This document shows, piece after piece, positions 1 through 64,000 of a stretch of 64,000 bases of DNA. Below the pieces are notes generated by a model. That model did not search any database. It was not told the origin of the DNA and was given only the letters and a program-made list of their open reading frames with translations. Within the stretch, counting starts at the first letter, position 1; each line of letters opens with the position of its first letter. Source of the stretch: Thiohalobacter thiocyanaticus (lineage in GTDB: Bacteria; Pseudomonadota; Gammaproteobacteria; Thiohalobacterales; Thiohalobacteraceae); assembly GCF_002356355.1 (NCBI RefSeq), contig NZ_AP018052.1:806001-870000 (forward strand). Direction: 5' to 3'. The position numbers were made by a program, and so were the translations under genes.

Positions 1-487
1 GGCCCGGGTCGAGGAGAGTGCCCGCGCGCTCACCGAACTGCAACAGGCCTACCGCTGGCTGCAGCGCGATCTGGAGCAGGTGGTCGCGCGGCCGGTCCGC
101 GATGAACTGGGCGGGGAGCAACTGGCCCTGCAGGCCGGCAGCCGCTATGGGGTGATGCTGACGCTGACCCGCGGCGGCTGGCGCAATCCCGCCGGCCAGG
201 ATCGCAGCACCCTGATGCGGGTGGCCTACCGGCTGGATGACGAGACCCTGGTCCGCCATCAGTGGCTGGTGCTGGACCGGGCCCAGGACAGCGAGCCGCT
301 GGATCGGGAGCTGCTGGACGGCGTGGAAGCGCTGGAGTTGCGCTGGCTGGACGCCGACGGCGACTGGCAGCCGCAGTGGCCGCCGCCCAACGTCCTGGAA
401 GAGGCCGGCCTGCCGCGTGCCGCCGAGGTCATTCTGCGCCTGACCGGCCGCGGCGAACTGCGCTGGCTGTTCCGGCTGCCGGGATAG
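1..487 (+). CDS. gspJ: Type II secretion minor pseudopilin GspJ (5' partial)
   Basis: The frame is open from base 2, so the gene begins before the window; the GTG at 80 is internal. The visible product has the GspJ pattern: a helix of the type ALTELQQAYRWLQRDLEQ followed by a beta-rich globular part with RPVRDELG and a GGWRNPAGQ segment. GspJ is a minor pseudopilin that helps form the tip of the T2SS pseudopilus in the periplasm. The prepilin leader and N-terminal hydrophobic helix are outside the window. gspK follows after a 179-bp gap holding a REP doublet, so the two are probably co-transcribed. Identity rests on sequence pattern plus the gspK-L-M-N genes downstream. Confidence 0.88.
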   Translation, partial: ARVEESARALTELQQAYRWLQRDLEQVVARPVRDELGGEQLALQAGSRYGVMLTLTRGGWRNPAGQDRSTLMRVAYRLDDETLVRHQWLVLDRAQDSEPLDRELLDGVEALELRWLDADGDWQPQWPPPNVLEEAGLPRAAEVILRLTGRGELRWLFRLPG

Positions 488-552
488 ATGGATGATTTGA
501 TAACCCTGTTTGCCAGGGAGCCATACGCAAACAACAACGGATGGGAGTGGAT

Positions 553-630
553 GTAGGTTGGGTCAGGTGCGTAGCAGCGTAATCCAACAGGCCGCGGGCT
601 GTCGGGTTACGCTGCGCTAACCCGACCTAC
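553..630. repeat. GTAG-headed REP doublet between gspJ and gspK
   Basis: Two inverted arms: a left arm starting GTAGGTTGGGTCAGG and a right arm ending GCGCTAACCCGACCTAC. The left arm is the more diverged. The family recurs at 4989, 41936, 43475 and 57162. GTAG at the foot of a hairpin is the hallmark of REPs mobilised by RAYT (REP-associated tyrosine) transposases. It lies inside a T2SS operon. Confidence 0.8.
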
Positions 631-666
631 GCGCTGACAAACATGTCTTCCGACGGAATGTATCCT

Positions 667-1608
667 ATGCAGCGACAGCGCGGTATCGCCCTGATCACGG
701 CCATCCTGCTGGTGAGCATCGCCACCATCACGGCCGTGACCCTGGCCGCGCGTCAGCAGTACGACCTGCGCCGCAGCGCCAACCTGCTCGACGGCGATCA
801 GGCCTATGCCTACGCCGAGGGGGTGGAGACCTGGGCGCGCCTGATCCTGGCCCGCGACGCCGGGGACAACCAGACCGATCACCTGCGCGAAGCCTGGGCC
901 ACGCAGCTGGCGCCGGTGCCGGTGCCGGGCGGACAGATCAATGGCCGCATCCGCGATGCCCAGGGACGGTTCAATCTCAACAACCTGGTGACCGATGCCG
1001 GCGCCGAGAACCCGCTGGCGGTGGAGCGCTACCGGCGCCTGCTGGCGCTGCTGCAGCTGGCGCCGGAACTGGCCGACAGTCTGCTGGACTGGCTGGATGC
1101 CGATATCGATCTGCGCCTGAACGGCGCGGAGGACAACGAATACCTGCTGGAGAGCCCGCCCTACCGCGCCGCCAACCGCCGGCTGACCGCGGTCAGCGAG
1201 TTGTACTACGTCCGGGGTTATGACGCCGAGGCCGTACGGCGCCTGCAGCCCTTCGTCACCGCCCTGCCGCAGCCCACCGCACTCAACGTCAACACGGTCG
1301 CGGTCCCGGAGCAGGAGCCGCGGCCCTTCGTGCTGCTGCAGATGCTGGTCGAGGACATGAGCGAGAGCGAGGCCCGCCAGCTGGTCACGGCACGCGGCGA
1401 GGACGGCTACGAATCGGTCGATGCCTTCGCCCAGGAGCCGGCCCTGGCCGGGCGCGCCCCGCAGCTGGATAATCTCACCGTGAGCAGCCAGTACTTCGTG
1501 GTCGAGGCCGAGGTCGACATCGGCACCGCCCGCAGCCGCCTGTTCAGCCTGCTGCGCCGGGACGGTGAGCAGCTGACCACGCTGCAACGCACCCGGGGTA
1601 CGCAGTGA
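667..1608 (+). CDS. gspK: Type II secretion minor pseudopilin GspK
   Basis: About 313 residues. The N-terminus MQRQRG-IALITAILLVSI is a short prepilin leader ending in Gly before a hydrophobic helix, the site cut by prepilin peptidase. As is usual for GspK, the +5 glutamate of other pseudopilins is missing (Thr there). The large globular domain contains the family features GRFNLNNL and SLLDWLDAD. GspK caps the pseudopilus with GspI and GspJ. ATG codons at 643 and 658 are in frame, but the start at 667 gives the normal short leader; no strong Shine-Dalgarno decides it. The gene lies between gspJ and gspL in the standard order. Confidence 0.9.
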   Translation: MQRQRGIALITAILLVSIATITAVTLAARQQYDLRRSANLLDGDQAYAYAEGVETWARLILARDAGDNQTDHLREAWATQLAPVPVPGGQINGRIRDAQGRFNLNNLVTDAGAENPLAVERYRRLLALLQLAPELADSLLDWLDADIDLRLNGAEDNEYLLESPPYRAANRRLTAVSELYYVRGYDAEAVRRLQPFVTALPQPTALNVNTVAVPEQEPRPFVLLQMLVEDMSESEARQLVTARGEDGYESVDAFAQEPALAGRAPQLDNLTVSSQYFVVEAEVDIGTARSRLFSLLRRDGEQLTTLQRTRGTQ

Positions 1609-1677
1609 ATGCCCGTTTTGCCAAGGTGGAGTGTTTCGGTTACTGTCTTCGCCAGCGGATGCCATAAAACGATAACC

Positions 1678-2895
1678 ATGCCTGAAACCCTGCTGATACG
1701 CCTCTCCGACGCCTCCGACGAAACGGTCGAATACGCCGTGATCGGTGCTGACGGCAAGCCGCTGACCCAGGTCCAGCGCGGGACGCCCGCCAGCCTCGCG
1801 GCCCAGGCCGCCGGCCGCCGGGTGGTGCTCGCGGTGCCGGGCACGGACGTGTCCCTGTTCCGGGTCGAGGTGCCCACCGACAACCGCCAGCGCATGCGCC
1901 GGGCGGTGCCCTATGCGCTGGAGGAACAACTGGCCGACGACGTCGACAGCCTGCACTTTGCTGTCGGCAGCCGCGGCGAAGACGGCCGGGTTGGCGTGGC
2001 CGTGGCCGCGCGCGAGCGGATGGCGCAGTGGCGGGACTGGTGCGACGGCGCCGGACTGGAGCCGGCGGCCTGGTATGCCGAGACCCAGCTGCTGATGCCC
2101 GCCGCCGATGCCTGGACGGGACTGATCGACGCCGCGGCCGACCGGCTGCTGCTGCGCGGCCCGGACGGTGCGGGCTATGCCGTCGACCGGGACATCTGGC
2201 CGGCGCTGGCGGCCCGGCTGGGCGAGCCGCGCCGGCTGCGCTGGCTGACCACCGGCAGCGGGGACGCCGAACTGCCCGGCGGGGAGGGGCTGGAACCCGA
2301 AACCGGCGCCTGGGCCCAGACGCCGCTGGAGCACCTGGCCGGCGGCTTGGTGCAGACCGGCCTGATCAACCTGTGTCAGGGCGACTACAGCCGCCAGCAG
2401 CAACTCGGACGCCTGCTGCGGCCCTGGCGCGCCGCCGCCGGACTGGTGCTGGCGGCCCTGGTGCTGGCCCTGGTCGGCAAGACGGTGCAGCTGCAGCGGC
2501 TGGAGGCGCGCCAGAGCGAACTCACCGCGCAGATCGAGCAACTCTACCGCGACACCTTTCCCCAGGCCCGGCGGGTGGTCAATGCCCGCCACCAGATGGA
2601 GCAGCAGCTGCTGGCCCTGCGCCGGGCCCAGGGGCAGGACGCGCTGGACTTCCTCGGTCTGCTGGCCAGCGCCGGCGAGGTGTTCAGTGCCGCCGAGGGG
2701 GTGCAGCTGCAGGGCGTGAGCTACCGCGACGGCCAGCTCGACGTGCAACTCACCGCCAGCGATCTGCAGAGCCTGGACAGGCTCAAGCAGCAGCTGGCGG
2801 CCGGCGGCCGGCTGCAGGTCGAGATCCAGTCCGCCACTGCCGGCGGCCAGCGCCGGGTCGAGGGCCGGCTGCGCATCGCCGGGGCACGCACATGA
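1678..2895 (+). CDS. gspL: Type II secretion inner-membrane assembly protein GspL
   Basis: About 405 residues. The N-terminal cytoplasmic actin-like domain begins MPETLLIRLSD; a single membrane segment (AAGLVLAALVLALVG) lies about 60% along, followed by a periplasmic ferredoxin-like domain. GspL recruits the GspE ATPase and pairs with GspM. An in-frame ATG at 1609, directly after the gspK stop, would add 23 residues without family character, so 1678 is preferred. The stop overlaps the gspM start in an ATGA, indicating translational coupling. Confidence 0.9.
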   Translation: MPETLLIRLSDASDETVEYAVIGADGKPLTQVQRGTPASLAAQAAGRRVVLAVPGTDVSLFRVEVPTDNRQRMRRAVPYALEEQLADDVDSLHFAVGSRGEDGRVGVAVAARERMAQWRDWCDGAGLEPAAWYAETQLLMPAADAWTGLIDAAADRLLLRGPDGAGYAVDRDIWPALAARLGEPRRLRWLTTGSGDAELPGGEGLEPETGAWAQTPLEHLAGGLVQTGLINLCQGDYSRQQQLGRLLRPWRAAAGLVLAALVLALVGKTVQLQRLEARQSELTAQIEQLYRDTFPQARRVVNARHQMEQQLLALRRAQGQDALDFLGLLASAGEVFSAAEGVQLQGVSYRDGQLDVQLTASDLQSLDRLKQQLAAGGRLQVEIQSATAGGQRRVEGRLRIAGART

Positions 2896-3383
2896 AGGCC
2901 TGGTTCCTGAGCCTGGCGCCGCGCGAGCGGGCGATCGTGGCCGCCGGCGCCGCGGTCCTGCTGCTGCTGGTACTGTGGCTGTGGCTGTGGGAACCGCTGG
3001 CCCAGCGGGTGGAGGCGTTGGAGCAGGGCGTGGCCGTACAGGAGGAGGACCTGGCCTGGATGCAGCAGGCCGCCGCCGAGATTACACAGCTGCGCCGCAG
3101 CGGCGGCGCCGGCGGCGCGGGCGGTCTGCAGGGCCGCTCGCTGCTGACGGTGGTCGATCAGGCCACGCGGACGGCCGGATTGAACACCGGCCTCAAGCGC
3201 ATCGAGCCCGAAGGTCAGGCCCGGGTGCGGGTGCAGTTCGAACAGATCGCCTTCGATGACTTCATGCGCTGGCTGGACGGCCTGCAGCGCCAGTACGGCG
3301 TCTTCACCCAGACCATCACCATCGAGCGCGAGGAGGCGCCGGGCCGGGTCAATATCCGGCTCACCCTGGACGCCCCGGCATGA
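2892..3383 (+). CDS. gspM: Type II secretion inner-membrane protein GspM
   Basis: 163 residues: a short cytoplasmic N-terminus (MKAWFLSLAPRERAIV), one membrane helix rich in Leu and Trp, a coiled region, then a small periplasmic ferredoxin-like domain ending in LTLDAPA. GspM binds GspL and stabilises the inner-membrane platform. It overlaps both gspL and gspN by ATGA junctions, so translation of L-M-N is coupled. Length and topology fit the family. Confidence 0.9.
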   Translation: MKAWFLSLAPRERAIVAAGAAVLLLLVLWLWLWEPLAQRVEALEQGVAVQEEDLAWMQQAAAEITQLRRSGGAGGAGGLQGRSLLTVVDQATRTAGLNTGLKRIEPEGQARVRVQFEQIAFDDFMRWLDGLQRQYGVFTQTITIEREEAPGRVNIRLTLDAPA

Positions 3384-4171
3384 GGTTGAAGCCCTGGCTG
3401 AAATGGCTGGCTGCCGGCGCTGCCCTCTATCTTCTGCTGCTGTTCCTGACCCTGCCGGCGGCCCGGCTGACCGGACATCTGACGGCCCGGCTGGCCGAAC
3501 TGCCCCAGGCCCCGGCACTGCGGCTGCAGGGGGTGAGCGGCCCCTGGTGGCATGGCCGGGTCGAGCGGTTGCAGCTGGAAGGGTTCGTCCTGGGTCCGCT
3601 GCAGTGGCGCTGGCGGCCGACCGCCCTGCTGCGGGGCCGCTTCGGCCTGAGCCTGGAACTGGAAGCCGCCAGTGTGCCCGCCGGGCGGGGGCGGCTGGCC
3701 GTCGGCCCCGGCGGCAGCCTCTACATCGACGCCCTCGATCTGGAACTGACCGCTGCGCAACTGCTGCAGCGGTTGCCCGCCCTGCCGGTCCCGGTGCAGG
3801 CCAGCGGACGGCTGAGCCTGGAACTGACGCGCGCGGTGGTGGGCCCGGACGGTCTGCCGCGCGAACTCCAGGGGCAGCTGCAATGGCGCGAGGCCGGACT
3901 GCAGAGCCCGCTGGCCGCGCGGCTGGAGCACCTGGTCGCCGAACTGGCCAGCGAGGAGGCCGGACTGGTGGCGCGGCTCTCCGACCGCGGCGGCGACCTG
4001 GACCTGGGCGGCGAGGCCCGCCTGGACCCGGCCAGCGGCCGCTACCGGCTGGATCTGCAACTGCGCGCGCGCGACAATCCCGAACTGCGCGACAGCCTGG
4101 CGCTCATGGGCCGGCCCGATGCCCGCGGTTATCACAATCTGCGCCAGAGCGGCCGGCTGCCACTGCCCTGA
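3380..4171 (+). CDS. gspN: Type II secretion protein GspN
   Basis: 263 residues. An N-terminal membrane anchor (about residues 10-30, with LYLLLLFLTLPAARL) is followed by a beta-rich periplasmic domain containing the family-typical GVSGPWWHGR and GPLQWRWRP. GspN is an accessory T2SS component found in a subset of gammaproteobacteria; its precise role is poorly defined. Last gene of this T2SS block; a run of REP doublets follows at once. Confidence 0.85.
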   Translation: MRLKPWLKWLAAGAALYLLLLFLTLPAARLTGHLTARLAELPQAPALRLQGVSGPWWHGRVERLQLEGFVLGPLQWRWRPTALLRGRFGLSLELEAASVPAGRGRLAVGPGGSLYIDALDLELTAAQLLQRLPALPVPVQASGRLSLELTRAVVGPDGLPRELQGQLQWREAGLQSPLAARLEHLVAELASEEAGLVARLSDRGGDLDLGGEARLDPASGRYRLDLQLRARDNPELRDSLALMGRPDARGYHNLRQSGRLPLP

Positions 4172-4180
4172 TCGGCATGG

Positions 4181-4445
4181 GCAGGATGGGTGAAGCGAAG
4201 CGTAACCCAGCATGGCTGCGGTCAGGCGATGGGTTGCGACGCTCCACGCCTCCACCCATCCTACAGGCAGCGTAGGATGGGTGAAGCGAAGCGTAACCCA
4301 GCATGGCTGCGGTCAGGCGATGGGTTGCGGCGCGCCGCGCCTCCACCCATCCTACAGGCAGCGTAGGATGGGTGAAGCGAAGCGTAACCCATCGTTGCCC
4401 GGCATCGCGATGGGTTGCGGCGCTGCGCGCCTCCACCCATCCTAC
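4181..4445. repeat. Three tandem GTAG-headed REP doublets
   Basis: Copies at about 4181-4264, 4272-4355 and 4363-4445. Each runs from (G)TAGGATGGGTGAAGCG to CTCCACCCATCCTAC and is separated from the next by the same 7-bp spacer AGGCAGC, a period of about 91 bp. Copies 1 and 2 are nearly identical in the loop; copy 3 has a different loop (ATCGTTGCCCGGCATCGCGA). The first copy has GCAG instead of GTAG. It fills the gap between gspN and the next gene. Confidence 0.9.
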
Positions 4446-4462
4446 GCGAAGAGTCTGGAGCC

Positions 4463-4870
4463 ATGACACGTACCCCGGCACCCCGTCACATCGAGATCAC
4501 CCCCGAGAACAAATGCGGCTTCTGCCCCGGCAGCAAGTGCTGCACCTACATCACCCAGAAGATCCCGGGGCCGCGCTCCATGGCCGACTTCGATCATCTG
4601 CTGTGGCAGCTCGCCCATCGCGGCGTGCAGGCCTACCGCGACAGCGACGGCTGGTATCTGCTCATTACCCACCCCTGCAACTTCCTGCAGCCGGACGGGC
4701 GCTGCGGCATCTACGCCACCCGCCCGCAGCTGTGCCGGGACTACACCAACGACTTCTGCGAATTCGACCAGCCGGCCGAGGAGGGATTCGATCTGTATTT
4801 CCCGGACTACGCGTCGCTGGATGCCTACTGCAGGCAGCGGTTCAGGCGCTGGGATGCGCGGTTCGGGTGA
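4463..4870 (+). CDS. YkgJ-family cysteine-cluster protein
   Basis: 135 residues. The conserved Cys cluster is visible near the N-terminus (CGFCPGSKCC) with further Cys in HPCNFL, GRCGIYATRPQLCRDY and FCEF. This is the pattern of the YkgJ/UPF0153 zinc- or iron-chelating domain (CxxxCxxCC type). The function of the family is not established. Start at the ATG at 4463 with a CTGGAG ribosome site just upstream; the longer reading from 4415 is encoded by the REP repeat and is rejected. Confidence 0.82.
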   Translation: MTRTPAPRHIEITPENKCGFCPGSKCCTYITQKIPGPRSMADFDHLLWQLAHRGVQAYRDSDGWYLLITHPCNFLQPDGRCGIYATRPQLCRDYTNDFCEFDQPAEEGFDLYFPDYASLDAYCRQRFRRWDARFG

Positions 4871-4902
4871 GTGAGGAGTGGCGGCCCATATTCTGTTTCA
4901 GC

Positions 4903-4975
4903 CGTCATCCCCGCGCAGGCGGGGGATCCAGCTAGCGCTGCGGCCACTGGATCCCGGCCTGCGCCGGGATGACGG
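4903..4975. repeat. dRS3-like ATTCCC-type palindrome pair
   Basis: Left arm GTCATCCCCGCGCAGGCGGG and right arm CCCGGCCTGCGCCGGGATGA, each itself palindromic, separated by about 25 bp. The family resembles the dRS3 repeat of Neisseria (ATTCCC-N8-GGGAAT). Confidence 0.85.
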
Positions 4976-4988
4976 AGGCAACGGAATC

Positions 4989-5069
4989 GTAGGTCGGGTT
5001 AGCCCGTCAGGGCGTAACCCGACGTGGATCGCGGTATATGTCGGGTTACGCTGCGCTAACCCGACCTAC
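4989..5069. repeat. GTAG-headed REP doublet overlapping the 3' end of yrfG
   Basis: Runs from GTAGGTCGGGTTAGCCCG to GCGCTAACCCGACCTAC. The right end lies inside the yrfG reading frame on the minus strand and provides its last codons and stop. Confidence 0.88.
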
Positions 5070-5736
5070 ACCCTTCTGAACCCAACGACCGGATCAGTTC
5101 ATCGAACCCGTCGATGGCCTCGAACTCCCCGGTATCGCGTTCGGGCCCGCGGGTGTCGGGGCGCTTCACCGCCCGCAGGTGCTCGATGCCGTAGTCACGG
5201 GCCGAGCGCAGCACCGGCAGGCTGTCGTCGATGAGCAGGGCAGCGTCTTCCCGGTAGGGCACCCGGTCCTTGAGCCAGTCCCAGAAACGGCGGTCCTCCT
5301 TGGGGCGGCCGAAATCGTGCGAGCAGATCTGGCGGTCGAAATGTCCGCCCAGTGCGGTCTCCTGCAGCTTGAGTTCCAGTGCCATGTGGTGGGCGTTGGT
5401 CACCAGCACGATCTCCTTGCCGTGGGCGCGGGCCAGGTCGAGGAAATCGGTGACATGCGGATGGATGGCGATCAGTTCCCGGATCTCGCGTTTGAGTTCG
5501 GCGATATCCAGATCCAGCTGCTCGGTCCAGTAGTTGACGCAGTACCACTGCATGGTGCCTTCCATGGCGCGGAAGCGCGGATACAGCCGGGCCTTGGCCT
5601 CGTCCGGGGCCAGGCCGTGGCGTTCGGCGTAGCGCAGCGGTACGTGCTCCAGCCAGAAATGGTTGTCGAAGTGCAGGTCCAGCAGGGTGCCGTCCATGTC
5701 CAGCAGCAGGGTCTGTATGCGGTTCCAGGTCAGCAT
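5056..5736 (-). CDS. yrfG: HAD-family GMP/IMP nucleotidase (YrfG type)
   Basis: 226 residues. HAD motif I is LLLDMDGTLLDL near the N-terminus, motif II is VTNAHH, a Lys sits in FGRPKEDRRFW, and the acidic motif is LLIDDSLPVL. The DNHFW and HVPLRYAERHG segments are typical of YrfG, which dephosphorylates purine nucleoside monophosphates. Start chosen at MLTWNRIQ; the longer reading to 5799 lacks family similarity. The last five codons and the stop come from a REP doublet (end ...GCRSG), replacing whatever the original C-terminus was. It is divergent from nudE, its neighbour in enterobacteria as well. Confidence 0.85.
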   Translation of the reverse strand: MLTWNRIQTLLLDMDGTLLDLHFDNHFWLEHVPLRYAERHGLAPDEAKARLYPRFRAMEGTMQWYCVNYWTEQLDLDIAELKREIRELIAIHPHVTDFLDLARAHGKEIVLVTNAHHMALELKLQETALGGHFDRQICSHDFGRPKEDRRFWDWLKDRVPYREDAALLIDDSLPVLRSARDYGIEHLRAVKRPDTRGPERDTGEFEAIDGFDELIRSLGSEGCRSG

Positions 5737-5838
5737 GGTGCGTCTCGCTCGGGTCGCGGCGGTGGGGCCGGGGGTGTAGAATGCGAATGATAATATCAAG
5801 GGTCTTCTGTTGCACGGTGGCTGGGAAGCCTGGCTACA

Positions 5839-5908
5839 CCGTCATTCCCGCGAAGGCGGGAATCTATAGCCCTTAAACCACTGGATTCCCGCCTTCGCGG
5901 GAATGACG
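5839..5908. repeat. dRS3-like palindrome pair
   Basis: GTCATTCCCGCGAAGGCGGG followed about 20 bp later by ATTCCCGCCTTCGCGGGAAT; GAAGG cores instead of the GCAGG cores seen elsewhere. It lies between yrfG and nudE. Confidence 0.85.
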
Positions 5909-5956
5909 AAATAAAAAAGGAGAATGCGGCGCGCCCGGTCGGGCGCGTCGTCCCTG

Positions 5957-5991
5957 AGAGATTGCCGCGGCGCTATGCGCCTCGCAATGAC
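5957..5991. repeat. ATTGCGAG-type repeat, single copy
   Basis: AGAGATTGCCGCGGCGCTAT followed by GCGCCTCGCAATGAC. The same unit recurs as a pair at 40127-40231. It ends 8 bp before the nudE start codon, so it may also influence nudE translation. Confidence 0.75.
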
Positions 5992-5999
5992 AACCCATT

Positions 6000-6545
6000 A
6001 TGTCACATGACCCCGAAATCCTGAACGTCCGCTCCGTGGCCCGTTCCCGCCTGTTCGAGATCGAGGCGCTGGACCTGCGCTTCGGCAACGGCGAGCAGCG
6101 TACCTTCGAGCGCCTGCAGGCCGCGGCGTCGGGGGCGGTGCTGATCGTGCCCCTGATCGACGCCGACAGCTTCTGGCTGATCCGGGAGTATGCCGCCGGC
6201 ACCGAGCGCTACGAACTGGGCTTTCCCAAGGGTCGGATCGAGCCGGGCGAGGACCCGCTGGCCGCCGCCAACCGCGAACTGCGTGAGGAGCTCGGCCTGG
6301 CCGCGCGCCGGCTGGAACCGGTCACCCGCCTGTCGCTGGCGCCGGGCTATTTCGGGCATATGACCGAGGTGGTGCTGGCCGGCGAACTGCATCCGGATGC
6401 GCTGGAGGGCGACGAACCCGAGCCGCTGGAACTGGTGCGCTGGCGTTTCGATGACCTGGCGGCGCTGCTGGCCCGCGATGACTTTACCGAGGCGCGCAGT
6501 ATCGCCGCGCTGTTTCTGATACGTGAGAGGTTCAAGCATGAGTGA
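6000..6545 (+). CDS. nudE: ADP-compound hydrolase NudE (Nudix)
   Basis: 181 residues with a full Nudix box around residues 78-100: G(R)IEPGEDPLAAANRELREELGL. The N-terminal domain (RSRLFEIEALDLRFGNG) and RYELGFPKG are characteristic of NudE, which hydrolyses ADP-ribose, NADH and Ap3A. No clear ribosome site precedes ATG 6000; a repeat ends 8 bp upstream. The 3' end overlaps cysQ by 8 bp, so the two genes are translationally coupled. Confidence 0.9.
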   Translation: MSHDPEILNVRSVARSRLFEIEALDLRFGNGEQRTFERLQAAASGAVLIVPLIDADSFWLIREYAAGTERYELGFPKGRIEPGEDPLAAANRELREELGLAARRLEPVTRLSLAPGYFGHMTEVVLAGELHPDALEGDEPEPLELVRWRFDDLAALLARDDFTEARSIAALFLIRERFKHE

Positions 6546-7344
6546 TTCCGTCGATCCCCGCTCCCTGCTGGCGCAGGTCAAGGATCTGGCCCGCGAGGCC
6601 GGTGCCCGCATCCTGGAGGTCTACGACACCGATTTCGATGTCGAGTCCAAGGAGGACAACTCCCCCCTGACCGCCGCCGACATGGCCTCGCACACGGCCA
6701 TCATCAACGGGCTGCGCGCGCTCACCCCGGAGATCCCGGTGCTGTCGGAGGAATCCGCCGACGTGCCCTATGACGAGCGGTGCCAGTGGGACTGGTACTG
6801 GCTGATCGATCCGCTGGACGGCACCAAGGAGTTCATCAAACGCAATGGCGAGTTCACCGTCAATATCGCCCTGATCCACGGCGGCCGGCCGGTGCTGGGC
6901 GTGGTCTATGTGCCGGTCAAGCAGTGGCTGTACACCGGCTGCGAGGGCGAGGGCGCGACCAAACAGGTGGGCGACAAGCCGGCCGAACCGATCCGGGTGA
7001 GCAAGCTGAGTGACGGGCCGGTGCGGGTGGTCGGTTCGCGCTCGCATCGCGGCGACAGCCTGGAGGCCTTTCTGCACAAGCTCGGCGAGCACGAGATCGT
7101 CAGCATGGGCAGTTCGCTCAAGCTGTGCCTGGTCGCCGAGGGCGAGGCCGACATCTACCCGCGTCTGGGCCCGACCTCGGAATGGGACACCGCCGCGGCC
7201 CAGTGCGTGGTCGAGCAGGCCGGCGGCCGGGTCACGGACCTGGAAATGCAGGAACTGCGCTACAACCAGAAGGAGTCGGTGCTCAATCCCTTCTTTCTGG
7301 TGATCGCGGACGACAGCCGGGACTGGGCGCAGTATCTGGAGTGA
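6538..7344 (+). CDS. cysQ: 3'(2'),5'-bisphosphate nucleotidase CysQ
   Basis: 268 residues of the inositol-monophosphatase superfamily. Metal-binding motifs are SEESAD and the DPLDGTKEFI signature, plus WDTAAAQCVVEQAGG near the C-terminus. CysQ removes the 3' phosphate of PAP, the by-product of PAPS-dependent sulfation and sulfate assimilation. Start at ATG 6538 with GAGAGG upstream. PAP removal fits the two PAPS-type sulfotransferases at 20.7 and 29.5 kb, although cysQ is also a common housekeeping gene. Confidence 0.92.
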   Translation: MSDSVDPRSLLAQVKDLAREAGARILEVYDTDFDVESKEDNSPLTAADMASHTAIINGLRALTPEIPVLSEESADVPYDERCQWDWYWLIDPLDGTKEFIKRNGEFTVNIALIHGGRPVLGVVYVPVKQWLYTGCEGEGATKQVGDKPAEPIRVSKLSDGPVRVVGSRSHRGDSLEAFLHKLGEHEIVSMGSSLKLCLVAEGEADIYPRLGPTSEWDTAAAQCVVEQAGGRVTDLEMQELRYNQKESVLNPFFLVIADDSRDWAQYLE

Positions 7345-7376
7345 GGTGCGGGGTACTGGGGACCTTTGAATTTACC

Positions 7377-7509
7377 CCGTCATCCCCGCGCAGGCGGGGA
7401 TCCAGTGGCCACGGCGGCTTATGGATTACTCGCTGCGCTCGCCCTTCGGGCCGCCCTGTGGGCGTTCAACGCGCTTCGCGCTTTTGTCCCGCCTGCGCGG
7501 GAATGACGG
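7377..7509. repeat. dRS3-like pair with a long atypical centre
   Basis: Left arm GTCATCCCCGCGCAGGCGGG and right arm CCGCCTGCGCGGGAATGACG are separated by about 90 bp rich in GCGC/TTCGGGC inverted segments, much longer than the usual 25 bp. Confidence 0.75.
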
Positions 7510-7518
7510 AGGTAGAGC

Positions 7519-7598
7519 GTAGGATGGGTGAAGCGCAGCGTAACCCATCGTGGTCGGCACATGATGGGTTGCGGCGCACGCGCCTCCACCCATCCTAC
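7519..7598. repeat. GTAG-headed REP doublet supplying the vanZ-like stop codon
   Basis: GTAGGATGGGTGAAGCGCAG to CGCCTCCACCCATCCTAC. On the minus strand the GTAG head gives the TAG stop of the VanZ-family gene. Confidence 0.88.
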
Positions 7599-7993
7599 GT
7601 GCTGAGTCTTCTGACCAGGGTGTGCAGGACCATCACCCCCACCGCCGCCCCCACCCCGTCGGCCAGCACGTCCAGTACATCCGGCTCGCGCCCGGGCACA
7701 AAACTCTGGTGCCACTCGTCGCTGATCCCGTACAGCACCGCCAGCCCCAGCGCCAGCCAGCGCGCCTGCGCGGCATAGCCGGCCGGACCCGGCCGGAACA
7801 GCGCCAGATACAGCCCGCCCAGCACCGCGTAGACGATGGCGTGGAACAGCTTGTCCTGGCCGGGGAACAGCATGGGGGCGTCGATGGCCGGCTGGTCGGA
7901 GAGCAGATACAGCACCCCCATCCAGACCAGGGCCAGCACCAGGCTGAGCAGGCGCACGGCAGGGTGGCCGGCCAGGCGGTGCAGTGAGAGCAC
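7595..7993 (-). CDS. VanZ-family membrane protein
   Basis: 132 residues, about four membrane helices. Family features are DKLFHAIVYAVLGGLY and GISDEWHQSFVPGREPDVLDVLADGVGAA. VanZ-like proteins are small membrane proteins of unknown biochemical activity and are frequent in exosortase/exopolysaccharide loci. It is the last gene of the minus-strand exopolysaccharide run, 3 bp from the ATPase gene stop. Its own stop TAG comes from the adjoining REP doublet, so the C-terminus (RLST) may be slightly altered. Confidence 0.85.
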   Translation of the reverse strand: MLSLHRLAGHPAVRLLSLVLALVWMGVLYLLSDQPAIDAPMLFPGQDKLFHAIVYAVLGGLYLALFRPGPAGYAAQARWLALGLAVLYGISDEWHQSFVPGREPDVLDVLADGVGAAVGVMVLHTLVRRLST

Positions 7994-7996
7994 GGA

Positions 7997-9388
7997 TCAG
8001 GCCCGGTTGGGGCGGGCGGCCGGGTCGGCGCGCAGCTGCGGCGGCAGCAGGTCGACCAGCTTGGCGACCAGGCGCTGGGCGAACTGGGGGTCGCGCCCGT
8101 CCAGGCTGGCCTGGGTTTGCTGGCAGTCGTTGAACAGCACCGGGATGTTCCACTCGGTGATGAGATCGCAGATCTCGGCGGTGCAGTCCTCGGCGGCCTC
8201 GCTGATGTCGATCAGCAGGATGTCCACGTGATAGGGATTGAGTTCGGGGGACTGGCTGTCCTGCAGGCCGAATTCGCCCACCACCCGGATATTGTAGGGT
8301 TCGATCAGCCGCCGCAGGTGGCGGCGCAGCACGGCCGACTCGCCGACGATGGCGACCCGGAACGGCCGGGTCTGAACCAGAGCCGGGTCGATATCCGGAT
8401 CGCTGTCAGACACTGTCCGGGCGGGCGGCTGTGCGGGCTCCGCCGCAGTGGTCGTGGCGGGCGGCCCTGCCGGGACCGCCGCCGGAGGAAGCGTCTGCCC
8501 GGCGACCGGCGGCGTTTCCGGCCGGGCCGGCTCCGGGACCGGCTGGTCGGTACGCGCCGCGCCCGGCGGCGGGGCCGGGAACAGGCCGCCGGCCTGCTTC
8601 TCGCGCACCACCTCGTTCATCAGGTCGGCGTCGATGCGCTCACGCTGCTCGGCGTAGCCGTAGACCAGGGCGGTGTCGCACAGCAGGTTGACCAGCCGCG
8701 GCACGCCGCCGCTGAAGCGGTGCGCGATTTCGGCGGCGGCCTCGGTGAACAATTCCGGATCGCCGCCGGCGGCCTCCAGCCGGTGGCGGATCAGATCGCG
8801 GGTCTCCTCCGCCGTCAGCGGGGTGAGGTGATAGTCCACCGTGATGCGCTGGGCGAACTGCACCAGGTCGGGCCGGCGCAGGGTGTCGCGCAGCTCCTCC
8901 TGGCCCACCAGCACCACCTGCAGCACCTGGTCCTTGTCGGCGTTGACGTTGGAGAGCATGCGCAGTTCCTCCAACGTCTCCGGGGCCATGTTCTGGGCCT
9001 CGTCGACGATCAGCACGGTGCGCCGGTTGCGGGCGTATTCCTGGATCATGAAATCGACGAAGGCCTGGTACAGCTCCACCTTGCCCTTGTCGCGGTAGTC
9101 CAGGTTGAACGCCAGCAGGATCCACTGCAGCAGTTCGCCGAAGGAGCGATGGGTGTTGGAGATCAGGCCGACCGTGATGTCCTGCTCCAGGTTGTTGAGC
9201 AGGTGACGGATCAGGGTGGTCTTGCCGGTGCCGATGCCGCCGCTGACCACGGTGAAGCCGGCCTGGTTGGCCAGGCCGTATTCCAGCATGGCCAGGGCCA
9301 TGCGGTGCTTTTTGCTCAGGTAGAGAAAGCTCGGGTCCGGCAGCAGCGAGAAGGGTTTCTCGCGGAATCCGTAGTGGGCTTCGTACAT
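7997..9388 (-). CDS. XrtA-system AAA ATPase with C-terminal receiver-like domain
   Basis: 463 residues. The N-terminal AAA/ExeA-type ATPase has Walker A GGIGTGKTT (about 50-58) and Walker B LIVDEAQN (about 126-133), starting MYEAHYGFREKPFSLLPDP as in the exosortase-associated ATPase family. A Pro/Ala-rich linker (about 275-335) leads to a C-terminal domain that looks like a CheY-type receiver: VAIVGESAVLRRHL, then DILLIDIS with Asp at the usual phospho-acceptor strand, then IPVLFND. The acidic pair and the conserved Lys of true receivers are not evident, so it is probably a pseudo-receiver. The role in polysaccharide export is inferred from position next to the CpsD-like and Wzc-like genes. 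Confidence 0.82.
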   Translation of the reverse strand: MYEAHYGFREKPFSLLPDPSFLYLSKKHRMALAMLEYGLANQAGFTVVSGGIGTGKTTLIRHLLNNLEQDITVGLISNTHRSFGELLQWILLAFNLDYRDKGKVELYQAFVDFMIQEYARNRRTVLIVDEAQNMAPETLEELRMLSNVNADKDQVLQVVLVGQEELRDTLRRPDLVQFAQRITVDYHLTPLTAEETRDLIRHRLEAAGGDPELFTEAAAEIAHRFSGGVPRLVNLLCDTALVYGYAEQRERIDADLMNEVVREKQAGGLFPAPPPGAARTDQPVPEPARPETPPVAGQTLPPAAVPAGPPATTTAAEPAQPPARTVSDSDPDIDPALVQTRPFRVAIVGESAVLRRHLRRLIEPYNIRVVGEFGLQDSQSPELNPYHVDILLIDISEAAEDCTAEICDLITEWNIPVLFNDCQQTQASLDGRDPQFAQRLVAKLVDLLPPQLRADPAARPNRA

Positions 9389-9397
9389 AGATCAATC

Positions 9398-9525
9398 CGT
9401 CATTGCGAGGCGCAACCCATCATGGGTTATCCGCCATGTGATGGGTTACGGCGCTGCGCGCCTGCACCCATCCTACAACACCCGGATCGTGCGTAGGATG
9501 GGTGGAACGAAGCGCAACCCATCGC
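9398..9525. repeat. Mixed REP cluster between ATPase and kinase genes
   Basis: An ATTGCGAGG half-repeat runs directly into a GATGGGTTACGGCGCTGCGC...CACCCATCCTAC arm; after a short spacer an inverted GTAGGATGGGTGGAACGAAG arm follows. It looks like fused, partly truncated members of two families. Confidence 0.75.
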
Positions 9526-9528
9526 GTG

Positions 9529-10338
9529 TCAGCCCGCGGCGTCGCTCTTGTTCAGCACAGTACCGAGGATGTTGGTGTTCTCCAGCAGTTCGACCGCGCG
9601 CTGCGCTTCCTGCTGCTGGGTTTTGCCGTCCTCCAGCACCAGCAGGGCGGCGTCCACATAGGGCGCGAAGGCCAGGGCGTCGGCCGCGGTCAGCACCGGC
9701 GGCAGATCGAACACCACAATGCGTTCCGGATAGCGGGTCTTGAGTTCCTCCACCAGCTGGATCATGCGTGGCGAGTTGAGCAGTTCGGCCGAGTTCTGCA
9801 CCGGCCGGCCGCCGGGCAGCAGCACCACATGCTCCAGGCCCTCGGGATGGACCAGCAGGTCGGCCAGATCGACCTCATCCAGCAGATATTCGCTCAGGCC
9901 CTGGGCCGCGCCGATACCCAGGTAGTCATGGATCGACGGCTGGCGCAGGTTGGCGTCGACCAGCAGGACCGTGTGGTGGATCTCCAGGGCGATGCTGGCA
10001 GCCAGGTTGATGGCGGTGACCGTCTTGCCCTCGCCGTCCGACGGGCTGGTCACGGCCAGCACGTTCCAGTCGTTCTCGCGCAGCCGCTGCAGCACCTGGG
10101 TGCGCAGGATCTTGAAGGCGTCGGCATACTCGCCGCTCGGGTAGGCGGGCAGGATACGGTGCTTTTTCATGGCGATATTCGAGGCCCTGGTCGTCCGGGT
10201 CTGGGTGTAGCTGATGTCCTTGGTCGAGGCGGCCTTGGCCACGGCCCGGCCCGGTGACGCGGGGCGGTGGGCCTGGGGTTGGCTTCCGCTCTCGCGGTCC
10301 TTGCGTGCCTTTTCCAGCGCGACCTTGATGCGCTCCAT
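9529..10338 (-). CDS. CpsD/CapB-type tyrosine-kinase-like ATPase (exosortase-associated)
   Basis: 269 residues. BY-kinase motifs: Walker A SPSDGEGKTVTA, Walker A' LLVDANLRQPS and Walker B IVVFDLPP. It starts MERIKVALEKARKDRE, as in exosortase-system kinases, and has no membrane helix or evident C-terminal Tyr cluster. It should act with the Wzc-like protein encoded upstream, controlling polymer length and export on the cytoplasmic face. The gap to the upstream gene holds a long inverted-arm element. Confidence 0.87.
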   Translation of the reverse strand: MERIKVALEKARKDRESGSQPQAHRPASPGRAVAKAASTKDISYTQTRTTRASNIAMKKHRILPAYPSGEYADAFKILRTQVLQRLRENDWNVLAVTSPSDGEGKTVTAINLAASIALEIHHTVLLVDANLRQPSIHDYLGIGAAQGLSEYLLDEVDLADLLVHPEGLEHVVLLPGGRPVQNSAELLNSPRMIQLVEELKTRYPERIVVFDLPPVLTAADALAFAPYVDAALLVLEDGKTQQQEAQRAVELLENTNILGTVLNKSDAAG

Positions 10339-10654
10339 ATCTCAAACCTCTTTGGCAAATCGCCGGCCCGGTGGCCGGCCCCGCATTATAACCGTGATTG
10401 TATCGGCCCGATAACAGCCAGGGGCGGATGTTCAGGCTATCGGGCAGCGGGAAGAAAAACTTTAGTAATAATAAGTGATTAATTGATAGCCACGGAAAAC
10501 ACGGAAAGCACGGACATACAAAAAAATGGAAAGCTGGGTTTGTCTCTATTCCGTCATTCCCGCCTTCGCGGGAATGACGGTAAGGTAATAATCGGAGTTT
10601 GATTACTCGTAGACGTTTCCGTGCTTTCCGTGTTTTCCGTGGCTATGAAATCCC
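10339..10654. other. Intergenic stretch with inverted-arm element
   Basis: Between the Wzc-like and CpsD-like genes. It contains the inverted-arm element at 10486-10646 and, at 10339-10485, an A/T-rich spacer with a GCCGGCCCGGTGGCCGGC palindrome near 10363. No gene is seen. Confidence 0.6.
10486..10646. repeat. Inverted-arm element (CACGGAA family) enclosing a dRS3-like palindrome
   Basis: Arms 10486-10514 and 10618-10646 are perfect 29-bp inverted complements. The left arm is built of ACGGAAAAC/ACGGAAAGC-type 9-mers. Between them lies one ATTCCCGCCTTCGCGGGAAT palindrome (about 10551-10580) plus unique sequence. Confidence 0.9.
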
Positions 10655-12397
10655 TCAGCCGATGAAATCCATCCCGGTCATGTCGCCGGCCTTGCGCAGG
10701 ATGCGGAACCAGAGCACATCCAGCGGTGACATGAAGAAGTGCACTGCGAGGACGGCGATCAGCACAGCGACTGCGGTCCCGCCCAGCACCTTCCACTTGC
10801 GGCTGCGGCGTTTGCGCGTCTCGCCCTCGGTGCGCTGGTAGGGGATGGCGGCCAGCGGCATCACTTGCAGGGTGTTGGCCACGCCCTTGGCGCCGCGGAT
10901 GGCATGGTCCAGGCTCTCGGCGACGGCGGCAAGACCGAAGCCCGAGCCCAGCGCCAGCACGAAGCTGAGGAAGATGATGGCCGGGCGGTTCGGGGAGACC
11001 GGCTCCTCCGGCAATGCGGCCGGGTCGATCAGGGTGAAACGCTCGCCCTTGGACTCGGATTCCAGCTGCTGGGCGATCTGGGCCTGCATCTCCTTGGCGG
11101 TGATCTCCTGGTACTTGGCCACCGTGTTCTGCAGTTCACGCTGCATGGAGCGATATTCGCGCTCCACCTCGGGCGCGGCGGCCAGGCGCTGCTCGTATTT
11201 CTTCAGGTCGGCCTGGAGTTGAGCCTTTCGGGCCTCCTGGGCACGGATGTCGTTGAGGGTGGATTCCAGCTGCGACTGCAGGGTGACATAGGCCGGATTG
11301 TCCGGGGCCCGCTGGGCGGGCGGGGTTTCCGGGGTCTGCGCAATCTGCGCATTGAGTTCGTCCACCGTCTTCTGCAGCTTGACCACGTCCGGGTGCTCGG
11401 GGGCGTATTTCTCCCGCAGAGACGCGAGCTCGGTCTGCAGCCGGTCGCGCTCCTCCAGCAGGGAGGCGCGGTCCGGGCCCAGGCCGGTTTCCTGTTCCAG
11501 GCTCTCGATCTCGCGCTGCAGGCGCCGCACGTCCGGGTGGTCGGGTGAGTAGCGCGCGCTCAGGGCGAAGTACTGGGTGCGCAGGGCCTTGAGCCGGGCG
11601 GCGGGATTCATCTCCACGTTCTGGCCGTGCGGCTCGATCTGGCCCAGCTGGCCCTCCAGATAGAACTTGCGATCCTCCAGGGCGTTGATCTGGTTGTCGA
11701 CATCGTCGAGCTGACGCTCGGTGCGGTCCATCAGCTGGGTGGTCAGCTGCGCCTGCTCGGGCAGTGAATGCAGGTGCTGTTCCTTGAAGGTGGAGAGTTC
11801 GGATTCCAGGCTGCCGATCCGGCGCTTGAGCCGGTTGGCCTCGCCGCTGAGGAAGGCCAGCGACTGGGCGGCCTGGCTGGTGCGCTCCTTGAGGTTCTCG
11901 TTCAGATACAGATTGGTCAACTCGCTGGCGACCTTCTGCACCTGGGTCGGGTTCTCACCCTTGAACGAGAGTTCGAAGGCGATGGTGGCCGGCATGGGGC
12001 GGCCGCTGCGGGGGTCGATGACCTCGGCGCTGATCATCTGTACGCCGATGTCCTCGCGCATGGAAGCCAGGACCTCCTCGGTGGTCTGACGTTCGAGTTC
12101 ATCCCGGTAGAGACCGTACTTCTCGATCAACTGCATCAGGTTGGCGCGGGTCATGACGCGCTGGCTGATCACCTGGATACGCTGGGCGGCGTAGCTGGTC
12201 ACTGTGGACTGGACCAGTTCGCGCGGCACCTCCTGCTCCTCGATCAGGATGGTGGCGGAGGACTCATAGGTCGGTGGCCAGACCAGGGCGATGATCACGC
12301 CCAGGGTGAAGATCACCAGGAAGGTCGCCGCAATGGCGCTGCGGCGGCGCTTGAAGGCGCTGAGATAATCGCTGAGGTCTTTGGTGTTCTCGGTCAT
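10655..12397 (-). CDS. Wzc/GNVR-type polysaccharide chain-length determinant (XrtA-associated)
   Basis: About 580 residues. The N-terminal Wzz domain carries a first membrane helix (FLVIFTLGVIIALVWP), a long coiled-coil periplasmic middle with two SPDHPDV/APEHPDV segments, a second membrane helix (IIFLSFVLALGSGFGLA) preceded by the Pro-rich ALPEEPVSPNRP, and a third hydrophobic stretch near the C-terminus. No Walker motifs, so the kinase is the separate CpsD-like protein. ATG 12397 is preferred to an in-frame TTG at 12412. The 19 bp after the preceding outer-membrane gene indicate one transcript. Confidence 0.87.
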   Translation of the reverse strand: MTENTKDLSDYLSAFKRRRSAIAATFLVIFTLGVIIALVWPPTYESSATILIEEQEVPRELVQSTVTSYAAQRIQVISQRVMTRANLMQLIEKYGLYRDELERQTTEEVLASMREDIGVQMISAEVIDPRSGRPMPATIAFELSFKGENPTQVQKVASELTNLYLNENLKERTSQAAQSLAFLSGEANRLKRRIGSLESELSTFKEQHLHSLPEQAQLTTQLMDRTERQLDDVDNQINALEDRKFYLEGQLGQIEPHGQNVEMNPAARLKALRTQYFALSARYSPDHPDVRRLQREIESLEQETGLGPDRASLLEERDRLQTELASLREKYAPEHPDVVKLQKTVDELNAQIAQTPETPPAQRAPDNPAYVTLQSQLESTLNDIRAQEARKAQLQADLKKYEQRLAAAPEVEREYRSMQRELQNTVAKYQEITAKEMQAQIAQQLESESKGERFTLIDPAALPEEPVSPNRPAIIFLSFVLALGSGFGLAAVAESLDHAIRGAKGVANTLQVMPLAAIPYQRTEGETRKRRSRKWKVLGGTAVAVLIAVLAVHFFMSPLDVLWFRILRKAGDMTGMDFIG

Positions 12398-12416
12398 ATT
12401 CTTGGATTTCAATTAA

Positions 12417-13721
12417 TTATCTTGATGCTGTGTAAGGAGGCCAATCATAGGTAAGCGACAAAGATACTACATTTCCGGCGGCAGAATCTAACGCCCCCTC
12501 CCTTTCCTGCTTCATATATCGGTACTGGGCCGCAAATCTCCAGTCCCGGGCCAGTTTCCATTCCAGGGATGGGGCGACGCGAAAATAGGTGCGATCGACC
12601 TGGGTGTTGGAGTCATCCGTATTCTGGGTCTGGTACCAGCTTGCGTGGAACCGGCCCGTAAGCGTTTCGCTGAACCGGTGGCTGAGGCTGACGCCAACCT
12701 TGTCGGTCACGATCAGCCCGGAGATGGCGCTGGGCGAGACGGTGCGGGATATGTCGATGCCAATCTCACCGCGTTCCAGTTGATAAGTGGTGTTTAATGA
12801 TGCGAGTGCGCCGGTACTGTCCCCTGTCGTGGGTTCGGTTACCACGATGAAGTTCGTCGGGGTGAAGGTGTCAACATCAATGCAGGGTGCGCCAAGGACA
12901 GGGATGAGTTCAAACGGCACCAGGGTTGTGCCGGCGGGGCATTCGAGACTGCCCCGCTGCACTTCTGTCTCTGTCTGGCGAACGCCTGCTGAGGCAGAGA
13001 ATTTCAGGCGTTGCGTGTAATCGTGTTCCAGGCCCAGCGTAAGCTGGGTGTTTTCAGATTTAACCAGTCCGTCATCGCGTTCATAACGTGTCGCACCAAG
13101 GCCCAGTGTCCACATGGTGGCCGGGCTTGATCGATACGCAACAGAAAAGGTCGCACTGCCAGTATCATAGTCGCTAATACCAGTGTTTGGGGATTCGTCG
13201 TAATCGACAGTGGTATATCCGATGGCCGCGTTCAGCGCCGTTGTCTCGCTCCATGCATAACTCCATCCCGGGTTTACGCTGATCCGGTTCCTTTCGGCGC
13301 GATCATAGATAATACCGGTCTCTTCCAGTTCGCTCTCCAGAGTGGTGTCTTTTATCTGACTGAAACTCAGGTTAATCTGCTGGCGTTCAGTAAGACCGTA
13401 ATAACCGTTCAGGTTGATCCAGCTGCTGTTGGTGTTCAGTTCGTCTTCTGTAAATCGGCGTGGCTCATAGGCCAGATACCCCTGCAGATTGCTACGCGCA
13501 GTACGACGGCCAAGACTGATATTGGGCTTAATGGCATATTCGGTGGCGGAAAGCTCGTCACGTGAACGCATCTGCAGATTGTCATTGTATTCCACCCTGC
13601 CGCTGATGCTTGGCTCCAGATACCATTCGGCCGCATTGAGCGATGGTGAATGAATGAAATACAGGCCGATAATTGCTGCGATGCCGGATTTTGCGAAGGC
13701 GCAAGTGTTTGCGGCGTGCAT
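12417..13721 (-). CDS. Exosortase-locus beta-barrel outer-membrane protein
   Basis: About 434 residues. A signal peptide ending in ...SPSLNA is followed by AEWYLEPSISGRVEYNDN and many alternating-residue strands ending in an aromatic-rich terminal strand (VVSLSLTYDW). This is the architecture of the outer-membrane protein family found next to Wza/Wzc in exosortase exopolysaccharide loci; a pore or scaffold role is inferred. Start at 13721 is set by a strong CAGGAGGAT site. The gene is visibly more AT-rich than the flanking gsp genes. Confidence 0.8.
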   Translation of the reverse strand: MHAANTCAFAKSGIAAIIGLYFIHSPSLNAAEWYLEPSISGRVEYNDNLQMRSRDELSATEYAIKPNISLGRRTARSNLQGYLAYEPRRFTEDELNTNSSWINLNGYYGLTERQQINLSFSQIKDTTLESELEETGIIYDRAERNRISVNPGWSYAWSETTALNAAIGYTTVDYDESPNTGISDYDTGSATFSVAYRSSPATMWTLGLGATRYERDDGLVKSENTQLTLGLEHDYTQRLKFSASAGVRQTETEVQRGSLECPAGTTLVPFELIPVLGAPCIDVDTFTPTNFIVVTEPTTGDSTGALASLNTTYQLERGEIGIDISRTVSPSAISGLIVTDKVGVSLSHRFSETLTGRFHASWYQTQNTDDSNTQVDRTYFRVAPSLEWKLARDWRFAAQYRYMKQEREGALDSAAGNVVSLSLTYDWPPYTASR

Positions 13722-13908
13722 TTCATCCTCCTGGCGGAAATGTTGGGTGAGCATCGTTCTTTTTGGTGGTGGAACAGGGTTCGGCTTGCGATTGCAGGAC
13801 GTTGCCTGCTGATAATTGTTATTAAAGATGTTCAGGCTTATTTAATAATTATAGTGTTAAGTGTCCGCACCCAAGGCGGATATCATCTGTGTCGATGAGT
13901 TGCTTCCA

Positions 13909-14469
13909 TCAGGGTACGACGACAACGTCGCCGGGTTGGAGGATGATGTTCTGCTCCAGGTTTTGTCCCTTTTCGATGTCGCCATATTCAAAGGGTATTG
14001 AGCGCAGCTCGCCGGCTTCGCGTCTGAGGATGCGTATCTTGTTTGCGGCCGCGTAGGTTCCCATGCCGCCGGCCATGGATAATGCCTGTACCACATCCAC
14101 GTTTCGAGTTGCCGGGAATACCCCGGGGCGATTCACCTTGCCGATCACATATACGATGTTGCCCTGGAGTTGGCTGATGTCCACGCTCACCACCGGATCC
14201 GGTATGTATTTCTCGAGCCGTGATTCGATTGTCTCGCGCAGCGTATTAACCGGCGTGTTTGCGGCCTTGATTTCCCCGACCAGAGGGAAGCTGATCATGC
14301 CGTCGGGGCGGACGACAAGCTCGCGCTGAAGTCCTTCTTCTTTCCAGACGGAGATATTCAGGATGTCGCCGGGTTGGATCTGGTAAGCCTGTTCCGGCAA
14401 CTCGCTGGCCGATGCATGAAGACTGGTGGATAACAGAAGCAGCGCGATTAAGATTTGGAATGTTCGCAT
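13909..14469 (-). CDS. Wza-like polysaccharide export protein
   Basis: 186 residues. Signal peptide (MRTFQILIALLLLSTSLHASA), then the poly-export domain (YQIQPGDILNISVWKEE...VVRPDGMISFPLVGEI) and one SLBB domain (VYVIGKVNRPGVFP...ILQPGDVVVVP). It is shorter than E. coli Wza and shows no clear lipobox Cys, as in several exosortase-locus exporters. It is the first gene of the minus-strand exopolysaccharide export run. Confidence 0.88.
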   Translation of the reverse strand: MRTFQILIALLLLSTSLHASASELPEQAYQIQPGDILNISVWKEEGLQRELVVRPDGMISFPLVGEIKAANTPVNTLRETIESRLEKYIPDPVVSVDISQLQGNIVYVIGKVNRPGVFPATRNVDVVQALSMAGGMGTYAAANKIRILRREAGELRSIPFEYGDIEKGQNLEQNIILQPGDVVVVP

Positions 14470-14537
14470 CGAGGTTGGATCCTGACGTTGGGGTATATGC
14501 CTAATTCTTCACATTCCCGTTGTTTTTTGCAAGCCGG

Positions 14538-14564
14538 AAAAAAACGCGGCCCGAAGGCCGCGTT
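14538..14564 (-). terminator. Rho-independent terminator after the large anchored protein gene
   Basis: On the minus strand a perfect 9-bp stem AACGCGGCC/GGCCGCGTT with a 4-nt loop is followed by a run of seven T. It sits 25 bp downstream of the stop codon at 14589. Confidence 0.9.
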
Positions 14565-14588
14565 AGTGACTGCGTGTCGTGCAGCTCC

Positions 14589-17306
14589 TCAGGAACGACG
14601 CCTGCGGCGGACCAGTCCGAGGGAGCCAAGCAGCAATCCAACCAGGGCCCAGTCAAGCGGACGCTGGCTGGTCGTTGCCAGTGAGCAGCCGCCACCGCCA
14701 AGGCCGCCATCAGTGGTTTTGGCCTCGGGGGAACTGGGCCCGCTTGTCACGCCCACACCGCCCGGATCGGCGATCACGCCGTCCCTGTCGTCATCGTCAT
14801 TGGGGCCGCCATCAGTGATGGTCAGCTGCACGCATTGATCGTCAGCGCGGAGCATGTTGGCCATGATACTTGATGACTCGCTGCTGTAATCACCGGAGCC
14901 GGGCTCTGGGCAGCTGCCGTCGGCGTTGAGAGCGGCCGTTGTAACGCTGTCTGTCCCATCCTCGACAAAGGTGCTCCAGGAGTCGGTGTCGGGATCGTAT
15001 TTGCGGTACAGCGAATACCAGGGAATAGGCTCGCTCAGCGGCAGCACAACGTAGATGGTTTCGCCGGTAGCGCGCCCGGTGACCTCGAAGTCGAAGCACC
15101 CGCCGATGCAGGATCGCTCCACGCTGTCGTCAGTGGATGCGCCGAATGTATCCATCAGCTCGCTTTCCGTGATGGTGATTCCGCCCAGAGCGGTGCCGAC
15201 CGTTCCCGGGTTCACTGGCAAGGGCGAGGTGTTGTCGACGGGGTTGTTGACGGCGGGGATCGTGGTGGTGAAGCCGCCCGTGGTGATCGGCTGCTCGCCG
15301 TCAATGGTGCTCAGGTCGAACGCGGCATTCATGCCCTTGAAGGGGCCATCTACCATCTTGGTGCCGATGATGCCGTCCCCGTCCGGGTCGGTGCTGACCA
15401 GTTCCGCGCCGGCGCAGCCGAAATCCCAGACCACGACCACATCGATGCTCTTGTTGACCGACCAGTCGAACAGCATGTGGGCGCCGAGCTGGTTCGGGCC
15501 TACCGTCATGCTCAGAGGCTGCGGTGCAGTGCAGCTGGTTGAGCCATCATTGAGGCAGGTCTCGAAGGTGTAGGTGCCGGGCTGGTCGAACAGCCTGATG
15601 CCGCTGGTGCTCCATAGACTGCCGAAGAAGGGCTTGCCGGACTCCAGTTCTGCGCCGGAATCGGTGCAGGAAGTGTCGGCGCATGTGACCGAGCCGTTGA
15701 TATGGCCTGTCACCTCTTCGTCCACGGTGCCGACCAGGCTGTTAGTGGAGTCACGCATGATGAAGGTGCCCTCCAGCTGCCGGACGAGGTCCGCAGTCAG
15801 GAAGGTCGCGTCCACCTCACAGGGCTGGCCGATGATGCCGGTCGGAAGATCGAGCGTAACAGTCTGTTCGTAGGTGAAGGAATTGCCGGTTGCATCCGTA
15901 ACGCGCCAGTAGACTGTGTTCGCGCCGGCGGCAAAGTCGCTGGAGCTTTCGTCGGCAGCGGCAGTGTCCGCGGTCCAGTTCAGATTGTCCAGGGACCATT
16001 CAACGACCGGATCGGGATCGGTGGCGTCGTCAGCCACGATGCTGCCGGCAGTACTGCCCGGGCCTTCGAAGGTCACGGTCTCTGCGGTGCTGCTGACGGA
16101 TACCGTAATGTCCGAAGGGACGCTCGAGAAGGTCGGGGCGGTCGTGTCAGTAATGGTGATGGTCACCGTCTGGCTGCCCAGCGTGCCGTCAACAGCCGGG
16201 TCGGTGAGCCAGGCGCGCCAGTCGACCGTAAAGCTGTTGACCGTCTCGGTGAGATCGAAGTCGACATTGTTGACGCCGCCGCTGTCAGCTTCCCAACTGC
16301 CGGTGTTGGGGTTATAGAACTCAACGGTACCGCCGGACTCGTCCGTCACGGTGCCGATGTCAACAGTGACGGTGGTCGGTGTGGCGGTTTCCGCGACCGT
16401 GGTATCGGGATCGGCCGGAACAGTGAACGTCGGCCCGCTGCCGTCGCTCACCAGTTCCAGGCTGGTGAGGTCGAAGTTGGCGTTGAAGTTCTGGAACGGG
16501 CCGTCCGCCATGGGATTACCGCCGATACCATAGTAGGTGAAGAAGGTATCGCCGTTATCGTCGTGGGTGCCTGGGGTGGCGCCGGTATTTGCACTGAAAT
16601 CGTTGTTGTTGGCGGCGGTATCGGTCACCAGGGGCAGGGCGCCGCTGGGGTTTATGCCCATGCAGCCGCCGCCCGTGTTGCTGGTGAAGTCGCCGTCTGC
16701 GCCTATGGCGCACCCGGCCGCAAGCGAGGTGTTCCAGGCGGTGGTGGCAACCGGTGTGGCGCCAAGGCTGAGGTAACCGTAGGTGGCGCCGGTATAGGTA
16801 CCATCGGAATCGGGGGTGGCGCCGCTGCCGGTGAGGACGTCCCCAACGGTCGGGGTGCCGCCCAGATAGGTCAGCAGGCCGCTGGCGTCCCAGACGATGG
16901 AGACCGGAATGCCATCATTGCCGTTCCAGTCGAACAGCATATTGCCGAGCAGCAGGGTGCCTGGCCCGGCCTGTCCGTCAGTGTCGGTAAAAGTCACCCC
17001 GGAAGCGACGGCCGGCAGGGAACCATTGAAGAAGTCGAACGAGTCAATGGTCATGCTGCCGGTGTTATCGGTGTCGTCGATGGTAAGAGTGCCGGACACG
17101 GGCGTCTGGAAGCGATTCACGCCCTTGGAGGGGAGGCTGGTGTTCTCGAGGGCGGCGCCGTCCGAATCCAGCATGGTGAAATAGCCGGTCCAGTTGAAGG
17201 TATAGGTGGTGGCTGACACGGTCTGCGGTGCCATGGCCGTACCCAGCGCTGCTGCAATGGCGGTTGCCGTAATGCTGCGTTTGGCTGATTGGGTCAGAGT
17301 GTTCAT
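14589..17306 (-). CDS. Large surface protein with duplicated domain, HYR-like repeats and Gly-Cys C-terminal anchor
   Basis: 905 residues. Signal peptide 1-32. Residues about 33-290 match the PEP-CTERM protein encoded at 19397 (shared FTMLDS.GAAL, NRFQTPV.GT, LGNMLF.WNGN.GIPVSIV, GTYT..TYGYL). Residues 290-490 hold HYR-like Ig domains. Residues 505-690 are a shorter second copy of the N-terminal domain (MLFDW, MVDGPFKGMNAAFDLS). Residues 715-860 look like a choice-of-anchor U domain. The tail GGLGGGGCSLA, a hydrophobic helix and a run of Arg form a Cys-containing sorting signal, not PEP-CTERM. Start by AGGAGGAG upstream of ATG 17306. It follows the FadL gene by 82 bp, probably in one transcript. 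Function unknown; exported and membrane-anchored by inference. Confidence 0.8.
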   Translation of the reverse strand: MNTLTQSAKRSITATAIAAALGTAMAPQTVSATTYTFNWTGYFTMLDSDGAALENTSLPSKGVNRFQTPVSGTLTIDDTDNTGSMTIDSFDFFNGSLPAVASGVTFTDTDGQAGPGTLLLGNMLFDWNGNDGIPVSIVWDASGLLTYLGGTPTVGDVLTGSGATPDSDGTYTGATYGYLSLGATPVATTAWNTSLAAGCAIGADGDFTSNTGGGCMGINPSGALPLVTDTAANNNDFSANTGATPGTHDDNGDTFFTYYGIGGNPMADGPFQNFNANFDLTSLELVSDGSGPTFTVPADPDTTVAETATPTTVTVDIGTVTDESGGTVEFYNPNTGSWEADSGGVNNVDFDLTETVNSFTVDWRAWLTDPAVDGTLGSQTVTITITDTTAPTFSSVPSDITVSVSSTAETVTFEGPGSTAGSIVADDATDPDPVVEWSLDNLNWTADTAAADESSSDFAAGANTVYWRVTDATGNSFTYEQTVTLDLPTGIIGQPCEVDATFLTADLVRQLEGTFIMRDSTNSLVGTVDEEVTGHINGSVTCADTSCTDSGAELESGKPFFGSLWSTSGIRLFDQPGTYTFETCLNDGSTSCTAPQPLSMTVGPNQLGAHMLFDWSVNKSIDVVVVWDFGCAGAELVSTDPDGDGIIGTKMVDGPFKGMNAAFDLSTIDGEQPITTGGFTTTIPAVNNPVDNTSPLPVNPGTVGTALGGITITESELMDTFGASTDDSVERSCIGGCFDFEVTGRATGETIYVVLPLSEPIPWYSLYRKYDPDTDSWSTFVEDGTDSVTTAALNADGSCPEPGSGDYSSESSSIMANMLRADDQCVQLTITDGGPNDDDDRDGVIADPGGVGVTSGPSSPEAKTTDGGLGGGGCSLATTSQRPLDWALVGLLLGSLGLVRRRRRS

Positions 17307-17388
17307 CGGGATTTACTCCTCCTGCATGCCATCGTGAATTGTTTGTGGCATGTTCATTGTCTTAACGTCGGGATATGCGGTTTTATGC

Positions 17389-18780
17389 CTACATCTTGAA
17401 GGCAAAACTGACTCCCAGGGAATTCTGATACATCGAGATGGCGGCGTTGTCCTCACCCGGTGCCCGGTTGGTGAAGGCGGTGGTGCCCTTGATGGTGTTC
17501 TCGAAGGCGTGCATATAGTTGAACGACCATTCGATGTTGGGGCTTGGGCGGTAGCTGGCGCCGAAGGTGAGATGCCATTCGACCGTTGCGGGTGCCAGCA
17601 TGTTGAACAGGACCTGATCCTCCTGGATGGGGGATTCACCGTAGTTCACGCCGGCGCGGAAGCTCCAGGTCTTGTTGTAGTCATAGTTGACGCCCAGCTT
17701 GTAGACGGTCTGGTCTTCCCAGCCGAACCCCATACCGTCATTCCCGCCGAGGTTGCAGCGCGACGGATCGAGGCTGTCGTCACCGGGGCACAGGGGATTG
17801 AGGTCCACCGGGTCGATGGGTCCGGGGTTGCTGACCGAGCGGATGCTGCTGTAATCGATGTACTGAACATCAGCGGCAATCGTCAGTTTCTTGGTGGGCT
17901 GGTAGGCAATCCCGACTGTGTAATGCGCAGGGATGTCGAAATCGCCCTGCTCGGCAAACAGGTTCTCGTATTTCTTGAATTCCGTCATGTAGACGCGCGA
18001 GGCATAGTTCCAGCCGAAGGTGAGCTTGTCATCGAAGAACTTGTGCAGGCCGCCCAGACGGAAGCCGGCGCCATAGGACCAGTCGTTGCCCTCGCCGCTG
18101 ACCCTGTCGGTGGCGGCGGCGAAGCCCAGATCCTCGAACGCGCCCAGGCCGTAGGCACGGAAGGTCTGGACGGCAAGCGCCACCGAGGCGCCAAGGGTAT
18201 GGTCCCGGTGCACGCGGTAGGCGACGCTGGGCAGCATCTGCATCTGCATCAGCATGACGCCCACGGTCGTGCTGTCGGCGTTGCAGTTGAAATTGAAGAA
18301 GTAGCTGTCGGTGCCGCCGCTGGTATCGCCGTTGACGCAGCTGGGGTTGCCCGGGACTTCCTGGTTGTACCGGGTGCCGAGACCTGCCCCGATGGCGGCC
18401 ATTCCGATCACCATGTCGCGGTTGAAGCGGAATGCGCCCCCCATGTTGGGAATGAGAAAGATGTTGCTGCCGCTCTTCTCGCTGGTAACGCCGTTGGTTG
18501 TTCCCAGGGTGTCGCTGCTGTGATAGATCGACCGGGGTGGGTTGAAGAACTCGCCGCCCACATCCACCCGCAGGGTGTTCATATCGATATCCATCATGGC
18601 GGCGGGGTTGGCGGCAGCAGCGAGGGCGTCCTGGGCATAGGCCACACCGACACCACCCATGGCGCGGGATTTTGCGCCGAAGCCGATCAGGAAATAACCA
18701 TTGGTGGCTACAGCCGCGCTGGGTATGACTGCACTGAGGGCAGCGCACAGCGGGAGCAAGCGTGTCATCCGCGCTCTCAT
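17389..18780 (-). CDS. FadL/OmpP1/TodX-family outer-membrane transporter
   Basis: 463 residues. The signal peptide ends at ...SAAVA, then TNGYFLIGFGAKSRAMGGVGVAYAQDALAAAANPA, the FadL N-terminal hatch with NPA motif, followed by a 14-strand-type barrel ending SLGVSFAFKM. The family takes up hydrophobic molecules such as long-chain fatty acids or aromatics. A GGAGGAG site precedes ATG 18780. The substrate cannot be inferred; association with the anchored protein downstream is notable. Confidence 0.88.
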   Translation of the reverse strand: MRARMTRLLPLCAALSAVIPSAAVATNGYFLIGFGAKSRAMGGVGVAYAQDALAAAANPAAMMDIDMNTLRVDVGGEFFNPPRSIYHSSDTLGTTNGVTSEKSGSNIFLIPNMGGAFRFNRDMVIGMAAIGAGLGTRYNQEVPGNPSCVNGDTSGGTDSYFFNFNCNADSTTVGVMLMQMQMLPSVAYRVHRDHTLGASVALAVQTFRAYGLGAFEDLGFAAATDRVSGEGNDWSYGAGFRLGGLHKFFDDKLTFGWNYASRVYMTEFKKYENLFAEQGDFDIPAHYTVGIAYQPTKKLTIAADVQYIDYSSIRSVSNPGPIDPVDLNPLCPGDDSLDPSRCNLGGNDGMGFGWEDQTVYKLGVNYDYNKTWSFRAGVNYGESPIQEDQVLFNMLAPATVEWHLTFGASYRPSPNIEWSFNYMHAFENTIKGTTAFTNRAPGEDNAAISMYQNSLGVSFAFKM

Positions 18781-19093
18781 GGGACTCCTCCATTGTCTGT
18801 TATGTTATTGAGTTTTCAGTATCTTATATTCGCTGGGCATTCTGTTCCCGGTCTGTGCCGCCAGCGCGGCCGCAACCCGGGCAGAACCGGGACGCAAATC
18901 AACAGGGAAGTCGAGCGATGATGGTTCGGGATAAATTGAAAGTCAAGACAGACTGACGCCATGAATTACGGCTGTTCAGTTAGGCGCTGTCGAACGGAAA
19001 CATGTCCGCTTACCCCCTGCCATGATGCTTTTTCCGGCAGATGGCGGTCGCCTCTGCTCAAGCGCATGCGCTGATGGCCTCCGGGCGAAAAGT

Positions 19094-19110
19094 TGTCGGT
19101 ATCGCTTACA
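19094..19110 (+). promoter_or_regulatory. Candidate enhancer motif, copy 1
   Basis: TGTCGGTATCGCTTACA, 191 bp upstream of the sigma-54 site. It matches the copies at 19210 and 31410 in the pattern TGTCGG-N8-ACA. Such spacing suits a sigma-54 activator site; the PrsR type is a guess. Confidence 0.4.
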
Positions 19111-19209
19111 AAATTACGACCCACGAGCACAACCGATCGAGTTCGACTTTTTAGTCAGGCGATCAGCAACATAAGTAAAGAAATGGGGGAAGTTTGCGGC
19201 CTGGGCTGT

Positions 19210-19226
19210 TGTCGGCAAGCTTGACA
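19210..19226 (+). promoter_or_regulatory. Candidate enhancer motif, copy 2
   Basis: TGTCGGCAAGCTTGACA, 75 bp upstream of the sigma-54 site at 19301. Same TGTCGG-N8-ACA pattern as copy 1. Confidence 0.4.
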
Positions 19227-19300
19227 AAGTGCCTGTTCTGAATGAGAGGGTACAGAGCAGGGTGTTTTCAATATTATGTTTTTATTACAAAAATAATAGT

Positions 19301-19316
19301 TGGCGTGGAGATTGCT
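19301..19316 (+). promoter_or_regulatory. Sigma-54 (-24/-12) promoter of the PEP-CTERM gene
   Basis: TGGCGTGGAGATTGCT matches the RpoN consensus TGGCACG-N4-TTGCW except at two positions; GG and GC have the obligatory 10-nt spacing. Transcription would begin near 19327, leaving a leader of about 70 nt. PEP-CTERM genes in other bacteria are known to be under sigma-54 and the PrsK/PrsR two-component system. Confidence 0.75.
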
Positions 19317-19396
19317 TTTTCACTGGCACCGAGCTTATGTCACAGCCGGTGTTTGAGAAGCAAAACTCAAATCCATGTTTGGAGGAGATCCACAAA

Positions 19397-20269
19397 ATGA
19401 CTATGAAAAAGAATTTGGTAGGCGCGGCGATTGCTGCTGCAGTGGGTGTCGCAGCCCCTCAGGCTGCCATGGCCGACATCATCACTGCCGATTGGGATGG
19501 CCTGTTCACCATGCTGGATTCCACTGGTGCTGCACTCGATAATGGTAGCCTGCCCAAGGGTACCAACCGATTCCAGACCCCGGTCAACGGTACCATCCAG
19601 TTCGACACCGATACCGGCACTGGCAGTGCGACGCTGGTGCCCTTCGATTTTTTCAACGGTTCCCTTCCGGCCGAAGCCGTGGGCATTGAGTTCCAGGCCA
19701 TCGGTGATGGCATGGGCGGTGAGGGCTCGCTGGTGCTGGGGAACATGCTGTTCAACTGGAACGGCAACACCGGTATCCCGGTTTCCATCGTACTGGACGC
19801 GGCTGGCTTCTTCGGCGGCATGCAGGCTGGTTTGATCGGAGACGGCGACCTGACCCAGGCTGAGGTCGCGGGCTTCGGTGCGACTCCGGCCTCCGACGGC
19901 ACGTACACTAATGGTACTTATGGTTATCTGGGTGTCGGCCCGGTACCGATCGCAACCACTGAGTGGAATACCAGCTTTGCCCCTGGCTGTAGTCTGGGCG
20001 ATTGCGAGGGAGTAAGTCCTTCCGGTGCCTTGCCGCTGGTTGAGGATACTGACGCTAACCTGAACGAGTTCGCCCAGGGCGACGGTGTTGGTATCGGCGG
20101 CAATCCGATGGCCGATGGCCCTTTCCAAGGCTTCAACGCCAACTTCGATATCACCGCTATGACCAACATCCAGGTGACGCCGTCGGCCATTCCGGTCCCG
20201 GCCGCAGTCTGGCTGTTCGGCTCCGGCCTGCTGGGCCTGGTCGGCGTAGCGCGCCGTCGTAAGGCCTGA
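19397..20269 (+). CDS. PEP-CTERM sorting-domain protein
   Basis: 290 residues. Signal peptide MTMKKN...AAMA, a beta-rich domain shared with the large protein at 14589, then the C-terminal sorting signal IPVPAAVWLFGSGLLGLVG plus ARRRKA, the VPAA variant of PEP-CTERM. Exosortase is expected to cut at the motif and release or transfer the protein at the cell surface. Start fixed by GGAGGAG nine bases before ATG 19397; in-frame codons back to 19229 lack a signal-peptide N-terminus. Sigma-54 promoter upstream, terminator downstream, so it is monocistronic. No exosortase gene is in the window. Confidence 0.9.
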   Translation: MTMKKNLVGAAIAAAVGVAAPQAAMADIITADWDGLFTMLDSTGAALDNGSLPKGTNRFQTPVNGTIQFDTDTGTGSATLVPFDFFNGSLPAEAVGIEFQAIGDGMGGEGSLVLGNMLFNWNGNTGIPVSIVLDAAGFFGGMQAGLIGDGDLTQAEVAGFGATPASDGTYTNGTYGYLGVGPVPIATTEWNTSFAPGCSLGDCEGVSPSGALPLVEDTDANLNEFAQGDGVGIGGNPMADGPFQGFNANFDITAMTNIQVTPSAIPVPAAVWLFGSGLLGLVGVARRRKA

Positions 20270-20698
20270 TGTAGGCCTGCCGGAGGTGGGGATCAGCAGC
20301 CCACCTCCGTGCTAAGGAATTCAAAACAATAAAGCTGATCTTATCAACGGGCGCGCAGGCGCCCGTTTTTTTGCGCGTCAAGGCTGCGTGCTTCGGCTAT
20401 GCGCCGTCTTGCCCCCTATCTGACTGTTCGCTGCGTCACATCCCTGTCAGTGACAGCCTGTGTCTGGGCACAGCTGGCATGGCTGGTTCTGTTGTCCCGC
20501 TTCTATACGAATTCTTTAATGCTGGTGCGCCTATGCTGGAGGCTGTCGTCGATCGGGGCTAGGCCGTCCAACGCTGTTGTCCTAGCCGTTGCCGGGGCAA
20601 TGTCAGCGGCAATTCCAGCCTGGGCGTTTCAGTGTCAGTTTTGGATGCATATTTCGATGTGAGCACATCCAGGCTGACCCAGTCTCGCCGCAGGCCAT
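20270..20698. other. Intergenic stretch after the PEP-CTERM gene
   Basis: 429 bp between convergent genes. It contains the terminator at 20347; the remaining 325 bp show no supported gene, repeat or RNA. Confidence 0.6.
20347..20372 (+). terminator. Rho-independent terminator of the PEP-CTERM gene
   Basis: Perfect 8-bp stem ACGGGCGC/GCGCCCGT with loop GCAG, followed by seven T (counting the last stem base). It lies about 80 bp after the stop codon. Confidence 0.92.
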
Positions 20699-22666
20699 TC
20701 AGTCTTGGTTGTGAACCGTGCCCAATCCTTCATTCAGTGCCCCGATCCAGGGCTCGAATCGCCGCCAGCGCTGTACTGCGCTGGTGTAGACTGGCTGGCG
20801 CACTTGGGCGTGGCTGGGGGTGTTGACGGTGCGTTGCTGCTCATAGAAACGCAGGCAGGCGGAGGTCCAGTCCAGACCGCAGAACTCAACCAGTCGGCGG
20901 CTCTGGGCCTCGGTATCCTCGACCAGGGACTCATAGGTCAGCGTGAGTAGCGGCAAATCCAGTACCTGTTCCCAGTGTGCCATCAGGCGCTCATAAGCGC
21001 GATAATAGCGGCCCAGGCTATGCAGATTGCGGGCATACAGGTGCCCGGTGTTGAAGCGGTGGGAGTAGATCGACAGGCAGGTATCACGCGCATCCCGCAC
21101 ACAGTGGATGACCCTGGCCTGCGGGAGCAGCAGCCGGACCAGCCCCAGGTGCAGAAAGTTATGCGGCAGCTTGTCGGTAACACGCGCGGCTTCGGCTGAG
21201 AGTCGTTCCAGGCCATCCAGATAGCGCCGAGCCAGACCATGCAGGTCCTGCGCCGTAAGTTCTTCCAGGCAGGCGGGGTAGGGCTTGTTCCCGGTGTTGC
21301 CCGGGAGTTGCTGGACGATCTGCCACAGATCGGTCAGTTCTCCGCCGCCATGGACTCCGGGATGGGAGGCAAGTATCTGCTCCACCAGACTGGTGCCGGA
21401 GCGGGGCATGCCGACGATGAAGATCGGGCGCTGTGAGTCACAGCCGCTGTCGGGCAGTGCTGCCAGTCGCTCTGCGCTGAAAAAGGCGCGTATGGTATCC
21501 ATCTCCTGCAGATGCCGGTCGATGTCGTCGGGTAGGGACCTTAAGGTCTGGGCGCGCTGGTAATGATGGAACGCGGCCTCGTAGCGTCCCGCCCGCTCGT
21601 AGAGGCGACCAGCAGCGAAGAACAGGCCGTCGAGTCCGGGTGCAGTCTCCTCTGTCCGTTCCAGCCGCTGTTCCAGCAGTTCCAGTGCGGCTTCGGGCTG
21701 GCCGAGCCGGGGGCTGATCTCGGCATAAACCCGGGCGACGTCCACCGACGTGTCTCCGCCGCTCAACAACGGCTGCAGACGCTGCCCCGCTTCCGTGTAA
21801 TCGCCCTGCAGGGCCAGGATATTGGCTAATTCCGCCGTGGCGACTGGATGTGCCGGCTCGGCCTTGAGTGTGGTCTCCAGATGGGCGCGGGCGGAATCGA
21901 ATTCACCTTTGCCGCTCAGGACTACACCGAGGCGGACCCTCGCATGCAGGTTGCCGGGCTGCAATTTCAAGGCCTGCTGGTAGCTGTCTCGCGCGGCGTC
22001 CCGGCGGTTGAGCTCCTCCATCATCCTGCCCAGACTGCACCAGGTTTCCGCCAGGGGCTGTAGGCGAAGGGCTCCCTGGAAGGCCTCGAGCGCGCCCTGA
22101 AAATCAGCCTTGGCATGCAGCAATTCACCCTGCAGGTGCCAGGCAGGTGCCAGACCGGGGTTGCGTTTCAACGCAGCGCGGACCTCAGCCAGTGCTGCAT
22201 CGGCTTGGCCCTGCAGCCGCAGGGTGATGGCCAGTTCAAGCCGGACGGCGGCATTGCGCGGATCCAGCATCAGAGCCTCGCGCAAGGCGGCCTCGCTCGC
22301 GGTCATGGTTTGACGCGCGCGGTGCAGTTGGCCCAGGCTGAGGTGCGGGATGGGGTTGCTGGCATTGAGCCGGATTGAGGTGGCGAAACAGGTCTCAGCC
22401 TCATCAAGCCGGCCTTGCTGTAGCAGGCTGATGCCTAGGTTGTCCCACGCTCCGAACAGATCGGGCCGGATTTTGGTGCAGCGGCGGAAGGCATGTTCCG
22501 CTCCGGTGGGGTCGGCGGTCTGGCCACGCGCCAGTCCCAGCAGGAACCAGATGTCGCTATCGGTGCAGCCGGGTTCGGCGTGAGCTTCGAGCAACGACTT
22601 TGCCCGGTCCGGCTGCCCCATCTGAATAAGCTGTTGTGCCTTTTGCTTGATTTGGGGGAGCTTCAT
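20699..22666 (-). CDS. TPR-sulfotransferase (second copy in operon)
   Basis: 655 residues. About ten TPR units fill residues 1-380; residues 400-640 are a Sulfotransfer_3-type domain with the PAPS 5'-phosphosulfate loop IFIVGMPRSGTSLVEQIL and the 3'-phosphate segment HCVRDARDTCLSIY, plus DKLPHNF. The C-terminus (VNTPSHAQVRQPVYTSAV) closely follows the paralogue at 29453. The reaction would be sulfate transfer from PAPS to a hydroxyl; tyrosylprotein sulfotransferases share this fold, but the acceptor here is unknown. No signal peptide, so cytoplasmic. Last gene of the five-gene TPR operon. Confidence 0.85.
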   Translation of the reverse strand: MKLPQIKQKAQQLIQMGQPDRAKSLLEAHAEPGCTDSDIWFLLGLARGQTADPTGAEHAFRRCTKIRPDLFGAWDNLGISLLQQGRLDEAETCFATSIRLNASNPIPHLSLGQLHRARQTMTASEAALREALMLDPRNAAVRLELAITLRLQGQADAALAEVRAALKRNPGLAPAWHLQGELLHAKADFQGALEAFQGALRLQPLAETWCSLGRMMEELNRRDAARDSYQQALKLQPGNLHARVRLGVVLSGKGEFDSARAHLETTLKAEPAHPVATAELANILALQGDYTEAGQRLQPLLSGGDTSVDVARVYAEISPRLGQPEAALELLEQRLERTEETAPGLDGLFFAAGRLYERAGRYEAAFHHYQRAQTLRSLPDDIDRHLQEMDTIRAFFSAERLAALPDSGCDSQRPIFIVGMPRSGTSLVEQILASHPGVHGGGELTDLWQIVQQLPGNTGNKPYPACLEELTAQDLHGLARRYLDGLERLSAEAARVTDKLPHNFLHLGLVRLLLPQARVIHCVRDARDTCLSIYSHRFNTGHLYARNLHSLGRYYRAYERLMAHWEQVLDLPLLTLTYESLVEDTEAQSRRLVEFCGLDWTSACLRFYEQQRTVNTPSHAQVRQPVYTSAVQRWRRFEPWIGALNEGLGTVHNQD

Positions 22667-22717
22667 TGTGTGTGATGCAACTCATCTACAGGGCTGGTAT
22701 TTCAGGTTTGGTGTAAA

Positions 22718-24532
22718 TCAGATGATTTTTTTTAAAATGTAGACAGTCCCGGCGACCGGCTTACCATATTCCAGTCGCAGTTCTCGGTCGGTCATTTCTA
22801 GTAGCTCAAACCCAGTACTGGCGGCAAGATTTATGATGTAGTTCTTGCTGTGTGCATGCCGCCCACTGCCTTGGATGCGATAACCATCGCCAGGGCAGGT
22901 CTCGGTGGAGAAGGCGAAAATCCCCGTCTGCTGAAGCGCTTGTCTGGCTGCAACAAAAACCGGTTCCAGGTTGCCTAGGTAGACGAATACGTCGGCGGCG
23001 AGAATCAGATCGTAATGTTTGTCGCATTCCTCCAGGTATTGGAGAAGATCGGCGACGGCAAGTTCATCGTAAAGCCCGCGTTCACGGGCTTTATCGATCA
23101 TCTTGCTGGAGAGGTCCATGCCGACCAGTCGTTTGGCTGCCGGCTTGAACAGCGGCGCACACAGCCCGGTACCGCAACCGAGATCTAGGATGTTGAGCTT
23201 GGCAGGTGATTGTAGTAGTTGCTCCTGCAGAGCTTCATGCAGATATTCCGGTGTTTTGTATTGCAGCCGGTCGACCAGTTCCTGGTCGAATTTCTCGGCA
23301 TACTGATCAAACAGCCCGGCGACATAGTCGCAGTGATCGTCATCGGCTCCGATCCTGCCTTCCAGCGATGCTATATAATAAGTCGCTTCACTAAGGTCCG
23401 GCTTGCACTTCAAGGCGTCGCGGAAAGCTTGTATAGCAGCCTGGGGTTCGGCGAGTTCACACAGTGTCTGACCGAGGCCATAGTGGCCCTCATAGTATTC
23501 GGCGTCGTTTTCTATGGCCTGCTGATAGCTGCGGCGAGCCTCTGCCAAATCCTTCTTGGCAAGCAGAACCCGGCCCAGATTACAGTGGGCGGTGGCGAGC
23601 CGTGGTTGCAACTCCACGGCGCGACGAAAATGCTGTTCAGCGGGCTCGATCTGGCCGAGGCGCTCGTAAAGTCGCCCGAGATTGTTGTGGAGCAGGGGGT
23701 TGTCCGCATCCTGTTCAAGTAACTGCTCATATAGCTTGTGCGCAGGTCCGAAACGTTCTGCGGCATAAAGGCAATAGGCGAGATTGAAGCGCAGTTCGAA
23801 GTTCGGCTGCAGGCGGACAGCGCGTTCATAATATGTTGCGGCATCTGCGTAGTGCTCCGCCTGGCGCTCTATATGACCCAGTTCCGCCCAGCCCTGCGCA
23901 AAGCCGGGATGTGTGCGAGTGATTTCCTGCAATAATTCGCGTGCCTTGTCCGTATGGCCTAGGCCTTTGTGGCAGATTGCGATCTGGCAATTAATTTCGT
24001 GAGTGTTGCCGAATCGATCCTGCGCGGATTGTAGGCAGTCAATTGCCTGCTGGGGTGAGTCAGCCAGCAGATAAGCCCGGGCCAGCGCAAGGTGTGCGGC
24101 GGCCTGGTCCGGGGCAGCCTCAAGCGCGGCTTTGGCAGCCTCAAGGCCGGAATCGGGTTGTCCCAGTGAGCAGAAGACTGCGGCGAGATTGATTCTGGCG
24201 GCAGCATAGCCGGGGTCGACCTCCAGTGCCCGTTGATAGGCATCCCGGGCCGCTTCCAGGCGGCCAAGTGATTGAGAAGCCAGTCCCAGGTTGAAGGCCG
24301 CGACCGCATGGCGAGGTTTTAATTTGAGTACCCGCTGGCAGCAGTCGATGATATTCCCGTAGTCGAAGCGTTGTGCATGCACCGCAGCTTGGGTCAACCA
24401 GGCGTCGGGATCATTTGGATACTTGCGGCAGGCCTGTTGGGCGGCATTCAGAGCTTCCTGAAGCTGCCCCTGCTGCAATAGTAGCCGGGCCTTGTGCTGT
24501 TGCCTGGTTTTTTTATAAGTGCTCGATTTCAT
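22718..24532 (-). CDS. TPR-methyltransferase (class I SAM)
   Basis: 604 residues. TPR units span about 10-380; residues 400-600 are a class I SAM methyltransferase with motif I ILDLGCGTGLCAPLF, motif II acidic loop GMDLSSKMIDKAR and motif IV LILAADVFVYLG. It begins with the head LLLQQGQLQEALNAAQQAC, similar to its operon neighbours. Substrate unknown. The gaps to the neighbouring genes are 48 bp upstream and 51 bp downstream. The catalytic domain differs from that of the other methyltransferase in the operon. Confidence 0.84.
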   Translation of the reverse strand: MKSSTYKKTRQQHKARLLLQQGQLQEALNAAQQACRKYPNDPDAWLTQAAVHAQRFDYGNIIDCCQRVLKLKPRHAVAAFNLGLASQSLGRLEAARDAYQRALEVDPGYAAARINLAAVFCSLGQPDSGLEAAKAALEAAPDQAAAHLALARAYLLADSPQQAIDCLQSAQDRFGNTHEINCQIAICHKGLGHTDKARELLQEITRTHPGFAQGWAELGHIERQAEHYADAATYYERAVRLQPNFELRFNLAYCLYAAERFGPAHKLYEQLLEQDADNPLLHNNLGRLYERLGQIEPAEQHFRRAVELQPRLATAHCNLGRVLLAKKDLAEARRSYQQAIENDAEYYEGHYGLGQTLCELAEPQAAIQAFRDALKCKPDLSEATYYIASLEGRIGADDDHCDYVAGLFDQYAEKFDQELVDRLQYKTPEYLHEALQEQLLQSPAKLNILDLGCGTGLCAPLFKPAAKRLVGMDLSSKMIDKARERGLYDELAVADLLQYLEECDKHYDLILAADVFVYLGNLEPVFVAARQALQQTGIFAFSTETCPGDGYRIQGSGRHAHSKNYIINLAASTGFELLEMTDRELRLEYGKPVAGTVYILKKII

Positions 24533-24580
24533 ATATTTATTTCATTGCTTAAGGATGATGCGCTAGATCTATATTTTGCA

Positions 24581-27181
24581 TCAATCCCGCGCCTGACACC
24601 AGAAAGTATACATACCGATAAAGGTGTCGGGATGTCGCTGCTCGAACTGGTCCCAATGTGTCAGATTGGTCAGGTCCGGGTCGTCCGGGAAGGCCTGAAG
24701 ATAGCGGTGTTTAAGTTGCATATCCTGGATTTCGAAGCCGACGAAGTCGAGTTCGGCGCGGTCAAGCAGGGCTTGGATTTCCGGCAAGGTATAGACATGC
24801 TCCTGGGCATGGAAGATCAGATCACGGCATTCGCTCAGACTGTAGAAATCCTGCATTCGGGTGAGCGCCTGTAACTCGTCATCCGGGGGCAGGGTGCGGA
24901 TTTCCTGGCGGACGGCCCGGATCGCGTCGAGGTCGTCCAGGCGTTGTCCGGCCTCGAACCTCCTGCGGGCGGCCTGGACAGCTTGTCTGGCGGTGCGGCT
25001 GTAAAATCCCAGGTTCATTATTCCGTTTGGCTGCAGTAAACGGCGCAAGGAGAGTAGGCCGCGGGCCGGGTCAGCAAGATGGTGAAGAACGCCGACGGAT
25101 TCGATGATGTGGAAGCGTTGTTCAAGCTCGTCGAGTTCGAGGATGTCGCCTTGGAAAAATTTTATCTCATCGAAACCCAACTCATGCGCGCGGCGTTGGG
25201 CATAGGCCAGGCTGCTCCGGCTGAGGTCGATGGCGGTGATGCTGCCGTGCTTTAACCGGCTGGCTGAAAGCAGGGCATGCTTTCCGGTACCGCAGCCCGC
25301 GATCAGGATGTCTATTGATTCAGTGCCGAAATCAGGCGGAACGAAATGCGGGAGTTCTTCGCGCAATAAATCTTTATAGGAACGGGGGGAATACAGATCC
25401 AGGCTGAGCCACCGTGGATAGGGTGACTTCTCGTACTGGGCGCGGACGCTGTCTGAAGAGCTTTCCTGTATCTGTGTCAGCGCAGGGAGTGCATGTTTTA
25501 TATGTTCCTCAAGCTGTGGATGGTAAATATGTTTTTCCCAGAGTGATCGCAGTCGTTCCGCGATTGATGTTTCGATACGCATGGGTGTATTGGGTATGGG
25601 CCAGTCGAACGGAAGTTGGCCATAACAGGCAAGCAGTAGTGTTCCGGTGATGTAAGCCTGCGAGGATGGTAATAGTTTTCGGCAGCAAAACTCACGGAGC
25701 GTCTGTGTGCGATCGCGTTCGTCCGGGCTGCATGCGTAAACGAATTCATTGTTATGACATTGGTGGGCCAGCGCGGTCAGCCGGGCCAAGGTATCGATGT
25801 CTGGGAGACTCGCGGGGCAGCCGGTCGACTCTGTGAGTTGAAACAGTGCAGTACTGCGGTACTGCCGGAGACAGTCTTCGATTTCACTGTCGGGAATCAC
25901 GGTCTGGCACAGGATTGCTTCCAGCAATGGACGTTCAGGAGTGTGCCAGAGGCAGTCGAAGGCCTGCAGATCATCGGTCCAGTCACGGCGGGTCAGCCGT
26001 TTGGCTAACTCAGGATGCGAGCGAAGCAGAGACATAACAGGGCCAATGAGATACTGCTGATCGATCCCTTCATCCTGGAAACAAGCGGCCAGAGTTTTCC
26101 TGAACTCGGCGTTGTTGTGGAATTGCCCGGTGGAGCCGGCAATTCGAGCGAATTGCTGTCCATGAGTTCGGTTACCGGGGTCCAGTTGTAGGGCTCGCAG
26201 ACTGTGGATGAGAGCTTCCTGTTGGTTGCCGATTGCGGCATGTAGGAGCGAGAGGTTGGCCTGTATCGATGCGAGATCGGGGCGCTGTCTGGCCGCCTCT
26301 TTGAGGTGACGTAGTCCCTCCCGGGTTTGGCCATTGGTGTGCAGGAGGGTGCCCAGGTTGTTATGGCTACGATAGGCGGTAGGATTGATCTTTAGGGCAG
26401 CGCCATATTCCCGTATCGCTTCCTGTAGGTTGCCAGCTTGCTGATGCAATCCGGCGAGAGCATGGTGCAGTCTGTGGTCAGGGCGGCAGGTCCTGATTGC
26501 GGCCCGCAGACTGGCGACTGCTTCCTCCGGTTGGTCCGCATTGGCATGTATGCGCGCCAGTAGAAGATAGTTGTCGGCAAAGTCGGGTGCCGTCTCAACC
26601 AGTTTCTCCAGTATGTCCAAAGCTGACGCGGAGTCGCCCTGTAGCCAATAGCAGCGGGCGGCGTTCACACGTGCATGCTGCAGCCCTGAATCACACTGTG
26701 TGGCGTAGAGATAAGCTGCCAAAGCCGGCTCCAATTCGCCTCTGTCCTCATGGATCAGCCCCAGGGTGTTGTGAGCTGAGGCAAATTCTGGCTGGAGAGA
26801 GAGAGCCTTACGCGAACAGGCTTCCGCGGATTCGAGGTCGCCGACGTTACGATGAAGAAGTCCCAGGTTGGCCAGGGCCTGTGGGTGGTTCGGTGTGGTT
26901 TTGAGCAATACCTGATATTGTTCAATCGCCTCGGCCGTGCGTCCCAGGGCGTGTAGGGCGACAGCGAGATTATAGCGTGCTTGGGTATGCCCGGGTTGGA
27001 CTTTCAGTGCCTGAGAGCAAGCGGCTGCGACCTCTGCGATATTACCCGTGAAGGCTTGAATCGATGCTTTAAGCAGCCATGAATCTGCCTGATCGGGGTA
27101 GGTGTTGCAGTGCTGCTCTGCAAGTTGGAGTGCCTCATTGATACGGCCGGCCTGGAGGAAAGACTGTATCTGCTGTTGCAT
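24581..27181 (-). CDS. Large TPR-methyltransferase with unassigned middle domain
   Basis: 866 residues. TPR units about 1-360, a helical middle region (360-590) I do not recognise, then VRAQYEKSPYPRW, which precedes the methyltransferase in many TPR-methyltransferase fusions, and the SAM domain with motif I ILIAGCGTGKHALLSA, DLSRSSLAYAQRR and SVGVLHHLADP. The C-terminal 150 residues form an extra helical cap. The N-terminal head FLQAGRINEALQLAEQHC parallels that of the 22718 protein. It is the third gene of the operon, 6 bp after the OGT-like gene. Substrate unknown. Confidence 0.83.
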   Translation of the reverse strand: MQQQIQSFLQAGRINEALQLAEQHCNTYPDQADSWLLKASIQAFTGNIAEVAAACSQALKVQPGHTQARYNLAVALHALGRTAEAIEQYQVLLKTTPNHPQALANLGLLHRNVGDLESAEACSRKALSLQPEFASAHNTLGLIHEDRGELEPALAAYLYATQCDSGLQHARVNAARCYWLQGDSASALDILEKLVETAPDFADNYLLLARIHANADQPEEAVASLRAAIRTCRPDHRLHHALAGLHQQAGNLQEAIREYGAALKINPTAYRSHNNLGTLLHTNGQTREGLRHLKEAARQRPDLASIQANLSLLHAAIGNQQEALIHSLRALQLDPGNRTHGQQFARIAGSTGQFHNNAEFRKTLAACFQDEGIDQQYLIGPVMSLLRSHPELAKRLTRRDWTDDLQAFDCLWHTPERPLLEAILCQTVIPDSEIEDCLRQYRSTALFQLTESTGCPASLPDIDTLARLTALAHQCHNNEFVYACSPDERDRTQTLREFCCRKLLPSSQAYITGTLLLACYGQLPFDWPIPNTPMRIETSIAERLRSLWEKHIYHPQLEEHIKHALPALTQIQESSSDSVRAQYEKSPYPRWLSLDLYSPRSYKDLLREELPHFVPPDFGTESIDILIAGCGTGKHALLSASRLKHGSITAIDLSRSSLAYAQRRAHELGFDEIKFFQGDILELDELEQRFHIIESVGVLHHLADPARGLLSLRRLLQPNGIMNLGFYSRTARQAVQAARRRFEAGQRLDDLDAIRAVRQEIRTLPPDDELQALTRMQDFYSLSECRDLIFHAQEHVYTLPEIQALLDRAELDFVGFEIQDMQLKHRYLQAFPDDPDLTNLTHWDQFEQRHPDTFIGMYTFWCQARD

Positions 27182-27187
27182 TCCGGG

Positions 27188-29434
27188 TTACCCTGTGGAG
27201 ACGCTGACTATGCAGTTGGTTATTTGATCAAGAAAGGCTTGCTGAAAATCCGATTGATCGCAAAGGGGTGAGGTGGCCATCCGCTGGCGGATATTTCTAT
27301 AGGGGTGCTCGCCGCTCTGCAATTTATGAGCAAGGCCGATGGCGATGTTCAGGTATTGCTGGTCGTCTCCTGCGACGAATTCCCCCATATCCATGGCATG
27401 CAGCAGTGAGGCGCCGACACGAGAGGCGTGTCGTGTGCCCGTGCGAGTGATAACGGGTCGGCCCATCCATAGCGCCTCGCAGGTTGTTGTTGTGCCATGG
27501 TAAGGGAAAGTATCCAGGGCGATGTCGATAGTGTTGTAGGCGGCATAGTGGTCATTTGTGGGCACCCAACCCAGAAGTTCCAGCCGTTCTGCTGCAATCC
27601 CCTGTTCCATGAAAAGCCGCCTGAAATATCCGGCAACATTGGGATCGCCAAGTGGCCTGGCTTTGAGGACGATGCGGGATTCGGGTACTGCCTGAAGAAT
27701 GCGGCTCCATAGAACGATCATCCGGGGCGTGATCTTGGCCAGGTTGTTGAAGCAGCCAAACGTGATTGTATCGTTGCAACTGCCCGGCAATGTGGGTTCC
27801 GGCGCATCTTCGGGTGGCGTAAAGCAGAGGAAGCAACGGGGCATACGTAGTAATTTTTCTGTATATAACTCCTGCTGGCCGTTTGGGTCTGCGATACTGT
27901 CTGTGAGTCGGTAGTCCATCTCTGCTAAGCCGCTGGTGTTGGGATAGCCGAGATATGTGATCTGAACCGGACAGGGTCGCAAGGTGAACAGCCCCAGCCT
28001 GTTGCCGCTGGTATGGCCGGCCAGGTCGATCAGCACGTCAGGGCGGTCTTGGTATATACGATCCGCGGTAGCCTGATCGCTGAGTTTTGTGATATCGCGC
28101 CAAAGATTCGCTTGTGAACGTATCCTTTGGGTCATGCGATCTGGATTTTTTGTATTTGAATAGCAGATGATTTCCACGTCGGGGCGCCTGGCCAGCCCGG
28201 TCAAGCTCAGGAAGAAATACGCAACGGAATGTTCGCGGAAATCGGGTGAGACAAATCCGATGCGGATTTTTGATGGTGGTCGTTCTGCAGGGATTGGTGT
28301 TGCTGCGAGATGCAGGTTTTCCTTCCGGGCGCCCCATTCGAAATGCTGGCGTGCAATATGTGTATCGTCGAACTCCGGGCAATAATTCATTGCCATGAGG
28401 CGGTTGCTGGCAGCTTCGGCGTAGTCGGGGGCCAGCCGTAGGGCCATATCAAAACAGTCGATTGCTTCCTGCGGCTTTCCTGACAGCATATGCAATGTGC
28501 CCAGATTGGTCCAGGCCTGGTGCAGGTTCTTGTCCAGCTCGATCGCGTTCATGTAGCTGTGAATGGCGTCGGACAGGCGGTTTATGCGGCTGTAGGCAAG
28601 CCCCAGGTTGTAATGCAGTTCCGCCACCTGTGGGTCTTGCCTGATGGCATCATTCAGGCGTTCGATTGCTTCATCATGGTTTCCAGTCTCGATCAATGTA
28701 AGCGCGAAGTTGGAAACCAATCTTGAATTCTCTGGGGCTAGCGACAAGGCGCGTCGATAATAGGCCTCGGACTGTTCGAGGTTACCTGTGTCCCTGTGCA
28801 GGAGAGCGATAGAGCTTAGATATTCCTGGTTGTCGGGTTGAAGCGAAACAGCGGATTCCGCCTGCGTTAGCGCGGCATCTAGGTTGCCCTGTTCAACAAA
28901 CAACAGGCTGAGCTGATGTCTGGACGCGGCAAGTCCTGGCTGATGCCTGATGGCTGATTCGAGGCTCTGTTGCGCCTGTTCTTTTTCTCCTACGGCTAGT
29001 TGTGCCAGTGCGAGGTTGTGATGTGCCTGGGAAAAATCGGGCTTAAGTTTCAGTGCTTGCATGTATCTTCTGATCGCTGCCTCATTATCACCCTGTTGCT
29101 GCAATACGTTGCCAAGTTCGCACAGAGCTTCTGCGAATTCAGGCTGCAGGCTGATCGCCTTTTTCAGGCTTGTCTGTGCCTGGCTGTATTTGTTCTGCCT
29201 CAGTTGCGCAACGCCGAGGTTGTACCAGGCGGGTGCTGTCCGCGGATGCAATTTTATAACGCGCTGGCAATAGGACTCGCTGCCGGCAAAATCGCCCAGC
29301 TGACCACAAATCGCACTCATGAGGAACAATAGTCGCGCATTGCTGGGTTGAGTCTGGCATAGCTGCTCGCACACCTTGTGCGCTTCGGTAATCCGGTTTT
29401 GTTGTAAGAGCAGCATCAGTTGTTGCTGATTCAT
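27188..29434 (-). CDS. TPR-O-GlcNAc-transferase-like glycosyltransferase
   Basis: 748 residues. TPR units cover about 1-370; residues 385-745 are a GT41 (SPINDLY/OGT) domain with IGFVSPDFREHSVAYFF, DLAGHTSGNRL, ITYLGYPNTSGLAEMDYR, FGCFNNLAKITP and the UDP-sugar segment DTFPYHGTTTTCEALWMG. GT41 enzymes transfer GlcNAc or related sugars to Ser/Thr of cytoplasmic proteins. Both the His of the catalytic AGHT segment and the nucleotide-binding motif are present, so it should be active. It lies between a sulfotransferase and a methyltransferase gene, with gaps of 18 and 6 bp. Confidence 0.9.
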   Translation of the reverse strand: MNQQQLMLLLQQNRITEAHKVCEQLCQTQPSNARLLFLMSAICGQLGDFAGSESYCQRVIKLHPRTAPAWYNLGVAQLRQNKYSQAQTSLKKAISLQPEFAEALCELGNVLQQQGDNEAAIRRYMQALKLKPDFSQAHHNLALAQLAVGEKEQAQQSLESAIRHQPGLAASRHQLSLLFVEQGNLDAALTQAESAVSLQPDNQEYLSSIALLHRDTGNLEQSEAYYRRALSLAPENSRLVSNFALTLIETGNHDEAIERLNDAIRQDPQVAELHYNLGLAYSRINRLSDAIHSYMNAIELDKNLHQAWTNLGTLHMLSGKPQEAIDCFDMALRLAPDYAEAASNRLMAMNYCPEFDDTHIARQHFEWGARKENLHLAATPIPAERPPSKIRIGFVSPDFREHSVAYFFLSLTGLARRPDVEIICYSNTKNPDRMTQRIRSQANLWRDITKLSDQATADRIYQDRPDVLIDLAGHTSGNRLGLFTLRPCPVQITYLGYPNTSGLAEMDYRLTDSIADPNGQQELYTEKLLRMPRCFLCFTPPEDAPEPTLPGSCNDTITFGCFNNLAKITPRMIVLWSRILQAVPESRIVLKARPLGDPNVAGYFRRLFMEQGIAAERLELLGWVPTNDHYAAYNTIDIALDTFPYHGTTTTCEALWMGRPVITRTGTRHASRVGASLLHAMDMGEFVAGDDQQYLNIAIGLAHKLQSGEHPYRNIRQRMATSPLCDQSDFQQAFLDQITNCIVSVSTG

Positions 29435-29452
29435 GACTTAGGTAACTCCGCC

Positions 29453-31249
29453 CTATTGCACGATTCCCAGGCCCGCTTTTAATGGCGCCAGGTGTTTGTC
29501 ATAGTTTTTCCAGCGATCGAGGGAGGACTTGTACACAGGCTGACGTACCTGATCGTAACTTGGTGTGTTGACGATGCGTCGACTGGTGTGAAATTCAAGG
29601 CAATTCTCGTTCCATCGCAGACCGCAGTAATCGAGCAGGCGGCGGCTGACTGTTTCCTGATCAGTGATCAGGTTCTCGTACTGGATTTCGTGCAGGTTTT
29701 CACCATAAAGCTTACGCCAGTGCTGCATCAGTTGCTCGTATTGGCGGTAATACTGGCCCAGGCTGAAAAGATCGGTGGAATATGGGTGGTTGGTGTTGAA
29801 GTTGTGGAAATAAATCGACAGACACACATCCAGTGGATTACGCATGACGTGTACGATTCTGGCAGCCGGAATGGCTGCGCGTATCAGCCCGACGAAAAGG
29901 AAATTATGAGGCATTTTGTCACAGATGAATGCCGCTGAAGGTTCTAGTTGTTTGAGCTTGCGGTGGTATTTCTGGCCGAACTCATGGAGTTTTTGTTGGC
30001 TTATCTGGGCCATGAGATATGGGTACTTGTGACCCGTTGTTGATTCCAGGTCTCGGGTCAGATCTCCGATCCAGGATAACTCGCCTGCGCCATACACATC
30101 GGGATGGCTGGCGAGAATCTGTTCTATCAGGGTTGTGCCCGAACGCGGCATGCCGACAATGAAAATGGGTGTGGGTTTGCCAGCCTCTATGGCTGGTTCG
30201 CTGAAAGGTCGGTCGAAATATTCGACAATTGCATCGATATAGCGCTGGTTCGCTGTTGAATCGAACTGTTGTGGTCGGGTTTTGTTGCCGGAGTGGTAAT
30301 GTTGAAATGCGGTATCATATTCTTCTTGATCGTTATAAAGGTCGCCCAGCAGAAACTCTATCTCCTGTCGTTGAAGCGGAGGGATGGCGTGCGTGGCAAG
30401 CAGTTGCTCGAGCAACCGGATCCCGTCGGACTGCATGTTAGTGCGTCGCGACAGGATTCCGAAGGCAATGGCAATGGCAGGGGTTACCCTGCCCGCTTCG
30501 ATATAGGGTTTGAGTTGCTTCACAGCCTCGTCGTAGTGGCCTTCCTTTTCGCGAAGTTGGGCGATCGCAGCCACTGCTTCCAGCATTCCCGGGGCAATTT
30601 GCAGTGCTTTCTGGTAGTGATAGAACGCCTGTTCGTGCGCGCCATCGCTTTGCAATGAAACGCCGAGGTTGAAGTGTGCCTGGGCATAGCGTGGTTCGTG
30701 CTTGAGTGCCTTGCGGAAACTACTGATCGCCTCTTCGGTTCTGCACTGTTCATGCAGCAGGGTGCCCAGATTGTTGTGGGCCTGAGCAAAGCGGGGGTTC
30801 AGTCTTATAGCGGACTGGAATGAAGTTTTGGCCTCGCTGATTTTACCCTGCTCGCGAAGTACGGTTCCCAGATTGCTATGCGCGTTAAAATCCTTGGGGT
30901 CGACAGTGATTGCCTTACGGAAGCACTCTTCCGCTTCATCCAGTTTCCCCATTTGTGAAAGCAGCAGCCCCAGGTTCCCCCTCGCAGGCCCGAACTTCGG
31001 AAACTGTGCGATGGTCCGACGCAGATATTGTTCAGCTTTTGCCGTATCTCCCATGCGTCCATATATAACACCCAGCATGTTCCAGATGTCCGGATCACCA
31101 GGAGTCTGACGTAAAAGCGTCTCGAAGGCGGCCTTCGCTTGCGTGAGCTGGCCCCTGTTGTAAGCCGTAACAGCATGATTTTTCAGATTTATGATTTCCT
31201 GCTGCATAATCTGGTCTGGTTTATAGTGGGCGCTGGTCGGTAATTGCAT
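29453..31249 (-). CDS. TPR-sulfotransferase (first gene of TPR operon)
   Basis: 598 residues. About eight TPR units, then a Sulfotransfer_3 domain with IFIVGMPRSGTTLIEQILA, HVMRNPLDVCLSIY and DKMPHNFLFVGLI. The C-terminal RIVNTPSYDQVRQPVYKSSL is shared with the paralogue at 20699. ATG 31249 has an AAGGCGGA stretch just upstream; an in-frame ATG at 31207 is an alternative. First gene of the minus-strand operon; its promoter should lie in 31250-31625. PAPS use is inferred from the motifs. Confidence 0.86.
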   Translation of the reverse strand: MQLPTSAHYKPDQIMQQEIINLKNHAVTAYNRGQLTQAKAAFETLLRQTPGDPDIWNMLGVIYGRMGDTAKAEQYLRRTIAQFPKFGPARGNLGLLLSQMGKLDEAEECFRKAITVDPKDFNAHSNLGTVLREQGKISEAKTSFQSAIRLNPRFAQAHNNLGTLLHEQCRTEEAISSFRKALKHEPRYAQAHFNLGVSLQSDGAHEQAFYHYQKALQIAPGMLEAVAAIAQLREKEGHYDEAVKQLKPYIEAGRVTPAIAIAFGILSRRTNMQSDGIRLLEQLLATHAIPPLQRQEIEFLLGDLYNDQEEYDTAFQHYHSGNKTRPQQFDSTANQRYIDAIVEYFDRPFSEPAIEAGKPTPIFIVGMPRSGTTLIEQILASHPDVYGAGELSWIGDLTRDLESTTGHKYPYLMAQISQQKLHEFGQKYHRKLKQLEPSAAFICDKMPHNFLFVGLIRAAIPAARIVHVMRNPLDVCLSIYFHNFNTNHPYSTDLFSLGQYYRQYEQLMQHWRKLYGENLHEIQYENLITDQETVSRRLLDYCGLRWNENCLEFHTSRRIVNTPSYDQVRQPVYKSSLDRWKNYDKHLAPLKAGLGIVQ

Positions 31250-31625
31250 TCCGCCTTATGCAGGCAGCGGCTGAGGACCGGGATGGCCCCATTATTTTAT
31301 CTTCTGGCGGCCCTTCCCGGGCGCATGTAGTTATGGAGGAATTATGTCATGGCTACCCGGAATTATCATGGCTCAATCTGTCCGGAATCTTAACCCGCAT
31401 GAATAATAATGTCGGAAAAATATACAATACCGGCGCGATAGTCGATAAAAATATTAACAATAAATCAGTAAGATATCAGTCTGCCCCCTCGATTGTTGTC
31501 GAAAAAATTGGCATTTAAATGCATCAGTCTACTAGGCATGAGAACAAAACCTTTAATGAACAATATGTTGCAGCTGAGGCCTGAAACTTGCTTATCGGGT
31601 TTCCTGGGTCTTGCGGGAGATAACG
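31250..31625. other. Divergent intergenic region, AT-rich
   Basis: 376 bp between the TPR operon and the cyclophilin-fusion gene. AT-rich from about 31390 to 31520. It holds a TGTCGG-N8-ACA motif at 31410, weaker relatives near 31440 and 31497, and the GGGAGA ribosome site before 31626. A TGGCATTTAAATGCA stretch near 31508 resembles sigma-54 but has the wrong spacing. Confidence 0.55.
31410..31426 (+). promoter_or_regulatory. Candidate enhancer motif, copy 3
   Basis: TGTCGGAAAAATATACA, about 200 bp before the start of the cyclophilin-fusion gene. It matches the motifs upstream of the PEP-CTERM gene. Confidence 0.4.
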
Positions 31626-33779
31626 ATGAAACTCATAACCGGATTATCAAAATGTTCAGCGGTGTTGGCAGTATGGGGTCTGCTGGGACCTGTTTCTGCC
31701 ACCACGATGGTGCGCATGGAAACGGTTATGGGGAACATCGATATTGAACTGTACGATGATGTGGCACCGAATACGGTGGCCAACTTCATTGATTATTCCA
31801 CTGGGGGTTTATACGACAACAGTATCATTCATCGCAGCGAGCCTGGCTTTGTCATCCAGGGCGGTGGTTATATGCTCAACAGCGGGCAGGTGGAGCATAT
31901 TCCCGAGAATGATCCTGTGGTGAACGAATTTTCCTTGTCCAATCTGCGTGGCACCATCGCCATGGCAAAGCTTCCCGGCGATCCAGACAGTGCGACAAGC
32001 GAATGGTTTTTCAATCTGGGGGATAATTCGGGGAACCTTGATACCCAGAACGGCGGGTTCACCGTTTTCGGTCGCGTGCTTGGGGATGGCATGCAGGTAG
32101 TCGACTCTATTGCCGCCTTGCCTCGAGTCAATGCGGGCGGTGTTTTCAGTGCTCTGCCGGTGCGCGATTATGCTGACGGACCGCTTGCCGACGAGAGTTA
32201 CGTTTTCGTGAACCGGGTCGTTCTTCCACGTGTGGCCGTCTTGTCGTCGCTGATGGATTTTGGCGTTGTCGGTGTGGGGCAGACCGCGGAAGTTGAGGTG
32301 CGGATTCTGAATCAGGGTGGGTCTCCACTGTCTCTTGGCAATCTTGCGGGCACGGATCCGTTGGGGTCGCCTTTTGAAATCGTTTCCGGCGCTGACAACT
32401 GCTCAAACCAGGTTCTGGCTGCAGGTGAAGTTTGCGTGGTATTGGTGAGGTTTTCGCCGACGTCTCTGGGAGAATTCGGCGACAGCTTTGATGTTCCATC
32501 CGATGATAGTGAGACACCATATGTGCAGGTGCGTGGCGCAGGATCTCATCCGGCCAGCCTTTCGCCGTCTGACCAATTGCAGATGGGGTCTGTTGGAACG
32601 GGCGCTTCAGTAACGAAATCGGTCATTATAGAAAATGTCGGTGGCCAGTCCCTGACCCTGTATTCCATCCAGCTTACAGGCGCTGACCAGCAGGATTTCA
32701 TGCTTGATTACGGGGCGGACTGTAATGTGCTTGCGTCCGGGGCCACCTGTGAGGTGGATGTTATATTTATGCCTCAATCCGACGGCAGCAAGACCGTTCA
32801 ACTCGAAATAGAGACTGATTTTTCCGAGCAGTCCGGGGTAAGTCTGCAGATTACCGGTAGTGGCTCCGGGCCGAATCTCGGAGTTTCGAGTCGCAACCTG
32901 GATTTTGGTGACGTCCTGCTTACCTCTGTCGGTAGCCGGTCTTTGACCCTGATCAATGGCGGTGGGGCTGACCTGGTAATAAACAGTGTCACGATCGGCG
33001 GGGAGGATTCCCCCGCATTTCGCACGGTGTCAAATAACTGCTCGATTCTCGTCTCGCAGCAGCAGTGCAGTATTGGTATTGAATTTGATCCCCAGGAAGA
33101 GGGTATTCGTAATGCGCTTTTGGTCATCAACTCCAATGATCCTGATACGCCGGATGCCGAAGTTGCTCTGGTCGGAGTGGGGCGTGAGAGTTGGAATGAA
33201 GTAACGCTTGCGTCTGGTTCCGGTAATGTTGTGCTGCGTTCTCCGGAAGGCACGTCCCTTACAGGGGTGTCCATAATCGATGTGCCTTCGCCTGAGGAGG
33301 CGCCCGCTGATCTCTCTTTCGATTATGGGGTATATGAATTCAATCTGCAGTTGCCCTTGCCGGGAGGAGCTACGGCAGTGTCGCTGACCCTGCCCGAAGG
33401 AGTGGAGCCCAGCACCTATTATATGTATGGCGCCACGCCTGATAATGCTGTTCCGCATTGGTATGAATTTCTCTGGGATGGGCAAACCGGAACCGGCGCG
33501 GTTATCGAGGGGAATCTTGTTATGCTGTACTTGCGAGATGGCAAAAGAGGCGACTCGGACCTGCAGGCGAACGGGGTCATTGTCGATCCCGGCGCGCCGG
33601 GTTTTTCCCCGGCAGCTACCGGCTCCGAAGGCTCCGGCTCCGCTGCAGGTGGTGGCGGTGGCTGTGTTCTTGGCTCAAGCAGCCGTGGACCGGGAGACGC
33701 AGGGGGCTGGTTCCTTCTGATGGGGTTTGTGACCCTGCTGGGTGCATACCGACGGCTATCCAGATTGATCCAGGCCTGA
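31626..33779 (+). CDS. Secreted cyclophilin fused to choice-of-anchor domains with Gly-Cys tail
   Basis: 717 residues. Signal peptide MKLITGLSK...GPVSA. Residues 27-200 form a cyclophilin-type peptidyl-prolyl isomerase (NIDIELYDDVAPNTVANF, FVIQGGG, SEWFFNLGDN, GFTVFGRVLGDGMQVVD). Three ASPM/SPD-2/Hydin-like (choice-of-anchor D) domains follow (each with a DFG start and a conserved Cys pair), then a choice-of-anchor U-like domain ending RDGKRGDSDLQANGVIVDPG. The tail GGGGGCVLG, a hydrophobic helix and basic residues form the same kind of anchor as the 14589 protein. It probably folds or remodels surface proteins outside the cell. Start by GGGAGA before ATG 31626. Confidence 0.85.
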   Translation: MKLITGLSKCSAVLAVWGLLGPVSATTMVRMETVMGNIDIELYDDVAPNTVANFIDYSTGGLYDNSIIHRSEPGFVIQGGGYMLNSGQVEHIPENDPVVNEFSLSNLRGTIAMAKLPGDPDSATSEWFFNLGDNSGNLDTQNGGFTVFGRVLGDGMQVVDSIAALPRVNAGGVFSALPVRDYADGPLADESYVFVNRVVLPRVAVLSSLMDFGVVGVGQTAEVEVRILNQGGSPLSLGNLAGTDPLGSPFEIVSGADNCSNQVLAAGEVCVVLVRFSPTSLGEFGDSFDVPSDDSETPYVQVRGAGSHPASLSPSDQLQMGSVGTGASVTKSVIIENVGGQSLTLYSIQLTGADQQDFMLDYGADCNVLASGATCEVDVIFMPQSDGSKTVQLEIETDFSEQSGVSLQITGSGSGPNLGVSSRNLDFGDVLLTSVGSRSLTLINGGGADLVINSVTIGGEDSPAFRTVSNNCSILVSQQQCSIGIEFDPQEEGIRNALLVINSNDPDTPDAEVALVGVGRESWNEVTLASGSGNVVLRSPEGTSLTGVSIIDVPSPEEAPADLSFDYGVYEFNLQLPLPGGATAVSLTLPEGVEPSTYYMYGATPDNAVPHWYEFLWDGQTGTGAVIEGNLVMLYLRDGKRGDSDLQANGVIVDPGAPGFSPAATGSEGSGSAAGGGGGCVLGSSSRGPGDAGGWFLLMGFVTLLGAYRRLSRLIQA

Positions 33780-33901
33780 GACGCATCCTGCGGGTGCGGC
33801 AATAAGATCGAGTAACCGGGTAAAAAGCAGCAGACTGGACATTTCCGCCATCCCCGGCATAATAGGCGTCACTTTCCGTCGAACCGGTCGGTTCTCCGCA
33901 G

Positions 33902-34354
33902 ATGGGCGCAAAATTGCCGCAAGTTCTCGTCATAAATGGTCCCAACCTCAACCTGCTGGGCAGCCGCGAACCTGGCCACTACGGGGTTCGCAGCCTGGAT
34001 GATATTTCGGCGGGGATAACGGCCCTGGCCGGCGAGTTGGGCACCGATGTCGACATTTTCCAGAGCAATGCCGAGCACGAGCTGGTCGGGCGGGTGCAGG
34101 CCGCGCGGGGGCAGGCCGATTTCATCATCATCAATCCCGCCGCCTTCACTCACACCAGCGTGGCGCTGCGCGACGCCCTGCTGGCGGTGAATATACCTTT
34201 TATAGAACTGCATCTCTCCAATGTGCATGCCCGGGAGGAATTCCGGGCGCATTCCTATTTCTCCGACATCGCGGTCGGGGTGATCAGCGGCCTGGGGCCG
34301 ATCGGCTACGAACTGGCGCTGCGCGCCGCGCATGACTATTTGTCACGTAACTAA
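33902..34354 (+). CDS. aroQ: Type II 3-dehydroquinate dehydratase
   Basis: 150 residues. Class II dehydroquinase signature [17 protein letters not shown](GHYG) with catalytic Tyr, active-site [17 protein letters not shown] and [18 protein letters not shown]. It converts 3-dehydroquinate to 3-dehydroshikimate in the shikimate pathway. It sits directly upstream of accB, as in many gammaproteobacteria; an 18-bp gap suggests co-transcription. Confidence 0.95.
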
Positions 34355-34372
34355 CTGATTACGGTAAAGAAT

Positions 34373-34840
34373 ATGGATATCCGCAAGGTTAAGAAACTGA
34401 TCGAGCTGCTGGAGGAGTCCGGCATCGCGGAGATCGAGATCCACGAGGGCGAGGAGTCGGTGCGCATCAGCCGCAACAGTTCCAGCGTCCAGACTGTGGT
34501 GCAGGCTGCCGCGCCCATGCCGGCCGCAGCCCCGGCCGCGCCGATGCCTGCTGCGGGCGCGCCGGCGGCTGAGCCGGCCGCGGAGGCCGCGCCGGCCATC
34601 CCGGCCGGGCACCAGGTCACCTCGCCCATGGTGGGCACCTTCTACCGCGCGCCCTCGCCGGGCGCCACGCCCTTCGTCGAGGTCGGTCAGCGGGTCAATG
34701 CCGGTGATACCCTGTGCATCATCGAGGCGATGAAGATGCTCAATCAGATCGAGGCCGACAAGGCCGGCACCGTGGTGGCCATCCTGGTCGAGAACGGCCA
34801 GCCGGTGGAGTTCGGCGAGCCGTTGTTCGTGATTGAGTGA
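34373..34840 (+). CDS. accB: Biotin carboxyl carrier protein of acetyl-CoA carboxylase
   Basis: 155 residues. N-terminal [23 protein letters not shown], an Ala/Pro-rich linker (about 45-80), and the biotinyl domain with the EAMKM motif, whose Lys is biotinylated, plus the PMVGTFY thumb region. It carries CO2 between AccC and the AccAD carboxyltransferase. In most gammaproteobacteria accC follows within tens of bases; here a 472-bp element is inserted between them. Confidence 0.95.
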
Positions 34841-34850
34841 ATTCAGGATC

Positions 34851-35322
34851 AAGAGCGCCACGGAATACACGGAAAGCACGGAAAAATATTAATGTGTTCA
34901 GGGAGGAACGCATATGTTGGTGGAAAAAGGGCTGACTTACGGTATCCGTGGGTGTGTTTATGAGGTATACCGGCAGCTGGGTGCTGGATTTCTGGAAAAG
35001 GTATACGAAAAGGCGCTGCTCAGGGAACTTTGCCTGCAGGGGCTCAATGCTGAGGCGCAGGTGCCCTTGAGGGTCGAATACAAGGGCGAGGTTGTGGGTG
35101 AATATCTGGCCGATATTCTGGTTGAGTTCAAGGTGCTTGTTGAACTCAAGGCCCAAACAGAGCTGTCTAAAGTGCATGAGGCGCAATTGGTCAATTACCT
35201 GCGTGCCAGCAGCAAAAAGGTGGGATTGCTGGTGAATTTCACCCATCCCAGGGCCGAGATCAAGCGCATTATCATCTGAAATTGAATCATTCCGTGCCTT
35301 CCGTGTATTCCGTGGCGCTCTT
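34851..35322. mobile_element. Inverted-arm element carrying a GxxExxY gene, inside accBC
   Basis: Left arm 34851-34882 and right arm 35291-35322 are 32-bp inverted complements with a single mismatch (AAGAGCGCCACGGAATACAC side and its mirror). They enclose one small gene (34914-35279) and nothing else. The same arms, with different inner content, occur between accC and prmA, fis and purH, and purH and purD. No transposase is encoded. Mobility is inferred from recurrence and gene-neighbour disruption. Confidence 0.75.
34914..35279 (+). CDS. GxxExxY protein, PD-(D/E)XK nuclease-like
   Basis: 121 residues. The name-giving motif GFLEKVY is at 25-31. A nuclease-type core follows: Asp67 in ADILV, Glu77-Leu-Lys79 in VELKA, then QLVNYL. 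That matches the PDDEXK_3 family (GxxExxY). Biochemical activity of the family is not established. GGGAGGAACG upstream of ATG 34914 is a good ribosome site. The gene is the sole cargo of the inverted-arm element interrupting accBC; it has no relation to fatty-acid synthesis and reads as a transferred insert. A role in moving or maintaining the element is a hypothesis. Confidence 0.85.
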   Translation: MLVEKGLTYGIRGCVYEVYRQLGAGFLEKVYEKALLRELCLQGLNAEAQVPLRVEYKGEVVGEYLADILVEFKVLVELKAQTELSKVHEAQLVNYLRASSKKVGLLVNFTHPRAEIKRIII

Positions 35323-35345
35323 AATTTTTATGAAATCGATAAACC

Positions 35346-36686
35346 ATGCTGGATAAAGTTGTCATCGCAAACCGCGGCGAGATCGCGCTGCGTATCCTCC
35401 GCGCCTGCCGGGAACTGGATATCCGTACCGTGGCGGTGCATTCCACTGTCGACCGGGACCTCAAGCATGTGCGCCTGGCCGACGAGACGGTGTGCATCGG
35501 CGGGGCGCCCTCGACGGAGAGTTATCTCAACATCCCGGCCCTGATCAGTGCGGCCGAGGTCACCGATGCCGTGGCCATCCATCCCGGCTACGGCTTCCTG
35601 TCCGAGAATGCCGATTTTGCCGAGCAGGTCGAACGCAGCGGCTTCATCTTCATCGGCCCGCGCGCCGAGACCATCCGCACCATGGGCGACAAGGTCGCGG
35701 CCATCAAGGCGATGAAGGCCGCCGGCGTGCCGTGTGTGCCGGGCTCGGACGGGCCGCTGGGCGATGACCCCGACACCAACCTGCGGCTGGCGCGCGAGAT
35801 CGGCTACCCGGTCATCATCAAGGCCGCCGGCGGCGGCGGCGGGCGCGGCATGCGGGTGGTGCATTCCGAGGCGGCGCTGCTCAACGCCATCACCCTGACC
35901 CAGACCGAGGCCGAGGCGGCCTTCGGCAATGCCATGGTCTACATGGAGAAGTTCCTGGAGCATCCGCGTCATGTGGAGTTCCAGGTGCTGGCCGACGGCG
36001 AGGGCAACGCCATCCACCTGGGCGAGCGCGACTGCTCCATGCAGCGCCGCCATCAGAAGGTGGTCGAGGAGGCGCCGGCGCCGGGCATCAGCCCCGAGCA
36101 GCGTGCCCAGATGGGCGAGCGCTGCGCCGAGGCCTGCCGCAAAATCAACTACCGCGGCGCGGGGACCTTCGAGTTCCTGTTCGAGAACGGCGAGTTCTTC
36201 TTCATCGAGATGAACACCCGGGTGCAGGTCGAGCACCCGGTCACCGAGATGATCACCGGCGTGGACATCGTCAAGGAGCAGCTGCGCATCGCCGCCGGCC
36301 AGGGCCTGTCCTATCGCCAGGACGACATCCACATCAGCGGCCATGCGGTGGAATGCCGCATCAACGCCGAGGACCCGCGCAGCTTCCTGCCCTCGCCGGG
36401 CACCATCCAGCAGTTCCATCCGCCCGGTGGCCCCGGCATCCGCTGGGATTCGCACATCTACAACGGTTACCGGGTGCCGCCCAACTACGATTCCATGATC
36501 GGCAAGCTGATCGCCCACGGCGAGACCCGCGAGGCTGCGCTGGCGCGCATGCGCGGGGCGCTGTCGGAACTGGTGGTCGACGGCATCAGGACCAACATCG
36601 AACTGCATCGCGACATCTGCAGCGACAGTGCCTTCATCCGCGGCGGTACCGATATCCACTACCTGGAGAAGAAACTGGGGTTGTGA
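35346..36686 (+). CDS. accC: Biotin carboxylase of acetyl-CoA carboxylase
   Basis: 446 residues, the normal length. Start [22 protein letters not shown]-grasp glycine loop [14 protein letters not shown], substrate segments [15 protein letters not shown] and [14 protein letters not shown]. It carboxylates the biotin of AccB with bicarbonate and ATP, the first step of fatty-acid synthesis. It begins 24 bp after the right arm of the element that separates it from accB. Confidence 0.96.
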
Positions 36687-36693
36687 AGATCAG

Positions 36694-36887
36694 GAGCGCC
36701 ACGGAATACACGGAAGGCACGGAACTTATTGATTCTTGAAAGCCCAAACATTACCCACGTCATTCCCGCGCAGGCGGGAATCCATAAACCGCCGCGGCTG
36801 CTGGATCCCCGCCTGCGCGGGGATGACGATGTCTTTAGTCCTGTCGCCAATCTCATTTCCGTGCCTTCCGTGTATTCCGTGGCGCTC
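36694..36887. repeat. Inverted-arm element (CACGGAA family) enclosing a dRS3-like pair
   Basis: Arms 36694-36724 and 36857-36887 are perfect 31-bp inverted complements. Inside, at 36758-36829, lies a full dRS3-like pair (ATTCCCGCGCAGGCGGGAAT and the GGATCCCCGCCTGCGCGGGG arm). It separates accC from prmA. Confidence 0.9.
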
Positions 36888-36901
36888 TTGATCAATTAAA
36901 C

Positions 36902-37789
36902 ATGCCCTGGATTCAACTCTCTCTCGAAGCCGGTGATCTCGACCTGGAGCAACTCTCCGACCTGCTGCTGGAGGCCGGCGCGGTCTCGGTGACCTTCCAG
37001 GATGCCGCCGACGAGCCGGTGCTGGAGCCGGCACCGGGGGCCACGCCCCTGTGGTCGCGAACCCGGGTGGTGGCGCTGTTCGAGGCCGGGGCCGAGCCGG
37101 CGCAGTTGATTGCCGGTCTGCGGGCGCCGCTGGGCGAGGCGGCAGAACGGATCGAGTCAGCGACCCTGGAGGATCGCGACTGGGTCCGGGCCTGGATGGA
37201 TGAATTCCGGCCCATGCGCTTCGGCGAGCGGGTCTGGATCTGCCCCTCGCATCAGCCGCCGCCCGATCCGGACGCGGTCAATATTCTGCTCGACCCCGGA
37301 CTGGCCTTCGGCACCGGCACCCATCCGACCACGGCCCTGTGTCTGGAATGGCTGGACCGGCACCCGCCGGCGGACCTGGAGGTGATCGACTACGGCTGCG
37401 GCTCGGGCGTGCTCGCCATTGCCGCGCTCAAGCTGGGCGCGCGTCATGTCTGGGCTGTGGACAACGATCCCCAGGCCCTGATTGCCACCCGCGACAATGC
37501 CGGGCGCAACGGCGTGGGCGAGGGCGTCGACACCTGTTTGCCGGAGGATGTGCCGGCGCTGCAGGCCGACCTGATGCTGGCCAATATCCTCGCCAACCCG
37601 CTGGTGGAACTGGCGCCGACCCTGGCCGGGCAGGTGCGCCCCGGCGGGATGATTGTCCTGTCCGGCATCCTGGCCGAACAGTCAGACATGGTCCGCGCGG
37701 CCTATGCCGCTGCCTTTGAGCACCTGGTGGTGGATCAGCAGGACGGCTGGGTTAGAATCAGCGGCAGACGCCGTGACCAGTACGCGTAG
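36902..37789 (+). CDS. prmA: Ribosomal protein L11 methyltransferase
   Basis: 295 residues. N-terminal substrate domain MPWIQLSLEAGDLDLEQLSDLLLEAGAVSV, then the SAM domain with GLAFGTGTHPTT, VIDYGCGSGVLAIAA and the NILANPL motif. PrmA trimethylates L11. The stop TAG is the GTAG head of a REP doublet, so the C-terminus (RRRDQYA) may have been trimmed or extended by the insertion. Position between accC and the DUF3426 gene is the usual one. Confidence 0.95.
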   Translation: MPWIQLSLEAGDLDLEQLSDLLLEAGAVSVTFQDAADEPVLEPAPGATPLWSRTRVVALFEAGAEPAQLIAGLRAPLGEAAERIESATLEDRDWVRAWMDEFRPMRFGERVWICPSHQPPPDPDAVNILLDPGLAFGTGTHPTTALCLEWLDRHPPADLEVIDYGCGSGVLAIAALKLGARHVWAVDNDPQALIATRDNAGRNGVGEGVDTCLPEDVPALQADLMLANILANPLVELAPTLAGQVRPGGMIVLSGILAEQSDMVRAAYAAAFEHLVVDQQDGWVRISGRRRDQYA

Positions 37790-37873
37790 GATGGGTGGAG
37801 CGCAGCGCAACCCATCATGACCGCGTCGTTACCGGCGATGGGTTGCGGCGCTGCGCGCCTTCACCCATCCTAC
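37786..37873. repeat. GTAG-headed REP doublet supplying the prmA stop codon
   Basis: GTAGGATGGGTGGAGCGCAG to CGCCTTCACCCATCCTAC. The TAG in the head is the prmA termination codon. Confidence 0.9.
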
Positions 37874-37897
37874 TTTCTCTCCAGGCCAGGGAACACA

Positions 37898-38710
37898 ATG
37901 CTCACTCGCTGTCCCCATTGCCAGACCGTCTTTGCCCTGCGCGCCGGCCATCTCGCGGTCGCAAGCGGATGGGTTCGCTGCCCGGAGTGCGGCAGGGGCT
38001 TCAATGCCCTGGAGTCCCTGTTCGACAGCTGGGAGGATGCGCTGGCGCCAGCCGAGCGCCGCCATGAGGTGTTGGTACTATGCAACATCCGCCCCCTGAC
38101 GGCGGGCTGGGGGGTGTTCGCCCCCCGGGTGGAGGCGTCCACGGCGGCCGGCGCGACGGAGGAACCGCGGCAGCGCCCCGACACGGTCGAGATCCCGGCC
38201 GTGCTGCTGGAGGACTTCCAGGCGCCGCGCCCGCGCACCGGGCTGCGCCTGCTGCAGGGGCTGTTCCTGCTGCTGTTGCTGCTCACCCTGCTCGGTCAGG
38301 GTGTCTACCTGCAGCGTGAGCGGCTCTACACCCTGTCCGAATGGCAGCCCTGGCTGGAGCGTTTCTGTGCCTATACCGGCTGTGAACTGCCGCTGCGGCG
38401 GGCGCCGGACCAGTGGGCGATCCAGCAGCGTCAGATACAGGCGCATCCGCACCGCGAAGGCGCCCTCGAGGTGGAACTGGACCTGGTCAACCAGGCCGAC
38501 TTCACCCAGGCCTGGCCGCGGGTCGGTATCTTCTTCACCGACCTGACCGGCCGGCGCCAGGCCGGGCGCTGGTTCGGTCCTGAAGACTATCTGTCACCGG
38601 CTTCGTCCACCGTCATTCCGGGGGTGCCGGCCGGCGAGCGGTTGCAGCTGCGGCTCACCCTGGCCGACCCCGGCACCGAACTGGTTTCCTATCAGTTTGA
38701 TTTTCGTTGA
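37898..38710 (+). CDS. MJ0042 zinc-ribbon / DUF3426 membrane protein
   Basis: 270 residues. The N-terminal zinc ribbon MLTRCPHCQTVFAL...VRCPECGRGFN has two CxxC pairs; a single membrane helix (GLFLLLLLLTLLGQGVYL) lies near the middle and a DUF3426 domain follows. The function of the family is unknown. An in-frame start at 37817 would translate the upstream REP, so ATG 37898 is used. The gene is conserved between prmA and dusB in gammaproteobacteria. Confidence 0.85.
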   Translation: MLTRCPHCQTVFALRAGHLAVASGWVRCPECGRGFNALESLFDSWEDALAPAERRHEVLVLCNIRPLTAGWGVFAPRVEASTAAGATEEPRQRPDTVEIPAVLLEDFQAPRPRTGLRLLQGLFLLLLLLTLLGQGVYLQRERLYTLSEWQPWLERFCAYTGCELPLRRAPDQWAIQQRQIQAHPHREGALEVELDLVNQADFTQAWPRVGIFFTDLTGRRQAGRWFGPEDYLSPASSTVIPGVPAGERLQLRLTLADPGTELVSYQFDFR

Positions 38711-38812
38711 GGCCGCCCCGCTGGCCTGAATGAATCCGACCGGCGTGCTTCCCCCTCTCCGGGCGAGCGGGTATCATGTGCCGTCCGGTCGAGCCCATGA
38801 CCTCCCAGAACA

Positions 38813-39802
38813 ATGATGCACATCGGACCCTACCAACTCAGAAACCGTCTGGTACTCGCGCCCATGGCGGGCGTGACGGATCGTCCCTTCCGGCAGTTGT
38901 GCAAGCAGCTGGGCGCGGGGCTGGCCGTGTCCGAGATGGTGTCGTCCAATTCGCTGCTGTGGGGCAGTGAGAAGACCCGCCGCCGCGCCAATCACGACGG
39001 CGAGGTCGAGCCCAGGACGGTGCAGATCGCCGGGGCCGACCCAGAGATGATGGCCGAGGCCGCGCGGCACAATGTCGACCACGGCGCCCAGATCATCGAC
39101 ATCAACATGGGCTGTCCGGCCAAGAAGGTGTGCAATGTCATGGCCGGCTCGGCCCTGCTGCAGTACGAGGACCTGGTCCAGCGCATCCTCGAGGCCGTGG
39201 TCGGGGCGGTGGAGGTGCCGGTCACGCTCAAGATCCGCACCGGCTGGGACACGGCCCACCGCAACGGCGTGCGCATCGCGCAGATTGCCGAGCAGGCCGG
39301 CATCCGCGCCCTGGCCGTGCACGGCCGCACCCGCGCCTGCGCCTACAAGGGCGAGGCCGAATACGACACCATCCGCGACATCAAGCAGGCTGTGAGTATC
39401 CCCGTGATCGCCAACGGCGACATCCGCGATCCGCTCAAGGCCCGGCAGGTGCTGGAGTATACCGGCGTCGATGCCGTCATGATCGGCCGCGCGGCCCAGG
39501 GCCGGCCCTGGATCTTCCGCGAGATCGAGCATTATCTGGCCACCGGCGAGCTGCTGCCGGAGCCGGACGTGGACGAGATCCGCGACATCATGATCGGACA
39601 TCTGCACAACCTGTACGATTTCTATGGCGAGCACACCGGGGTACGGATCGCCCGCAAGCACATCTCCTGGTACAGCAAGGGACAGCCCGGCGGCGCGGCC
39701 TTCCGCGATCAGGTCAATCGCGTGGAGACCGTCGCCGAGCAGCTGGCAATGACGGAACGCTTCTTCGAGCAACTGACGCAGCGCGAGGTCAAGGCGGCAT
39801 GA
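38813..39802 (+). CDS. dusB: tRNA-dihydrouridine synthase B
   Basis: 329 residues. FMN TIM-barrel with LVLAPMAGVTDRPFRQL, the Dus signature DINMGCPAKKVC containing the catalytic Cys, KIRTGWD, HGRTRACAYKG and IGRAAQGRPWIF. It reduces uridine at a D-loop position of tRNA. Two adjacent ATGs (38813 and 38816). The stop overlaps the fis start (ATGA), as in the classic dusB-fis operon. Confidence 0.95.
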   Translation: MMHIGPYQLRNRLVLAPMAGVTDRPFRQLCKQLGAGLAVSEMVSSNSLLWGSEKTRRRANHDGEVEPRTVQIAGADPEMMAEAARHNVDHGAQIIDINMGCPAKKVCNVMAGSALLQYEDLVQRILEAVVGAVEVPVTLKIRTGWDTAHRNGVRIAQIAEQAGIRALAVHGRTRACAYKGEAEYDTIRDIKQAVSIPVIANGDIRDPLKARQVLEYTGVDAVMIGRAAQGRPWIFREIEHYLATGELLPEPDVDEIRDIMIGHLHNLYDFYGEHTGVRIARKHISWYSKGQPGGAAFRDQVNRVETVAEQLAMTERFFEQLTQREVKAA

Positions 39803-40062
39803 ACGCAGATAAAAAGAAGAACAGCAAGCAACGCGGCCCCCTGCGTGGTTCGGTCAAGGAATGCCTGGAACTGTATTTCAAGGATCTGGACGGCCACGAT
39901 CCCAGCGATGTCTATCAGATGGTGATCAACGAGGTCGAGCCCGTCATGCTGGAGACCGTGATGCAGTACGCCGGCGGCAACCAGACCCACGCTGCCGAGA
40001 TCCTCGGCATCAATCGCAGCACCCTGCGCAAGAAGCTGCGGCAGTATGAGATCGAGATTTAG
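39799..40062 (+). CDS. fis: DNA-binding protein Fis
   Basis: 87 residues, slightly short of the 98 of E. coli. The C-terminal helix-turn-helix is intact: VMQYAGGNQTHAAEILGINR and STLRKKLRQY. Fis is a nucleoid-associated regulator controlling rRNA and many growth genes. It is translationally coupled to dusB. A three-fold ATCAAG repeat follows the stop and leads into an inverted-arm element. Confidence 0.94.
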   Translation: MNADKKKNSKQRGPLRGSVKECLELYFKDLDGHDPSDVYQMVINEVEPVMLETVMQYAGGNQTHAAEILGINRSTLRKKLRQYEIEI

Positions 40063-40077
40063 ATCAAGATCAAGATC

Positions 40078-40290
40078 AAGAGCGCCACGGAATACACGGA
40101 AAACACGGACAAATAAAAAAATGCCCCCGTCATTGCGAGCACCCAGAGGGCATAAACGCAGCGCGGCAATCTCGTAATGTAGCACCAGCCAGTAAGAGAT
40201 TGCCACGGCGCTATGCGCCTCGCAATGACGGAGTGGATTGACAGTTGTTGTGAAATTTTCCGTGCTTTCCGTGTATTCCGTGGCGCTCTT
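40078..40290. repeat. Inverted-arm element enclosing an ATTGCGAG-type pair
   Basis: Arms 40078-40109 and 40259-40290 are 32-bp inverted complements with one mismatch. Inside, at 40127-40231, lies a pair of ATTGCGAG-type repeats (one end CCGTCATTGCGAGCACCC, the other CTATGCGCCTCGCAATGACG). It lies between fis and purH. Preceded by ATCAAG x3. Confidence 0.9.
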
Positions 40291-40314
40291 TGAGTTGTTA
40301 AACAAAGGACATCC

Positions 40315-41877
40315 ATGAACAAGATCCAGCGCGCGCTCATCAGCGTCTCCGACAAGACCGGCATCGTCGACTTCGCCCGCGCCCTGCATGAGCAGGGCGT
40401 GGAGATCCTTTCCACCGGCGGCACCGCCCGCATGCTGGCCGAGGCCGGTCTGCCGGTGGTGGAGGTGTCCGACTACACCGGCTTCCCCGAAATGATGGAC
40501 GGGCGCGTGAAGACCCTGCATCCGAAGATCCACGGCGGCATCCTCGGCCGCCGCGGCACCGATGACGCCGTGATGCAGGAGCACGCCATCCCGCCCATCG
40601 ACCTGGTGGCGGTCAATCTCTATCCCTTCGAGCGCACCGTGGCCGATCCGGACTGCGACCTGCCCACGGCGATCGAGAACATCGACATCGGCGGCCCGAC
40701 CCTGCTGCGGGCCGCGGCCAAGAACCACGCCAGCGTGACCGTGGTGGTCGACAACGCCGACTTCCCACGTATCCTCGAGGAGATGGCGGCCAACCAGGGC
40801 GCGGTCACGGACGCCACCCGCTATGACCTGGCGGTCAGGACCTTCGAGCATACGGCCTGCTATGATGGCGCCATCGCCAACTACCTGGGCGGGCGCAACC
40901 TGCCCGGTGCCGAGCCTGATTTCCCGCGCACCTTCAGTGCCCAGTACCGCAAGGTCCAGTCGATGCGCTACGGCGAGAACCCGCATCAGGGCGCGGCCTT
41001 CTATGTCGAGCCCGACGTGAACGAGGCCTCGGTGGCCACCGCCCGCCAGCTGCAGGGCAAGGAACTGTCCTACAACAACATCGCCGATACCGATGCCGCA
41101 CTGGAATGCGTCAAGGGCCTCACCGCCGCGCCGGCCTGTGTCATCGTCAAGCATGCCAATCCCTGCGGGGTGGCCTATGGTGCCAACCTGCAGGAGGCCT
41201 ACGACCGGGCCTTTCAGACCGATCCCGAATCCGCCTTCGGCGGCATCATCGCCTTCAATCAGACGCTGGATGCCGCCACCGCCGCGGCCATCGTCGAGCG
41301 CCAGTTCGTCGAGGTGATCATCGCGCCGGAGATCGCCGAGGACGCCCTGCCGGCCCTGGCCGCCAAGAAGAACGTCCGGGTGCTGGCCTGTGGCCAGTGG
41401 CCGGAACAGCCTGCCGTACGGCTGGACTTCAAGCGCGTGACCGGCGGCCTGCTGGTGCAGCAGGCCGACCTGGCGCTGGTCAACGAGACCCGGGTGGTCA
41501 CCGACACGGCCCCGAGCGAGGCGCAGATGCGCGACCTGCTGTTCGCCTGGCAGGTGGCCAAGTTCGTCAAGTCCAATGCCATCGTCTATGCCCGCGAACA
41601 GATGACCATCGGGGTCGGCGCCGGCCAGATGAGCCGGGTCAACAGCGCCCGCATCGCCGGCATCAAGGCCGAACAGGCCGGGTTGCAGGTGCCGGGCTCG
41701 GTGATGGCCTCGGATGCCTTCTTCCCCTTCCGCGATGGCATCGACCAGGCCGCGGCGGCCGGGATAGCCGCGGTGATCCAGCCCGGCGGCTCCATGCGCG
41801 ACGAGGAGGTCATCGCCGCCGCCAACGAGCACGGCATGGCGATGGTGTTCACCGGCATGCGGCATTTCCGGCATTGA
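40315..41877 (+). CDS. purH: Bifunctional AICAR formyltransferase / IMP cyclohydrolase
   Basis: 520 residues. N-terminal MGS-like cyclohydrolase domain ([40 protein letters not shown]) and C-terminal transformylase with [24 protein letters not shown] and [12 protein letters not shown]. It carries out the last two steps of IMP synthesis. An AAAGGA site precedes ATG 40315. It is followed by purD across a repeat-filled gap. Confidence 0.96.
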
Positions 41878-41884
41878 TATATTT

Positions 41885-42072
41885 AAGAGCGCCACGGAAT
41901 ACACGGACCGCCTGGACAACAGGAATAAATAGTACGTAGGTCGGGTTAGCGCAGCGTAACCCGACAGGGCTGGCAGATTGTGTCGGGTTACGCCCTGACG
42001 GGCTAACCCGACCTACATATGTTGGGGCAATTTTTATTTGTCCGTGTTTTCCGTGTATTCCGTGGCGCTCTT
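41885..42072. repeat. Inverted-arm element enclosing a GTAG REP doublet
   Basis: Left arm 41885-41907 matches the mirror of 42050-42072 over 23 bp; the right arm extends to 42041 but the left arm has diverged or been truncated beyond ACACGGA. Inside, 41936-42016 is a full GTAGGTCGGGTTAGCG to GCTAACCCGACCTAC doublet. It separates purH from purD. Confidence 0.88.
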
Positions 42073-42089
42073 GATCTGAGGAGCAATCT

Positions 42090-43373
42090 ATGAAGGTACT
42101 GATCGTCGGCGGCGGCGGCCGCGAGCACGCCCTGGCCTGGAAGGCGGCGCAGTCGCCGCAGGTGGAGACGGTGTATGTCGCGCCGGGCAATGCCGGCACG
42201 GCGCGCGAGCCGGGGCTGGAGAACGTTGCCATCGGCGCCGAGGACATCCCGGCGCTGTTTCGTTTTGCCGCCGACAATGCCATCGATCTCACCATCGTCG
42301 GTCCGGAGGCGCCGCTGGTTGCCGGCATCGTCGATACCTTCCGCGACGCCGGCCTGAAGGTCTTCGGTCCCAGCCGCGACGCCGCCCGGCTGGAGGGCTC
42401 CAAGGCCTTCGCCAAGGACTTTCTGCAGCGCCACAACATCCCCACCGCGCACTACGGCGTGTTCACCGAGGTGAACGCGGCCATCCGCTACATCCATGAC
42501 CGCGGCGCGCCCATCGTGGTCAAGGCCGACGGTCTGGCCGCGGGCAAGGGCGTGATCCTGGCACAGACCGCTGACGAGGCGACCCAGGCGGTGAAGGACA
42601 TGCTGGCCGGCAACGCCTTCGGTGATGCCGGCCATCGGGTGGTGATCGAGGAGTTCCTGCAGGGTGAGGAGGCCAGCTTCATCTGCATGGTCGACGGCGA
42701 GCATGTGCTGCCCCTGGCCAGTTCCCAGGACCACAAGGCCGCCGGCGAGGGCGATACCGGTCCCAATACCGGCGGCATGGGCGCCTACTCGCCGGCGCCG
42801 GTGGTCACGCCCGAGATCCACGCACGCATCATGCAGGAGGTGATCGAGCCCACGGTACGAGGTCTGGCCCTGGAGGGCGCGCCCTACACCGGCTTCCTCT
42901 ACGCCGGTGTGATGGTCGCCCCGGACGGCACCCCGAAGGTGCTGGAGTTCAATGTGCGCTTCGGCGATCCCGAGACCCAGCCGGTGCTGATGCGGCTGCA
43001 GTCCGACCTGGTCGAACTGTGCCTGGCCGGGGTCGGGGGGCGGCTGGATCAGGTCCGGGCCCAATGGGATTCCCGCGCCGCGCTGGGCGTGGTGATGGCC
43101 GCCGGCGGCTACCCCGGCAGCTACTCAAAGGGAGCGCCCATCGCCGGGCTGGAAGGTGAGGAGGAGGCCGGGGTGAAGGTCTTTCACGCCGGTACCGCCG
43201 AGCAGGACGGTGCGGTGGTGACCAGCGGTGGCCGGGTGCTGTGCGTCTGCGCCCTGGGGGAGAGCGTGGCCGAGGCCCAGCGTCGGGCCTACGAACGGGT
43301 GGATTCCATTACCTGGAAGGATGTGTATTTCCGGCGGGATATCGGCTTCCGCGCCGTTGGGCGCGGGGTTTGA
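42090..43373 (+). CDS. purD: Phosphoribosylamine-glycine ligase
   Basis: 427 residues. Starts MKVLIVGGGGREHALAWK; ATP-grasp motifs APIVVKADGLAAGKGV, the substrate loop SSQDHKAAGEGDTGPNTGGMGAYSPAP and EFNVRFGDPETQPVL. It makes glycinamide ribonucleotide in purine synthesis. TGAGGAGCAATCT before ATG 42090 is a good ribosome site. Expected neighbour of purH. Confidence 0.96.
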   Translation: MKVLIVGGGGREHALAWKAAQSPQVETVYVAPGNAGTAREPGLENVAIGAEDIPALFRFAADNAIDLTIVGPEAPLVAGIVDTFRDAGLKVFGPSRDAARLEGSKAFAKDFLQRHNIPTAHYGVFTEVNAAIRYIHDRGAPIVVKADGLAAGKGVILAQTADEATQAVKDMLAGNAFGDAGHRVVIEEFLQGEEASFICMVDGEHVLPLASSQDHKAAGEGDTGPNTGGMGAYSPAPVVTPEIHARIMQEVIEPTVRGLALEGAPYTGFLYAGVMVAPDGTPKVLEFNVRFGDPETQPVLMRLQSDLVELCLAGVGGRLDQVRAQWDSRAALGVVMAAGGYPGSYSKGAPIAGLEGEEEAGVKVFHAGTAEQDGAVVTSGGRVLCVCALGESVAEAQRRAYERVDSITWKDVYFRRDIGFRAVGRGV

Positions 43374-43442
43374 CGCGCTTCACACCGCCTTGGCGAACAA
43401 GGCGCGCGAAGGCCTCTTGATTTCAGAAAACTCTACAGACAT

Positions 43443-43471
43443 CGTCATCCCGGCGCAGGCCGGGATCCAGC
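43443..43471. repeat. Half dRS3-like repeat
   Basis: CGTCATCCCGGCGCAGGCCG and the following GGATCCAGC; the partner arm is missing, and a REP doublet begins four bases later, which suggests the REP entered this repeat. Confidence 0.75.
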
Positions 43472-43474
43472 TGC

Positions 43475-43555
43475 GTAGGTCGGGTTAGCCCGTCAGGGCG
43501 TAACCCGACGCCGGACCAGAACCCTGTCGGGTTACGCTGCGCTAACCCGACCTAC
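43475..43555. repeat. GTAG-headed REP doublet
   Basis: GTAGGTCGGGTTAGCCCG to GCGCTAACCCGACCTAC, the same subfamily as 4989 and 41936. Confidence 0.88.
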
Positions 43556-43563
43556 GTCACTAT

Positions 43564-43636
43564 CCGTCATCCCCGCGCAGGCGGGGATCCAGATACCTCC
43601 GTGGTCACTGGATCCCGGCCTGCGCCGGGATGACGG
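43564..43636. repeat. dRS3-like palindrome pair
   Basis: GTCATCCCCGCGCAGGCGGG arm and CCCGGCCTGCGCCGGGATGA arm, separated by about 25 bp. The flank after it is shared with 63724-63784. Confidence 0.85.
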
Positions 43637-43695
43637 ATCGAGGGTACTGACAACTACTGCCCGGGTCTTCTCCTCAGCCCTCACTCTTCACTACC

Positions 43696-44952
<1,257 letters not shown>

Positions 44953-45113
44953 GTTTGTTACGGACGCAGTGGGTTTACGGGATGGATAGCACGACCAGGA
45001 TCCGGCAGGGGTGCGGAGCTGAGGTGCGTCGTCAAATTAAAGCTTACAGGGGGGGCCGGTGAGGGCCGAGGAGCTATGGAGTTTGCTTTATCCGGTTAAT
45101 CTAGCATGCCGTT

Positions 45114-45146
45114 CGGCGGCCGTCCAGCCTTTGCGGACGACCGCCG
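45114..45146 (-). terminator. GC-rich hairpin downstream of trxA
   Basis: Twelve-base arms CGGCGGCCGTCC and GGACGACCGCCG pair with one mismatch around a 9-nt loop. No T-run follows, so it may be a processing or attenuation hairpin between trxA and rho, not a full terminator. Confidence 0.35.
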
Positions 45147-45152
45147 GCACGT

Positions 45153-45479
45153 TCAGATGTTGCTGTCGATGAAGGCCGTCAGCTGCGACTTGGAGACCGC
45201 GCCGACCTTGGTGGCCTCGACATTGCCGTCCTTGAACAGCATCAGCGTGGGGATGCCCCGGATGCCGTACTTGGGCGGCGTCTGCGGGTTCTCGTCGATG
45301 TTGAGCTTGGCGACCTTGATCTTGCCGGCGTACTCATCGGCGAGTTCGTCCAGGATCGGGGCGATCATCTTGCACGGGCCGCACCAGTCGGCCCAGTAGT
45401 CGACCAGGACCGGCTCGGAAGACTGCAGCACTTCCTGGTCGAAGGATGAATCTGTCACATACATGATGCGATCACTCAC
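45153..45479 (-). CDS. trxA: Thioredoxin 1
   Basis: 108 residues read from a GTG start: (V)[16 protein letters not shown], aligned with the E. coli N-terminus. The active site is [14 protein letters not shown], and the cis-Pro is in [11 protein letters not shown]. It is a general protein-disulfide reductant in the cytoplasm. An AGGAGG sits 7 bases before the GTG and fixes the start; the open frame upstream to 45674 is rejected. Divergent from rhlB and followed by rho. Confidence 0.96.
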
Positions 45480-45734
45480 GGTTGTCGAACCTCCTGCTGT
45501 GCCTTGCCTGCATGCCAGAAAACCATTTCGGATCAGTGGAAGCGGACCGGGAACCCCCGGTTCTGGATGTGGAAGGCGCGGTGTGTTGTCGGATTTGCGG
45601 GATCTCGGGCCGCGCGTGCGGCGACCGGTCTGGATCGTGCCCGCCATTTCAGCGAAAAGCCCCGCGCATTGCAAGCCCCGGCGCCTGCCGTGCGGGCTGC
45701 TCGCCGCCGTTAAAATAGGTTATGCTAGGCCGTC

Positions 45735-47048
45735 ATGACACAAGAAACTGAGAACACAACCCTTTTTTCCTCCCTGAACCTGTCGCCGGCAGTCCTGCAA
45801 GGTATTGAAGAGGCAGGTTTTACGAGTTGCACCCCGATCCAGGCCCGGGCTCTGCCGCCCCTGCTGGCCGGGCGCGACGTGGCCGGGCAGGCCCAGACCG
45901 GGACCGGCAAGACCGCCGCTTTTCTGGTGGCGGTGTTCGAACATCTGCTGCGGCATCCGCCGGCGGATGAACGTAGGCCGAACCAGGTCAGGGCACTGAT
46001 CCTGGCGCCGACACGTGAGTTGGCGGTGCAGATCTACAATGACGCCGTCACACTCGGGAAACACACCGGGCTTACCTTCGCCGCCGTCTATGGCGGCACC
46101 GGCTACGAGGAACAGGCACAGCGCCTGCGCGAGGGGGTGGATGTGCTGATCGGCACGCCGGGACGCACCATCGATTACTTCAAGCAGCACCTGTTCGACC
46201 TGCGCCATGCCCAGGCCGTGGTGCTGGACGAGGCCGACCGCATGTTCGACCTCGGCTTCATCAAGGATGTGCGCTATCTGCTGCGCCGTTGCCCGCCCCC
46301 GGAGCAGCGCCTGGGACTGCTGTTCTCCGCCACCCTGTCCTGGCGGGTGACGGAACTGGCCTATGAGCACATGAACGATCCCGGGATCATCCGGGTCGAG
46401 CCCGAGCAGGTCACCGCTGAGAAGGTGCGCCAGGTGCTGTATCACACCGCCAACGCGGAGAAGATCCCGCTGCTGATCGGACTGCTCAAGCGGATGGACG
46501 CGCACCGCACCATCGTGTTCGTCAACACCAAGCACCAGGCCGAGCGGGTCTGGGGCTATCTGGAGGGCAACGGCATCAAGGCCGCCATCCTCTCCGGCGA
46601 CGTGCCGCAGAACAAGCGCCTGCGGCTGCTGCAGCAGTTCCAGTCCGGCGAACTGCCGGTGATGGTCGGCACCGACGTGGCTGCGCGCGGGCTGCACATT
46701 CCGGATGTGAGCCATGTGATCAACTTCGACCTGCCGCAGGAGGCCGAGGATTATGTGCATCGCATCGGCCGCACGGCGCGGGCCGGGGCCGAGGGTGATG
46801 CCATCAGCTTCGCCTGCGAGAACTACGTCTATTCGCTGCCGGAGATAGAGGACTACATCGGCTACAAACTGCCGGTGGAGGCGGTCGACGAGTCCCTGCT
46901 CGGCGAGGTGCAGCCGCCGGTGCGGCGGGAGCGCCGCAAGCGCCCGCCCGGCGGTGGCGGGCGCGGCCGTGGCGGCGGCGGACGGCCGCACGGCGAAGGC
47001 GGTCGGCAACGGCAGGGCAGACGCGGCAGCGGACGCCGGCAGGACTGA
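45735..47048 (+). CDS. rhlB: DEAD-box RNA helicase RhlB
   Basis: 437 residues. Q motif ([13 protein letters not shown]), Walker [13 protein letters not shown] box [14 protein letters not shown] (FSATL), and RIGRTARAG of motif VI. The C-terminal tail after about 395 is Arg/Gly-rich, typical of RhlB, which unwinds RNA for the degradosome. Divergent transcription from trxA-rho is the usual enterobacterial arrangement and supports RhlB over other DEAD helicases. A TATGCT stretch at 45720 may be its -10. Confidence 0.92.
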
Positions 47049-47066
47049 ATCCGGACAGAGACAGCG

Positions 47067-47954
47067 ATGCATACCACCTGGCAAGACTGGCTGGCAACGC
47101 AGCAGGCCCGCACCGGCGCGCGCCTGCTGACCCTCGCGTTGGTCGTACTGGTAATCTATCAGTTGGCGCGCCTGACCTGGCAGCTGGTGCCGGCGCCGGA
47201 CGTACCGCCCGCGCCGGCGACACCGGCAAACGTGGTTCCGTCCGCGCCGGCGGCCCCGGAGCGGGACCGGCCGTCGGCGGCGAACATTGCCGGCTGGCAC
47301 CTGTTCGGCCAGGCCGATCCGGGCACAGGACCGGGAGTCGGCGGCGGCCGGGCCGCGCCCATCGATGCCCCCGAGACCCGCCTGAACCTGACCCTGCGCG
47401 GCCTGTTCGCCACCGAGGATCCCGAACGGGCCCGGGCCATCATCGCCGCACCCAATGGCGAGGAACGCAGCTACCGGGTCGAGGACGAACTGCCGGGCGG
47501 CGCCGAACTGAGCGCCATTTACGCCGATCGCATCATTCTGCAGCGCAACGGGCGCTACGAGACGCTGCGCCTGCCGCGCGAGTCGCTGGAGGGCGGCGCG
47601 GCAACCGGCGGGGGGCGCAGCGGCAATCTGAACCCGCGTGCCGGTGAGATCCTGGCCGAGTACCGCGGGATGCTGGAGACCAATCCGCGTGCGTTGGCTG
47701 ACCTGATGCGGCCGGTGCCGGTCAGCGAGAACAACCGGTTCGTCGGATTCCGGTTGTATCCGGGCAACCGGCCGGAGTTGTTCCAGCAGCTGGGCCTGCG
47801 TCCCGGGGATCTGGTCACCCGGGTCAACGGTGTGGAACTGGACAGCGCGACCAGGGCCGCAGAGGTGCTGCAGCAGCTGCGCGACAGCCAGCAGGTCAGC
47901 GTGCAGCTGCGGCGCGGCAACCAGCTACTGGACTTGGCGTTTTCACTGCCCTGA
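47067..47954 (+). CDS. gspC: Type II secretion protein GspC
   Basis: 295 residues. One N-terminal membrane helix (LLTLALVVLVIYQLARL), a Pro/Ala-rich linker, the homology region (ANIAGWHLFG...LNLTLRGLFATED) that binds GspD, and a C-terminal PDZ domain (GFRLYPGNRPELFQQLGLRPGDLVTRVNGVEL). GspC links the inner-membrane platform to the secretin. It begins 18 bp after rhlB and leads the gspC-D-E-F group. Confidence 0.92.
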   Translation: MHTTWQDWLATQQARTGARLLTLALVVLVIYQLARLTWQLVPAPDVPPAPATPANVVPSAPAAPERDRPSAANIAGWHLFGQADPGTGPGVGGGRAAPIDAPETRLNLTLRGLFATEDPERARAIIAAPNGEERSYRVEDELPGGAELSAIYADRIILQRNGRYETLRLPRESLEGGAATGGGRSGNLNPRAGEILAEYRGMLETNPRALADLMRPVPVSENNRFVGFRLYPGNRPELFQQLGLRPGDLVTRVNGVELDSATRAAEVLQQLRDSQQVSVQLRRGNQLLDLAFSLP

Positions 47955-47987
47955 GTGTAGGCTGGGGCAAGTTTTGGGGAATGAGTC

Positions 47988-50039
47988 TTGATCGATAACA
48001 AGCACAGCGCAAGCACTATGCGAGGCCTGAGGGGGATGCTGCAGCGGCTGCTGTTGATACTGATGCTCGGCGCGGCCCAGACCGCCTGGTCCCAGACCGT
48101 CACGCTCAATCTCAAGGACGCCGACATCAGCGCCCTGATCGGTACCGTGGCCGAGGTCACGGGGAAGAACTTCATTGTGGATCCCCGGGTCAAGGGTCAG
48201 GTCACGGTGATTTCCTCGCGGCCGATGGACACCCGCGAGGTCTATCAGGTGTTTCTCTCCATCCTCAAGGTGCACGGCTTCGCCGCCGTGCCCAGCGGCG
48301 AGGTGATCAAGATCGTCCCTGACGTGAATGCCAAGCAGGAGGGTATTCCCACCGTCAGCGACGAACGCCCCGGACAGGGTGATGAGATGGTCACCCGGGT
48401 GGTGCAGGTGCAGAACGTCACCGCCGCCCAGCTGGTGCCGATCCTGCGTCCGCTGGTGCCGCAGCAGGGTCACCTGGCGGCCTATCCCTCCACCAATGTC
48501 CTGATCATTTCCGACCGGGCCGACAACGTCGAGCGCATGGTCGATATCATCCGCCGCATCGACCGCGAAAGCGAAGGCGAGGTCGAGGTGGTGCGGCTGG
48601 AGCACGCCTCGGCCGCCGAGGTGGTGCGGATCCTGAACTCCATGCGCCAGGGCCAGCCGGGACAGCCCGTGGATCAGGGCCGGGGCGGCAGCACGCTGGC
48701 CGCCGATGAGCGCACCAACAGTGTGCTGCTCGGCGGTGAGCGCACCGAGCGCCTGCGTCTGCGCGCCATCATCGCGCACCTGGATACCCCGCTGGAGCGC
48801 GGCGGCAACACCCACGTGGTGTATCTGAAGTACGCCAAGGCCGAGGACCTGGTCGAGGTGCTGACCGGTGTGAGCACTCAGATCGAGGAGGAGCAGAAGG
48901 GCGGCGGCCAGCAGGCGGCGCAACGGGCCGGCACCAACATCCAGGCCGATCAGGCCTCCAACGCCCTGGTGATCACCGCGCCGCCGGACGTGTTCCGATC
49001 GCTGCAGGCAGTGATCCGGCAACTCGATATCCGCCGCGCCCAGGTGCTGGTCGAGGCGGTGATCGCCGAGATCAACGCCGACAAGGCCGCCGAACTGGGC
49101 GTGCAGTGGCGGGCCGCGCCGAACTCCAGCGAGGCCGGGGCCATCGGCGGTACCAACTTCGATATCACTACCCCCATCAACACGGTGGCGCAGAATCCGC
49201 TCGCCGCCGGCAACGGGTTGAGCATCGGCTACTTCGAAGGTACCACCGATTTCCTCGGCACCGAGATCCTCAATCTGGGCGCCCTGATCAAGGCCCTGGG
49301 CAGCGACAGCGAGTCCAATATCCTGTCCACCCCGACCCTGGTCACGCTGGACAACGAGGAGGCCGAGATCGTGGTGGCGCAGAACGTGCCCTTCATCACC
49401 GGTCAGTTCACCAATACCGGCGCGACCTCGGGCGCCACGAATCCCTTCCAGACCATCGAGCGCCAGGATGTGGGCCTGACCCTGCGGGTCACGCCGCAGA
49501 TCAACGAGGGCGACGCCATCAAGCTGGAGATCGAGCAGGAAAGCTCCAGCGTGGCCGAGACGGCCGTCTCCGGCGCCTCGGACATCGTCACCAACAAGCG
49601 TTCCATCAAGACCAGTGTCATGGTGGCCGACCGCCAGGTGGTGGTGTTGGGCGGTCTGATCAGCGACGAGTTGAGCGAGTCGGTGCAGAAGATCCCGCTG
49701 CTGGGCGACATCCCGCTGCTCGGCAATCTGTTCAAGGCCCAGTCGACCAAGAAGACCAAGCAGAACCTGATGGTGTTCCTGCGGCCGGTGATCCTGCGCG
49801 ATGCCGCCACCGAGAATGCGGTCAGCGCCGGCAAGTACAATTTCATGCGCGCCAAACAGCTGGAGAAGCGCGAGCGCGGGGTGAATCTGATGCGCGGCGA
49901 CGATACGCCGCTGCTGCCGGAGATGGGCGGGTCCTTCGCTCCCGGCGCCACGGCGCCTGTCCTGCCGCCGCCGGCGCCCGAGGCGGGCGAGTCCGGTGAT
50001 TCCGGGGCCGACACCGGTACGGAATTCGAGCTCGAATAG
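47988..50039 (+). CDS. gspD: Type II secretion secretin GspD
   Basis: 683 residues. Signal peptide ending AWSQ, N0-N3 domains ([50 protein letters not shown]) and a secretin domain with [26 protein letters not shown] and VVVLGGLI. It forms the outer-membrane channel. TTG 47988 has a GGGGA site at a fitting distance; ATG 48018 is an alternative without one. No C-terminal pilotin-binding S-domain is obvious. Confidence 0.92.
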
Positions 50040-50040
50040 C

Positions 50041-51561
50041 ATGACGATGGAGGACCCGGCGCAGGTGATGCAGGAGGCGGCCGAATCGGCCGAGCCGGCA
50101 CTGCCCGGCTTTGCCTTCGCCAAGCGGCACGGGATACTGGTCGAGCGGGTCGAGGCCGGCCGGGCGCGGGTCAAGTGCCGGCCCGATGCCCGGCCGGCGG
50201 CGCTGGCTGAACTGCGTCGCCACCTGCAGCTGCCCCTCATCCTGGAAGAGGTGCCGGCCGAGCAGTTCGACGGCCTGCTGGCCGCCGCCTACGAGCAGGG
50301 CTCCAGCCGCACCATGCTGGCGATGGAGGATCTCGGCGACGAGTCCGACCTCAACAGCATCGCCGAGCAGCTGCCCGAGCCCGAGGATCTGCTGGAGAGC
50401 GAGGACGACGCGCCCATCATCCGGCTGATCAACGCCATCCTCACCGAGGCGGTGAAGGAAAACGCCTCCGACATCCACATCGAGACCTACGAGAACCGGC
50501 TGGTGGTGCGCTTCCGCGTCGACGGCGTGCTGCGCGAGGTGCTGCAGCCGCAGCGGGTGCTGGCACCGCTGATCGTCTCCCGCATCAAGGTCATGGCCAA
50601 GCTCGACATCGCCGAGAAGCGCCTGCCGCAGGACGGGCGCATTTCGCTGCGCATCGCCGGCCGGCCGGTGGACGTGCGCGTCTCCACCCTGCCGTCGGGG
50701 CACGGCGAGCGGGTGGTGATGCGCCTGCTGGACAAGCAGGCCGGGCGCCTGGACCTGAAGCACCTGGGCATGGATCCGGCCACCCGCGAGGTCATGGACC
50801 GCATCATCAAGCGCCCGCACGGCATCATCCTGGTCACCGGCCCGACCGGCTCGGGCAAGACCACCACCCTGTATGCCGTGCTGTCGGCCCTGAACGATCG
50901 CAGCCGCAACATCCTCACGGTGGAGGATCCGATCGAATACTACCTGGACGGCATCGGCCAGACCCAGGTCAGCACCAAGGTGGACATGAGCTTCGCCCGC
51001 GGCCTGCGCGCCATCCTGCGCCAGGATCCGGACGTGGTGATGGTGGGCGAGATCCGCGACCTGGAAACCGCCGAGATCGCCGTGCAGGCCAGCCTGACCG
51101 GTCACCTGGTGCTCTCCACCCTGCACACCAACAGCGCCGTCGGCGCCGTCACCCGCCTGCGCGACATGGGCGTGGAGCCGTTCCTGGTCGCCTCCAGCCT
51201 GGTCGGCGTACTGGCACAGCGGCTGGTGCGGGTGCTGTGTCACGAATGCAGGGTGCCCTATACCGCCAACGAGGCCGATTGCCGGGCGCTGGAGGTCGAT
51301 GCCGCGCAGCCGCCGACCCTGTACCGGGCCACCGGCTGTGCCGCCTGCAACCAGCTCGGTTACCAGGGCCGCACCGGCATCTACGAGTTGCTCGAGGTCG
51401 ACGAGCACATGGCGCAGATGGTCCATGACGGCGCCGGCGAGCACGAGATCGAGCGCTATGTGCGGGCCCGCGCGCCCAGCCTGCGCCAGGATGGCGCCCG
51501 CCTGGTGCTGGAAGGTCGGACCACGCTGGAAGAGGTGCTGCGGGTGACGCGTGAGGATTAG
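50041..51561 (+). CDS. gspE: Type II secretion ATPase GspE
   Basis: 506 residues. N-terminal GspL-binding domain, catalytic core with Walker [10 protein letters not shown] (about 267-275), Asp box [10 protein letters not shown], Walker [13 protein letters not shown] and His box [12 protein letters not shown]. The zinc-binding tetracysteine loop is present (VLCHEC and CAACNQLG). It powers pseudopilus assembly. It starts one base after the gspD stop; the open frame from 49996 is an overlap artefact. Confidence 0.94.
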
Positions 51562-51608
51562 TGCCTGGACCCGGCATCGGAAATGTTGGCGATAACCCCC
51601 TGAGGATA

Positions 51609-51702
51609 CCGTCATTCCCGCGCAGGCGGGAATCCAGTGACCGCAGCGGTGCCTGGATCCCGGCCGGAGCCTGTGCCGGCGCAGGCCGGTACCGGGATGA
51701 CG
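51609..51702. repeat. dRS3-like pair with an inserted hairpin, between gspE and gspF
   Basis: Left arm ATTCCCGCGCAGGCGGGAAT; the right arm GGATCCCGGCC...ACCGGGATGACG is interrupted by an additional GCCTGTGCCGGCGCAGGC palindrome, so it is a repeat within a repeat arm. Confidence 0.8.
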
Positions 51703-51751
51703 TAACACGGGGGAGGTTCATGTAGATCTGTATCCTGACTCCTGAGTAATA

Positions 51752-52972
51752 ATGCCCGCATTCGAATACACCGCACTGGATATCAAAGGCCGCGAACGCC
51801 GCGGCGTGCTGGAGGGCGATACCGCCCGCCAGGTGCGCCAGCAGCTGCGCGAGCGCCAGCTCACGCCCATGGCGGTGGAGCCGGTGGCGCAGGAGGAATC
51901 CAGTCGCGGCCGGCCGCGTGGCCTGGGGCTGCGCCGCGGGGCCAGCGCGACCGATCTGGCCCTGCTCACCCGCCAACTCGCCACCCTGGTGCGCTCCGGT
52001 ACCCCGCTGGAGGAATCCCTGCGGGCGGTGGCCCAGCAGACGGAGAAGCCGCGGCTGGGCAACCTGCTGCTGGCCGTGCGCGCACGGGTCATGGAGGGCC
52101 ACAGCCTGGCTGGCGGCCTGAGTGATTTTCCGCACGTCTTCCCCGAACTCTACCGTGCCACCGTGGCGGCCGGCGAACAGTCGGGTCATCTGGACCTGGT
52201 GCTGGAACGCCTGGCCGACTACACCGAGGCGCGTCAGCAGATGCGCTCGAAGATCCAGATGGCGCTGTTCTATCCGGTGATGCTGACCGTCATGGCCCTG
52301 ACCGTGGTCGGGCTGCTGCTGGTCTACGTGGTGCCGCAGGTGGTGCAGGTGTTCGACAACATCGGCCAGACGCTGCCGCTGCTGACGCGGATCCTGATCG
52401 CCATCAGCGACTTCTTCCAGCACTGGGGCTGGCTGGTGCTGATCCTGCTGGTGCTGGGCGTGATCGGCGGCGGCTGGCTGTTCCGCCAACCCGGGCCGCG
52501 GCGCCGGCTGCACCGGCTGTACCTGTCGCTGCCGCTGATCTCGCGCCTGGTCAAGGGCGTGAACACGGCACGCTTCGCGCGCACGCTCAGCATCCTGGTC
52601 AGCAGCGGCGTGCCGGTGCTGGAAGGGCTGCGCATCGCCGGCCAGGTCATCGTCAACGAGCCCATGCGCGAGGCGGTGGAAGAGGCCGCGCGGCGGGTGC
52701 GCGAGGGCTCCAGCATCCAGGCCGCCATGCAGCGCAGCGGTTACTTCCCGCCCATGACCCTGCACCTGATCGCCAGCGGCGAGACCAGCGGCCAGCTCGA
52801 AGCCATGCTGGAACGCGCCGCCATCAGTCAGGAACGCGAGGTGGAAACCCTGATCGGGACCATCATGGCCCTGTTCGAGCCGCTGCTGATCGTGCTCATG
52901 GGCGTGCTGGTGCTGCTGATCGTGCTCGCCATCCTGCTGCCCATCTTCGATCTCAACCAGATGGTGCGCTGA
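51752..52972 (+). CDS. gspF: Type II secretion platform protein GspF
   Basis: 406 residues. Starts MPAFEYTALDIKGRERRGVLEGD, two GspF repeat domains (LLTRQLATLVRSGTPLEESL and ARTLSILVSSGVPVLEGLR), three membrane helices. It is the polytopic platform on which GspE acts. gspG to gspI do not follow; the next gene is an MFS transporter, so this T2SS block ends here. Confidence 0.94.
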   Translation: MPAFEYTALDIKGRERRGVLEGDTARQVRQQLRERQLTPMAVEPVAQEESSRGRPRGLGLRRGASATDLALLTRQLATLVRSGTPLEESLRAVAQQTEKPRLGNLLLAVRARVMEGHSLAGGLSDFPHVFPELYRATVAAGEQSGHLDLVLERLADYTEARQQMRSKIQMALFYPVMLTVMALTVVGLLLVYVVPQVVQVFDNIGQTLPLLTRILIAISDFFQHWGWLVLILLVLGVIGGGWLFRQPGPRRRLHRLYLSLPLISRLVKGVNTARFARTLSILVSSGVPVLEGLRIAGQVIVNEPMREAVEEAARRVREGSSIQAAMQRSGYFPPMTLHLIASGETSGQLEAMLERAAISQEREVETLIGTIMALFEPLLIVLMGVLVLLIVLAILLPIFDLNQMVR

Positions 52973-52985
52973 AATGCGCAAATCC

Positions 52986-53167
52986 TTCACCACCAAGGAC
53001 ACGAAGAACACAAAAATACGATATACGTCATCCCGGCGCAGGCCGGGATCCAGATACCACCGCGGTTACTGGATTCCGGCCTGCGCCGGAATGACGATTC
53101 AAAGGGCCGGGTAGCTCAGTGAGCACCATTCATATCCCTTTGTGCTCTTCGTGTCCTTGGTGGTGAA
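52986..53167. repeat. Inverted-arm element (AAGGACACG family) enclosing a dRS3-like pair
   Basis: Arms 52986-53014 (TTCACCACCAAGGACACGAA...) and 53139-53167 are 29-bp inverted complements with one mismatch. Inside, 53026-53096 is a GGCGCAGGCC-type dRS3-like pair. The same outer family, more diverged, is at 59532. Confidence 0.88.
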
Positions 53168-53194
53168 TCCTTTCCGAGTGAAGACATCCGTCCC

Positions 53195-54400
53195 ATGCGC
53201 TGGCAACGCCTGACCCGCTCGCTGCGGCATTCCAATTACCGGATCTATTTCTTCGGCCAGCTGGTCTCGCTCAACGGGACCTGGATGCAGAACGTGGCCC
53301 AGGCCTGGCTGGTGTACCGGCTGACCGAGTCCAGCTTCATGCTCGGGCTGGTGAGCTTTCTCAGCCTGGCGCCGGTGCTGGTGTTCGGCCTGTTCGGCGG
53401 CGTGATTGCCGACCGACTGCCGCGGTTCCGGCTGTTTCTGGGCGCGCAGGTACTGGCCTGCCTGCAGGCGCTGACCCTGGGGCTGCTGACCGTGACCGGC
53501 CTGGTGACGGTGGAGTGGATCATGCTGCTGGCGCTGCTGCTGGGCCTGGTGCATGCAGTCGAGATCCCGGCCCGGCACACCCTGGTCGCCATGCTGGTGG
53601 CGAAGGAGGATCTGCACAATGCGGTCGCGCTCAATTCCAGCACCTTCAACTTCGCCCGCTTCCTCGGACCGATGCTGGCGGGCTGGCTGATCGCCCTGTG
53701 GGGCGAGGGCCCGGTGATCCTGCTCAATGCCCTGTCCTTCCTGGCCGTGATCCTGGCCATCCTGCGCATCCGCGTGCCGGTCACGCCCGAGAAGCTGGAG
53801 CGGCGTCAGGAAGGCATCTGGGACGGGTTGAGGTTCGCCTGGCAGCGGCCCGACCTGCGCTACGCCCTGATGATCGTCGGCGCGGTCAGCCTGTTCGCCA
53901 ATCCCTACCTGGTGCTGATGCCGGTGTTCGCCCGCGAGGTCTATGGCGGCGGCTCCGACCTGCTCGGACTGCTGGTCGGCGTGGCCGGACTGGGCGCACT
54001 GGCCGGCGCCCTGCGGCTGGCCCAGCGGGAAAAGGGCGAGGGGCTGGAGCGACTGATTGCCGGTGCCGGCCTGCTGCTGGCCGCTGCCCTGATGCTGTTC
54101 GCCTACATGCCCTGGGTCGGCGGCGCGCTGGCGCTGGTGGTGGTGACCGGCTACGCCATCACCACGCTGGTGGCGTCCACCAATACCTTCCTGCAGCTGT
54201 CGGCGCCGGACAATCTGCGCGGCCGGGTGATGTCGCTGTTCTCGGTGGTCTTCATCGGCATGTCACCGGTCGGCAACCTGCTCGCCGGCGCTCTGGCCGA
54301 GGGCCTGGGCGTGCAACTCACTGTGTTGCTGCTGGGGGCGGTATGCCTGGGGTTCGCCCTGTATTACCGCGGCTATCTGGGCCGCCGGCGCGAGGCGTGA
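53195..54400 (+). CDS. MFS transporter (MFS_3, EntS-like)
   Basis: 401 residues, twelve predicted helices. N-terminal FRIYFFGQ-like start (YRIYFFGQLVSLNGTWMQNVAQAWLVY), loop GGVIADRLPRFR, HAVEIPARHTLVAMLV and the late NTFLQLSAPDNLRGRVMSL. This is the pattern of the MFS_3 group, which includes enterobactin exporter EntS and many uncharacterised exporters. Substrate unknown. No functional link with the T2SS genes is evident. Confidence 0.87.
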   Translation: MRWQRLTRSLRHSNYRIYFFGQLVSLNGTWMQNVAQAWLVYRLTESSFMLGLVSFLSLAPVLVFGLFGGVIADRLPRFRLFLGAQVLACLQALTLGLLTVTGLVTVEWIMLLALLLGLVHAVEIPARHTLVAMLVAKEDLHNAVALNSSTFNFARFLGPMLAGWLIALWGEGPVILLNALSFLAVILAILRIRVPVTPEKLERRQEGIWDGLRFAWQRPDLRYALMIVGAVSLFANPYLVLMPVFAREVYGGGSDLLGLLVGVAGLGALAGALRLAQREKGEGLERLIAGAGLLLAAALMLFAYMPWVGGALALVVVTGYAITTLVASTNTFLQLSAPDNLRGRVMSLFSVVFIGMSPVGNLLAGALAEGLGVQLTVLLLGAVCLGFALYYRGYLGRRREA

Positions 54401-54613
54401 TGACGGGGGAAGACCGGACTCAGAGGGGCCGCTGGCGGACGCGCGCCGTGGAGCGGCGTTCCTGACCATCCGTGAAAAATATCGACTTGAAAATCAGGGG
54501 CTTTTGGCGGGCCTGTCCGGGCCCGTGGATCGATTCACTTTTATTTCAATGGGTTGAACCTGTTTTTGGTGCGTGCCCCAGTGCGTGTCAATTTGACGTC
54601 ACTGGTATATACT

Positions 54614-54648
54614 CCCGGGAAAATCCCGGGTGCAGGGCGGCAACCGCC
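54614..54648 (+). promoter_or_regulatory. Structured leader before the dockerin/PKD protein gene
   Basis: Two adjacent perfect hairpins: CCCGGGAAAATCCCGGG (54614-54630) and GGCGGCAACCGCC (54636-54648), 41-75 bp before the start codon, with a TATACT hexamer just upstream. It could be a 5'-leader regulatory structure; it does not fit any riboswitch class I know. Confidence 0.3.
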
Positions 54649-54688
54649 GTCTGTCCCTTCGAATAATTCAAAAAGTGGGAGTCGAATC

Positions 54689-56998
54689 ATGTCCGGTTCA
54701 GGCCTGTTCTTTCCGTCATTCATCCAGGGCGCTGGTCGCCGCGCCGGTCTCCTGTCCACCGCGCTGCTATCCGCCCTGCTGTTGCTCCCCCTGACCGGCC
54801 AGGCTGCGGACAACTGTCCCATGCTGCCGGCGTCCGATCAGCTCGACAGCGACCAGGACGGCGTGGGGGATGCCTGCGACAACTGCCTGCTGGTGGCCAA
54901 TCCCGATCAGATCGATACCGATGCCGATGGCTACGGCAATATGTGCGATCCCGATTTCAACAATGATGGGGCAATCAATTTTGCCGATCTGGCTTACATG
55001 AAGTCCAGATTTTTTACTGCCGATCCAGAGAGTGATCTGAATGGGGATGGGGCAGTCAACTTTGCCGATCTGGCTTTGCTGAAATCAATGTTCTTCCAGA
55101 TGCCAGGTCCGACCGGCTGGACGCCGGCGCTGACCAACACTGCGCCCCTGGCCGCGGCGGGGCCCGACACCACGGCATACCCCGGCGAATATGTCGTGCT
55201 GGACGGACGCGGATCCTATGACGACGATGGCGACGTGCTGCATTACCACTGGACGCTGGCGGCAGCACCCTCGGGCAGCGCGGCCCAGTTGCTGGATGCC
55301 TGGAGCGATCAGGCCAGTCTGGTGCCGGACCTGCACGGCACCTACCGGATTGAACTCACCGTCTATGACGGTGCCGGTGCGAGTGCCTCCGACAGTATCG
55401 AGATCACCACGCTCAATGCCCGGCCGGTGGCCCATGCCGGCAGCGATTTCAGCGTCACGCCGGGCGACACGGTGACGCTGGACGCCTCGGCCTCCTACGA
55501 CCCCGACAGCGATGCCCTGAGCTACCAGTGGAGCCTGATCAGCCGGCCCGACGGCAGCCTGGCCATGCTCAGCGATCCGGCCGCGGTGATGCCGCAGTTC
55601 GTCGCCGACGTGGCGGGGGATTACCGGTTCAGCCTGGTGGTCAACGACGGCCAGCTGGACAGCGATCCGGACAGCATCACGGTCAGCGCCCTGCAGCCGA
55701 GCGGCGATCTGTTCATGGACATGCTGCAGCCGATGGAGGCAGGGACCTGGCAGCGCCTGAACCTGAACCGCTTCGACGACGTCTGGACCCCGGAGGATCA
55801 GCGGGTACAGCCGGAGTACTGCAACGGTTCCACCATCCCCGGCAGCCCGCGTGCCATCCTGCGCGCCTGGAGCTCCATGGCCTGGGATCCGAACCGGGGT
55901 GACCTGATCTTCTGGGGCGGCGGTCATGCCAACTATGCCGGCAACGAGGTGTATCGCTTCCGCACTTCCACCATGCGCTGGGAGCGCGCCTCGCTGCCCA
56001 GCGACATCGTCTGCCAGCCGCTGGGTATAGGGGACTATCACTACGAGGCCATCGACGGGGTGTTCAATGCCCCCATCTCCTCGCATACCTACGACAACTC
56101 GGACTACCTGCCGGTGGCCGACCGGTTCGTGACCTTCGGCGGCGCGGCCTATGGCAGCGGCAACTTCGTCAAGCTGGTGGATGACGAACTGGTCAAGACC
56201 GGTCCCTATTTCTGGGATCCCAGCCTGGCCGATGCGGACAAGGTGGGCGGCACCACCGGCTCGCAGGTCAAGCCGGAGGTGTATACCCAGGTCGAGGGCG
56301 GCCGGATGTGGGAGAACCGTGACAGCCTCATCACCGGTTCGACCAGTCAGCTCAGCATCGACCTGCTGCAGAAGACCTTCATCAACGGCACCTCCGATGT
56401 GGTGGTGCAGAACGGCATCGACGTAATCTATTTCAATACCGGCGCGGGGGTGTGGAAGTACAGTGTCCATGATCCGGACGATGCCGGTCAGGACGTGCTG
56501 GATCTGGTGGGTACCCGCGGTGTGGGGGATATCTGGAGCCGTCAGGGTGCCGGTGCCTACGATCCGCTGCGCAACATCTATGTGCGCACGGCGGGCGAGG
56601 GCTTCTGGTTCTGGGATCTGAACCAGGCCGGGCCGGACAACCCGCCGGTGCAGTTCGAGCCGGTGTTCCTCGATGCGGGCTATCCGACCGGACGCCTGGA
56701 GCGTGACGACTTCGGCCTGGACTATGACCCGGTCCGCGACCGTTACCTGCTCTGGAACGGCTACGCCGATGTCTGGATCCTGATTCCGCCCAACCAGGCC
56801 AGCAGCGCCGGCTGGAGCATGATGAAGGCGCCCAACACCGCCGCCAGTCCCGAAGTGCCCACCGCCGGTCCCTTCCGCGGCATCCTGGGCAAGTGGGAGT
56901 ACATCCCCGAGTACGACGTGTACCTGGGGGTGAACCACAACATCGACGAGGGCCGGATCTGGGTCTACAAGCCGCTGAACTGGGCGCCGAGCCGCTGA
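54689..56998 (+). CDS. Secreted TSP3/dockerin/PKD/beta-propeller protein
   Basis: 769 residues. Signal peptide cut after ...LTGQAA (about 40). Two thrombospondin type 3 calcium repeats ([26 protein letters not shown]), a dockerin-like pair ([20 protein letters not shown] and [20 protein letters not shown], about 90-136), two PKD domains (about 150-235 and 240-330) and a C-terminal region with kelch/propeller-like features ([19 protein letters not shown]). No PEP-CTERM or other anchor, so probably secreted, possibly by the T2SS. GTGGGAG precedes ATG 54689. The enzymatic role of the propeller region is unknown. Confidence 0.8.
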
Positions 56999-57070
56999 GC
57001 CGTGATATAACAACGGTAAGATGAAATATCTGTAGATACCGCCTCGGTCGTCGAACGGAATTCACCAGTG

Positions 57071-57102
57071 CCCGTCATCCCGGCGCATGCCGGGATGACG
57101 GG
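57071..57102. repeat. Single dRS3-like palindrome
   Basis: CCCGTCATCCCGGCGCATGC followed by its mirror; one arm only, between the propeller gene and fumC. Confidence 0.75.
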
Positions 57103-57161
57103 TGGCAGGCAAAAACCGGATGACATCCGGACTCACTGGTGATGGCTCTTCCCATCAGCCT

Positions 57162-57195
57162 GTAGGTCAGGTCAGCGCAGCGTAACCCGACCTAC
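57162..57195. repeat. Short GTAG REP, single hairpin
   Basis: GTAGGTCAGGTCAGCGCAGC then GTAACCCGACCTAC; a doublet without the loop, abutting the fumC stop. Confidence 0.78.
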
Positions 57196-57196
57196 A

Positions 57197-58578
<1,382 letters not shown>

Positions 58579-58582
<4 letters not shown>

Positions 58583-59520
58583 GGTGTCGGTCCGTGCGTT
58601 GGTGGAATCCGGATCGCCTTGTTCAACGCAGAGACGCGGAGGCGCAGAGATCGCAGAGTTAATGAGATAATGAACATTATAAGATCTTCTTTGCGTCCTC
58701 TGCGCCTTCGCGTCTCTGCGTTAACCATATTCCGCATCCGGGTCCAGTACATCGGTCGGCGCCGGCAGCCGCACCACGCCGGTGTCGATGCTGCCGTCCG
58801 GCTGCAGCCGCAGCCAGCGCCAGCCCGGGGGGCCGGATCCAGGGCGAAGTCATCGCTGCCGGGCAGGAACTGGATGCAGGTGGAGGGAGAACCCAGCAGC
58901 CGCATGCCCTGCAACTCGGCGTCGTATTCCTGGTGGATATGGCCGCAGAGGATACCGCGGACCCGGCCGTGGCGCACGGCGCGGCGCAGCAGCTCGTCGC
59001 CGTTGTCGATGACCATGGTGTCCAGCCAGGCACTGCCGAGCGGGCGCGGGTGATGGTGGACGCAGATCAGCACGTGGCGGGCGTCGTGGCCGCGGATGCT
59101 GCGGTCCAGGGCGTCGAGCTCGGATTCGGCCAGGTGCCCCCCGGCGCTGCCCGGCAGGCTGGAGTCCAGGAACACCAGCAGCCAGGGGCCGACGCGCAGT
59201 GAACGGTTGCAGTGAAAGGTCTCGTCGTTGAGGTGCCGGCGCAGCTTCTCCACCTCGTCGTGGTTGCCCGGCAGGCAGAACACCGGCCGGCCCAGCCGCT
59301 GCAGGTGGCCGCGAAAACGGTCATAGGCCGCATCGGAGTCGTCATGCACCAGGTCGCCGGTGCTGAGCACGAATTCGAAGGGCGGGGCGGTGGCCAGTAC
59401 CTGGTCGATGACCGCGCTCAGGCTGCGGTCGGTGCGCACCCCCTTCAGCCGGCCCCCGGGATCGGCATAGAGGTGGGTGTCGGTGATCTGCAGGAGATGA
59501 ATGCTGTCCGTTTCCGTCAT
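58579..59520 (-). CDS. cpdA: 3',5'-cyclic-AMP phosphodiesterase CpdA, apparent frameshift near the C-terminus
   Basis: Metallophosphoesterase motifs are intact: QITDTHLY, STGDLVHDD, LPGNHDE, CVHHHP and CGHIHQEYD. The frame is normal to about residue 232 (LDPAP). There a run of six C (58827-58832, G on the plus strand) is one base short: adding a C restores PPGWRWLRLQPDGSIDTG and a stop at 58721, matching the usual CpdA ending. As given, the frame runs on through repeat DNA to 58579 with an unrelated Arg-rich tail. Either a real frameshift or a sequencing error in the homopolymer. The catalytic core would be unaffected. Confidence 0.85.
58625..58722. repeat. Inverted-arm element (CGCAGAG family)
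   Basis: Arms 58625-58649 (AACGCAGAGACGCGGAGGCG...) and 58698-58722 are 25-bp inverted complements with one mismatch, enclosing 48 bp of AT-rich sequence. The restored cpdA stop lies at its right edge. Confidence 0.88.
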
Positions 59521-59531
59521 TTTTCGAAGTT

Positions 59532-59689
59532 AAAGATTAAAGAATCACCACAAAGGACACGAAGTTACACAATCATTGCATAATTTCCAGTGGCATGATC
59601 ATTTCGTCATTCCCGCGCAGGCGGGGATGACGGGAAGGGGGCTTGCCCTTCTACTTCGTGTTCTCTGTGTCCTTCGTGGCGAATCTTTT
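59532..59689. repeat. Inverted-arm element (AAGGACACG family) enclosing a dRS3-like palindrome
   Basis: Left AAGAATCACCACAAAGGACA and right TGTCCTTCGTGGCGAATCTT arms are imperfect mirrors; between them, 59605-59632, is a single GTCATTCCCGCGCAGGCGGG palindrome. It lies between cpdA and argA. Confidence 0.75.
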
Positions 59690-59711
59690 CCTGCTGCAGG
59701 ATCCGGCGCCC

Positions 59712-61028
59712 TCACAGGGCCTTGAAGAACACCTTGGAGTTGCGCTGGAAGTTGTAGAGATCGCGCCGCTTCATCGGCAGCTTGGCCACCTCGCCCTGCA
59801 GAAAGCCGCGTTCCTGGAACCAGTGCGCGGTGCGGGTGGTGAGCACGAACAGCGTGATCAGCCCCAGCCCTTTGGCCTGGTGCTCGATGGATTCCAGCAG
59901 CTGGTCACCGCGGCCCTCCCTGCGGTAGTCCGGATGCACTGCCAGGCAGGCCAGTTCGCCCATGGCCTCGTCCGGGTAGGGGTAGAGGGCGGCGCATGCG
60001 ATGATCATGCCGTCGCGCTCGACCACGATGAAGCGTTCGATCTCCATCTCCAGCCGCTCACGCGAGCGCCGCACCATGACGCCCTCGGCTTCCAGCGGCG
60101 CGATCAGTTCCAGGATGCCGCCGACGTCGTTGATGCTCGCAGGCCGCAGCCCTTCATAGGTCTCGGCCGTGATCAAAGTGCCGACGCCGTCGCGGGTGAA
60201 CAGCTCCTGCAGCAGGCCGCCCTCGATCCGCCGCGGGACCAGATGGGCCCGCCGCACGCCGCGTCTGCAGGCCTGCACGGCGCTGTCCAGATGCCGGCGC
60301 ATGTCCTCGTCGAGCCGGCGCCGGGTCTCCAGCAGGCGGCCGGCGCCGGCGGGGGTGAGTTGACGCACCGGCTGCCGGCGGCTGTCGCGCAGGCCCTTGT
60401 CCTCGGTGATCAGGATCAGCTTGTCGGCCTGCAGTTCGATGGCCGCGGCGGTGGCGACCTCCTCGGCGTGCAGGTTGAACACCTCGCCGGTGGGCGAGTA
60501 GCCCAGCGGGGAGAGCAGCACCAGGTGCTGGTCGTCCAGGGCCTGGCGGATGGCGGCGCCGTCGATGCGCCGGATCTCGCCGGTGTGCTGGTAGTCGACG
60601 CCATCACGCACGCCCAGCGGCCGGGCGGTGACATGGTTGCCGGAGGTGACCCGGATGCGGGCACCGGACATGGGCGTGTTGGCCACCCCCATGGACAGGC
60701 GGGCCTCGATCTCGACCCGCACGCTGCCCACGGCCTGCTTGACCGCGACCAGGGCCTGGTCGTCGGTGATGCGCAGGCCGTGGGCGTAGCGGAACTCGGT
60801 CCGGCTCGCCTTGAGATGGGCCTCGATCTGGGGGCGTGCGCCGTGGACCAGCACCAGCCGGATGCCCAGGCTGTAGAGCAGGGCCAGGTCGTGGATGAGG
60901 CCGGCGTCGGCCACCGCCTCGCCGCCGAAGCCGATGACGAAGGTGCGGCCGCGGTGGCTGTGGATATAGGGGGCGGCGTGGCGGAAGGCCTGGGTGAAGG
61001 TGCATTCGTCTGGTTTGTTATTCGACAC
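59712..61028 (-). CDS. argA: N-acetylglutamate synthase
   Basis: 438 residues from GTG 61028. N-terminal amino-acid-kinase-like domain (FVIGFGGEAVADAG, LVLVHGARPQIEAHL) and C-terminal GNAT domain (AALYPYPDEAMGELACLAVHPDYRREGRGDQLL). It catalyses the first step of arginine synthesis. The open frame to 61157 has no family character and is not used. It follows argE by 64 bp on the same strand, an arrangement also seen in pseudomonads. Confidence 0.93.
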   Translation of the reverse strand: MSNNKPDECTFTQAFRHAAPYIHSHRGRTFVIGFGGEAVADAGLIHDLALLYSLGIRLVLVHGARPQIEAHLKASRTEFRYAHGLRITDDQALVAVKQAVGSVRVEIEARLSMGVANTPMSGARIRVTSGNHVTARPLGVRDGVDYQHTGEIRRIDGAAIRQALDDQHLVLLSPLGYSPTGEVFNLHAEEVATAAAIELQADKLILITEDKGLRDSRRQPVRQLTPAGAGRLLETRRRLDEDMRRHLDSAVQACRRGVRRAHLVPRRIEGGLLQELFTRDGVGTLITAETYEGLRPASINDVGGILELIAPLEAEGVMVRRSRERLEMEIERFIVVERDGMIIACAALYPYPDEAMGELACLAVHPDYRREGRGDQLLESIEHQAKGLGLITLFVLTTRTAHWFQERGFLQGEVAKLPMKRRDLYNFQRNSKVFFKAL

Positions 61029-61092
61029 GGCTTGCCCTTGCTGCACGGTGTGGCGGTATAAATATCTGATTGATCCGTGAAGTGTAAAGCTT

Positions 61093-62256
61093 TCAGCGCG
61101 CCGGGGCGAGGCAGCAGCTGATGATGAACTGCTCCAGCAGGTCCAGGGTCGGGGCAATCCGCTCCAGGCCCAGGTACTCGTCCGGCTGGTGGGCCTGGTC
61201 GATGTCGCCGGGGCCGAGGATGACGGTCTGGGTGCCGAGCTGGTTGAAATAGGGGCCTTCCGTGCCGAAGGCGACCGCTTCGGCCGGTGCGCCGGTCAGG
61301 CGCTCGGCCAGCTGCACGATGGGCGCATCGGCCGGGGTTTCCATTGCCGGGGTGCCCTCGAACAGGGGGATGACATCAAGCTTCAGCGGGCTGTCGGCGA
61401 GCAGCCGTTCCAGACGGCTGCGCAGCTCGGTGCGCAGGTCATCCAGATTCATCCCGGGCAACGGGCGCAGGTCGATGTGCAGTTCGCATTCGCCGCAGAT
61501 GCGGTTGGGATTGTCGCCGCCGTGGATGTGGCCCAGGTTCAGGGTGGGTACGGGTACCTTGAACAGCGGGTTGCGGTATTTCGCCTGCAGATCCTCGCGC
61601 CACCCCAGGATCTCGCCCAGTACCCGGTGCATGCCCTCCAGGGCGTTCACGCCCAGCGCCGGGTCGCTGGAGTGGCCGGACCGGCCGCGCAGGCGAATGG
61701 CCTCCATCAGGATGCCCTTGTGGGTGCGGATCGGGCGCAGCCCGGTCGGTTCGCCGATGATGGCGTGCCGCGCCCGCGGCCGGCCGCATTCCACCAGGGT
61801 GCGGGCGCCGAGCATGGAGCTTTCCTCGTCGGCGGTGGCGACGATGTACAGGGGCTCCTTGAGCGTTCGGGTGTGCAGTTCACGCGCGGCTTCCACGGCC
61901 AGGCCGAGGAAGGACTTCATGTCCGAGGTGCCGAGGCCGTACAGGCGATTGTCGGCCTCGGTGAGCCGGAAGGGATCGTGGGTCCACAGTTCCGGGTCGC
62001 AGGGCACGGTGTCGGTATGGCCGGCCAGCACCAGGCCGCCCTCGCCCGTGCCCAGCCGGGCGATCAGGTTGGCTTTGTCGGCATGCCCGGGCAGGGACTG
62101 CACCTCGACCGCAAAGCCCAGGTCATCCAGCCAGCTGGCCAGCAGTTCCACCACCCGCCGGTTGCCCTGGTCGAAGTCCGGGTTCACGCTGCTGATCGAG
62201 GGCGTGCCGATCAGGGCGGTGAGCATGTCCATGAGGTCGGGCGGGGAGGTGTGCAT
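61093..62256 (-). CDS. argE: Acetylornithine deacetylase
   Basis: 387 residues of the M20 metallopeptidase family. Metal-ligand motifs LAGHTDTVPCD, GLGTSDMKSFL, TADEESSMLGA, and AFGTEGPYFNQLG near the C-terminus. It releases ornithine from N-acetylornithine. CGGAG upstream sets ATG 62256; codons back to 62346 come from a repeat. Together with argA it gives the linear acetyl route. Confidence 0.93.
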   Translation of the reverse strand: MHTSPPDLMDMLTALIGTPSISSVNPDFDQGNRRVVELLASWLDDLGFAVEVQSLPGHADKANLIARLGTGEGGLVLAGHTDTVPCDPELWTHDPFRLTEADNRLYGLGTSDMKSFLGLAVEAARELHTRTLKEPLYIVATADEESSMLGARTLVECGRPRARHAIIGEPTGLRPIRTHKGILMEAIRLRGRSGHSSDPALGVNALEGMHRVLGEILGWREDLQAKYRNPLFKVPVPTLNLGHIHGGDNPNRICGECELHIDLRPLPGMNLDDLRTELRSRLERLLADSPLKLDVIPLFEGTPAMETPADAPIVQLAERLTGAPAEAVAFGTEGPYFNQLGTQTVILGPGDIDQAHQPDEYLGLERIAPTLDLLEQFIISCCLAPAR

Positions 62257-62307
62257 GGCTCCGATTCTCCGCCGCTGCCGGGGTTGATTCAAGCGTCGAG
62301 AAACATT

Positions 62308-62460
62308 CAACGCAGGGGCGCAGAGACGCGGAGGCCGCAGAGTCAATTATGCTCCGAACGGCTTGTCGTCGGCGGTAATCCCTCCCAGATCAGAGGTGCT
62401 TATAATTTTATGAATTCCTTCGCGATCCCCGCGTCTCTGCGCCCCTGCGCCCCTGCGTTG
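62308..62460. repeat. Inverted-arm element (CGCAGAG family)
   Basis: Left arm CAACGCAGGGGCGCAGAGAC near 62308 and right arm GTCTCTGCGCCCCTGCG...TTG ending 62460, with several 8-nt units ACGCAGGG/GCGCAGAG/ACGCGGAG in tandem. It occupies the divergent gap between argE and the GNAT-C39 gene. Confidence 0.82.
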
Positions 62461-62555
62461 AGGTTTTCACCGCCATCGCTCTACCGCCCGAAAAGAATTG
62501 CTGGCGGTTGCCGGGGAACAGGCGATAATCGGCAGGGTCTTCCGGATCGAGTGAC

Positions 62556-63656
62556 ATGATACGCCCCGCTACACTGCAGGACATCGACGCCCTGGTTGCT
62601 ATCGAGAACCGCTGTTTCGACAGCGATCGCCTGTCGCGGCGCCAGTTCCGTTATATGCTCACCCGGGCCAATGCCGCCACCCTGGTGACGACCGGGGATG
62701 TGGACCAGCTGCTGGGTTATGCGCTGGTGCTGTTCCATGCCGGTACCTCGCTGGCGCGGCTGTATTCCATTGCGGTGGATCCGGCGGCACGCGGCCGCGG
62801 CCTGGCGGAGACCCTGCTCACGGCGGCGGAGGTCGAGGCGACCGGTCGCGGCTGCGTGGACATGCGCCTGGAGGTGCGGCCTGACAATGCCGCCGCCATC
62901 GCCCTGTACGAGCGTCTCGGCTACCGTCGCTTCGGCACCTTCGATGACTACTACGAGGATCATATGGAAGCGCTACGCTATGAAAAGCGTTTGATCCCCA
63001 GCCTGCGGCCGGACATGGTGCGGGTGCCCTACTACGAGCAGACGTTGGATTTCACCTGCGGGCCGGCGGCCCTGATGATGGCGATGAAGTCGCTGGATGA
63101 CACCATCGAACTCAGTCGTCGCACCGAAATCCGTATCTGGCGCGAGTCCACCACCGTATTCATGACCTCGGGGCACGGGGGCTGTGGCCCGCAGGGCCTG
63201 GCGCTGTCGGCCTATCACCGTGGCTTCGATGTGGACCTGTATCTGTCCTCGGCCGCGGCCATGTTCCTGGATTCGGTGCGCAGCGAGGAGAAGCGCGAGG
63301 TGATCCGGCTGGTCAACGAAGACTTCCTGGATGAGATCGAAACCCTGCCGATCCGGCTGTACGAGGCGCCGCTGTCGGTGGCTGAACTGCAGGCCGGCTT
63401 CGAGGCCGGCGGCATCCCGCTGGTGCTGATCAGTTCCTACCGCATCTACCGGGAGAAGTTTCCGCACTGGGTGGTGGTGACCGGGTTCGACGAAAGCTTC
63501 ATTTACGTACACGATCCCTACGTGGATTACGAAAAGGGCAAGACCCGCATGGACTGCATCAACATGCCGATCCTGAAATCCGATTTCGAGCGGATGGCGC
63601 GTTATGGCAAGTCGGTGCAGCGGGCGGCGATTATGGTTAAGAGGCGTGAGGAGTGA
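62556..63656 (+). CDS. GNAT acetyltransferase fused to C39-like peptidase domain
   Basis: 366 residues. Residues 1-150 are a RimI-like GNAT domain (MIRPATLQDIDALVAIENRCF, LYSIAVDPAARGRGLAETLL, NAAAIALYERLGYRR). Residues 155-365 are a papain-like C39 domain with catalytic Cys in DFTCGPAALMMAM and a His/Asp region in HWVVVTGFDESFIYVHDP. It is directly followed by a RimK-like ATP-grasp gene, a recurring partnership pointing to peptide or protein modification. The substrate is unknown. The last codons (KRREE, stop) coincide with a GTGAGGAGTGAGGGGT repeat, so the C-terminus may be repeat-derived. Confidence 0.87.
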   Translation: MIRPATLQDIDALVAIENRCFDSDRLSRRQFRYMLTRANAATLVTTGDVDQLLGYALVLFHAGTSLARLYSIAVDPAARGRGLAETLLTAAEVEATGRGCVDMRLEVRPDNAAAIALYERLGYRRFGTFDDYYEDHMEALRYEKRLIPSLRPDMVRVPYYEQTLDFTCGPAALMMAMKSLDDTIELSRRTEIRIWRESTTVFMTSGHGGCGPQGLALSAYHRGFDVDLYLSSAAAMFLDSVRSEEKREVIRLVNEDFLDEIETLPIRLYEAPLSVAELQAGFEAGGIPLVLISSYRIYREKFPHWVVVTGFDESFIYVHDPYVDYEKGKTRMDCINMPILKSDFERMARYGKSVQRAAIMVKRREE

Positions 63657-63696
63657 GGGGTTGGAGTTGGAGTGGCGGGCCGTCCTCCCTTCAAGT

Positions 63697-63724
63697 CGTC
63701 ATCCCGGCGCAGGCCGGGATGACG
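63697..63724. repeat. Single dRS3-like palindrome with shared flank
   Basis: CGTCATCCCGGCGCAGGCCG and mirror. The 60 bp that follow (to about 63784) closely match 43636-43685, including ACTGCCCGGGT and TTCTCCTCA. Confidence 0.78.
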
Positions 63725-63805
63725 CATCGAAGGGGGTGGTAACCACTGCCCGGGTTTTCTCCTCACTCCTTACTCCTCACCCCTCACTTGATATAAAGAA
63801 TCGTC

Positions 63806-64000
63806 ATGGCCAAACATCTCATCGTCGTTGACCAGTTGAAGGACTGGCATCCGGAATTGCCGGAAGCCACGGTCATCAGTGTGGACGACTACCTGTCCGA
63901 TCCGCGCTATCTGCAGATGCGTCAGGTGCAGGTGATCAACCTGTGCCGCAGCTACCGCTATCAGAGCGCGGGCTATTACTGTTCGCTGCTGGCCGAGGCG
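63806..64000 (+). CDS. RimK-family ATP-grasp ligase (3' partial)
   Basis: 65 residues before the window ends: MAKHLIVVDQLKDWHPELPE, then VDDYLSDPRYLQMRQVQVINLCRSYRYQSAGYYCSLLAEA. This is the N-terminal RLAN-type domain of RimK-like proteins; the ATP-grasp part lies outside. Such ligases add amino acids (often Glu) to a protein or peptide. The gap to the GNAT-C39 gene is 149 bp, filled with repeats. Confidence 0.85.
   Translation, partial: MAKHLIVVDQLKDWHPELPEATVISVDDYLSDPRYLQMRQVQVINLCRSYRYQSAGYYCSLLAEA

Follow-up and report, generated by a model that had tools for sequence, protein, structure and literature searches.

A variable island of TPR-fused enzymes in Thiohalobacter thiocyanaticus with a proposed role in modifying exosortase-sorted surface proteins

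Gene organization of the locus

We analyzed a window of 64,000 nucleotides from Thiohalobacter thiocyanaticus (contig NZ_AP018052.1), in which five minus-strand genes, named here p1 to p5 in coordinate order, each encode a long TPR array together with a catalytic domain. The features considered are listed below, in coordinates of the window.

6523..7344, plus strand: cysQ, PAP phosphatase (TIGR01331, 324 bits, cut-off 229)
14589..17306, minus strand: candidate acceptor 2, a JDVT-CTERM-like protein of 905 aa, with a type A ectodomain at 16458-17213 and a type B ectodomain at about 15297-15779
17389..18780, minus strand: FadL/Toluene_X-family outer-membrane protein (PF03349, 4.3e-29)
19229..20269, plus strand: candidate acceptor 1, a secreted VPLPA-CTERM exosortase protein (TIGR03370, 27.6 bits, cut-off 25.35), with its ectodomain at 19472-20161
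20699..22666, minus strand: p1, TPR array and TPST-like sulfotransferase, catalytic domain at 20699-21469 (Pfam Sulfotransfer_3, 2.9e-43)
22718..24532, minus strand: p2, TPR array and class I methyltransferase (Pfam Methyltransf_12/11/25)
24581..27181, minus strand: p3, TPR array and class I methyltransferase, predicted to be of the protein-lysine-methyltransferase type, C-terminal domain at 24581-26119
27188..29434, minus strand: p4, TPR array and SPINDLY-type GT41, predicted to be of the protein O-fucosyltransferase type, GT41 domain at 27188-28282 (Pfam Glyco_transf_41, 1.7e-57)
29453..31249, minus strand: p5, TPR array and TPST-like sulfotransferase, catalytic domain at 29453-30217 (Pfam Sulfotransfer_3, 1.3e-47)
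31611..33779, plus strand: anchored, divergent cyclophilin with choice-of-anchor D/U domains (NCBIfam)

The open reading frames agree exactly with the positions given in a preliminary description of this DNA, with gaps of 51, 48, 6, and 18 bp from p1 to p5. Pfam likewise bears out the architecture assigned there, finding many TPRs per protein at E-values far beyond chance and, at the C-terminus, two sulfotransferases, a GT41 enzyme, and two unlike class I methyltransferases. The TPR arrays resemble one another at the level of the ordinary TPR background. As also described earlier, no hydrophobic stretch or signal peptide is found in the first 60 residues of any of the five products (highest 19-residue Kyte-Doolittle means of -0.23 to 1.14), and by this measure the enzymes are presumably cytoplasmic. 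Most of the island has a GC content of 51-58%, versus about 65% in the flanks, and a promoter scan gave 8 against 6.1 expected, which is not better than shuffles.

NCBIfam domain matches confirm the earlier placement of the operon between XrtA/PEP-CTERM exopolysaccharide (EPS) genes, of which those for chain length, tyrosine kinase, and export adjoin the island, and the anchored cyclophilin on the other side. The cyclophilin is possibly a foldase for surface proteins, and none is labelled in the other islands compared. The proposal that cysQ recycles PAP holds; the gene belongs to general sulfur metabolism and would also serve sulfotransfer. Moreover, relatives of the FadL/Toluene_X protein recur at island loci (G010, G009, G007, G005, G092, G319, G165, G146, and G214).

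Catalytic domains of the sulfotransferases

Among solved structures in the PDB, the best match of p1 is TPST (5.5e-11) and that of p5 is human TPST1 (3.6e-7). A profile of 30 TPR sulfotransferases also matched TPST foremost (6.5e-23), the next class being the CurM sulfotransferase (9.5e-11). Superposing the predicted fold of p5 on TPST1 gave a Z-score of 23.6 with 236 of 254 residues aligned, as against 18.7 for the best non-TPST structure and 14 for heparan-sulfate sulfotransferases, these fold comparisons being second looks at Foldseek hits, such that families outside that list may match too. The catalytic residues of TPST1 are Arg79, Glu100, Lys159, and Ser286 (PMC5562738). Here, equivalents of all four are present in both p1 and p5, and they are kept in 30, 29, 29, and 30, respectively, of the 30 TPR sulfotransferases. 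Eukaryotic TPSTs have a type II membrane and lumenal topology, and p1 and p5 carry a TPR array in place of the hydrophobic N-terminus; we therefore class them as having a TPST-like catalytic domain only, and not as TPSTs proper.

The SPINDLY-type GT41 enzyme and its predicted donor

While the preliminary description was right to place p4 in GT41, its likening of the enzyme to OGT does not stand, as the best PDB match is SPINDLY (4.5e-90 versus 2e-49 for OGT). Membership of the SPINDLY clan is marked by Lys689, Ala731, and Tyr744, where OGT has Leu866, Arg904, and Cys917 (PMC10027727). At these positions p4 reads Lys, Ala, and Tyr, and it matches the whole SPINDLY signature (His495, Ser496, Lys665, Lys689, Ala731, Tyr744, and Glu752); in its sequence, p4 thus carries the SPINDLY (GDP-fucose) signature and not that of OGT. 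The same genome has the GDP-fucose genes gmd and fcl (fcl NF047922, 521 bits, cut-off 500), which lie about 2-3 kb from the gene for the exosortase XrtD, with an APS kinase gene 18 kb from the latter. We rejected the GDP-fucose genes as stand-alone evidence for the GT41 enzyme, since gmd tracks XrtD and not GT41.

The two methyltransferases

For p3, the best PDB match of the profile is the protein lysine methyltransferase Rv2067c (1.1e-33). The top five matches of its predicted fold are all protein-lysine methyltransferases (PKMTs), with Z-scores of 24.2 for Rv2067c and 17.6-20.1 for Rickettsia PKMT1/2, compared with 16.9 for UbiG. Going by profile and fold model, p3 is closest to the PKMTs among solved methyltransferases. 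Members of its family are spread across Proteobacteria, at 584 loci that for the most part have no other island enzymes nearby, and we rejected the family as an island marker for this reason; relatives of p3 stand beside flagellin genes in at least 9 of 80 loci. As for p2, its best match is METTL27 (8e-10), and the PDB matches offered no clear functional neighbor.

Recurrence of the island and its linkage to surface-protein genes

The preliminary description had looked to the co-occurrence of the five genes in other genomes, and no fixed set emerged. The exact five-gene combination was not found in any other genome examined, none of the other 10 genomes in the order has the p3 catalytic domain, and among the named p3 loci L205 alone combines p3 with a p2-type methyltransferase, GT41, and a possible PEP protein. 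Rather, what recurs is a variable island that draws its enzymes from a pool, and the operon is an example of it. At two other islands (G092 and G319), a sulfotransferase, GT41, and a p2-type methyltransferase are jointly found beside VPLPA cargo, and one G007 island also has a tryptophan-halogenase-family gene. A flagellin gene is present at L091, L099, and L165, where in the last the TPR sulfotransferase sits between fliC and hook genes, and none is labelled in our window within about 7.5-37.5 kb.

In a linkage sample of 369 gammaproteobacterial genomes, 82 have TPR sulfotransferases. Where a genome has both a TPR sulfotransferase and a VPLPA motif, the two lie within 5 kb of each other in 7 of 16 cases (0.80 expected, P 5e-7), or in 8 of 16 after one unlisted gene was located; with one genome per family, the count is 5 of 12 (0.52 expected, P 1e-5). 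Furthermore, the VPLPA proteins of islands are homologous to each other across genomes in 55 of 641 pairs, as opposed to 4 of 773 island-elsewhere pairs.

Candidate acceptors

The VPLPA-CTERM protein adjacent to the operon (acceptor 1) has a signal peptide that begins near residue 57, and translation probably starts downstream of the listed GTG. In two other families, homologs of this protein are encoded close to TPR sulfotransferases, at distances of 599 bp and 132 bp (E-values of 1.7e-46 and 5.8e-31). Acceptor 2 scores above the cut-off for choice_anch_U and reaches 21 bits for JDVT-CTERM against a cut-off of 27. Its ectodomain shares 54% identity (E-value of 2.4e-75) with that of the VPLPA protein, and its type B region has counterparts among the VPLPA island proteins of G010, G005, G092, and G093. 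The ectodomain common to both proteins is absent from Pfam. These two proteins are likely the acceptors.

This ectodomain occurs in 10 of the 369 genomes, eight of which have a TPR sulfotransferase as compared with 74 of the remaining 359 (Fisher P 1.4e-4). It lies within 10 kb of the sulfotransferase in 6 of the 8 genomes with both (0.21 expected), for a search model built partly from island proteins, and in 2 of 3 (0.10 expected, P 0.002) when only unseen genomes are counted (G093, G090, and G007). There are also exceptions: the ectodomain is far from the sulfotransferases in G001 and G007 and occurs without a TPR sulfotransferase in G098 and G317, and the islands of G165 and G214 have VPLPA cargo with no ectodomain match. 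Also counting against these acceptors, no chemically defined site emerged: there is no invariant Tyr or Lys in the ectodomain alignment, and each of the two ectodomains in the window has one Lys. Counts of acidic-Tyr sites were tried as a mark of acceptor sites and rejected, since island VPLPA proteins could not be told from the rest by them.

With regard to anchoring, the earlier link to an exosortase holds insofar as exosortase cargo lies beside the operon, but the assignment to XrtA probably does not. The genome encodes XrtD, the VPLPA-CTERM-specific exosortase (TIGR04152, 580 bits, cut-off 400), which is probably the one for this cargo, its gene lying about 0.2 Mb away next to gmd-fcl.

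Proposed function and alternative explanations

We consider it somewhat probable (roughly 60%) that the operon represents one case of a variable protein-modification island, in which cytoplasmic TPR-fused enzymes modify exosortase-sorted surface proteins before export. A surface preprotein, its chain still unfolded, would lie in the groove of the TPR superhelix, much as substrates do in SPINDLY and OGT, while p1 and p5 would sulfate tyrosine through the TPST mechanism with PAPS as donor, p4 would add O-fucose to Ser/Thr from GDP-fucose, p3 would methylate lysine, and p2 would methylate some other group. If all five act jointly in this way, the modified preprotein would then be exported via Sec, with the VPLPA protein later anchored by XrtD and the JDVT-CTERM protein by the JDVT system. 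What the sequences show is the gene layout, the domain types, catalytic and donor-specificity residues that are intact, genes for donor synthesis, and a linkage to this cargo that recurs; the identity of the acceptor, the residues modified, docking by the TPR arrays (on an acceptor or on each other), the timing, and the joint action are inferred. The protein acceptor put forward in the preliminary description gains support from the fact that, for four of the five catalytic domains (p1, p3, p4, and p5), the nearest solved relatives modify proteins. Surface proteins as targets ahead of export, also suggested there, are favored by the linkage to VPLPA-CTERM genes; the predicted cytoplasmic location of the enzymes is supported as well.

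As the main alternative, the enzymes might modify the exopolysaccharide (or a glycolipid) of the adjacent XrtA locus, yielding a sulfated, methylated, and fucose-bearing EPS. The island does adjoin EPS chain-length, tyrosine kinase, and export genes, in a neighborhood kept in several genomes, and gmd, fcl, and APS kinase are in the XrtD region, whose other genes resemble an EPS locus. Moreover, the one paper found to cover sulfotransferases in depth while also mentioning exosortases is about cyanobacterial sulfated EPS (PMC8205485). We nonetheless hold this alternative to be unlikely, given that the nearest enzymes to the sulfotransferase, GT41, and p3 domains act on proteins, with heparan-sulfate sulfotransferases well behind TPST in the fold comparison, and that related enzymes adjoin flagellin genes. 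In G093 and G004, too, the sulfotransferases and VPLPA cargo are neighbors of aroQ-accC, and the stretch examined there contains no EPS genes. The donor genes, on the other hand, weaken the protein-modification reading: G006 carries XrtD, gmd, an APS kinase gene, and 12 VPLPA motifs while lacking both a TPR sulfotransferase and GT41, so the donors serve other purposes too.

A loose cluster of paralogous TPR modifiers, each with its own cytoplasmic or surface target (flagellin, porins, or regulators) and not part of one pathway, would account for the varying island composition and for the mostly solitary p3 family. It would also fit the TPR sulfotransferases seen near porin-like genes and in 66 of the 332 genomes without a VPLPA motif. 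The co-orientation and 6-51 bp spacing of the genes, together with the three-enzyme combination beside VPLPA cargo in G092 and G319, make this quite improbable. More improbable by far is a natural-product type of cluster whose products tailor a secondary metabolite or a small peptide. While a mix of sulfotransferase, methyltransferase, and glycosyltransferase is typical of tailoring enzymes, and the halogenase-family gene of G007 would suit it, we recognized neither a scaffold-forming synthase nor a precursor peptide at the loci compared, and the fusion of TPR arrays to SPINDLY-, TPST-, and PKMT-like domains speaks for protein targets.

Returning to the modification of surface proteins, we suggest tentatively, at a little under even odds, that bacteria have a combinatorial system dedicated to this purpose: before export, tyrosine sulfotransferases, O-fucosyltransferases, and lysine methyltransferases, all fused to TPR arrays, would decorate a single exosortase-sorted family, with the set reshuffled between species to diversify the surface coat as flagellin glycosylation islands do. 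To our knowledge, most PEP-CTERM/VPLPA-CTERM proteins are of unknown function, and we know of very few systems for which bacterial tyrosine sulfation is documented. Our findings join these two puzzles by a testable pairing of a candidate acceptor domain with named enzymes whose catalytic residues are intact. If true, the proposal would make bacteria a source of protein modifiers resembling TPST and SPINDLY, and would explain why the TPR sulfotransferases of gammaproteobacteria cluster with surface proteins. No description of such a system turned up in the open-access papers searched, which covered sulfotransferases or tyrosine sulfation in connection with PEP-CTERM proteins, exosortases, tetratricopeptide repeats, or flagellin.

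Comparison with known systems

TPST1 and TPST2 (PF13469) share with p1 and p5 the fold, the PAPS-binding motifs, and the four catalytic residues. They are eukaryotic, whereas p1 and p5 are bacterial, TPR-fused, free of a membrane anchor, and presumably cytoplasmic, with a putative acceptor. In Xanthomonas, the bacterial sulfotransferase RaxST makes sulfotyrosine on the exported peptide RaxX (PMC6637879). Both cases involve a bacterial sulfotransferase with an exported target (putative here), though the substrate of RaxST is a small peptide and the enzyme is tied to a type I exporter. Unlike p1 and p5, RaxST is not known to have a TPR array. Rickettsia PKMT1 and PKMT2 methylate the outer-membrane protein OmpB; together with Rv2067c of Mycobacterium tuberculosis, they resemble p3 in methyltransferase fold and sequence, but p3 has an N-terminal TPR array. 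Arabidopsis SPINDLY has the same combination of TPR array and GT41 domain as p4 and the same three donor-specificity residues, with GDP-fucose genes available in the genome here; p4 differs in that it is encoded together with sulfotransferases and methyltransferases in a bacterial operon, next to genes for surface proteins, and in that its activity is predicted. Lastly, flagellin glycosylation and modification islands likewise place variable cytoplasmic modifying enzymes, including related TPR enzymes, beside a surface-protein gene, although the neighboring cargo here is exosortase-sorted VPLPA-CTERM protein and not flagellin.

Layout of the island and candidate acceptors

The preliminary description of five minus-strand, TPR-fused genes with short gaps and catalytic C-termini is borne out by the ORF coordinates and Pfam, with dense TPR content in 5/5 products (p1-p5) and intergenic spacings of 51, 48, 6, and 18 bp in p1 to p5 order. 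Signal peptides were also said to be absent, and indeed none of the p1-p5 N-termini examined is hydrophobic. The GC content of the island is mostly 51-58% against ~65% outside, and XrtA-type exopolysaccharide (EPS) genes lie on one side. Adjoining the island is aroQ-accB-accC (33902-36686), and since aroQ and accC also flank sulfotransferase loci in three other genomes (G001, G004, G093), this neighbourhood is a recurrent insertion site.

Features of the island and its surroundings (window coordinates unless a locus is named)
14589-17306, JDVT-CTERM-like protein, 905 aa, same side as EPS genes
17389-18780, FadL-family outer-membrane protein, same side as EPS genes
19229-20269, VPLPA-CTERM protein, same side as EPS genes
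20699-22666, minus, p1, TPRs and Sulfotransfer_3 (Pfam)
22718-24532, minus, p2, TPRs and class I methyltransferase domain (Pfam)
24581-27181, minus, p3, TPRs and class I methyltransferase domain (Pfam)
27188-29434, minus, p4, TPRs and Glyco_transf_41 (Pfam)
29453-31249, minus, p5, TPRs and Sulfotransfer_3 (Pfam)
L305:8548-14341 (612.5-618.3 kb of G000, the genome of the window), XrtD with gmd and fcl downstream

Over the N-terminal 250 residues of its mature form, the JDVT protein is 54% identical (E 2.4e-75) to the ectodomain of the VPLPA protein, and thus two different anchors display one domain family at this locus. A second JDVT ectodomain (~residues 510-670) is related to VPLPA proteins from other islands, and a Pfam search gave no entry for either ectodomain. 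Across genomes, 55 of 641 island-island pairs of VPLPA proteins are homologous versus 4 of 773 island-elsewhere pairs, the elsewhere proteins being drawn from only three genomes. The closest relatives of the window VPLPA protein are located 599 bp (G319) and 132 bp (G146) from TPR sulfotransferases. Moreover, a model search, with a model built partly from island proteins, found the ectodomain in no more than 10 of the 369 genomes; a TPR sulfotransferase is encoded in 8 of these, at ≤10 kb from the ectodomain in 6 of the 8. In genomes unused for model building, this linkage was 2/3 (P 0.002).

Catalytic domains

As judged by sequence and a predicted structure, the nearest relatives of the p1 and p5 sulfotransferase domains are tyrosylprotein sulfotransferases (TPSTs). 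The p5 domain matches TPST1 along its whole length (3.6e-7) and the p1 domain matches TPST at 5.5e-11, while a profile from 30 TPR sulfotransferases gave 6.5e-23 for TPST versus 9.5e-11 for the next class. The predicted p5-domain structure (mean pLDDT 86.8) aligned with TPST1 at Z 23.6 (rmsd 2.8, 236 residues), with the best non-TPST match at 18.7 and heparan sulfotransferases at ~14. Equivalents of the TPST1 catalytic residues R79, E100, K159, and S286 (PMC5562738) are kept in 30, 29, 29, and 30 of the 30 sequences, and all four in both p1 and p5. A paralogue at L166:7274-8029 has Q and T in place of E100 and K159, and is probably inactive. Relatives of the TPST-like domain, mostly near full length and with 31-46% identity, also occur on 25 viral contigs from IMG/VR (L268-L292).

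For p4, the GT41 assignment stands, though not as the OGT type first proposed: its nearest relative is SPINDLY (4.5e-90 versus 2e-49 for OGT). Three residues separate SPINDLY (K689/A731/Y744) from OGT (L866/R904/C917) (PMC10027727), and p4 carries K, A, and Y there, for which reason GDP-fucose is its predicted donor; equivalents of H495, S496, K665, and E752 are present as well.

Protein lysine methyltransferases take the first five places among the fold matches of p3, whose methyltransferase was modelled at a mean pLDDT of 89.7: Z is 24.2 for Rv2067c and 17.6-20.1 for Rickettsia PKMT1/2, and UbiG follows at 16.9. OmpB is methylated by the Rickettsia PKMT enzymes. Rv2067c, which p3 also matches by profile (1.1e-33), methylates histone H3K79 (PMC10739865). 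For p2, comparison with known structures gave no informative neighbour.

Recurrence across genomes

The co-occurrence of all five genes implied earlier did not hold within the window's order, where the exact set is not conserved: none of the other 10 genomes has the p3 catalytic domain, GT41 is found in 6/11, and the sulfotransferase in 8/11. What recurs are islands in which TPR sulfotransferases, accompanied by GT41, p2-type methyltransferases, or both, lie next to VPLPA cargo, EPS export genes, JDVT-type proteins, and the FadL-family protein, both in the window's family and in genomes of others (G092, G319, G165, G146, G214). Among 369 sampled gammaproteobacteria, 82 have TPR sulfotransferases and 37 the VPLPA DNA motif (the reversed control pattern, none). 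The two lie within 5 kb in at least 7 of 16 genomes having both (0.80 expected, P 5e-7), or at least 8 once one unlisted gene was located, and in at least 5/12 when each family is represented by a single genome (P 1e-5). Motif places are listed incompletely for some genomes, which makes these counts lower bounds.

Various other genes accompany such loci. A tryptophan-halogenase-family gene (PF04820, 5.8e-121; L108:3702-5282) within the G007 TPR sulfotransferase/GT41 island could encode a further surface-protein modifier. VPLPA clusters are recurrently adjoined by a subtilase-TSP3-dockerin protein (L148:9120-11312) and a ~310-aa unnamed protein (L148:8164-9108), relatives of which occur in L110 and L153. 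A ~370-aa family repeatedly found next to TPR sulfotransferases (L107:7014-8129, L113:11449-12579) has no match in Pfam or NCBIfam, nor has a similarly sized neighbour at L161:4961-6112.

Likely target of the enzymes

We consider that the island enzymes modify the adjacent cargo proteins, with a probability of about 0.6. TPRs bind substrate in SPINDLY/OGT (PMC10027727), and an extended chain would similarly be held in the TPR superhelix; such a grip suits an unfolded preprotein, which may be modified prior to Sec export. The acceptor, modification sites, and order of steps are putative.

XrtA is 1.6 Mb distant from the island. The genome also encodes a second exosortase, XrtD, which is the type specific for VPLPA-CTERM; ~2-3 kb downstream of it lie gmd and fcl (GDP-L-fucose synthase, 521 bits against a cut-off of 500), and an APS kinase gene is found 18 kb upstream. 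In G001, G006, G007, and G010 (whose gmd frame contains stops), gmd and the genes for an APS kinase and an XrtD-type exosortase likewise fall within ~25 kb of one another. This clustering fits donors, enzymes, and sorting for one cargo class. Nevertheless, G006 has XrtD and the donor genes and lacks TPR sulfotransferase and GT41, so the donors must also serve another purpose, probably EPS. The alternative that the island enzymes modify EPS instead is regarded as unlikely. Relatives of the enzymes adjoin flagellin genes elsewhere, which favours a protein target in general. In L165, a TPR sulfotransferase (9682-11703) sits between fliC and flagellar hook-associated genes, an arrangement that suggests flagellin sulfation; in L091, a p3 relative and GT41 adjoin fliC-flaG-fliD, and among 80 named loci, at least 9 have p3 relatives beside flagellin genes.

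Each component is of a known kind. Their combination, in which TPST-, SPINDLY-, and PKMT-like TPR enzymes form a variable island that is linked to exosortase cargo sharing an ectodomain, was not encountered in the open-access literature searched.
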